Both the position numbers and the translations under genes were made by a program. 31,626 nt of DNA from positions 1 to 31,626 of the IMG/VR virus record IMGVR_UViG_3300032093_000549. One strand, 5' to 3'. The notes below the pieces were generated by a model, which searched no databases, had not been told where the DNA came from, and saw nothing but the letters and a program-made list of their open reading frames with translations. Position 1 is the stretch's first letter. Every line of letters starts with the position of its first letter. This document shows, in pieces, positions 1 to 31,626 of this stretch. This DNA comes from a virus.

Positions 1-2
1 AC

Positions 3-1802
3 AACGAAGTGTTTGGTATTAAGCGCGTCGGTACTCGTAAGAAGAATGGGGATGTCAAGGTTGATGCCTCATTCTGGAAGGTACTGGACAACGGTGATAT
101 TCTCAACCTCAATGGAGAAGATCGTCGTGACACCAATGCGAATATTCGGAGTTATGTGGGAACCTATGAAGACTTTGTGATGACCGCTCTGAGTAGTCAA
201 AACAGTAATGCGTTGTTTATTGATAAGTCCCATTCAGAGCGGAAAGACCTGCTCATTCAGTTTATGGGATTGAATATCTTTGATAAGTTGTTTGATGCCG
301 CTCACGATGAAGCAAAGGAAATCACGGGCATCCTCAAACGGTTTAAGAAGAGTGATGTGACTGACCAGATTGCAGAAACGCATAATAAGTTACAGAAAGT
401 TGAACAGAGTATTCATAGGTACGAACTGCAAAAGGATAACCACGAAGGGAACCTTGAAGATTTGGAAGAAGAATACCGTACCCATCAATCAACCAAGCGT
501 CCCGTACCAGAAGTGTCGGGGAACTTGGACGACCTAGAAGGCGCTCTCAAGAAAACACACCAGCTCCTCAAAAAAGCACAAGAAAATTACGAGTATACCA
601 AGGTCAATTACGAAAAGGCAGTGGAGGAACATACGCAATTTACCAGCGACTTTGAAGCATACGATATGGAGAAGTTGCAGGAGTCGGTTGCCAATTACAA
701 TAAGTTAAATGACCTATTGGTGAAGGGGAACGCTGCTCTTCGTGTCGTGAATACCAAGATTGAAGAGAAAGTCAAGTTTAAGAATAAGTTGTCGGGCTAC
801 AAGTATAATCCTAACTGTGATGTCTGTGTGGCAAACAATAAGTCCGTCGTGGATGACCTAGCAACAGTCAATACGGAACTAGACGAACTCAATACAAAGC
901 GTCTCATTCAAGAGGACTCCATTACCAAGATTATTGAGGAACTGGAACCCTTGAAGTTGGAAAAGGAAACCTATGATGAAGCAATTACTGCTCAATCACT
1001 CATCCAGAAAGTACATCAGACCCAACAACGGTTGACGGTGGAACTGGAATCTGCGGGTATGACCATTGAAAAACATCAGTCCAAGATTACCAGCATTCAA
1101 ACAGACATTGACAATTACAAGCTGAACGAAGAAAATATTTTGTATAATCAGCAGGTTGATGTGGAACTCAAAGACATTCAAACGAAGATTAATGAAGTGA
1201 AACGGCACATTCAGCACGTGGATCGGGAACTTCGGTTGTTGCACGGCGATAGTTCGGTATTGACCGCAAAGAAAAAGGAATTGACGGATAAATTGAAGGA
1301 AGCCGAAGAATTGGAAACCACGTATGAAGCATACAACCATTACATGCTCGCAGTAGGTCGTGATGGGGTACCGTATGAATTGATGAGTAAGGCCATTCCA
1401 AATATGGAAGCAGAAATTAACGGGATTCTTTCACAAATTGTGGACTTCACGGTGTCGTTGGAAGTGGACGGAAAGAATATCAATGGTAAGTTAAACTATG
1501 ATTTTGATAGAATCTGGCCTTTGGAAAATTCTTCTGGCATGGAACGATTTGTGAGTAGTTTGGCAATTCGTGTGGCACTTTTGAACGCCAGCAACCTTCC
1601 AAAATCCAACATGTTAATTATTGATGAAGGATTTGGGGTATTAGATGCAGAACACATGCATTCCATGCAAACACTGTTTAATTTACTTAAAACCCATTTC
1701 GACTTTATACTTATAGTAAGTCACTTGGATACTGCCCGGGATATGGTGGATCACCTCATTGAAATCCGCAAGGAGGATGGGTATTCGCAAATATCGGTAT
1801 AA
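3..1802 (+). CDS. 46: gp46-like recombination endonuclease subunit (Rad50/SbcC family), 5'-truncated by window
   Basis: ATPase subunit of the gp46/gp47 (Rad50/Mre11-like) complex that resects DNA ends in recombination-dependent replication. The frame is open to the first base, so the N-terminus with the Walker A motif lies outside; the GTG at 9 is only the first possible start inside the window. Numbering from that GTG, a Q-loop-like ALSSQNSNALF is near residue 60, long coiled coils flank a zinc-hook CDVC (C270, C273), an ABC signature NSSGMERF follows near residue 510, and Walker B is MLIIDEGFGVLD with D539/E540. A D-loop and SHLD switch histidine follow. The length (about 600 residues even without the start) slightly exceeds what I recall for T4 gp46 (560). 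Codon use is richer in AAG and TTG than the AT-rich fibre gene downstream. The family assignment is secure. Confidence 0.95.
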   Translation, partial: NEVFGIKRVGTRKKNGDVKVDASFWKVLDNGDILNLNGEDRRDTNANIRSYVGTYEDFVMTALSSQNSNALFIDKSHSERKDLLIQFMGLNIFDKLFDAAHDEAKEITGILKRFKKSDVTDQIAETHNKLQKVEQSIHRYELQKDNHEGNLEDLEEEYRTHQSTKRPVPEVSGNLDDLEGALKKTHQLLKKAQENYEYTKVNYEKAVEEHTQFTSDFEAYDMEKLQESVANYNKLNDLLVKGNAALRVVNTKIEEKVKFKNKLSGYKYNPNCDVCVANNKSVVDDLATVNTELDELNTKRLIQEDSITKIIEELEPLKLEKETYDEAITAQSLIQKVHQTQQRLTVELESAGMTIEKHQSKITSIQTDIDNYKLNEENILYNQQVDVELKDIQTKINEVKRHIQHVDRELRLLHGDSSVLTAKKKELTDKLKEAEELETTYEAYNHYMLAVGRDGVPYELMSKAIPNMEAEINGILSQIVDFTVSLEVDGKNINGKLNYDFDRIWPLENSSGMERFVSSLAIRVALLNASNLPKSNMLIIDEGFGVLDAEHMHSMQTLFNLLKTHFDFILIVSHLDTARDMVDHLIEIRKEDGYSQISV

Positions 1803-1814
1803 TAGAGAGAATGG

Positions 1815-4800
1815 ATGGCAAGAACTAGAAAGTCGATACAACCGTTAAATTTATATAAGTACGATGTATTAATTGAGGATCAAGGTCCACGTTCCGACTA
1901 CTTTAAGATTAGTCAATTTGATGGCTATTTTTATGGTGGTCGTAACGCATTTTTGTTAGCAGGAGCAGGTATACTGAAACCAAATACTAGTATTTTAGTA
2001 GAAATATTAAACGTGAATGGTAATACAGTATACAGTGTTCCAGTAACGAACTTTACGGAAGGTAACTCCAGATTAATTCAAACAGAAGTATATTCCGACA
2101 CACCTATTGGTCCAGGCAAATTAGTGATATTGGGATGTGCAGACACCTACATTGATGGTACGCCAGTTCCAGATATATGGAAAAATAAATACAATGTTCG
2201 TTGGATAACTGATATAATTATTTCTCCATTGGTTCGTAATAAAACGCCTATACGATTTGAAAAAGAACCGTCAATTGTCGTGGAAGAAAAATTTTACAAA
2301 GCGCCAGAATCAGCAACATTCACGGAAAAAATATATGTTCCCGTGGATGTGGAATTAACTCCTAAATATTTTAATATTTTTCCTAACGGATACCAAATCC
2401 GATTGACTGGACCTGGTAACACACGATATTTCTCCGATTACAGTAACGGTATAATTACTGGATCGGCAATGATTTCTCCATCCAATGAATATGCAACTAT
2501 AGAATTACCAATTACTAAAATTTTAAACTCAACCCGTGCAGAATCAGATGGACGACTTATATACACGGATAAAAACACATTATTATTGGGTGGATTTTTA
2601 AGTAACAGTGGCGCGTATAACACAACACTTTTACCATTCGGCTCAACTACTGTATCCGGTAGTATGCAACTCGTGTATAGTAAATTGGATACGGTGTCAA
2701 CTGGATCCGATATTTCTTTTGCAAAAATACGAATTGTTGATACAAAAACATTGTCCGGTGAAATTAATAAGGTTAGAGTTTCATATAAAGAAAGTACACG
2801 ACCTGGAGAATATGTAACGTTGTCTGATGTAGACGTGGGTGTTACGGAATTATTCGCAGTGGACAGCGGAAGTAAAATTGTAAGTACAGGGCAATTTAAA
2901 GATTTACTAATTAATGATTACTGGTACACTGCTACCATGTCATTACAAAAAACAGACGCTATCCCACAACCACCCATATACTTCAACTCATCGTCACTAA
3001 TAACTAGCAATTCAATTATAACGCAGTGTTGTGTAGATTTACTTGATTCAATAAATGCAACACCGTTAATATCGGCAAGTACATATTTAAACAATGTTTC
3101 ATATTTTATTGGGAATAGAACGGAAAATTCGTTGACTTTATTCCCACGTACAGAATATACACTTGCGTTTGATGCGTTTATTACAAAAACTTCAGCATCA
3201 TTAGAAGTAGACCAAGCAGATTATTCAATGGAAGTATATCTGGTACAACAAGAAAACTCTACGGGTGTAGTACTAACTGCGGATAAACGTGGACAATTAA
3301 TTGGTACCTTAACACCAAAAACTGGATTTTTAAGACAAAATTTTGAAACTGTAGAATTTAACTTTACACCACAAATATTAAGTACCGGTGAGTTTGGACT
3401 CCGATTTGTCGTATACGGTGGATACTGGAATATTGCAAATGTGTCTGTAAAGACTGCACAGGAACCATATTTTAGTCCTGATGAAATTGATATTTTGATT
3501 CCAATTGTTAATTACCAAAATACAATTTTACAATTTAGAGCAGAATATCTAGACATCAATAATAATACGGCAGGGACAACTACAATCTCTACGCCGTTGT
3601 ATGTTACGGGATCTGATAAATATGCAGTGAATGGGTTTCCGTACACGGGTAGTGCCATGATTTCGGGATCACTTGGTATTACTGGATCATTAACAATTAC
3701 TGGATCCGGTACTTTAATTAATATTGGACCCGCACGATTCACCGGATCAGTTTCAACAACCGATAATCTATTAGTTAATGGAAACGTCGGTATCGGCACA
3801 GTTACACCGCAAGGTAAATTACACGTAGTTACCGGATCGTTAGTAAACGCACATTATAATAACCAAGGCGCATTCTTGTTTGAAGCGCAAGAAGCACAGA
3901 TGCAAGTTATTTCCGATGATAGTGGTAATCACGCATCTAAATTTGTACTATCAACCGTATCTTCATCAACGGTAAATAAGCATTGGATGTTGGATCAGAA
4001 AGGACCTGGTTTAGGAAATAGGTTTGATATTTCATACTTTACGTCATCTAACAGTGGTAATATTTTAGCACCGTCTGGCGTAGAAAAGCTTACCATAACT
4101 ACAAATGGACATGTTGGTATAGGAACTACCACACCTACCGCAACCCTACATGTACAAGGTACAATCTCCTCATCTGGAAATGTAACAGTTGACGGTAACC
4201 TAACGGTCTCGGGTCTAGTAACTGCTGCATCACAGTCCATAACATATATTAGTTCATCGCAATTAAATGTTGGAACGAACATCATTACCGTTAACGTTCA
4301 AAATCCAACTGTACAATTTGGTGGATTGGCGGTCATTGATTCGGGATCATCACCACAACGTAGTGGATCATTACTATTTGATTCAATAAATGATCAATGG
4401 ATATTTGTACACCAAAATCAAACATCACCGACATCCTCCGTGTTATTGATGGGTCCACAAACCTATAATAATATTGGAAACGAAACGAATTTAACCAACA
4501 ACTATTTGTTGAAGTCGGTCAACGCAGAACATGTTGGGGATTCACAAATTTATGATAATGGAACGAATGTTGGCATTGGTACATCAAGTCCCGTTGGCAA
4601 GTTAACTGTAAACGGTTATACAGGAGGAACGGTAGGTAGTGCAATTGCCGCTCACCAAAAAAACGTAGTGATAGGTGGAGCATACAATCAACTGTATAAT
4701 ACCAGTGCATCGGTAATGTTTCTCATCGCCGATTACAGTAACGATACTACAGACGATGTATATCCAATATATGTCGAAGATGAAAATAACGTTGTAGACT

Positions 4801-7800
4801 TTTTCTTACATGCTGGAAATGATCAAACGACTGCTACCAAACGAGCATATTTTGGTGGGAAGGTGGGCATAGGTACCACAAGTCCAAGCTACTCCCTTGA
4901 ACTGGGCGGAGCAACTGCAAACATTAGAATTGCTCCTTCAACGTTAACAAACAATGCGTTAATTAGATATGCCAATAATGCGGGTAATGCATACGTTGGG
5001 TTAGATAATAGTTCTGGTGGATTGGGTGGTGCGTATACATTAAATATGTGGCATGCGGGAGCATACTCTATTGTGTTTGGCACTAATAATACGACACGAG
5101 CGGTCATTGACTCTAGTGGTAATGTCGGTATTGGAACCACAAGTCCAAGTTACCCGCTGCAAGTACGAAGAGCCGGTGGAGCAGGGTCACTTGGAATTAC
5201 GATAGACAATGTGTTCAGTGCTTCGGATAGAACAACAAAATATTTAGCAGTTGCAGATAGTACGTCAGATACTACCGGGCATGTATTTTATGTTAGAAAT
5301 GGAACTGCAACCGATGTAGCAGTTTTATCGCTTCGGTATGACGGTAATGTCGGCATCGGTACTACAAGCCCTGCACAAAAATTACAAGTTATTGGAAATG
5401 CAATTATTGGGGCAAACTCAAATTCATCAGTGGCGGCACGACTGGATATTACCGCAGGTGGCAATGGATATGATTCGGTTATTGATTTCGGATATTATGA
5501 TACGTTTGATGCAGGTATTTGGAATATTGGAAGAAAGGGAAGTACGGGAGCATTCTTCATTAGTAACTATGGATCTGGTACAGAAGCAAATGTAGTGACG
5601 ATTAATGCGTCTAACAACGTCGGTATTGGTACCACAAGTCCATCATATAAATTGGACGTTTCAGGAACGATTGGGTTATCTGGATTCCCATTCGCAGTAA
5701 AATCTGGAAATTACAATCAAATATACGAACCCGCCGGGAATACTGCAATTTATTTAGGTAATGCCACCGATCCTACGAACTATTACGATAATTCAGTTCA
5801 TCAATGGCGGAATCGTGGTGGTGGTACAGACTATATGCGTCTTAACAGTGTCGGTAACGTTGGTATCGGAACCACAAACCCACTCCACAGATTACAATTA
5901 TCCACTGCTGCCAGTATTGCAATCCCACCAGCATACTCTCAAGTGCCATCATCGTGGACTCGTGATGCAGGCGGAATTATTCTAGCAGGATCGGAAACAT
6001 CAGATGGCAGTAGTGGATGGAGATACGGTTCACGTATCATGACCAAAGATTATGGAGACGGTCTAGGGGTATCATGGGACGTATTGTATAATGGAACATG
6101 GACGAATGATGCACTCTTTGTTGGAGGACGTTCTGGTAAACTTGGATATGTTGGAATTGGTTCTACTAATCCTCTTACACCATTATATGTGGTTGGAAAT
6201 ATACAAACAACGACGGGAGTAATTGCGTCAACGTTCTGGACAAATACGGATATTAGAAAATTAAATGCGTCTACCGCGATGAATTTTAGAGATTCTGCGG
6301 GTAATATTGAAATGATTATTGATGGATCTGGTAGAGTTGGTATCGGTACAACAAGTCCATCATATAAATTAGATGTAAATGGAGGAGTGCGACTTGCAGA
6401 TGGTGGAAGTAGACCAACGGTGATAGAAACCGGAGGAATGATATATTCTCAAGGTAATACCGGTGGTTGGGCATTTGGACATCATATAAAGGGTTCTTCC
6501 GGAACTGACCGTGGTGGGTTTGGGTTTTACGGTGGAGTAAATGCGTTAACTTATTACTACATCGGACAAGATTATTTATCTCCAACGATGGTCATTCAAA
6601 GTGGAAGTTCTGGTAATGTCGGTATTGGAACAATAAGTCCTTCAACAAAACTTCACGTATATACTGGAACGACTTCAAATATTGCAATACTAGAAGGTTC
6701 TGCTGGACAATATTTGCAAGGTGGTACTGATGGCGGTGGATTTTATTTAGAGCAAGTTGGAACTACTTCGGGAAATAGAATTCTGCGTATTCAAAATTCA
6801 AATGGGTCGGGAACGTATACTCAACTATTTTTACACGGAGCCAATCAAACAATATACACTAGTGCGAATGTTAATTTCGGCATAGGTACCTCAAGTCCAT
6901 CATATAAATTAGATATTGCTGGAGCAGGAAGCGGCAACGTTGCCGTACGACTTACACCGGATACTGGTATAATTAGATTATACGGATATGATTTGCTCGG
7001 GTATAGTAATGGTACTTTGTGGACTATTAGTAATACTACGTACAACGAATTTGTATTAGGAACGAGTTGGGATTGGGATAGATCAATGAGTTTCAAATAC
7101 ACACCAGGCACAACAGGAGCAGCTACCGGTGAACTCATCATAGGCCAACAAAGTAAAAATGATGCCAATTGGACACATGGTATAATTAATTTACAAACAA
7201 ACGGGACCACCCGAATGTACATCAATTCATCGGGAAAGGTCGGTATAGCAACAACCAGTCCACAGTCAACACTTCATGTAGCAGGAACAGTTGGATATGG
7301 CACTATCCGTATAACACCAACGAGTGCAAACGGTGAATCAGCAATGGCGTTTTTCACAGATGTCGCGGGAACGGATACGAATGACGCGTGGGTAGTTGGA
7401 CATGCAGGATGGGGTCACACTGGTGATTTTGTAATTGGTAATGAAAATAATGGAGCAGGTGGTGATGTTAGACTACTGATAGAAAAAAGTGGTAATGTTG
7501 GAATTGGAACAACCAGCCCAGGAGAAAAACTGGAAGTAAATGGTAATATTAAAACCCAAGGTTATGTCATTTTTAAAGATACTAACAATTCCAATACATA
7601 TGGATTGCGTGGATTGTCGGGAGTTATTACACTAGATGGTGGCGCACAATATCCAACTGCCTGGAATTTTCAGTACGGAAACTCTAGTAATTCGGGAATG
7701 TATATTAGTTCTTCTGGATATGTTGGCATCGGAACTACAAGTCCTGGAGTAAAACTAGACGTTAGTGGTGTTATACGATCCCCATCATTAATAGATAGCG

Positions 7801-10400
7801 ATTCAACACGTATAGTAAATCCTGGTGGAGCATATTACGTAAGTTCGGCCGGTACCGAAGTAGGTGCATTTAAGATCAAACTTCCCGTTGCAAAAAATAA
7901 TTCGTCCACTATGATGCGTATGACAGTACAAATCTATCAATATAGTACTGGTACGTCACACACATTTTTAATTGGGGGATACAATTATGGAGGAGGAGGT
8001 TGGTACAACGTATTTGCAACAAATATAACTGACATCGGAGGAAACTATACAGTTAGATTTGGATATGATGGAACGAGTGATTGTATTTGGATCGGTGAAA
8101 CGAATTCTTCGTGGTATTATCCACAAGTGTTTGTCACGGATTTTCAAATGGGTTATAATGCATATGATACAAGTTGGGCAACGGGATGGACAATCACACG
8201 AGTTACCAGTTTTGATACGGTTGAAACTAGTAGAACTGCTGCATATGTTTGGACCAATAATAACGACGGAGCAGGTTCTGGACTAGACGCTGATTTATTA
8301 GACGGATATAGTTCAGCAACTTCTGCAACAGGAAATACCATAGCATTGCGTGATGCAAATGGGGATTTAACAAACCGATACAACTTTGCAAGTTATAATA
8401 ATACCTCGGATGATGTGAGTTCTGGTACTATCACATATATCATGGCAAAGTTTGGAGATAATTATCATCGTTCTGCAACTGCTGCAAAAGTAGCTGCATT
8501 TATTAGTGGCCAGTCCATGAATATTGCTGGCAATGCGTCAACCGCAACAACTGCGGTAAACTTATCAACCGATAGAACGAACTGGAGTACTAATGGAACG
8601 ATAAGTGCGGTGGTTGGACAGTTAGCATGGAAAAATTATGGTAACGGCCACACCATAATTGATGCATCTGCAGGTACTGCTCCGAACGGAACTGCTATAA
8701 ACAATACAAATTCTACATACGCTTGGACCGGAAATTATCCCACATTGATGGGATGGAATGGATCGGATACATACGGAGTACGAGTAGATTCTGCGAGAGT
8801 TGCAGATACTGCGGGAAACATTACCGCATATACCATTAATCAAAATGTAGGATCGGGTAACACACCAACGTTTGCTGGTTTATATATAAGCACGGGCAAC
8901 ACCAGCGCAGCATATCAATACTTTTCAAATAACGGTGGACAATTTTATATAGGAAAAGAAAATTCTGCGGGTAGTGCATTTGGTGTTGATGCATATGCAA
9001 ATATTTTGTATACTTCTAATACGTACCCCATGATATTTTTAATAAATGGTTCCGAAAAAATGCGTTTGACAAATACCGGAAGACTTGGGATTGGTAACAC
9101 CAGTCCTTCATTTACACTGGATGCATCAGACAATACGGTTCGCACGGGTCGCATTTATCGGTCATTCCAATCGTATACGGGAACAACTAATAATCTAGTT
9201 CGTACATGGGATGGTGTGTTGGTTGCAGGATCCGATAGTGGTGGAGCAGAAACATACACCATCATTGACACGGGTGTTCCACAAGACAGTTACATGATGG
9301 GTGGGTTTACGATTGATTGGTTTGAAGACTATGGTTCAACCAATGCAAAAACACAAATTAAACTGGGCGGTTACTGGAATGCAGAAAGCAACGGTGGATT
9401 TCAGGGATGGGAATATACGTCTACGAATCCCGATATACGTCCTACAATACAAATTGCACGAAATAGTAGCACAGGAAATACCGCATTTATATTGAGTCAT
9501 TTTGGGGCAAGTTATGCAATTATCATGGCCCGTGATTTATGGCTCGGATATAATAGTGGTGCCGAGACATATGGAAGCGGGTGGACTATACAACAAGTAA
9601 GTTCAACGTCTGGATACACGAATTTTGATACGGTAGTTCCACGTATTGCGCCATCACCAACCGGCACAGGTGCATCCGGAACATGGGGAATTAGTATTTC
9701 TGGCAACGCAGCAAATATTACTGCATACACCATTAATCAAAGTGTGGGAACTGGTAATAGTCCAACATTTGCTGGATTAACCATAAATGGATCAAATTCT
9801 GCAAAGATTGCGCTTGTTGCCGGTAGTTCAAAGGGCGTACGATTAGGAGCCGATGGTAGCTATGGATATGTTGAAGCGGTAGATAACACTGGAGTGGCAA
9901 GTTATCAGCCTATGTATTTTGGTGGATCTGTTATAAACTTTGCCATAGCCGGATCAATAAAAGCATACATGGATGCAAGCGGTAATTTGGGAATTGGTAC
10001 AACAAGCCCAGCTGCAAAACTTCATGTGGTTGGTGATATCGTAGCAACTGGCAATATCACGGCATACTACTCTTCGGATAGAAGATTAAAGAAAAATATC
10101 AGTCTATTGACTAATGCGTTGGATAAACTTTCCAAAATCAGTGGCGTGGAATTTGACTGGACCGATGAATATATTAAAACACATGGTGGAGAAGATGGAT
10201 ATTTTATCCGACGCCATGATGTCGGTGTAATTGCTCAAGAAATTCAAGACGTTCTACCCGAAGTTGTAGCAGAAAAAATAGACGGATATCTCGGAGTTCG
10301 TTATGAAAAAGTGGTCCCGTTATTGATCCAAGCAATCAAGGAACAACAACTACAAATTGAAGAATTAAAAAAAACAATTAGTAAACTAGATGTTATATGA
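1815..10400 (+). CDS. Giant tail fibre/structural protein with GIGTTSP repeats and C-terminal S74 chaperone
   Basis: Very large (2861 residues) virion fibre protein, probably for host recognition. The N-terminal ~600 residues (starting MARTRKSIQPLNLYKYDVLI) are beta-rich and resemble virion-attachment regions of T4-like phage tail proteins. From about residue 655 there are 17 copies of a motif near GNVGIGTTSPSYKLDV, each separated by 60-120 variable residues, as in beta-helical fibre shafts. Near residue 2160 is a GSGLDADLLDG motif, and NITAYTINQ.VG.GN.PTFAGL occurs twice (about 2335 and 2633). The last ~108 residues are a Peptidase_S74 intramolecular chaperone: SSDRRLKKNI holds the Ser-Lys dyad, S2754 and K2759 with the family's five-residue spacing, then DVGVIAQEIQDVLPEVV. 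By family knowledge it trimerises the fibre and cuts itself off before the serine. ATG 1815 is used; an ATG at 1811 is in another frame. Confidence 0.93.
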   Translation: MARTRKSIQPLNLYKYDVLIEDQGPRSDYFKISQFDGYFYGGRNAFLLAGAGILKPNTSILVEILNVNGNTVYSVPVTNFTEGNSRLIQTEVYSDTPIGPGKLVILGCADTYIDGTPVPDIWKNKYNVRWITDIIISPLVRNKTPIRFEKEPSIVVEEKFYKAPESATFTEKIYVPVDVELTPKYFNIFPNGYQIRLTGPGNTRYFSDYSNGIITGSAMISPSNEYATIELPITKILNSTRAESDGRLIYTDKNTLLLGGFLSNSGAYNTTLLPFGSTTVSGSMQLVYSKLDTVSTGSDISFAKIRIVDTKTLSGEINKVRVSYKESTRPGEYVTLSDVDVGVTELFAVDSGSKIVSTGQFKDLLINDYWYTATMSLQKTDAIPQPPIYFNSSSLITSNSIITQCCVDLLDSINATPLISASTYLNNVSYFIGNRTENSLTLFPRTEYTLAFDAFITKTSASLEVDQADYSMEVYLVQQENSTGVVLTADKRGQLIGTLTPKTGFLRQNFETVEFNFTPQILSTGEFGLRFVVYGGYWNIANVSVKTAQEPYFSPDEIDILIPIVNYQNTILQFRAEYLDINNNTAGTTTISTPLYVTGSDKYAVNGFPYTGSAMISGSLGITGSLTITGSGTLINIGPARFTGSVSTTDNLLVNGNVGIGTVTPQGKLHVVTGSLVNAHYNNQGAFLFEAQEAQMQVISDDSGNHASKFVLSTVSSSTVNKHWMLDQKGPGLGNRFDISYFTSSNSGNILAPSGVEKLTITTNGHVGIGTTTPTATLHVQGTISSSGNVTVDGNLTVSGLVTAASQSITYISSSQLNVGTNIITVNVQNPTVQFGGLAVIDSGSSPQRSGSLLFDSINDQWIFVHQNQTSPTSSVLLMGPQTYNNIGNETNLTNNYLLKSVNAEHVGDSQIYDNGTNVGIGTSSPVGKLTVNGYTGGTVGSAIAAHQKNVVIGGAYNQLYNTSASVMFLIADYSNDTTDDVYPIYVEDENNVVDFFLHAGNDQTTATKRAYFGGKVGIGTTSPSYSLELGGATANIRIAPSTLTNNALIRYANNAGNAYVGLDNSSGGLGGAYTLNMWHAGAYSIVFGTNNTTRAVIDSSGNVGIGTTSPSYPLQVRRAGGAGSLGITIDNVFSASDRTTKYLAVADSTSDTTGHVFYVRNGTATDVAVLSLRYDGNVGIGTTSPAQKLQVIGNAIIGANSNSSVAARLDITAGGNGYDSVIDFGYYDTFDAGIWNIGRKGSTGAFFISNYGSGTEANVVTINASNNVGIGTTSPSYKLDVSGTIGLSGFPFAVKSGNYNQIYEPAGNTAIYLGNATDPTNYYDNSVHQWRNRGGGTDYMRLNSVGNVGIGTTNPLHRLQLSTAASIAIPPAYSQVPSSWTRDAGGIILAGSETSDGSSGWRYGSRIMTKDYGDGLGVSWDVLYNGTWTNDALFVGGRSGKLGYVGIGSTNPLTPLYVVGNIQTTTGVIASTFWTNTDIRKLNASTAMNFRDSAGNIEMIIDGSGRVGIGTTSPSYKLDVNGGVRLADGGSRPTVIETGGMIYSQGNTGGWAFGHHIKGSSGTDRGGFGFYGGVNALTYYYIGQDYLSPTMVIQSGSSGNVGIGTISPSTKLHVYTGTTSNIAILEGSAGQYLQGGTDGGGFYLEQVGTTSGNRILRIQNSNGSGTYTQLFLHGANQTIYTSANVNFGIGTSSPSYKLDIAGAGSGNVAVRLTPDTGIIRLYGYDLLGYSNGTLWTISNTTYNEFVLGTSWDWDRSMSFKYTPGTTGAATGELIIGQQSKNDANWTHGIINLQTNGTTRMYINSSGKVGIATTSPQSTLHVAGTVGYGTIRITPTSANGESAMAFFTDVAGTDTNDAWVVGHAGWGHTGDFVIGNENNGAGGDVRLLIEKSGNVGIGTTSPGEKLEVNGNIKTQGYVIFKDTNNSNTYGLRGLSGVITLDGGAQYPTAWNFQYGNSSNSGMYISSSGYVGIGTTSPGVKLDVSGVIRSPSLIDSDSTRIVNPGGAYYVSSAGTEVGAFKIKLPVAKNNSSTMMRMTVQIYQYSTGTSHTFLIGGYNYGGGGWYNVFATNITDIGGNYTVRFGYDGTSDCIWIGETNSSWYYPQVFVTDFQMGYNAYDTSWATGWTITRVTSFDTVETSRTAAYVWTNNNDGAGSGLDADLLDGYSSATSATGNTIALRDANGDLTNRYNFASYNNTSDDVSSGTITYIMAKFGDNYHRSATAAKVAAFISGQSMNIAGNASTATTAVNLSTDRTNWSTNGTISAVVGQLAWKNYGNGHTIIDASAGTAPNGTAINNTNSTYAWTGNYPTLMGWNGSDTYGVRVDSARVADTAGNITAYTINQNVGSGNTPTFAGLYISTGNTSAAYQYFSNNGGQFYIGKENSAGSAFGVDAYANILYTSNTYPMIFLINGSEKMRLTNTGRLGIGNTSPSFTLDASDNTVRTGRIYRSFQSYTGTTNNLVRTWDGVLVAGSDSGGAETYTIIDTGVPQDSYMMGGFTIDWFEDYGSTNAKTQIKLGGYWNAESNGGFQGWEYTSTNPDIRPTIQIARNSSTGNTAFILSHFGASYAIIMARDLWLGYNSGAETYGSGWTIQQVSSTSGYTNFDTVVPRIAPSPTGTGASGTWGISISGNAANITAYTINQSVGTGNSPTFAGLTINGSNSAKIALVAGSSKGVRLGADGSYGYVEAVDNTGVASYQPMYFGGSVINFAIAGSIKAYMDASGNLGIGTTSPAAKLHVVGDIVATGNITAYYSSDRRLKKNISLLTNALDKLSKISGVEFDWTDEYIKTHGGEDGYFIRRHDVGVIAQEIQDVLPEVVAEKIDGYLGVRYEKVVPLLIQAIKEQQLQIEELKKTISKLDVI
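3783..10030 (+). repeat. 17-copy GNVGIGTTSP-type coding repeat in the fibre gene
   Basis: A 45-50 base unit encoding [GN]xVGIGTTSPxxKLxV recurs inside the fibre gene, starting near 3783, 4108, 4562, 4857, 5116, 5342, 5611, 5853, 6144, 6330, 6612, 6870, 7232, 7491, 7717, 9078 and 9981. Several copies (5611, 6330, 6870) are nearly the same at the DNA level across the SPSYKLD part. Spacing is irregular (about 190-360 bases, with one gap of 1.3 kb and another of 0.9 kb), so these are module boundaries rather than a simple tandem repeat. The repeat offers sites for recombination that can swap or delete fibre modules. Confidence 0.9.
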
Positions 10401-11260
10401 CACTAAATAGTTCAGGACAAATTAGTATGGGTGGATCTACTACTGGACAATCTATTAATTTGGAGTTAGGACAAAGTGCAACTGCACAAGTTTCACTAAA
10501 TGACGGGGGACTTCGTTCACTCGCAGGAGTTCCTTCCGGTCAAATTAGTCTAAACAATTTTTGGGGAAAAGCCTTTGAAAATAAAGTGTATGTCGGATTT
10601 ACGGAAACCTGGACAGGCGACGGTTTTGGTTTACAACGTCAACCTGGAGACTTGGTTATTGGTTATGTAGTTAGGTCTTACGGTGGAAGTGCGGCATTTA
10701 ATATGAATAATCCGAATTTTCAATATTTACCCGGTGCTATAGATTTACAACATTATACTTCATTACCCGAATATCCGTGGTACGTGTCTCTTTGGATTAA
10801 TGTCATATATGGGTTTATAACAGAACAAAACGAAACATTCCCAGCACCAGCGGGTGGTTTTAGCGGTGCTGGGTATTATGTGTTTAGAAACGTAGGAACT
10901 CCAAATGTTAACCAAGTAATTAATACAAGAACAACTTCAATGGACGGAAACTTTGCAGTATCTGGATTATCTGGAACATATGGCGGGGCTCGATGGGGGT
11001 TAGTGATTGGTTTAACCGATCTTAATTTTTATCAAGGATACGCATACAGTCCAAATATTACTACCGGATTTAAAGCACCAATAACTACTAATAACAACAT
11101 AATTTATAGTTATGTAGCACAGGCATCTAATGGGGGAAGTACTAGTAATATGGTTTTTTACAATGAAGTGTATAACGAAGAATTTCAAGAGAATGTTACG
11201 GTTGAAACAACAGGAACATACAGTTTCCTTACTGCAGCAATTAACATACCACCCGTATGA
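10397..11260 (+). CDS. Tail/structural protein with conserved N-terminal ISLND module
   Basis: 287 residues. The N-terminus, with LELGQSATAQVSLND and GVPSGQISLNNFWGK, is a module I recognise from many small tail/fibre proteins of T4-like cyanophages and pelagiphages; it probably docks the protein on the virion. The rest is rich in Gly, Tyr, Asn and Thr with no enzyme motif, as expected for a beta-structured virion protein. Its ATG overlaps the stop of the giant fibre gene (ATGA at 10397-10400), so the two are likely translated together and act in the same tail appendage. The exact function is unknown; a fibre tip or adhesin role is inference. Confidence 0.75.
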   Translation: MTLNSSGQISMGGSTTGQSINLELGQSATAQVSLNDGGLRSLAGVPSGQISLNNFWGKAFENKVYVGFTETWTGDGFGLQRQPGDLVIGYVVRSYGGSAAFNMNNPNFQYLPGAIDLQHYTSLPEYPWYVSLWINVIYGFITEQNETFPAPAGGFSGAGYYVFRNVGTPNVNQVINTRTTSMDGNFAVSGLSGTYGGARWGLVIGLTDLNFYQGYAYSPNITTGFKAPITTNNNIIYSYVAQASNGGSTSNMVFYNEVYNEEFQENVTVETTGTYSFLTAAINIPPV

Positions 11261-11281
11261 TTTTGTTTCATAGATTAATAG

Positions 11282-11773
11282 AATTCTTTTCTATATTTAA
11301 AAGTAAAACCTAAAAAATTAAATGGACAATTTAAAGTAGGACTCCGTTGGTCGGGAAATCCAGAATTTGAACATCAACAACATAGAAGGTTTGATCCCAA
11401 ATTAATGTTAGATTTGGCAGATATCCCAGGGGTTACCTTTTACTCGTTACAAAGAGATCATGACTTATTTGACGTATCATTTACTGATTTACGTCATAAA
11501 ATGAAGACGTGGGAAGATACGGCACGTGTTTTAGCGGGACTGGATTTGGTGATTACCTCGGATACATCAGTTGCACATTGCTCTGCCGCTCTTGGTATAG
11601 AAACATGGATTATTGTTCCAATATTACCGTATTATCCGTGGGCCTTGCCTGGAAATTGTACGTCGTGGTATGATAGTGTAAAATTGTATAGACAATCAAC
11701 TTATGGTAATTGGGACGCACCGTTTGAACAAATTAAAAAAGATTTACAAGACAAAATAAACAACGCACCGTGA
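11282..11773 (+). pseudogene. 5'-truncated glycosyltransferase family 9-like (heptosyltransferase fold) remnant
   Basis: The readable protein matches the C-terminal nucleotide-sugar-binding half of GT9/TPR-type glycosyltransferases found in T4-like phages: FKVGLRWSGNPEFEHQQHRR, then GVTFYSLQRDHD, TWEDTARVLAGLDLVITSDT, SVAHCSAALG, and IVPILPYYPW. The frame is open from 11282 after a TAG at 11279, but contains no ATG, GTG or TTG before the ATG at 11405. The conserved WSGNP block (about 11347-11362) therefore lies upstream of the first usable start, and the N-terminal domain is missing altogether. A product from 11405 would be 122 residues without the substrate-binding half. I read it as a decayed gene, or as a 3' fragment left by recombination next to the fibre genes; expression as a 122-residue protein is possible. 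No clear ribosome-binding site precedes 11405. Confidence 0.6.
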
Positions 11774-11797
11774 TTTTTTATTGTTAGACATGATGAG

Positions 11798-11835
11798 TTA
11801 TATATATAGACGTACAACTCTTAATTTTACGGAGG
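11798..11835 (+). promoter_or_regulatory. Candidate AT-rich late promoter plus strong Shine-Dalgarno before 11840
   Basis: The 66-base gap before the 134-residue gene holds TTATATATATAGA (11798-11810), similar to AT boxes in other gaps of this window, followed 21 bases on by GGAGG (11831-11835), five bases from the ATG at 11840. The Shine-Dalgarno is unambiguous. The promoter is a guess from position and base composition. Confidence 0.4.
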
Positions 11836-11839
11836 TTTT

Positions 11840-12244
11840 ATGAAGTTACGGAATGAACAAATTTTAAATGTATTTACGGGTCTAAACTCACTAGGTAATG
11901 AAAAGTTCGCAGCAAAATTAGCATGGAAGATTTCTACTGCACGCGGTGCGTTGACCCCGTTTGTTGAGTCATTGGAAAAGACGATGGTTGAGGTACGTGC
12001 CAAGTATGCGGTGAAGGACGAAGAAGGAAAGATTGTTCCTGCTGTAGGAGAAAATGGATTACCAATTGAGGGTACAATGCAAGTAGCAAAAGAAAATGTG
12101 ATATTACTTAATCAAGAATTAACAGAATTACTCAGTATTGAAACTGAAGTGGAAAACGTCAGTTTATCCATCAACGACTTCCCAGATACATTGGAAATCT
12201 CACCAAATGCATTGGCAGCACTCCAACCAATCCTTCACGATTAA
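11840..12244 (+). CDS. Small helical phage protein, DUF1617-like
   Basis: 134 residues, unknown function. The layout resembles the DUF1617 family of small phage proteins: an N-terminal helical LRNEQILNVFTGLNSLG, AAKLAWKISTARGAL, a charged helix with KYAVKDEEGKIV, a second helix LLNQELTELLSIETEVE, and an acidic end with ISPNALAALQPIL. I recall this from sequence feel only and cannot test it. It stands alone after the glycosyltransferase remnant with its own strong ribosome-binding site and candidate promoter, and is followed by a stem-loop. Confidence 0.75.
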   Translation: MKLRNEQILNVFTGLNSLGNEKFAAKLAWKISTARGALTPFVESLEKTMVEVRAKYAVKDEEGKIVPAVGENGLPIEGTMQVAKENVILLNQELTELLSIETEVENVSLSINDFPDTLEISPNALAALQPILHD

Positions 12245-12256
12245 ACATATTTGACT

Positions 12257-12297
12257 ATTGGGTAGATATTTATAAGAAGTTCAAATATTTACCCAAT
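12257..12297 (+). promoter_or_regulatory. 15-bp stem-loop just upstream of the 1311-residue gene
   Basis: ATTGGGTAGATATTT (12257-12271) and AAATATTTACCCAAT (12283-12297) are complementary over 15 positions with one G.U pair in RNA; the loop is 11 bases (ATAAGAAGTTC). The 3' arm ends seven bases before the ATG at 12305, where a Shine-Dalgarno would normally sit, and no purine-rich site is visible except AAGAAG in the loop. There is no T-tract after the stem, so a standard intrinsic terminator is less likely than translational control or an RNA-processing/stability element. The left arm also holds TATTTATA (12267-12274), seen in other gaps. Confidence 0.6.
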
Positions 12298-12304
12298 ATC
12301 ATTT

Positions 12305-15300
12305 ATGAATATTGAATCATTATTATACGAAGCGCTCCAACTCCCGTCAACTAACCGAGCCCATATTAATGCGCTGCGGTACATTTTACATAAAGAAGTT
12401 TCCGTTGATTTAAAGTTCTTAGCGGCACAGTCCCTAACGGAAATTCATAATCAATATAATTGGTGGATAACAGAACGGGGGTTGGACGAATCGTGCATTG
12501 TGGGACCAAACGATAGTGCCGCAACCGTCCGTAAAAAATGTAAAAAAGCGTTCAAACATGGGGAGAAGGTGTACCCCATGCACTGGATTTATGCTGTCTC
12601 TGGCTCCCCTATGGCGTCTGGATTGGGGGAAGAACACAATCCCTACGATTCTCCAGACTATGCCTTAAACGGGTTCACGGGAACGTTTAAAAAGAAACAA
12701 GACCCAGAAGATAAAGAAACGTTAACTCGTCGATTTGCGGATTTAGACCCGATAGAAGAAGAAAAATCCAGTACGGAACGAGTTAGAAGATATTATAAAA
12801 GACATCCCGAAAAGGTCCGTAAATATTTGAAAGATACGGTCAAGGATCGTGTTGCTCGTAATCGGGACCGGGCAAAGGCTATCAAAAAACATGGTAAAGA
12901 AAAGATGAAGAACCATGACGTGCACCATCCGAACGGACCACAAAACGGTGGGGCACGATTGGCTAAAAAAGATCATGGACGGGATAAGGTGAATGAAGAA
13001 TACTCACCAGATGTCATTTCTAGTACGATTCAAGAGTTTGTGAATTTTGCCGTACAAAAACTTCAATTACAAACTCTTCCTACCGTTACTATTATCCCAT
13101 CATCTGACCATATGACGAGTTTGGGATATTATGATCCCATGACGAAGCAAATCAATGTAGTCGTAGAAGGAAGATTACTAGCAGATATTTTACGGACACT
13201 TGCCCACGAATTAGCACATAGAAAACAAGACGAATTGGGATTGATTACCAACCCAATGATTGATGGTGCAACGGGATCTCCCATAGAAAATAACGCAAAC
13301 GCAATTGCAGGAATTCTACTCCGTCAATATGGTCAAAGTAATCCTCGTATATTCATGACCGAAGGATTGTTGATGGAAGGTGGTGCACATGGACATCTAG
13401 CACATCCATTTGAAGACACAGATTTATCGTTTGATGACTTTGATGAAATGATTAGTCGGTCGTTAGTGGGTAATTTAGAAAAGGAAGGACCGGTCGTAGA
13501 AAAAATGGACGGTCAAAATATTGCGTTCACTGTTCGTGATGGAAAGGTTGTATTTGCACGAAACAAAGGACATGTAAAAAATCGTGCAGAAAAAGCACTA
13601 TCAGCAGAAGAATTAGCCAAAATGTTTGCAGGTCGTGGGGAAATCTCCGATGCATTTGCTAAAGCAGCAGAAGATATTGAAGTGGCAATGAGTAAACTGT
13701 CACCTGAAGAAATTGAACAAGTATTTGGAGACGGTAGACGAGTGATGAGTACCGAAATTATTTACCCGGGCACTCGTAACGTAATTCCATATGACAAGAC
13801 GGTGTTGGTATTTCATGGTACATTGGAACATGATGATGATGGCGAAAAAGTCGGTGTTCAAAACACTGAAAATGGACAAATTATTGCTAATGCCGTAACT
13901 AAAGCAAACGCAGATAAACAACGTACGTTTGGTATTTCGGGTCCACGAACAGTTGCTATTTCGGATCAAGTCACTGAAGAAATGCAGCAAGTATACACTC
14001 GATTATCACAAAAATTAGAAGATCTTCGTGCGCAATATAATTTAAAACCATCTGCTACGTTACACGATTATTTGGAAGAATGGTGGAACGAACAATTAAC
14101 CGAAATAGAAAGTCAACAAGGATTTAAGTTCACCAATCAAGAACGTGCTGGACTTATTGCTCGTTGGATTGATAACGATAAAAAGTTTGGAGTAAAAAAT
14201 CTATCCGATGAAAAGAAAGAATGGTTTAGAGAATTTGAAAAGAATGATCTAACACCAATGCTAAAACAATCCGTGAAACCTGTTGAGCAAGTATTTTTAA
14301 CCGCAGGTGTATATGCATTAAAACGTGTTGTAGAGTTTCTATCGGCAAATAATCCTGCAATGGCAGAAGAATTGAAAAAACAATTTGTAGATAGTATACG
14401 TGGTATACAACAAGCGGGTGGTCCTGGAAAATTACAGAAATTAGAATATGAACTAGCTAGATTAAAAGAACTTGGTATTGATAACGTGGTACCAAGTGAA
14501 GGATTAATATTCACATATAATGGTAATCCGTATAAATTAACAGGTGCATTTGCTCCGGTAAATCAAATTATTGGAACAATGAAATATGACAGAGCTCCTG
14601 AAAAACCAGAGGCTTCATCAACAGAGCCGCAAAAGACCGAAGCACCGCCAGAAAAAGCACAAGACGAACCTGTACAGCCAGAAACTCCCGTACAACCACC
14701 TAAACCAATTGCCATCTATCCAGGACGTTTTCAGCCATATCATGCGGGACATCATGTGACGTATGAAGCATTGGTTGAAAAGTTTGGAAGGGAAAACGTG
14801 TATGTAGTGAGTTCAGACAAGCAAGATAGTATTACGTCACCATTTGGGTTCAGTGACAAACAGGAAATCATGACAAGTATGTTTGATATTCCAGAAGATC
14901 GTATTATTCAAGTAAAAAATCCATACAATCCAATAGAAGTAACAAAAGGATTACCCGAAGGAACTCCTGTAATATTTGCAGTGGGTGAGAAAGATGCGCA
15001 ACGATTGGGTGGTAAATACTTCCAAAAATATGATCCAAATGAAAAAATGTTAGGGTACAAACAAGCAGGATATGTGTGGATTGGACCCCCACCAAATCTG
15101 GAAGTTAATGGAAAAGAAATTAGTGGTACACAACTTCGTGCAGTTATGGGTGATCCAGCTATTACGGATAGAGCAAAACAAGAAATTTTTATTAAAATAT
15201 ATGGTAAGTTTGACAAGAACATTTTTGATAAAGTAGTCAAAAAAACGTCGGATGCAGAAGAGGCACGTAAATTAACGGATATGCACGGTAAACCAGAGAA

Positions 15301-16240
15301 ACCTACCACAGAACCAGAAACTACGCCAAAAAAAGGACGTGGAAAAAAACCTGACGAAAAAGCACTTGGTCGTGCTAAATCTGTACTAGGGCAAAAAGTT
15401 CGTAATCCAAAAACGGGTCGGGATATCTTGGTGGCAACTGCATTAAAGTACCCAGAAGATGAACCTGTACGAAAGGCGGCTGAACGTATGGTACAACAAG
15501 CAATGGCGGAAAAAAATGAAATATTATCCGAAGGAAAAGCACCAAAAAAACTTAAGGTATATACACACATCCGTGAATATACCGATGAAGATTTGGAATA
15601 TGAAAAAGACGAATATTTTAATAATGAACGAACATTTGAAGCATTTCCAGATTTAGCAGATTCAGCAGATGAATTAAAAAAATTAATTTCTAATGCGGCA
15701 AGTGAAGTACTAGAAGTGGAAGAACTACAAGCATTAGAAAATAGTGATGTTGGGGAGGTCTTACGTGGTGAAAATAAGATGAAAGTATTAAAAAATCTTA
15801 TTAGTAAAGAAAAAGACGTAAAAGGATTACTTAGTGATATTAAAAATAAGAAGCCGATTGCCATGCCAATTATTATTAAGCACACCAACGGATACTACTT
15901 ATTGGGGGGAAACACTCGGTTGTCAGTCCTTGCGGCAATTGGACATACAATGCCTGTGAAAGTTTTGGGTCAAGCAAGTCCATATCCATCCCCGTATGTA
16001 GTTGGAAAGTCGGGAGACGTAAAAAAGACGGGTAAGAAAAAGACAGGAAACAAAGATTTATTTAAAAAGTTAATGCAGATGCGTATCACTAATCCTGAGA
16101 CGGGTAATCAAGTCAAAGTGGATACGGCAATGGATTATGATAGATTACATCCTGCTCATAAAGCAGCAATGGCGTTTATTCGTCAACACATGAAAGGAAT
16201 TTCCAACCGAGCAGGTATACCAAAAAACAGAAATGACTAA
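12305..16240 (+). CDS. Multi-domain virion-type protein: HNH-like, HExxH peptidase, KxDG nucleotidyltransferase, NMNAT-like, ParB/Srx-like
   Basis: 1311 residues. Domains in order: residues 1-9 MNIESLLYE followed by A, like a capsid-targeting/gp21-cleavage signal; ~150-235 basic, with HDVHHPNGPQNGG resembling an HNH-type segment; ~240-355 a zinc metallopeptidase with H301-E-L-A-H305 and candidate third ligand E328; ~355-560 a ligase-superfamily nucleotidyltransferase with motif I K400-M-D-G403-QN and motif III-like TEIIYPGTRN (E484); ~800-980 an adenylyltransferase like NadM/NadR, with G807RFQPYHAGH816 and ISGTQLR (939-945); ~1070-1225 a ParB/sulfiredoxin-like fold with GGNTRL (1201-1206). 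A Pro/Glu-rich linker (~765-800) precedes the adenylyltransferase. A short motif, [VI].NP.TG followed by TA(L/M).Y, occurs twice, near 1035 and 1260. It ends nine bases before the next gene. Delivery into the host with the DNA is inference; the domain motifs are visible. Confidence 0.85.
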   Translation: MNIESLLYEALQLPSTNRAHINALRYILHKEVSVDLKFLAAQSLTEIHNQYNWWITERGLDESCIVGPNDSAATVRKKCKKAFKHGEKVYPMHWIYAVSGSPMASGLGEEHNPYDSPDYALNGFTGTFKKKQDPEDKETLTRRFADLDPIEEEKSSTERVRRYYKRHPEKVRKYLKDTVKDRVARNRDRAKAIKKHGKEKMKNHDVHHPNGPQNGGARLAKKDHGRDKVNEEYSPDVISSTIQEFVNFAVQKLQLQTLPTVTIIPSSDHMTSLGYYDPMTKQINVVVEGRLLADILRTLAHELAHRKQDELGLITNPMIDGATGSPIENNANAIAGILLRQYGQSNPRIFMTEGLLMEGGAHGHLAHPFEDTDLSFDDFDEMISRSLVGNLEKEGPVVEKMDGQNIAFTVRDGKVVFARNKGHVKNRAEKALSAEELAKMFAGRGEISDAFAKAAEDIEVAMSKLSPEEIEQVFGDGRRVMSTEIIYPGTRNVIPYDKTVLVFHGTLEHDDDGEKVGVQNTENGQIIANAVTKANADKQRTFGISGPRTVAISDQVTEEMQQVYTRLSQKLEDLRAQYNLKPSATLHDYLEEWWNEQLTEIESQQGFKFTNQERAGLIARWIDNDKKFGVKNLSDEKKEWFREFEKNDLTPMLKQSVKPVEQVFLTAGVYALKRVVEFLSANNPAMAEELKKQFVDSIRGIQQAGGPGKLQKLEYELARLKELGIDNVVPSEGLIFTYNGNPYKLTGAFAPVNQIIGTMKYDRAPEKPEASSTEPQKTEAPPEKAQDEPVQPETPVQPPKPIAIYPGRFQPYHAGHHVTYEALVEKFGRENVYVVSSDKQDSITSPFGFSDKQEIMTSMFDIPEDRIIQVKNPYNPIEVTKGLPEGTPVIFAVGEKDAQRLGGKYFQKYDPNEKMLGYKQAGYVWIGPPPNLEVNGKEISGTQLRAVMGDPAITDRAKQEIFIKIYGKFDKNIFDKVVKKTSDAEEARKLTDMHGKPEKPTTEPETTPKKGRGKKPDEKALGRAKSVLGQKVRNPKTGRDILVATALKYPEDEPVRKAAERMVQQAMAEKNEILSEGKAPKKLKVYTHIREYTDEDLEYEKDEYFNNERTFEAFPDLADSADELKKLISNAASEVLEVEELQALENSDVGEVLRGENKMKVLKNLISKEKDVKGLLSDIKNKKPIAMPIIIKHTNGYYLLGGNTRLSVLAAIGHTMPVKVLGQASPYPSPYVVGKSGDVKKTGKKKTGNKDLFKKLMQMRITNPETGNQVKVDTAMDYDRLHPAHKAAMAFIRQHMKGISNRAGIPKNRND

Positions 16241-16249
16241 GGGGTTATT

Positions 16250-16840
16250 ATGGCAGATCATGAAGCAATTAATAATGTACGACGAAAAATTAATGAAGTA
16301 ATGAAAAAAACCGACGAACGTATCGTCGTCGGGTGGCGCCCAGAATTGGCAGAAAAACGAAACGAAGGTGATGTGTGGGAAGATTTGGATGGAAAGAAAT
16401 GGACGATTAAAAATGGTATTAAGCAAAACGTTACGAAACTAGACGGAGCAAAAACGCCATGGTTCTGTCCTATGTGTAGTAAAGCAATGAGTCACCGATT
16501 TGATACAAAATTTTGGATGTTACAGGGCAAATGCATGGACTGCGTTATTAAGGAAGAAACAGAAATCCGTCGCCAGGGAAAATGGAAAGAATACGAACGA
16601 AAAAAACTTCAACAAAATTATGTTGCTTCACTAAAAGATCATATCAATGAATTACAAGATTATCATGATACGGTAACTGCTCCATCTTTTGTCCACGCGG
16701 ATGAAGAAAAAATACTCATGATAGAAAAATGGGATGTTGATATAAACAAAATAAAAACGGATCTTCAAAAAGATATTGAAGAGTTAACAAAACACCTCGC
16801 AGAGTGTGAAGCGGAGATGATGTATGGACAAAGTGATTGA
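16250..16840 (+). CDS. Zinc-ribbon protein upstream of terminase
   Basis: 196 residues. Two CxxC pairs (C73-P-M-C76 and C95-M-D-C98) form a probable zinc ribbon; before it sits GDVWEDLDGKKWTIKNGIKQ, a stretch I recognise from unnamed proteins of T4-like cyanophages. The C-terminal ~100 residues are a charged coiled coil. AAGGGG (16239-16244) precedes the ATG by five bases, and the 3' end overlaps the next gene by 17 bases, so the next two genes and terminase form one translation unit. Position next to gp17 might suggest a packaging or small-terminase role, but nothing in the sequence shows this. Confidence 0.8.
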   Translation: MADHEAINNVRRKINEVMKKTDERIVVGWRPELAEKRNEGDVWEDLDGKKWTIKNGIKQNVTKLDGAKTPWFCPMCSKAMSHRFDTKFWMLQGKCMDCVIKEETEIRRQGKWKEYERKKLQQNYVASLKDHINELQDYHDTVTAPSFVHADEEKILMIEKWDVDINKIKTDLQKDIEELTKHLAECEAEMMYGQSD

Positions 16841-17483
16841 TGCATTTAGAAAATTGATAAAAGATTTTGCCAAGATGCCACAACCAACACAACTAATAGT
16901 GGCGTGCGTGTTGGTTGTTGCTGCATTTAGTACTGGTCAATGTAACAGTGATTCCAAACTTAATCAATTTAGACAAGAATTTGCAAAACTACAAAAAGAA
17001 GCAAACACGGCAAAACAATTTGCGGATAGCACCAATAATATAGTCATTCGCTTAACAACAGAATCACAGCAAAAAGATAAACAAATTGCATCATTGACGG
17101 TCACTATAGATGTTACAAATAAGCAACGATCTATTCTCAAGGGAAGCCTTTCCAGATTAGAGGATAGTTTAGAGGTAACCAAAGACACAGCACAAATGGT
17201 AGCAATACAAGAAGGAATTATTTATAACTTAAAAGAACAAGTGTCCAACGCAGAATCGGTTATCGGACAACAAAAAGAAGTTATAACGGCACAACAATTT
17301 AAAATCACCAAGTTAGACAGTGCCGTAGCAATTGCAACACAGCGTGGCGATAGTTTACAAACAGTTGTTACTAAATTGATTACTATGCCAAAACCACCAC
17401 GTCAATGGATTAGTAAGAAGACCGCTGGTATGATTTCATTTGCAGCAGGTGTCATTATTGGAGATCGGTTGGCAGGGAGATGA
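16824..17483 (+). CDS. Membrane-anchored coiled-coil protein
   Basis: 219 residues. A short amphipathic start is followed by a hydrophobic segment at about residues 23-38 (LIVACVLVVAAFSTG), then ~140 residues of Gln/Lys/Asp-rich coiled coil, and a C-terminal hydrophobic, glycine-containing segment (AGMISFAAGVIIGDRLAG). One N-terminal membrane anchor with a long periplasmic-type coiled coil fits an inner-membrane spanin, but the second hydrophobic end and the position beside terminase also allow another envelope role. The cysteine after the first segment (STGQC) does not fit a lipobox. The start overlaps the zinc-ribbon gene, and the stop is one base before the terminase ATG. Confidence 0.75.
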   Translation: MDKVIDAFRKLIKDFAKMPQPTQLIVACVLVVAAFSTGQCNSDSKLNQFRQEFAKLQKEANTAKQFADSTNNIVIRLTTESQQKDKQIASLTVTIDVTNKQRSILKGSLSRLEDSLEVTKDTAQMVAIQEGIIYNLKEQVSNAESVIGQQKEVITAQQFKITKLDSAVAIATQRGDSLQTVVTKLITMPKPPRQWISKKTAGMISFAAGVIIGDRLAGR

Positions 17484-17484
17484 G

Positions 17485-19062
17485 ATGTCGCAAGATTTAA
17501 AAGAAATTATTAAACAAGAATACAAAAAATGTGCAACCAATCCTGCATATTTTTTGTCTAAGTATTCTTACATTCAACATCCAACCCGTGGTCGGATGTT
17601 GTTTGATTTGTACCATTACCAAAAAGATGCACTGAAAGATTTTGACAATCATGATTATAATATTGTACTCAAGGGTCGGCAGATTGGTATTTCTACATTG
17701 GTTGCTGGATACTCACTGTGGCTCTTGTTATTTCACCGAGACAAAAATATTCTCGTTATTGCCACCAAACAAGAAACTGCAAAGAACTTGGTAACGAAAG
17801 TACGATTCATGCATCAAAATCTTCCTGTGTGGCTACGGGGAAGTGTAACTACTGATAATAAACTCTCCTTACAGTTCGCAAACGGATCACAAATTAAAGC
17901 AGTGGCAAGTAGTAAAGATGCGGGTCGTTCTGAGGCACTGTCTCTCCTTATTCTTGACGAGGCCGCATTCATTGACGATGCAGAAATTATTTGGACAGCT
18001 GCATCCAGTACGTTATCTACGGGTGGTAAAGCCATTCTTTTATCCACCCCAAATGGCATTGGTAATTTTTTTCATAAGATGTGGCAACAAGCAGAAAATA
18101 AATCAAATGGATTTAATCCCATTCTCCTAGATTGGCGGGTCCATCCAGAACGTGATCAAGCATGGCGTGATCGTCAAACAGAATTAATGGGTGAAATGGA
18201 AGCATCTCAAGAACACGATGCATCCTTTATTTTCTCGGGTAACACAGTTATACCGCCGGATATTATTGAGTTTTATAAAAAGACTTATGTGCAAGAACCC
18301 ATCTCCAAACAAGGATTTGATGGGAACTTATGGATCTGGGAATATCCGTTGGCTGGAAAATCGTATGTAGTATGTGCTGACGTTGCACGAGGTGACGGCG
18401 AAGATTATTCTACTTTCCATGTTATTGACGTTGAAAAATCTGTACAAGTTGCCGAATACAAAGGAAAGGTGGAAACAAAACAATTCGGTAATATGTTGGT
18501 ATCTATCGCCACAGAATACAATGATGCACTATTAATACCTGATAATAGTTCTATTGGATGGAACTGTATTCAACAAATTATTGATCGGGGATACAGAAAT
18601 CTTTTTTACATGTCACGAGATTTACAATATGTAGACGTAGAACATCAGGTAACGGGTAGATATGCTCGTGATGAACGAAACATGGTACCAGGCTTCATGA
18701 TTTCCCAACGCACTCGTCCATTAATCATCGCTCGACTAAAAGAATATATGTTGGATAACTCGTTTACAATTCGGTCTGGACGGATGATTGCTGAACTAGA
18801 AACATTTATTTGGAAAAACGGTCGTCCAGAAGCATTGCAGGGATATAATGACGATTTAGTGTTGGCGTTGTGTATTGGACTATGGGTTCGTGATACAGCC
18901 TTACGATTACGAATGGAAGGAATAGAATTGACAAAAATGGCGTTGGATAAAACATCGTATAACACTGTTCCCTTCGTACAACGTGGTGGATTACAAGAAA
19001 ATCCCTATGAAATGCCCATCGGTGACGACCGGACAGAAAATATCAGTTGGTTGATTGGATAA
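17485..19062 (+). CDS. 17: Terminase large subunit (gp17-like)
   Basis: DNA-packaging motor and headful nuclease. 525 residues from the ATG at 17485, chosen because GGGAGATGAG lies just before it and the preceding gene stops at 17483; an upstream in-frame start at 17440 would run inside that gene. ATPase domain: Walker A-like K63-G-R-Q-I-G-I-S-T71, where T4 has SRQLGKT, and Walker B SLLILDEAAF with D158/E159. Nuclease domain (RNase H fold): D299 in CADVARGDGEDYSTF, D353 in LLIPDNSSIGWN, and D456/D457 in YNDDLVLAL. Length is somewhat below what I recall for T4 gp17 (610). The lysine displaced from the usual Walker A place is discussed in the findings. The family call is secure. Confidence 0.96.
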   Translation: MSQDLKEIIKQEYKKCATNPAYFLSKYSYIQHPTRGRMLFDLYHYQKDALKDFDNHDYNIVLKGRQIGISTLVAGYSLWLLLFHRDKNILVIATKQETAKNLVTKVRFMHQNLPVWLRGSVTTDNKLSLQFANGSQIKAVASSKDAGRSEALSLLILDEAAFIDDAEIIWTAASSTLSTGGKAILLSTPNGIGNFFHKMWQQAENKSNGFNPILLDWRVHPERDQAWRDRQTELMGEMEASQEHDASFIFSGNTVIPPDIIEFYKKTYVQEPISKQGFDGNLWIWEYPLAGKSYVVCADVARGDGEDYSTFHVIDVEKSVQVAEYKGKVETKQFGNMLVSIATEYNDALLIPDNSSIGWNCIQQIIDRGYRNLFYMSRDLQYVDVEHQVTGRYARDERNMVPGFMISQRTRPLIIARLKEYMLDNSFTIRSGRMIAELETFIWKNGRPEALQGYNDDLVLALCIGLWVRDTALRLRMEGIELTKMALDKTSYNTVPFVQRGGLQENPYEMPIGDDRTENISWLIG

Positions 19063-19084
19063 TTTTGTAGTATTAGGAAACAGA

Positions 19085-19126
19085 GTTATATTTATATATT
19101 GATATACTTTATCTACTCTACGGAGA
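19085..19126 (+). promoter_or_regulatory. Candidate AT-box promoter and Shine-Dalgarno before 19132
   Basis: The 69-base gap after terminase contains GTTATATTTATATATTG (19085-19101), sharing TATTTATA (19089-19096) with the gaps near 12267 and 29355. CGGAGA (19121-19126) is the Shine-Dalgarno for the ATG at 19132. This is the only gap of any size between 16240 and 26435, so it is the natural place for a promoter driving the small-gene cluster. Confidence 0.4.
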
Positions 19127-19131
19127 TTTGT

Positions 19132-19422
19132 ATGAAACGTAGTGAATTAGAAGAAATTATTATGGAAGAAATTTATAAGACACTGCACGAAGAACGTCTT
19201 ATGAACGAACATGTACTTGACGAAAAATCCGTTCCAGAACCATATGATAGAAAAAATCGTCGTAGAATGAATAGATCACAAATTCTTCGTAGAGACAAGA
19301 TAGGAAAAGCTATGAAGAAAAATAAAAAAATTGTTGCAAAATTTAAAAAGCAATATGGTAGTGAATGGATAGATTATTTATGGGCAACCGCAACGCATAA
19401 CGCCATTAAGGGCGGAGAATAA
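19132..19422 (+). CDS. Small basic protein with capsid-targeting-like N-terminus
   Basis: 96 residues from ATG 19132; the Shine-Dalgarno GGAG six to ten bases before decides this over an upstream in-frame TTG at 19099. The N-terminus MKRSELEEIIME followed by E has an I-x-E site. The rest is strongly basic: PYDRKNRRRMNRSQILRRDK, then a KFKKQYGSEWIDYLWATATH end that I recognise as a conserved signature of small T4-like phage proteins of unknown function. A small, basic, probably DNA-associated internal head protein is the simplest reading, but unproven. Confidence 0.8.
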   Translation: MKRSELEEIIMEEIYKTLHEERLMNEHVLDEKSVPEPYDRKNRRRMNRSQILRRDKIGKAMKKNKKIVAKFKKQYGSEWIDYLWATATHNAIKGGE

Positions 19423-19424
19423 AT

Positions 19425-20294
19425 ATGATTAGAATGATGGGATTAGTGGACTTACGTCCTATAAAAACATTACGAAGTACCGTAGATATTGAAGAAGCGT
19501 TGGATCCGGTTGGAAAAGAAGATAGTGATGTTGATAATGATGGAGATACGGATAAGTCAGACGAATATTTAAAGAATCGTCGTGATGCAATTTCCAAGAA
19601 CGTTGACGAAGATTCTGCCCGTAACCAACTAATGGCAACGATAGTGAAGTGGAAGGGCGAAGATGGAAAAGATCATGAAGCAACATTAAAATCCATCTAC
19701 GGTAGCCCACAAACGTATCCAAAGGGATCTCCAGCTCGTCGTGCAGCAGACCAAATTTACGCACGTGCCAAGAATCCACAACAAGCACGTCCAGCACGAA
19801 CATTTGCACCACCAAGAAAGTCCAGTAAATATAATTTTAGACCTGGTACAGATGACGAGTTTGAATATGAAAGAGACAAACGTGGTTTGTGGGGTGCTGA
19901 TCTTGACGAAACGATTACTGAAGACGATAATCCACAGCCATCTAATGACCATGAAGTGTCGATGGCAAACAATTCATTAGATATTATTATTCAAAGTGCT
20001 AATGAATTAAAAACTAAATTAGGACAAGAAGAAAAAGATATTCCTGCGTGGATTCAAGATCATATCACAAATGCCGCTAATTTCATTCAACAAGCAGCAA
20101 ATAATTATCACGAGTACAATACGCCTGACCAACCACAACCTGATCAACTGGAACAAGAACCAATGAACGAAAAGGCTCCAGAAGGTTGGGAAGGTACTGT
20201 CAAGGCAATGAAAAAACATAAAGAAATTGACAACCCTTGGGCACTTGCATATTACATGAAGTCCAAGGGATATAAATCCCACAAGAGCGAATAA
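19425..20294 (+). CDS. Acidic/repeat-rich phage protein with EF-hand-like loop
   Basis: 289 residues, function unknown. Early on is VDIEE followed by A (residues 20-25), a possible gp21 site, and DSDVDNDGDTDKSDEYLKNR, an EF-hand/calcium-loop-like acidic motif. Middle: a KGSPARRAADQIYARAKN block. Residues ~195-245 (NSLDIIIQSANELKTKLG, then IPAWIQDHITNAANFIQQAA) form a helical module frequent in T4-like phage proteins, and the C-terminus has NPWALAYYMKSKGYKSHKS, another recurrent phage motif. Gene starts two bases after the preceding stop. It looks like a concatenation of small modules that occur separately in related phages; an internal or structural role is inference. Confidence 0.8.
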   Translation: MIRMMGLVDLRPIKTLRSTVDIEEALDPVGKEDSDVDNDGDTDKSDEYLKNRRDAISKNVDEDSARNQLMATIVKWKGEDGKDHEATLKSIYGSPQTYPKGSPARRAADQIYARAKNPQQARPARTFAPPRKSSKYNFRPGTDDEFEYERDKRGLWGADLDETITEDDNPQPSNDHEVSMANNSLDIIIQSANELKTKLGQEEKDIPAWIQDHITNAANFIQQAANNYHEYNTPDQPQPDQLEQEPMNEKAPEGWEGTVKAMKKHKEIDNPWALAYYMKSKGYKSHKSE

Positions 20295-20295
20295 T

Positions 20296-20658
20296 ATGGA
20301 ACAGATTGCAAAGTTTCTTGGCACTTTGATGTCAAGTCGGACTCAGGCACACATCTTTCATCTTCAAACTCCATCATTTGCTGCACATAAAGCGTTAGAT
20401 GATTATTATAGTCAAATTACTGACTTGATTGATTCGTATGCAGAAATGGCACAAGGTCGGTACGGGATTATTCGTGGATACGTCATGCAAGGTCAAATTT
20501 TTGAAGACGACACGGCAATTAAATATTTTGGCGGTTTGCAGAAGTTTGTGGACGGTATTCGCGGTTCTCTTCCACAAGACGGTGAATTGAATAATACCGT
20601 AGATGAAATTTCAGGATTGATATCCAGTACATTATATAAACTTAAATTCCTCAAGTAA
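20296..20658 (+). CDS. DUF5856-like, Dps/ferritin-like helical protein
   Basis: 120 residues, all helical. SSRTQAHIFHLQTPSFAAHK, then ALDDYYSQITDLIDSYAEM, resembles the DUF5856 family of T4-like phages, which in turn looks like the first helices of Dps/ferritin-type bundles (histidines facing an acidic D..Y...D helix). Whether it binds iron cannot be judged; a full ferroxidase set is not obvious. It lacks the L-x-E N-terminus seen in its neighbours, so it may not be head-targeted. It starts one base after the previous stop and is followed by the next gene after one base. Confidence 0.75.
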   Translation: MEQIAKFLGTLMSSRTQAHIFHLQTPSFAAHKALDDYYSQITDLIDSYAEMAQGRYGIIRGYVMQGQIFEDDTAIKYFGGLQKFVDGIRGSLPQDGELNNTVDEISGLISSTLYKLKFLK

Positions 20659-20659
20659 A

Positions 20660-20992
20660 ATGAAATACAAAGAATTTTACGAAGATATCTGTCGGTGTGA
20701 TGAAGGATGTGGATGCGAAGAAACTACCAATGAATACACGGGTGATACGTTTAGTGCCCCCCAACCAGATTTTGATACGTATTCAACACACAATCCCGAC
20801 CCACATAAAAAGAAAATTGAAGAGTTGGTAGCATTATTAGAAAAGAATGTTCCAACAAGTCCTGATAAATGGGCAAAAGCAAAAGCCGCAGCTCGTGCTA
20901 AATTCAAAGTGTACCCTTCCGCTTACGCCAATCTCTGGGCAGCTAAGAAATATAAAAGTATGGGTGGTGGATGGAAGAAAGGAAAGAAGTGA
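20660..20992 (+). CDS. Small phage protein with conserved basic C-terminal module
   Basis: 110 residues. Two halves: an acidic, Cys-rich N-terminus (MKYKEFYEDICRCDEGCGCE, five Cys counting none downstream) and a basic C-terminal module (WAKAKAAARAKFKVYPSAYA, then NLWAAKKYKSMGGGW) that I recognise as a widespread phage motif of unknown function. The first eight residues, ending FYE, loosely match the N-terminal pattern of the cluster, with F where L/I is expected. Its TGA overlaps a GTG start (GTGA, 20989-20992) of a short gene. Confidence 0.8.
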   Translation: MKYKEFYEDICRCDEGCGCEETTNEYTGDTFSAPQPDFDTYSTHNPDPHKKKIEELVALLEKNVPTSPDKWAKAKAAARAKFKVYPSAYANLWAAKKYKSMGGGWKKGKK

Positions 20993-21144
20993 TTAAATTA
21001 GTTGATATTATTTTGGAAAAGTGGACAAAGAAATATAAAAAGTCCATTAATTGCAGCAGTCCCAAAGGGTTTTCCCAACGAGCTCATTGCGCTGGTCGTA
21101 AAAAACGGAAGCGTGGGGGCACAACAAAATCCAAATCTGTATGA
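20989..21144 (+). CDS. 51-residue basic, Cys/His-containing protein (short gene)
   Basis: Reads from GTG at 20989 (overlapping the previous stop as GTGA) to TGA at 21142-21144, which overlaps the next ATG at 21141. The product starts MIKLVDIILE, followed by K: ten residues ending in I-L-E, the best length match in the cluster to a capsid-targeting/cleavage signal. It then has a very basic body with SSPKGFSQRAHCAGRKKRKR and ends in TTKSKSV. The SPKGFSQRAHCAGR stretch is familiar from small proteins of other T4-like phages; function unknown. Tight coupling at both ends and the intact motif make it a real gene despite its size. A DNA-binding internal head protein is inferred from charge and N-terminus. 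Confidence 0.8.
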   Translation: MIKLVDIILEKWTKKYKKSINCSSPKGFSQRAHCAGRKKRKRGGTTKSKSV

Positions 21145-21464
21145 TTAGTCTCACTGAATTGTTGGAAGACGTAGTAGAAGAACTTGACGAAAAATATAAA
21201 ACCAAGGGTAACTTGGGCAAATGGCTTCGTCAAAAATGGGTGGATATTTCTCGTAAAGATAAAAGTGGGAAGCATCCACCGTGTGGCGCATCTGCGGGTA
21301 AAAAGGAACGGAAGGGTGGTTCTGCGAAATATCCGAAATGTCGTCCAGCTCGTTCAGCGGCAGCAATGAGCAAGGGTGAAAAACGATCAGCAGTTGTTCG
21401 TAAACGTAAAGCGGGAAATCCTGGCGGGAAACCTACGATGGTCGCAACATATAAAAAGAGTTAA
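21141..21464 (+). CDS. Small basic Cys-containing protein with capsid-targeting-like N-terminus
   Basis: 107 residues. MISLTELLE followed by D gives an L-L-E site after nine residues. The body, KWLRQKWVDISRKDKSGKHP then PCGASAGKKERKGG and YPKCRPARSAAAMSKGEK, ending in RKRKAGNPGGKPT, is a conserved phage module in which WVDI, PCG, YPKC and the mS..EK.saV.RKR end are the fixed points. The two Cys may hold a metal or the protein may simply coat DNA; function unknown. Its ATG overlaps the TGA of the 51-residue gene (ATGA). Confidence 0.8.
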   Translation: MISLTELLEDVVEELDEKYKTKGNLGKWLRQKWVDISRKDKSGKHPPCGASAGKKERKGGSAKYPKCRPARSAAAMSKGEKRSAVVRKRKAGNPGGKPTMVATYKKS

Positions 21465-21468
21465 TACT

Positions 21469-21891
21469 ATGGATAATATTAATGAAGCTTGTTGGGAAGG
21501 ATATAAGCAGGTGGGAATGAAAGAAAAGGGTGGTAAGATGGTTCCCAATTGTGTCCCCTTAGACGAAAGTTGTATATATGACGGTGAATTTTGTCCTGCA
21601 TGTCTTGCCAAGTATATCTTAGAAAACAAAAAAGCAGGATACTTAGAAGAAGCCGAATACCAAGGACGCAAGGTTCCTTTAGGTAAACCAATGCGCGGCG
21701 ATGTAAAAAAATTCAAAGTATTTGTCAAAGACCCCTCGACAGGCAATGTCAAAAAGGTTAATTTTGGCGATAAGACTATGAGAATTAAAAAGTCTAATCC
21801 TGCTCGTCGCAAGTCATTCAGAGCACGTCACAATTGTTCTAATCCTGGTCCACGAACAAAAGCAAGATTTTGGTCGTGCAAAAAATGGTAA
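21469..21891 (+). CDS. Cassette member B1: CWEGY/NCVP protein with basic Cys C-terminal module
   Basis: 140 residues from ATG 21469, four bases after the preceding stop; a longer in-frame start at 21376 lies inside the previous gene and is rejected. The N-terminal part, CWEGYKQVGMKEKGGKMVPN then CVP, is a phage module I have seen in other T4-like genomes. Middle: CIYDGEFCPACLAKY, a possible metal site, then an LEEAEYQGRKVPLGKP linker. The last 58 residues (KVFVKDPSTGNVKKVNFGD, IKKSNPARRKSFRARHNC, PGPRTKARFWSCKKW) match the whole of the short gene at 23017: 48 of 58 identical by my count. First gene of the duplicated B-C-A cassette. Function unknown. Confidence 0.8.
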   Translation: MDNINEACWEGYKQVGMKEKGGKMVPNCVPLDESCIYDGEFCPACLAKYILENKKAGYLEEAEYQGRKVPLGKPMRGDVKKFKVFVKDPSTGNVKKVNFGDKTMRIKKSNPARRKSFRARHNCSNPGPRTKARFWSCKKW

Positions 21892-21897
21892 ACTACT

Positions 21898-22608
21898 ATG
21901 AATGATCTAACACTAACACAACTTATACAAGAAATTCTTGACGAAGAATCAGAAACGGCCAAAAAAGCAAAAGCTATGGGATTGACCTACATGAAATTTG
22001 GTCGTTGGGGCAAGGACGGTAAAGTTACCCACACAACACAAAACGGAGTTCTGACTCCTGCAAAAACAAACGCCGTAGGTACTAATCCTACCGCAGGTAC
22101 GACGACACCTACGCCAATGAATAAAGTTCAGACCCCAGCAACTTCTCAACAACCAACTATAAAATCTCCGGGGTCGTTTAAAAAAGATGCCGGACAATCA
22201 ATGTATAACGCAACATATCGTAGTATTTCTGCGGCAGGACTAGGTAATAAAGATGCCTTTGACAAGGGATATGTCCCATTGACTGTTAAATCAGCAAGTC
22301 CTAAAAGTTGGTCTAGAGGTGATGGAGCACGACATAAAGATTGGATAACCGTGGAGCCCAACAGTGAGTGGCAACAATTTGACTCGGCAAAGGAAAAAGA
22401 TCCCCAAGTAGTACAAAAGTCTCTACAACAATATATTGATTCTACGGGTGCCAAGAAAATCGGTCAAATTAAAGGTCAGTTTGGTTCTTCCGCACACAAT
22501 GATGTATATAAGTTGGGATCAACGTTGTTTGTTAATCGTGGAGATAGAGTAGAAGTGGGAAGCACGGGTAGATTAAAAAATAAGGATGTGTGGGGGTTTA
22601 AAAAATAA
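21898..22608 (+). CDS. Cassette member C1: modular protein, shared N-terminus, distinct C-terminal domain
   Basis: 236 residues. N-terminus MNDLTLTQLIQE has an I-x-E site at 12 residues. Residues ~20-50 (ETAKKAKAMGLTYMKFGRWG, KDGKVTHTTQNG) match in layout the start of the gene at 23187 and similar stretches in other phage proteins. A Thr/Pro-rich linker (~55-90) separates this from a C-terminal part (~95-236) containing MYNATYRSISAAGLG, SPKSWSRGDGARHKDWITVE and GSTLFVNRGDRVEVGSTGRL, which I do not recognise and which differs from the C-terminus at 23187. Shared head and changed tail suggests a delivery module with exchangeable cargo; that is inference. Confidence 0.78.
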   Translation: MNDLTLTQLIQEILDEESETAKKAKAMGLTYMKFGRWGKDGKVTHTTQNGVLTPAKTNAVGTNPTAGTTTPTPMNKVQTPATSQQPTIKSPGSFKKDAGQSMYNATYRSISAAGLGNKDAFDKGYVPLTVKSASPKSWSRGDGARHKDWITVEPNSEWQQFDSAKEKDPQVVQKSLQQYIDSTGAKKIGQIKGQFGSSAHNDVYKLGSTLFVNRGDRVEVGSTGRLKNKDVWGFKK

Positions 22609-22609
22609 T

Positions 22610-23020
22610 ATGATACGTCTCCGTGATTTATTGACCGAAGCAGAGACTAAAAAAGACACTCCCTACATGAGTGGGGATACTTATATTAGTAAGGAAGAAG
22701 CAAAGCGTATCTATGATTATATGGAATATGACTTTGACTTCAACCAATTTGTTTTGGGCATGAACACGGAATTAGAACACCAAGATGTAACGGACGGGAG
22801 TTTAGTAAAAACAGCAATGATAGCTGCTGCTCATTTACGGGAAGTTCCAGACTATTACACGAAATTAAAACAACACGTAGAAAAACAAAAAGTTTCCGAA
22901 GATGGTGCTCCAACGGGAGGAATCGGATTAAGTCTTCCCGGCGGTTATATTAATGGAGCACCAAAACCCAAAGATGTCAAAAAGATGCGGAAGCATCTCA
23001 ATAAGGAGAAAGATCAATGA
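22610..23020 (+). CDS. Cassette member A1: DUF5661-like protein
   Basis: 136 residues from ATG 22610, one base after the previous stop. MIRLRDLLTE followed by A is a ten-residue N-terminus with a textbook L-T-E|A site. Residues ~28-90 (EEAKRIYDYMEYDFDFNQF, VLGMNTELEHQDVTDGS, AAHLREVPDYYTKLKQ) fit DUF5661, a small family in which F..GM..ELEH and AHL.E.PDYY are fixed. A ~45-residue tail (EDGAPTGGIGLSLPGGYING, then KPKDVKKMRKHL) is absent from its copy at 23935. 82 of the first 92 residues match that copy by my count. Its TGA overlaps the next ATG (23017). Function unknown. Confidence 0.85.
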   Translation: MIRLRDLLTEAETKKDTPYMSGDTYISKEEAKRIYDYMEYDFDFNQFVLGMNTELEHQDVTDGSLVKTAMIAAAHLREVPDYYTKLKQHVEKQKVSEDGAPTGGIGLSLPGGYINGAPKPKDVKKMRKHLNKEKDQ

Positions 23021-23193
23021 TTCGTCTAAAAGATCCATCGTCGGGAAATGTCAAGAAAGTCAATTTTGGTGATCCGAATATGAGAATTAAAAAGTCTAAT
23101 CCAGCTCGTCGGAAGTCATTTAGAGCACGTCATAATTGTGCAAACCCTGGTCCACGCACAAAAGCTCGTTATTGGAGTTGCAGAAAATGGTAA
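23017..23193 (+). CDS. Cassette member B2: 58-residue basic Cys module (short gene)
   Basis: Reads from ATG 23017 (overlapping the stop of the previous gene as ATGA) to TAA at 23191-23193. The product is MIRLKDPSSGNVKKVNFGD, then IKKSNPARRKSFRARHNC and PGPRTKARYWSCRKW, equal to the last 58 residues of the protein at 21469 with about ten changes. The N-terminal two thirds of that gene are gone, and the protein starts with MIRL, as do other cluster members. It is thus a shortened copy that kept frame, start and coupling, and overlaps the next gene by seven bases. Two Cys and many Arg/Lys suggest nucleic-acid binding; unproven. Confidence 0.82.
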   Translation: MIRLKDPSSGNVKKVNFGDPNMRIKKSNPARRKSFRARHNCANPGPRTKARYWSCRKW

Positions 23194-23933
23194 ATTTAAC
23201 ATCGTTATTACTATCGGAAGACGTGGGTGAAGAAGCCAAAAAACGTAATCTTCACCATATAGGTTGGGGACGTTACGCTGATGCTTCTGGTAAACTTGTA
23301 GCCAAAAGTGTGGATGGTAAACTAGTGGATGTCCCAAAGGATGAACTTGACCCTGAAGTAGACCAACCAACTAGAGACATTGAAGGTTTACCTAACGAAA
23401 AACGTCCGGGTGCATGGAAAAACTGGAAACCAAAATTATCTACTACTGACGATGAATTACGTCAGTACAATTACGCAAGTAGAGCAATTAGAGCAATTGG
23501 CCCCGTGATGGGTTCTGAACGAGAGATAAAACATAGAAAACTTCCTCCTGGCGAAGTGACATATGAAAAAGGAGCGGGTAATCCATACGTGGCCAGAAAT
23601 CCAGATGGAAAATTAGCATCATTTTCACACGACACATTTGCAGCCGCATTTGCAAACGGGAAATCATTGAAAGGATATGATTTTGTAAAAGATTATGATG
23701 GTTCTATGAAAAAATTATCAAAGGAACTAAAACCTACGCTTGATAAACTAAAGTCAGCTGAAACTGGTACCAATGATAAAGGTAAGATAAAATCTTTTTT
23801 AAGAGATTTAGTTACCGCATTTGTTTTAGGTACGCGCCGGGGCCGTAAAGGTTCCCGAGCGTCAAGTTCTGGAGGTAGCGGATTCGGCGGCGGAGGCGGG
23901 TTCAGTGGCGGCGGCGGGGGTTCATCGTTCTAA
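23187..23933 (+). CDS. Cassette member C2: modular protein with Gly-rich tail
   Basis: 248 residues from ATG 23187, chosen because the N-terminus MVNLTSLLLSE followed by D then fits the cluster pattern; the in-frame ATG at 23136 lies within the preceding gene. EEAKKRNLHHIGWGRYADAS and GKLVAKSVDGKLVDVPKDEL match the layout of the start of C1. The central part (~90-215: YASRAIRAIGPVMGSEREIK, SFSHDTFAAAFANGKSLKGY, LKPTLDKLKSAETG) is unlike C1 and not recognised. The end (~228-248) is almost only Gly/Ser/Phe, with a matching GC-rich stretch at 23875-23925, unlike its neighbours. Function unknown. Confidence 0.8.
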   Translation: MVNLTSLLLSEDVGEEAKKRNLHHIGWGRYADASGKLVAKSVDGKLVDVPKDELDPEVDQPTRDIEGLPNEKRPGAWKNWKPKLSTTDDELRQYNYASRAIRAIGPVMGSEREIKHRKLPPGEVTYEKGAGNPYVARNPDGKLASFSHDTFAAAFANGKSLKGYDFVKDYDGSMKKLSKELKPTLDKLKSAETGTNDKGKIKSFLRDLVTAFVLGTRRGRKGSRASSSGGSGFGGGGGFSGGGGGSSF

Positions 23934-23934
23934 C

Positions 23935-24213
23935 ATGATTTTACTTCGTGATTTATTGACCGAGGCCGATACCAAAAAAGACACTCCGTATGTGAGTGGG
24001 GATACTTATATTAGTACGGATGAAGCAAAACGTATCTATGATTATATGGGATATGATTTTGACTTCAACCAATTTGTTTTGGGTATGAATGTAGAACTGG
24101 AACACCAAGATGTGACGGACGGGAGTTTAATCAAAACTGCGATGATTTCCGCCGCACATCTCCGAGAGGTTCCTGATTATTATACAAAGTTGAAACAATA
24201 TGTGGAGAAATAA
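23935..24213 (+). CDS. Cassette member A2: DUF5661-like paralogue
   Basis: 92 residues from ATG 23935, one base after the previous stop; the in-frame upstream ATG at 23905 lies in the Gly-rich end of C2 and is rejected. MILLRDLLTE followed by A repeats the L-T-E|A signal, and the DUF5661-like core (FNQFVLGMNVELEHQDVTDG, AAHLREVPDYYTKLKQYVEK) is 82/92 identical to A1. It stops where A1 continues with its 45-residue tail. The DNA is also visibly alike over the whole shared part, so the duplication is recent. One base separates it from the next gene. Confidence 0.85.
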   Translation: MILLRDLLTEADTKKDTPYVSGDTYISTDEAKRIYDYMGYDFDFNQFVLGMNVELEHQDVTDGSLIKTAMISAAHLREVPDYYTKLKQYVEK

Positions 24214-24214
24214 A

Positions 24215-24550
24215 ATGATTCGTCTTACCGATTTATTGATGGAAAACGCAGAACGTCGGGTCAACTTGATGAAAATTCAAGCCATCATGGAAAAATTGTA
24301 CCCAGAACTAACAGATACCCAATCAAAAAAACTTATGGAATTGTGCACAGAAGTTCATATGATGGCTTCCCAAATGAATACCATCCCCTATATTAGAACA
24401 GAGAGTAGTTTAGTTGAATGGACCATTTTAGCTGCAGCATTTAAGGCAAAAGTCACTGAATTAAAAGAAGAAGTAGTCAAAGTATGTGAAGATAAAAAAA
24501 TTGATTCGGCGACTGTAGTAAAAGCACTTGACGAAGTATTAACATATTAA
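24215..24550 (+). CDS. Small helical protein with capsid-targeting-like N-terminus
   Basis: 111 residues from ATG 24215, one base after the previous stop. MIRLTDLLME followed by N: ten residues ending L-M-E, almost the same as the start of A1. The rest is helical (KIQAIMEKLYPELTDTQSKK, SSLVEWTILAAAFKAKVTEL, DSATVVKALDEVLTY) with no motif I can name. It is the last of the small genes before portal. A head-core or internal protein is inferred from the N-terminus and position. Confidence 0.75.
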   Translation: MIRLTDLLMENAERRVNLMKIQAIMEKLYPELTDTQSKKLMELCTEVHMMASQMNTIPYIRTESSLVEWTILAAAFKAKVTELKEEVVKVCEDKKIDSATVVKALDEVLTY

Positions 24551-24560
24551 GTGAGGTTTT

Positions 24561-26435
24561 ATGGCAGACACTAGTGTTTTCGGAAGACTTAAAAAACTTT
24601 TTTCTACTAACACCATTGTAAGAAACGTTGGAGGAAAAAAATTAAGAATTGCCGATACTGATCAAATCCAATCATTTGTCAATCGTCGTGGTGTAGACCG
24701 ATATCATCGTGTATACCAGTCAGGCACTGGCGGGTATGGGTCACACCACGGTCGTTATGAAGCAGCTGCGGCGTTTCAAGGGGCTAGACTTCAACTGTTC
24801 CGTGATTATGACATGATGGATAATGATCCTATTGTCGCCTCTATCTTAGATATTTACGCAGACGAAAGTACGGTAAAGGACGAATTTAGTCGTATTTTGA
24901 CAATTAAAACCGACGACACACAAATTCAAGAAATTCTTCATAACCTATTTTACGATATTCTGAACGTCGAGTTCAATCTTTGGCCGTGGATTCGTAACAT
25001 GGCAAAGTATGGGGATTTCTTCTTGTACTTGGACATTGATCCAGAATACGGAATTGTGAACGCCATTCCACTCTCCGTGTATGAAACGATTCGTGTAGAA
25101 GGTGAAGAACCTGGTAATCCTTTTTCCGTTAGATTTACTATTCAAAATGATTTCTTAGCTCTCGGAAAAACAGAATTTGATAATTATGAAATTGCCCATT
25201 TCCGTTTATTAGCCGATACTAACTTCCTTCCATATGGCAAAGCAATGATTGAAGGCGGTCGTCGTGTATGGAAACAACTTCAACTCATGGAAGATGCAAT
25301 GTTAATTCATCGTATCATGAGAGCACCAGACAAACGGAAGTTCAAGATTGATATCGGAAATATTCCACCCGCTGAAGTGGAAACTTACATGCAACGGATT
25401 ATTGACCGAATGAAGAAGATTCCGTTAGTGGATCCAAAGACGGGCGATTACAATCTCCGTTATAACATGATGAATATTACGGAAGATTTCTACCTCCCGG
25501 TACGTGGTAAGGACAGTGGGACAGAAATTGAAACCATGCAAGGTCTGCAATTTAATGCTATTGAAGATATTGAATATCTCCGTAAGAAACTCCTTGCTGC
25601 ATTCAAAGTACCGAAGTCATTTATTGGATACGAAGAAGATATTAACGGTAAAGCAACGTTAGCGGCACAAGATGTTCGTTTTGCTCGTACGATTGAACGT
25701 ATCCAACGGATTATGATTTCGGAACTCACGAAGATTGCTATTATCCATCTATATGTTCAAGGGTTCACGGACGAAAAACTCATCAATTTTGAATTATCGT
25801 TGACCAATCCATCCACGCTGTACGAACAAGAAAAGATTAATATCTGGAAAGAAAAGTTTGCTCTTGCCAAGGATATGACCGGTGGTCAAGCAGTTCTTCT
25901 CTCACAAGACTGGGTATATAATAATATCCTGGAAATGTCCGATGAAGAAATTGTGAAGGAACGTGAAAAGATCATGGAAGACATGAAACGTCAACAGGAA
26001 CAACAGGCGGCAATGCAACCTCCAATGCCGGGGCAACCTGGAATGGACGGAGGAATGCCACCGGAAGGAGCTGAACTTCCTCCCGAAGAAACTCCGTCTG
26101 AAGAACAACCGCCAGAAGGAGACGGAGAACAACAAATTGATGACGTAGATCAAATCCTTTCTAGTCTAGAAGATATGGAAGATGATGAATCTGAATTGGA
26201 AGAAATGTTGATGAAAAACAAAGGAGGTCGTCCCCGTGAAGGATTAAAGTTTGGAACCGACAAACATCCGTTGGGACGTGATCCATTGGGACATAAAGAA
26301 AATAAAAAAGCCATGAAAAGAACACTTTCTGCTGAAACTAAGACATTTTTGGACGTACTACAGAAAAAAGGAGTGAGTAAATACAGACAAATGATCTCCG
26401 AAAATATTCTAAGTGATGAAAAATTAGAAGGTTAA
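24561..26435 (+). CDS. 20: Portal vertex protein (gp20-like)
   Basis: Forms the dodecameric ring at the special capsid vertex through which DNA is packaged and the tail is joined. 624 residues; GTGAGG (24551-24556) precedes the ATG by four bases. Family signatures: DYDMMDNDPIVASILDIYAD, KYGDFFLYLDIDPEYG, and FKVPKSFIGYEEDINGKATL, then AAQDVRFARTIERIQR. From about residue 475 comes an extension rich in Gln, Pro, Gly and Glu (MQPPMPGQPGMDGG, LPPEETPSEEQPPEGDGEQQ) and then NKGGRPREGLKFGTDKHPLG, a basic, AT-hook-like stretch, making it about 100 residues longer than T4 gp20 as I recall it (524). The extension may touch the scaffold or DNA; that is inference. Confidence 0.96.
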   Translation: MADTSVFGRLKKLFSTNTIVRNVGGKKLRIADTDQIQSFVNRRGVDRYHRVYQSGTGGYGSHHGRYEAAAAFQGARLQLFRDYDMMDNDPIVASILDIYADESTVKDEFSRILTIKTDDTQIQEILHNLFYDILNVEFNLWPWIRNMAKYGDFFLYLDIDPEYGIVNAIPLSVYETIRVEGEEPGNPFSVRFTIQNDFLALGKTEFDNYEIAHFRLLADTNFLPYGKAMIEGGRRVWKQLQLMEDAMLIHRIMRAPDKRKFKIDIGNIPPAEVETYMQRIIDRMKKIPLVDPKTGDYNLRYNMMNITEDFYLPVRGKDSGTEIETMQGLQFNAIEDIEYLRKKLLAAFKVPKSFIGYEEDINGKATLAAQDVRFARTIERIQRIMISELTKIAIIHLYVQGFTDEKLINFELSLTNPSTLYEQEKINIWKEKFALAKDMTGGQAVLLSQDWVYNNILEMSDEEIVKEREKIMEDMKRQQEQQAAMQPPMPGQPGMDGGMPPEGAELPPEETPSEEQPPEGDGEQQIDDVDQILSSLEDMEDDESELEEMLMKNKGGRPREGLKFGTDKHPLGRDPLGHKENKKAMKRTLSAETKTFLDVLQKKGVSKYRQMISENILSDEKLEG

Positions 26436-26500
26436 TGATGTTTCAAGATATTTACTTATATATGGTGGTTGTTTACTCGTCTAATACGGATAACATATGA
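26435..26500 (+). CDS. Possible 21-residue mini-protein coupled to portal and next gene
   Basis: The reading frame starts at the ATG overlapping the portal stop (TAATG, 26433-26437), encodes MMFQDIYLYMVVVYSSNTDN then I, and stops with a TGA overlapping the ATG of the next gene (ATGA, 26497-26500). Overlap at both ends is how neighbouring genes here are arranged, and without it this 61-base stretch would be one of few gaps. The product is hydrophobic and matches nothing I know. Alternatively the stretch is a promoter gap (TTATATATGG at 26457-26466) and the ORF is chance. Confidence 0.3.
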   Translation: MMFQDIYLYMVVVYSSNTDNI

Positions 26501-27375
26501 ACATCAAACATAATAAACTACGTAATACAGGCATTCTTTTTGAACTATTGGTAAGAAAAGTAGCCTCAGATGTCCTTGATAATAAATCTGACAGCTTTGC
26601 GGTTAGACTTATGCGAGAACATTTTCATTCAAAATCGGAACTTGGAAAAGAACTCCAATTATACCGTTCGTTTTTTAACGCCACTAAATTATCAGAAACA
26701 AAAGCACTTGATATGTTAGATTTAGTATTGGCAAAACGTAAAACATTAAATGAAAAAATGTTGGACGTACAAAAATTCTTGTTAATTAAAGAAATCAAAC
26801 AACACTGTGACTTAAAGCAATTTATGTCAGGACGAGTTCCTTCGTATAAAGTGTATGCGTCCGTATATAAACTATTTGAATCCATGACCCGTGCTGATTC
26901 TGACCCATCTATGTTTATGCAAATAGACGAAATGGTGAACGCACGGTTTGTTGTTGTGGAGCACTTAAAGGGTGAAATTAAAGAAGAAAAGATTGTCAAG
27001 GAAAGTAACTATTCGGAGGCATTAAAAGAGCAACCAGAAGAAATTCGGTATCTTTCATACAAATTCTTATTAGAACGATTTAACGAAAAATATAGTAATT
27101 TCAGTGATAAGCAGAAAGCATTATTACGTGAATATATTAATAACGGGACTGACCTTGAAAAGTTCGGTACGTACGTTGTTCAAGAAGCAAAAGAATTAAC
27201 TCAACGAATCAAGAAAAATTCCCATAAAATTAAAAATGACGTTACGAGAATTAAAATAAATGAAGTCACTTCTCAATTACAAAATATTCAAACAAAAACC
27301 GCAATAAAAGACAATTATATTACTGCGTTATTAATTGCCTACGAAATTTCACATCAACTTGATTCGTTGAGTTAA
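26497..27375 (+). CDS. Conserved helical protein between portal and protease (prohead core candidate)
   Basis: 292 residues. MNIKHNKLRNTGILFELLVR followed by KVASDVLDNK is a conserved N-terminus that I recognise from unnamed genes next to portal in T4-like cyanophages and pelagiphages. The rest is helical and charged (SELGKELQLYRSFFNATKLS, LSYKFLLERFNEKYSNFSDK, ELTQRIKKNSHKIKND) with no enzyme motif. T4 has small core genes 67 and 68 at this place, so a prohead core or portal-linked assembly role is plausible but rests only on position. Four bases separate it from the next gene. Confidence 0.75.
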   Translation: MNIKHNKLRNTGILFELLVRKVASDVLDNKSDSFAVRLMREHFHSKSELGKELQLYRSFFNATKLSETKALDMLDLVLAKRKTLNEKMLDVQKFLLIKEIKQHCDLKQFMSGRVPSYKVYASVYKLFESMTRADSDPSMFMQIDEMVNARFVVVEHLKGEIKEEKIVKESNYSEALKEQPEEIRYLSYKFLLERFNEKYSNFSDKQKALLREYINNGTDLEKFGTYVVQEAKELTQRIKKNSHKIKNDVTRIKINEVTSQLQNIQTKTAIKDNYITALLIAYEISHQLDSLS

Positions 27376-27378
27376 TAT

Positions 27379-27843
27379 ATGAATAGAGAAGAAAAACTTC
27401 GTGAAATGATTCGGGAATTAATTGAACAAGAATTGAATGAAATCAGTACCACTGCTGGTGTTGCGGGATATTTAACACCTAAAGCATTTGTTGGTGATAA
27501 GAAAGCAAATACTGATCACATCAAACAAATGGCCAAACGTATTGGATATACATTAACTAAGCGTGGCGCAGAAGCTACGGGCAAAGGTGATAAGTTAAAC
27601 GAAAATTATTATACTTACCGTAACGATCCCAATAAACTTCCACATCAAAAGATTGGAGAAGCCATTTCCGCAATTAATAAACAATTAAAGTTAATGGAAA
27701 AGGCGTTACATTACAACACACGTTTAAAAAACGAATATGGTATCAGTAACGAATCGTTGTGGAAACGAACACAACATCAAATGACTAAATTAGAAGCACG
27801 ACTCATGGAAATGGCTCGTCGCCTTCGTGAGATGCGAGGATAA
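27379..27843 (+). CDS. Small prohead-core-like protein
   Basis: 154 residues. N-terminal helix MNREEKLREMIRELIEQELN E followed by ISTTAGVAGYLTPKAFVGDK; the ELNE|I point (residue 21) is an L-N-E site, and EISTTAG.AGY.TP is a conserved phage motif I have seen before portal/protease genes in related phages. C-terminal half helical and basic, ending LEARLMEMARRLREMRG. It lies directly before gp21 and is likely a substrate or core partner. Function unknown. Confidence 0.75.
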   Translation: MNREEKLREMIRELIEQELNEISTTAGVAGYLTPKAFVGDKKANTDHIKQMAKRIGYTLTKRGAEATGKGDKLNENYYTYRNDPNKLPHQKIGEAISAINKQLKLMEKALHYNTRLKNEYGISNESLWKRTQHQMTKLEARLMEMARRLREMRG

Positions 27844-27844
27844 T

Positions 27845-28429
27845 ATGGGACTTCTCTGTGAATATACCGAATTACATTATGACCGTAACATTCTAACGGA
27901 AGCGTTAGATGGAAGTAAACCTTTCATCCTAAAAAACGTCGTATTACAACGGGCTAATGCAAAAAATCAAAATGGTCGTGTGTATCCAAAAGAAGTATTG
28001 ATGCGTGAGGCAGCAGTTTACAAGAAAAACTTCGTAGATAGTCGTCGTGCATTAGGTGAACTGGACCATCCTGAAAGTCCCGTCGTCAACCTCAAGAATG
28101 TGTGCTGTAACGTGGTGGGGTTGTGGACGGACGGTGATGATGTTAAAGGCGACATTGAAATTTTGACCACACCAACCGGTAATATTGTACGGGAACTCAT
28201 CAAGAACAATATTCGTCTCGGAGTATCATCCAGAGGTATGGGATCGGTGCGCCAAATGGGAGAAAATACGGTAGAAGTTCAAGAAGATTTCTCACTAATT
28301 TGCTTTGATATTGTAAGTAATCCCTCAACAATTGGGGCATTCATTAACGAAAATGTACAGTCTAAGATTGTTACACCATATGATGCAATTGATAAATTGG
28401 TTCACGATTTCTTAAGCGAAGTTAAATAA
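27845..28429 (+). CDS. 21: Prohead core protease (gp21-like)
   Basis: Serine protease that cuts scaffold, capsid and internal head proteins after L/I-x-E during head maturation. 194 residues from ATG 27845, one base after the previous stop; the in-frame ATG at 27827 would overlap that gene and adds an unlikely MRCEDN. Herpesvirus-assemblin-type catalytic motifs: LGELDHPESP with H75, and RLGVSSRGMG with S128/S129 (one the nucleophile); NGRVYPKEVL (43-52) is the usual N-terminal strand. RNILTE followed by A (residues 14-20) is itself a gp21-type site, which fits self-processing. T4 gp21 is 212 residues as I recall. Its likely substrates are the genes around it carrying L/I-x-E N-termini. Confidence 0.95.
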   Translation: MGLLCEYTELHYDRNILTEALDGSKPFILKNVVLQRANAKNQNGRVYPKEVLMREAAVYKKNFVDSRRALGELDHPESPVVNLKNVCCNVVGLWTDGDDVKGDIEILTTPTGNIVRELIKNNIRLGVSSRGMGSVRQMGENTVEVQEDFSLICFDIVSNPSTIGAFINENVQSKIVTPYDAIDKLVHDFLSEVK

Positions 28430-28439
28430 GGAGAATTAT

Positions 28440-28715
28440 ATGTTACTATTATCGGTAGTTCTTGTCGTTGCATGTGTTATTGCATGGTTTGTCATTAAAG
28501 ATATGAATCAACCACTGGCAGATAAACTTGCAACTGCTGCAAAGAAAGTAGAAGATAAAGTTGAAACGGTAGTTGAAAAAGTTGCCGATGTCAATAAAGA
28601 CGGAGTAGTCACTGTTGCCGACGCTAAAATTGTCGCTAAAAAGACAAAGAAGGTAGCAAAGACGGTAGTAGAAAAGGTTAAGAAGACACGTGGCCGTAAA
28701 AAGAAAACGGATTAA
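28440..28715 (+). CDS. Small membrane-anchored protein with EF-hand/dockerin-like loop
   Basis: 91 residues. AAGGAG just before (28427-28433) decides ATG 28440. An N-terminal hydrophobic helix (LLLSVVLVVACVIAWFVI, residues 2-19) is followed by charged, Lys/Val-rich repeats (KKVEDKVETVVEKVADVNKD) and a DVNKDGVVTVAD loop with D, N, D, G and D at the calcium-loop places (1, 3, 5, 6, 12), then a basic end KKTRGRKKKTD. Similar small genes occur near head genes in marine T4-like phages as far as I recall. It sits between protease and a DUF3008-like gene. Function unknown. Confidence 0.8.
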   Translation: MLLLSVVLVVACVIAWFVIKDMNQPLADKLATAAKKVEDKVETVVEKVADVNKDGVVTVADAKIVAKKTKKVAKTVVEKVKKTRGRKKKTD

Positions 28716-28718
28716 CAC

Positions 28719-29108
28719 ATGCCAGCAGTTAGTAAGCAACAACAAAAACTATTTGGACTAGTTCACGCGTATCAGATGGGAAAAGTTTCTTCTGATAAAG
28801 TGAACGATAAAATTAAAAAAATTGCCAAGAGTATCTCACCAGAGGACGCAAAAAAGTTTGCGTCTTCTCGTGTTAGTATTGATGAAGTAAAAAAAGTATT
28901 TAATTCACCAACATATGTTCACGAAACATTACAAGAAATTGTGAATACGAAAACGCCAACCTATGTGAAGGGAGAATTGGTAGATACATTTACTGCACAA
29001 ATGCTTACAACTGTACTCAAGAAGTTAAATGAACATAATAAAACTATGTTGTTACAAAAGCCACTGACTGAAATGGTGGCAATTTCATATAAAATATTAA
29101 CGTATTAA
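28719..29108 (+). CDS. DUF3008-like small phage protein
   Basis: 129 residues. The N-terminal half, MPAVSKQQQKLFGLVHAYQM, then IKKIAKSISPEDAKKFASSR, matches the DUF3008 pattern (MPA.SK.QQ..fG.V.A.qkG ... ma.sm...d...fAst). The C-terminal half (LVDTFTAQMLTTVLKKLNEH, NKTMLLQKPLTEMVAISYKI) is a second helical module, familiar from other phage proteins of unknown function. It starts three bases after the previous stop and ends nine bases before the bS21 gene. Confidence 0.8.
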   Translation: MPAVSKQQQKLFGLVHAYQMGKVSSDKVNDKIKKIAKSISPEDAKKFASSRVSIDEVKKVFNSPTYVHETLQEIVNTKTPTYVKGELVDTFTAQMLTTVLKKLNEHNKTMLLQKPLTEMVAISYKILTY

Positions 29109-29117
29109 GGGGGTTAC

Positions 29118-29333
29118 ATGTACGTAAAGGTCAATGAAGGAAAGGATGAATTAGGAAAGGCATTAAAACAGTTTACTAAAATGGTAAAAAAGTCAGAGTT
29201 AATACAAGAACTCAGAAATCGTGAACATTTCTTAAAACCCTCTAAGAAGCGTATTTTTAAACGCCAAGAAGCATTACGCCGCAGAAAACGTGAAGAAAGA
29301 CGAGCGGCACGACAAAAACATTACGATAATTGA
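29118..29333 (+). CDS. rpsU: Phage-encoded ribosomal protein bS21
   Basis: 71 residues, full length for the family. MYVKVNEGKDELGKALKQFT, KMVKKSELIQELRNREHFLK, then PSKKRIFKRQEALRRRKREE fits bS21: V.V.E.E.l..AL..F......G.l.e.R.R....KPS..R......A..R....., with the highly basic C-terminal half that lies in the platform of the 30S subunit near the anti-Shine-Dalgarno. A strong AAGGGGG (29107-29113) precedes the ATG by four bases. It is placed among late head genes, so it would be made with structural proteins. By known biology, bS21 exchanges on ribosomes and helps initiation; replacing the host copy to favour phage messages is a published idea for viral bS21, here inference. Confidence 0.93.
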   Translation: MYVKVNEGKDELGKALKQFTKMVKKSELIQELRNREHFLKPSKKRIFKRQEALRRRKREERRAARQKHYDN

Positions 29334-29459
29334 TATTTTAAAAATCCAACTATATATTTATAATAGTAAAACACTAATTTTTTAATATTGGTGGTATTTT
29401 ATTACATTTTAATAACAGATCCTAATATCTGTTTCTAATCCTTATAGGAGTAACATAAT
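29334..29459 (+). promoter_or_regulatory. Intergenic region before scaffold gene: AT box, small hairpin, Shine-Dalgarno
   Basis: The largest true gap near the head genes (126 bases). It holds CTATATATTTATAATAG (29350-29366) with TATTTATA at 29355-29362, as in two other gaps; a 7-bp hairpin AACAGAT / ATCTGTT (29414-29420 and 29427-29433, loop CCTAAT); and AGGAG (29446-29450), nine bases before the ATG at 29460. A separate promoter for scaffold and capsid, which are needed in large amounts, would make sense here. Only the Shine-Dalgarno is firm. Confidence 0.45.
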
Positions 29460-30584
29460 ATGGCACAAATTACCAACAAGCTTTTAAAAGAAGCCATTGC
29501 CGACGCAGAAGCAGTTCGTGAAACTGCTGTTGCGAACGCAAAGCTCGTTTTAGAAGAAGCAATTACACCACAAATTCGTGATATGATTGCCCGTCGTCTT
29601 CGTGTTGAAGCAATGGAAGGCGAGGAAGAAAAGGAAGAAGTGAAAGAAGAATCAGTAAAAGAACTTCCACACCAAGACGCTGAGGCAGAAGGAGGTGCAG
29701 ACTTCCCAGCCGATTCATCAACAGTTGGCGCTTCCGATAACAAGGAACCATCTGATGATGCATTTGACACATCGGCAATTGGCGACGGTGGTGAAAATAA
29801 AGAAGATAGTCACACGGATTGGTACGATGATTGGTCCGAAAGTGATTTTGACCTTGACGAAGTAATCAAGGAATTAGAAGAAGATATTGCACGTCTTTCA
29901 GAAGCAGAACACGAAGACGAAGCAGAAGAGAAGGAAGAAGCTCCAGAAGCTGAAAAGGCTCCAGAAGCAGAGGAAGAAATGAAGAAGGAAGGATGGAAGA
30001 AAAATGAAGTTTCACACGAAACTCAAGATGCAGATCCATCAAAGTTTGCCAAAGCACCAGTCGTTGAAGACGATATGGAAGCTGGTGAAGAAGGTGAAGA
30101 AGAACTTGATCTTGAAGCAATTCTTGCAGAACTTGAAGCCGACGAAGACGAAATGGGCGCAAAGCCAGATGCTCATGACGCCAAAAAAGCAATGGCTGCT
30201 AAACTTGCGGGACTCAAGAACGAATTGGCACAATATCGGGAAGCAGTCAATATTCTCCGAGGCCGTTTACAAGAAGTTAACTTATTAAATGCTAAGTTAC
30301 TCTTCACAAACAAGATGTTCCGTAAGGACTCTTTGACCAACGAACAAAAGATTCGCATTGTGGAATCATTTGATCGTGCAACAACGGTTCGTGAAGTGAA
30401 GTTAGTATACACAGCATTAGTTGAAAATCTTGCAACAGCAGCAAAGACGTTCAACACATCACGCAAGAAAGTTGTTACCGAAGGATTAGCCTCTAAGGCA
30501 ACTCCAACAACGGCACCAAAGAAAGAAGTTATCGTTGAAAATACGGTAGCTCGTCGTTTACAAGAACTCGCAGGAATTATCTAA
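29460..30584 (+). CDS. 22: Prohead core scaffold protein (gp22-like)
   Basis: 374 residues. Forms the inner core on which the capsid shell assembles and is later degraded by gp21. N-terminus MAQITNKLLKE followed by A, with AIADAEAVRETAVANAKLVL, then a long, extremely acidic middle (~60-235, dominated by Glu/Asp/Ala), and a helical C-terminus (LAGLKNELAQYREAVNILRG, NEQKIRIVESFDRATTVREV, TFNTSRKKVVTEGLASK) of the cyanophage gp22 type. Several L/I-x-E sites (LLKE, VLEE|A) fit its destruction by the protease. The middle acidic part is longer than I would expect from T4 gp22 (269 residues as I recall). Position just before gp23 agrees. Confidence 0.9.
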   Translation: MAQITNKLLKEAIADAEAVRETAVANAKLVLEEAITPQIRDMIARRLRVEAMEGEEEKEEVKEESVKELPHQDAEAEGGADFPADSSTVGASDNKEPSDDAFDTSAIGDGGENKEDSHTDWYDDWSESDFDLDEVIKELEEDIARLSEAEHEDEAEEKEEAPEAEKAPEAEEEMKKEGWKKNEVSHETQDADPSKFAKAPVVEDDMEAGEEGEEELDLEAILAELEADEDEMGAKPDAHDAKKAMAAKLAGLKNELAQYREAVNILRGRLQEVNLLNAKLLFTNKMFRKDSLTNEQKIRIVESFDRATTVREVKLVYTALVENLATAAKTFNTSRKKVVTEGLASKATPTTAPKKEVIVENTVARRLQELAGII

Positions 30585-30605
30585 TATTATAGGAGATTTA
30601 CCATT

Positions 30606-31626
30606 ATGTCAGATGTACAAGAATTTATCAACGAAGCAGGTAGTGCACATAAGCACGTCATTGATCAAACCCGCAAATTAGCAGGTAAGTGGGAACGTTC
30701 AGGTCTTTTGGAAGGGTTGAAGGGATATGATCGTCAAGGTATGGCGGTTATGTTGGAAAACCAAGCAACGCAACTTCTCCAAGAAAACAGTAAGACAAAC
30801 TCAGCCGGAACAAGTGGTGAACAATGGGCAGGTGTTGCACTTCCATTAGTTCGTAAGGTTTTCGGAAGCATTGCAAGTAAGAACTTCGTCTCAGTTCAAC
30901 CAATGAACCTCCCAGCCGGACTTGTTTTCTACATGGATTTCAAGTATGGCAACACACGTAACGGACAAACGTCTGCTACATCACTCTATGGAACAGCTGC
31001 AAGTTCAACGTGGGGTGGATTTGGAAACACGGATGCGGGTGGTTTGTATGGTGCAGGACGGTTTGGATACTCCATTAACAACGCAACAACAAGTTCACTT
31101 GCAGTAACTTCAGCATCGGTTTCATTTGCTGATGTAAATTTCAACGATACATACGTTGCAACCGGTTCATTGAAGAAATACACAGTAAGTGCAGGTGTAT
31201 TACCAAATGCTGATTGGTTAGCAGTACGTACATTCGTACCAAGTGGTTCAGGAATTGATTTTGGTGCATTGGTTCTTCCTGAATTTACCAAGTATGATGG
31301 AACAAACGTAACCTTCATCGTCAATAGTTCATTCGGTGGTGTTGCCCCTCTCCAAGCAGTAACATGGGTCAAGCAACCAACCGATACAACACGTGGTGAT
31401 TTTGAAGATCGTGATGGTTCAACTGATTTGAACATTCCACAAATTGATTTGGAACTCAAGAGTGAAACCATCGTTGCCAAGACACGTAAGTTGAAGGCGG
31501 TATGGTCACCAGAACTTGCACAAGACTTGAATGCATACCACTCAGTTGATGCAGAAGCAGAATTGACCAGTATGTTGTCAGACTATGTTGCAACAGAAAT
31601 TGACCTTGAAATTCTTGACATGTTGA
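30606..31626 (+). CDS. 23: Major capsid protein (gp23-like), 3'-truncated by window
   Basis: 340 codons visible, open to the window end. AGGAG (30592-30596) precedes ATG 30606. N-terminus MSDVQEFINE followed by A is strikingly like the T4 capsid-targeting type of sequence and an I-N-E gp21 site. Signatures of gp23: QWAGVALPLVRKVFGSIASK, VSVQPMNLPAGLVFYMDFKY, and VAKTRKLKAVWSPELAQDLN with DAEAELTSMLSDYVATEIDL. The middle (~120-250) is a variable insertion of Ser/Thr/Gly-rich sequence. T4 gp23 has 521 residues, so about a third is missing. Assignment is secure. Confidence 0.95.
   Translation, partial: MSDVQEFINEAGSAHKHVIDQTRKLAGKWERSGLLEGLKGYDRQGMAVMLENQATQLLQENSKTNSAGTSGEQWAGVALPLVRKVFGSIASKNFVSVQPMNLPAGLVFYMDFKYGNTRNGQTSATSLYGTAASSTWGGFGNTDAGGLYGAGRFGYSINNATTSSLAVTSASVSFADVNFNDTYVATGSLKKYTVSAGVLPNADWLAVRTFVPSGSGIDFGALVLPEFTKYDGTNVTFIVNSSFGGVAPLQAVTWVKQPTDTTRGDFEDRDGSTDLNIPQIDLELKSETIVAKTRKLKAVWSPELAQDLNAYHSVDAEAELTSMLSDYVATEIDLEILDML

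Follow-up and report, generated by a model that had tools for sequence, protein, structure and literature searches.

In phage T4, mature internal proteins accompany the DNA into the host. The account in PMC9026906 describes targeting sequences on T4 IPI-III and Alt that are cleaved by gp21, and the locus analysed here, a 31,626-nucleotide stretch of DNA (the window), resembles that system in its N-terminal leaders of about 10 residues ending near LxE, its S77 protease, the sharing of the leader by otherwise different proteins and the basic nature of several of the bodies. It differs from T4 in that the set has more and more varied proteins, in its L..LL.E-type leaders and in the LxE sites that lie between domains. 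None of the T4 IPI, IPII, IPIII and Alt families was found in family scans (Pfam and PHROG) of ten window proteins, which lowers the likelihood of membership by descent but leaves the mode of working unaffected. Polyvalent proteins, as portrayed in PMC5512222, are likewise multidomain and are considered to accompany the DNA and to be freed by proteolysis, but their release is ascribed there to an embedded metallopeptidase, whereas here we would ascribe it to the prohead protease. Phage P1 offers another parallel, since DarB is targeted to the head by a sequence at its N-terminus, although the Dar proteins as covered in PMC9024508 have no shared N-terminal consensus. Inner head proteins of SPN3US are also processed by a protease, but several of the propeptides described in PMC5694885 are longer than 100 residues, with cleavage at AxE.

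The window derives from an uncultured T4-like virus. As the initial annotation had proposed, it encodes a gp21-type prohead protease (27845-28429; all features are on the plus strand), which matches Peptidase_S77 (PF03420, E=3e-27) and PHROG 207 and has a site of its own, NILTE↓A, at residue 19 (arrows mark predicted cuts). The protease shares the LxE signal with the putative scaffold (29460-30584; MAQITNKLLKE↓A, with more LxE↓A sites at residues 33 and 148), assigned from gene order and its C-terminus and without a family match in the PHROG scan, and with the major capsid protein (30606-31626, partial; MSDVQEFINE↓A), assigned from gene order and homologues. Both starts are as first described, and the nine N-termini listed alongside them lie where they had been placed. 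A short LxE leader on several different proteins, an S77 protease in the same genome and the same signal on scaffold and capsid occur together, as they do in T4. Under a strict pattern ([LIVMF][LI]xE with the Glu at residues 7-15), 10 of the 30 genes reported by the gene caller carry a leader, compared with 2.4% of internal positions (binomial p ~1e-9); the ten comprise seven of the nine originally listed, the gene at 27379, the scaffold and the capsid.

Several of the candidates deserve individual comment. The leader MKRSELEEIIME↓E (19132-19167) of the gene at 19132-19422 has similar starts in G001, G002 and G004. Beyond the original list, the product of 20660-20992 carries a leader in T4-like style, MKYKEFYE↓D (20660-20683), on a body module (YPSAYAN) that recurs, and further additions are 21469, the protease itself and internal LxE sites. 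The basic 51-residue candidate at 20989-21144 begins with GTG, a correction to the start given before ([V]IKLVDIILE↓K, 20989-21018); the gene caller did not report it, yet its body recurs in 20 contexts, with LxE in the same place in 17 of them. In another basic candidate (21141-21464; MISLTELLE↓D) a further conserved site, LDE↓K, lies at residue 17 (21189-21191). This protein, of which leaderless homologues exist, is an imperfect case: its LLE ends at residue 9, it fails the strict pattern, and the Asp that follows LLE counts against the leader reading. The two-module product of 21469-21891 has the leader MDNINE↓A (21469-21486) and an internal LEE↓A at residue 61 (21649-21651), ahead of an EYQG module, while that of 21898-22608 (MNDLTLTQLIQE↓I, 21898-21933) has its first module in common with S-CREM2 gp14, which was detected in virions. 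The proteins at 22610-23020 (MIRLRDLLTE↓A, 22610-22639; PF18905) and 23935-24213 (MILLRDLLTE↓A, 23935-23964) are a DUF5661-type pair, and since their bodies are homologous, the description of the bodies as mostly unrelated needs this exception. Searches with tblastn of an annotated phage collection returned no match for the 21898 and 22610 proteins. Two more candidates lie at 23187-23933 (MVNLTSLLLSE↓D, 23187-23219) and 24215-24550 (MIRLTDLLME↓N, 24215-24244, a type of leader that its homologues retain), and a possible further one, found with the strict pattern, at 27379-27843 (MNREEKLREMIRE↓LIEQELNE↓I). With eleven or twelve candidates, the proposal of a set much larger than that of T4 is moderately supported, and it appears from these sequences that the same short removable tag marks about a dozen quite different proteins for loading into the head.

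The largest candidate is a 1311-residue protein (12305-16240; MNIESLLYE↓A, 12305-12331), which, like polyvalent proteins, combines several domains in one chain and is encoded among late and head genes. An internal LxE site, E358↓G (13376-13378), separates a metallopeptidase-like from an RNA-ligase-like region. The protein contains HELAH, presumably a metallopeptidase motif, and scores 15.8-17.9 bits against DUF6782, below the 27-bit cut-off. In the ligase-like region (residues ~357-790), the KxDG motif, which we take to be that of the RNA ligase superfamily, is invariant in all but x. T4 RNA ligases head the Foldseek PDB list at E 0.02-1, with nothing below 0.001, for an AlphaFold model of moderate quality (mean pLDDT 67); 2 of 16 members match the PHROG 548 RNA ligase (best E 0.001), 6 of 16 weakly match a tail chaperone family, and when PDB sequences were searched with a profile of the ligase-like alignment, no hit fell below E 0.4. 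Residues 801-982 form a cytidylyltransferase-like domain that barely exceeds the Pfam cut-off and also matches PHROG 395. It is this domain that argues for the enzyme cargo foreseen in the initial annotation, which the ligase-like region suggests more faintly.

Does the leader travel with the head genes and the protease? Pooling relatives, leaders occur in 31 of 144 genes near the protease and 33 of 676 far from it (p=2e-9), and the amphipathic form in 30/144 and 17/676, with 12/934 in an internal-Met control. The expected enrichment near gp21-type proteases was thus found in the pool, but not in the leader-bearing relative immuto, a cultured Flavobacterium phage, taken alone (4/25 near, 18/197 far, p=0.22), which counts against it; within the window the figures are 9/24 and 1/6 (p=0.33, with six far genes only). 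The hydrophobic-hydrophobic-x-E ending persists in the 24215 family, where 35 of 36 distinct N-termini have it even as body identity falls to 27%, the homologue start taken being that nearest to the query's. A gene-calling artefact was rejected on the ground that the start is kept across families, with the caveat of that same choice of start, and a secretion or membrane signal on the ground that the leaders are about 10 residues long, charged and common to scaffold and capsid. The S77 protease is present in all five deposited-complete genomes with leadered or fused homologues and in none of nine leaderless ones. Among records of the two sets, it was found in 34 of 50 leadered and none of 30 leaderless ones. 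Homologues nearest HTVC027P are without a leader in 85 of 85 cases, and homologues of cargo bodies occur in phages with unrelated heads. Gp23 was found in 5/50 records of the S4 sample and 0/37 leaderless records. Judged by sequence only, cargo bodies are leaderless in phages that have no S77 protease. Against a tight link, the DUF5661 body is leaderless in many T4-like relatives, including some contigs that bear S77 (L208/L136 on contig G054, L153 on contig G070), and of the 43 fused records in the Aegir-type set (fragments, though one of 123 kb) only 10 showed S77. Peptidase_S78 as an alternative protease was found in none of 18 chosen fused records.

A published virion proteome provides an association of another kind. 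In S-CREM2, a T4-type leader occurs on 5 of 28 detected non-structural proteins and 0 of 167 undetected ones, by a pattern picked after the list had been seen, while a loose leader pattern fails to separate the two groups (8/28 vs 37/167, p=0.30). The leadered virion proteins include a SAM hydrolase, a kinase and a cytidylyltransferase, enzymes reported from virions of T4-like phages in the accounts of S-CREM2 (PMC10665884), S-SM1 (PMC3037559) and S-SCSM1 (PMC9602691), and some of these cyanophage virion enzymes share modules with window proteins. The words 'targeting', 'internal protein' and 'cleavage' are absent from the text of PMC10665884, and relative to that account the loading signal is our addition.

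Our preferred reading, with a probability of about 0.8, is that these common N-termini serve as T4-style propeptides for capsid targeting. A single gp21-type leader loading many different proteins, the core of the original proposal, best explains the enrichment, the conservation, the absence of leaders without the protease and the S-CREM2 association, to which the junction rule described below can be added, all of them drawn from sequence comparison and one published proteome. The amphipathic leader would bind the scaffold core, and the cargo would therefore be built into the prohead alongside the scaffold, capsid protein and protease that bear the same signal. The S77 protease would then remove the leader, cutting after [L/I/V/M]-x-E, and the mature proteins would stay associated with the DNA and pass into the host, as is established for T4.

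The same type of site also lies between domains within cargo proteins, a point absent from the initial annotation. At the upstream edge of a mobile module, [LIVMF]xE↓[AGS] is found in 115 of 119 fused contexts, compared with 24/1541 elsewhere (1.6%), and this rule suggests an extension: cleavage by the prohead protease may also separate the modules of multidomain cargo, so that one chain would yield several mature proteins. It is possible, if doubtful, that the LxE simply belongs to the conserved sequence of the module, or reflects a preference of the linker, and that multidomain cargo stays uncut: Ala-Glu-Tyr behind the site is conserved as well, the contexts share descent and S77 did not turn up in many fused records. 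However, unrelated upstream sequences precede the site, sites also mark the edges of a second (29/29) and a third module (17/20), and free-standing copies of the mobile module begin with Met-Ala at P1' and have no LxE. The edges of the DVDND and YPSAYAN modules are without an LxE site, which counts against inter-module cutting.

A role for the tagged proteins in the prohead core or in assembly, like that of T4 gp67 and gp68, is considerably less probable; they would then bear the same signal and be cut, but would not be delivered. The tagged genes do adjoin head genes, and in T4, according to PMC9026906, the same protease cleaves the core proteins, but the bodies are variable, some are multidomain with enzyme-like domains, their homologues occur where heads are unrelated, and the leadered S-CREM2 virion proteins include the enzymes named above. 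That the starts are just the amphipathic helices usual in small phage proteins and resemble leaders by chance, as the 33 matches far from the protease might suggest, is very improbable and largely refuted by the internal-position and far-gene controls, the conservation in the 24215 family and the link with S77.

A broader scenario, and one that we regard as somewhat favoured, is that capsid targeting forms part of a delivery code common to T4-like phages from fresh and sea water that have S77, in which the leader would load any protein into the prohead, LxE↓A sites would make the maturation protease a cargo-polyprotein processor releasing several effectors per chain, and bodies would move as modules edged by cleavage sites, leaderless where the protease is absent. 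If so, the prohead protease would gain a second job, and the route by which the reported enzymes reach cyanophage virions would be explained. Natural leaders would become available with which to load proteins into phage heads. A short signal would make it possible to predict which proteins abundant aquatic T4-like phages inject, many unnamed small genes would become candidate takeover or anti-defence effectors, and a virus's host-bound cargo would be readable from its sequence.

The window, 31.6 kb long, is a genome fragment from an uncultured T4-like phage whose nearest annotated phage by portal is Microcystis phage Mel-JY01 (54.5% identity over 76%), with Flavobacterium phage immuto also among the closest (51.4% identity over 76%). 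Both have head genes in an order similar to that of the window, namely terminase (17485-19062), portal (24561), gp21-type protease (27845), putative scaffold (29460-30584) and capsid gene (30606). In both phages the terminase immediately precedes the portal, whereas leader-bearing genes lie between the two in the window. A ribosomal protein S21 homologue (29118-29333; PF01165, E=2e-11) sits between protease and scaffold, and Mel-JY01 has one in the same place. The cargo block also holds a DUF5856 protein without LxE leader (20296-20658; E=2.5e-22; PHROG 858, 'starvation-inducible regulator'). The protein at 19425-20294 carries a DVDNDGDTDKSDEYL calcium-binding-like motif recurrent across several unnamed phage families.

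The initial annotation had proposed that genes with L/I-x-E N-termini encode head cargo and that the window encodes the processing protease. All nine N-termini are present, and the gene at 27845 matches Peptidase_S77 (E=3e-27) and PHROG 207. A strict leader pattern, [LIVMF][LI]xE with E at residues 7-15, occurs in 10 of 30 called genes as against 2.4% of internal positions (binomial p about 1e-9); the gene at 20989, which has a GTG start, was missed by the gene caller used here. Targeting leaders are established in T4, where an Asp at leader position 10 of IPIII is reported to stop processing while targeting still takes place (PMC9026906). The leader at 21141 reads LLE followed by D.

In some families the leader is kept. 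Among homologues of the 24215 protein from portal loci, two hydrophobic residues, x and E fall within 16 residues in 35 of 36 distinct N-termini (the start nearest the query's being chosen if several were possible), while body identity drops to 27%. For the 21141 family, 80 loci gave 33 distinct start sets. One of them is truncated where its contig stops; the remaining 32, read by eye, have a leader and [LM]DE at the body edge. DUF5661 bodies are preceded by MIRLRDLLTE or, at two relatives' loci, by MRTYFQFITE (L226) or MKTYRQLITE (L228). However, DUF5661 begins leaderless in many relatives (MKKKISREQ or similar), S77-holding contigs included, which counts against universal loading of this protein.

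The expected gathering of leaders around the protease (within 12.5 kb) stood in four long contigs from relatives, with 7/31 near vs 6/117 far, 5/27 vs 4/160, 7/31 vs 1/134 and 8/30 vs 4/68 (p=0.006, 0.004, 3e-5 and 0.007, respectively), but failed in immuto alone (4/25 vs 18/197, p=0.22), so that clustering is not universal. Pooling all five gives 31/144 vs 33/676 (p=2e-9), and 30/144 vs 17/676 for the amphipathic leader form, with 12/934 for an internal Met control. Four immuto gene starts with different bodies share a longer leader like FDLKKFLVENKLTxNSxLLxE (L082 3807, 17632 and 18633; L085 1803). An RLQELAGII-like motif forms the C-terminal end of the scaffolds in the window (29460-30584), four relatives' contigs (G001-G004) and immuto; RMQxLAGIITE lies near the N-terminus in other immuto genes, where it is perhaps a second scaffold-type signal (immuto positions for these motifs: L085 25061; L082 11676).

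A published virion proteome points in part the same way. The S-CREM2 paper (PMC10665884) gives coordinates for 52 proteins of the virion; after mapping onto all 219 genes of OR473000 and exclusion of 24 detected structural proteins, 28 detected and 167 undetected proteins were compared. The window's strict pattern occurs in 6/28 vs 7/167 (p=0.004), while a loose pattern gives no separation (8/28 vs 37/167, p=0.30). [FYL]..F[LIVMF].E within residues 1-16, a T4-type core devised after the detected list had been seen, occurs in 5/28 vs 0/167 (p=4e-5), and in 4/23 vs 0/51 among proteins of at least 150 residues (p=0.008). Three other variants give p of 0.0007, 0.0007 and 0.010, the last becoming 0.056 at 150 residues or more. 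The detected core bearers are a SAM hydrolase, gp13, kinase gp14, gp136 and a cytidylyltransferase; a citidylyltransferase is also reported in the S-SM1 virion (PMC3037559). Cas9-like gp12, likewise in the S-CREM2 virion list, has leader-like LRFASFMAE before A at residues 17-25 (L483 7704-10313). The first module of the 21898 protein is common to kinase gp14 (pairwise E=2e-8), and that of 23187 weakly matches cyanophage cytidyltransferases (E 1e-4 to 7e-3). The S-CREM2 authors warn of carry-over (PMC10665884), and the terms 'targeting', 'internal protein' and 'cleavage' are absent from their text.

Leaders also go together with the protease. The 21141 body is found in Pelagibacter and other phages, and no leader-type sequence precedes it in 85/85 loci nearest HTVC027P (80 from IMG/VR and five annotated phages, a few with alternative upstream starts). 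S77 is present in 34/50 tested records of the leadered set vs 0/30 of the leaderless set, and in 25/28 vs 0/11 records of at least 15 kb, two of the 28 being apparently the same contig. Among deposited-complete genomes, it occurs in 5/5 whose cargo has a leader or is fused (C48C1, HTVC008M, Melnitz-3, immuto, Mel-JY01) and in 0/9 whose cargo is leaderless, a comparison of related lineages rather than independent events and not a blind one, since two of the five were reached via a T4-like portal and protease.

What the cargo might do is suggested by the 1311-aa protein at 12305, in which a cytidylyltransferase-like domain (PF01467, 22 bits vs a cut-off of 21; PHROG 395, E=6e-11) is accompanied by a below-cut-off metallopeptidase match. 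Its middle region weakly resembles RNA ligases (PHROG 548 in 2/16 members); T4 RNA ligases top the Foldseek PDB matches at a weak E of 0.02-1, and against viral models homologous cytidyltransferase-like proteins come best, with RNA ligases from E 0.007. Mature bodies of ten small candidates are basic in seven cases (pI 8.8-11.3) and acidic in three (pI 4.6-6.1).

LxE sites also lie between cargo modules. The EYQG/NPARRKSF module is free-standing in podo- and siphophages and elsewhere fused behind many different upstream sequences. Across the loci collected it has 148 distinct occurrences. Once short ends and near-duplicates are removed, the fused contexts number 119, and 115 of them have [LIVMF]xE followed by [AGS] at the module edge vs 24/1541 other upstream offsets (Fisher p=3e-147, relatedness of contexts ignored). 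Counted by fixed column, P1 is Glu in 92%, and L, I, V or M occupies P3 in 94%. Of nine leaderless-like occurrences eight start with Met-Ala, and the ninth is a spurious match within a protein of immuto; thus, free copies begin at the P1' residue. A short second NPARRKSFRARHNC module copy (23017-23193), leaderless and missing the EYQG start, adjoins leader-bearing genes. LxE directly precedes a second module, GG.GHLAHPFED, in 29/29 contexts, behind a metallopeptidase-like region in the window and a cytidylyltransferase domain in Mel-JY01. It lies at the edge of a third, FSQRAHC, in 17/20, and 1, 3 or 4 residues upstream of a fourth, CWxGY, in 47, 14 and 22% (n=51). No edge site precedes DVDND (34 contexts) or YPSAYAN (40 contexts); KAMG has just 5 contexts. 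In 50 tested records of the Aegir-type set, seven are leaderless and S77 is found in just 10 of the other 43, mostly fragments though with one record of 123 kb and one of 85 kb, a sparseness that counts against the protease cutting between modules.

Processed inner head proteins are known from SPN3US (PMC5694885), a targeting leader is established for P1 DarB too, as a signal of 30 residues (PMC9024508), and release of delivered domains from polyvalent proteins has been proposed, there by their own peptidase (PMC5512222). Among the open-licence papers searched, none was seen to describe LxE sites between modules, or sets of cargo tagged with leaders, for these phages. Sequence comparison supports the initial proposal that one leader type may load many proteins in a phage encoding the protease, and the prohead protease probably also cuts the cargo between its modules, which would make these proteins cargo polyproteins.
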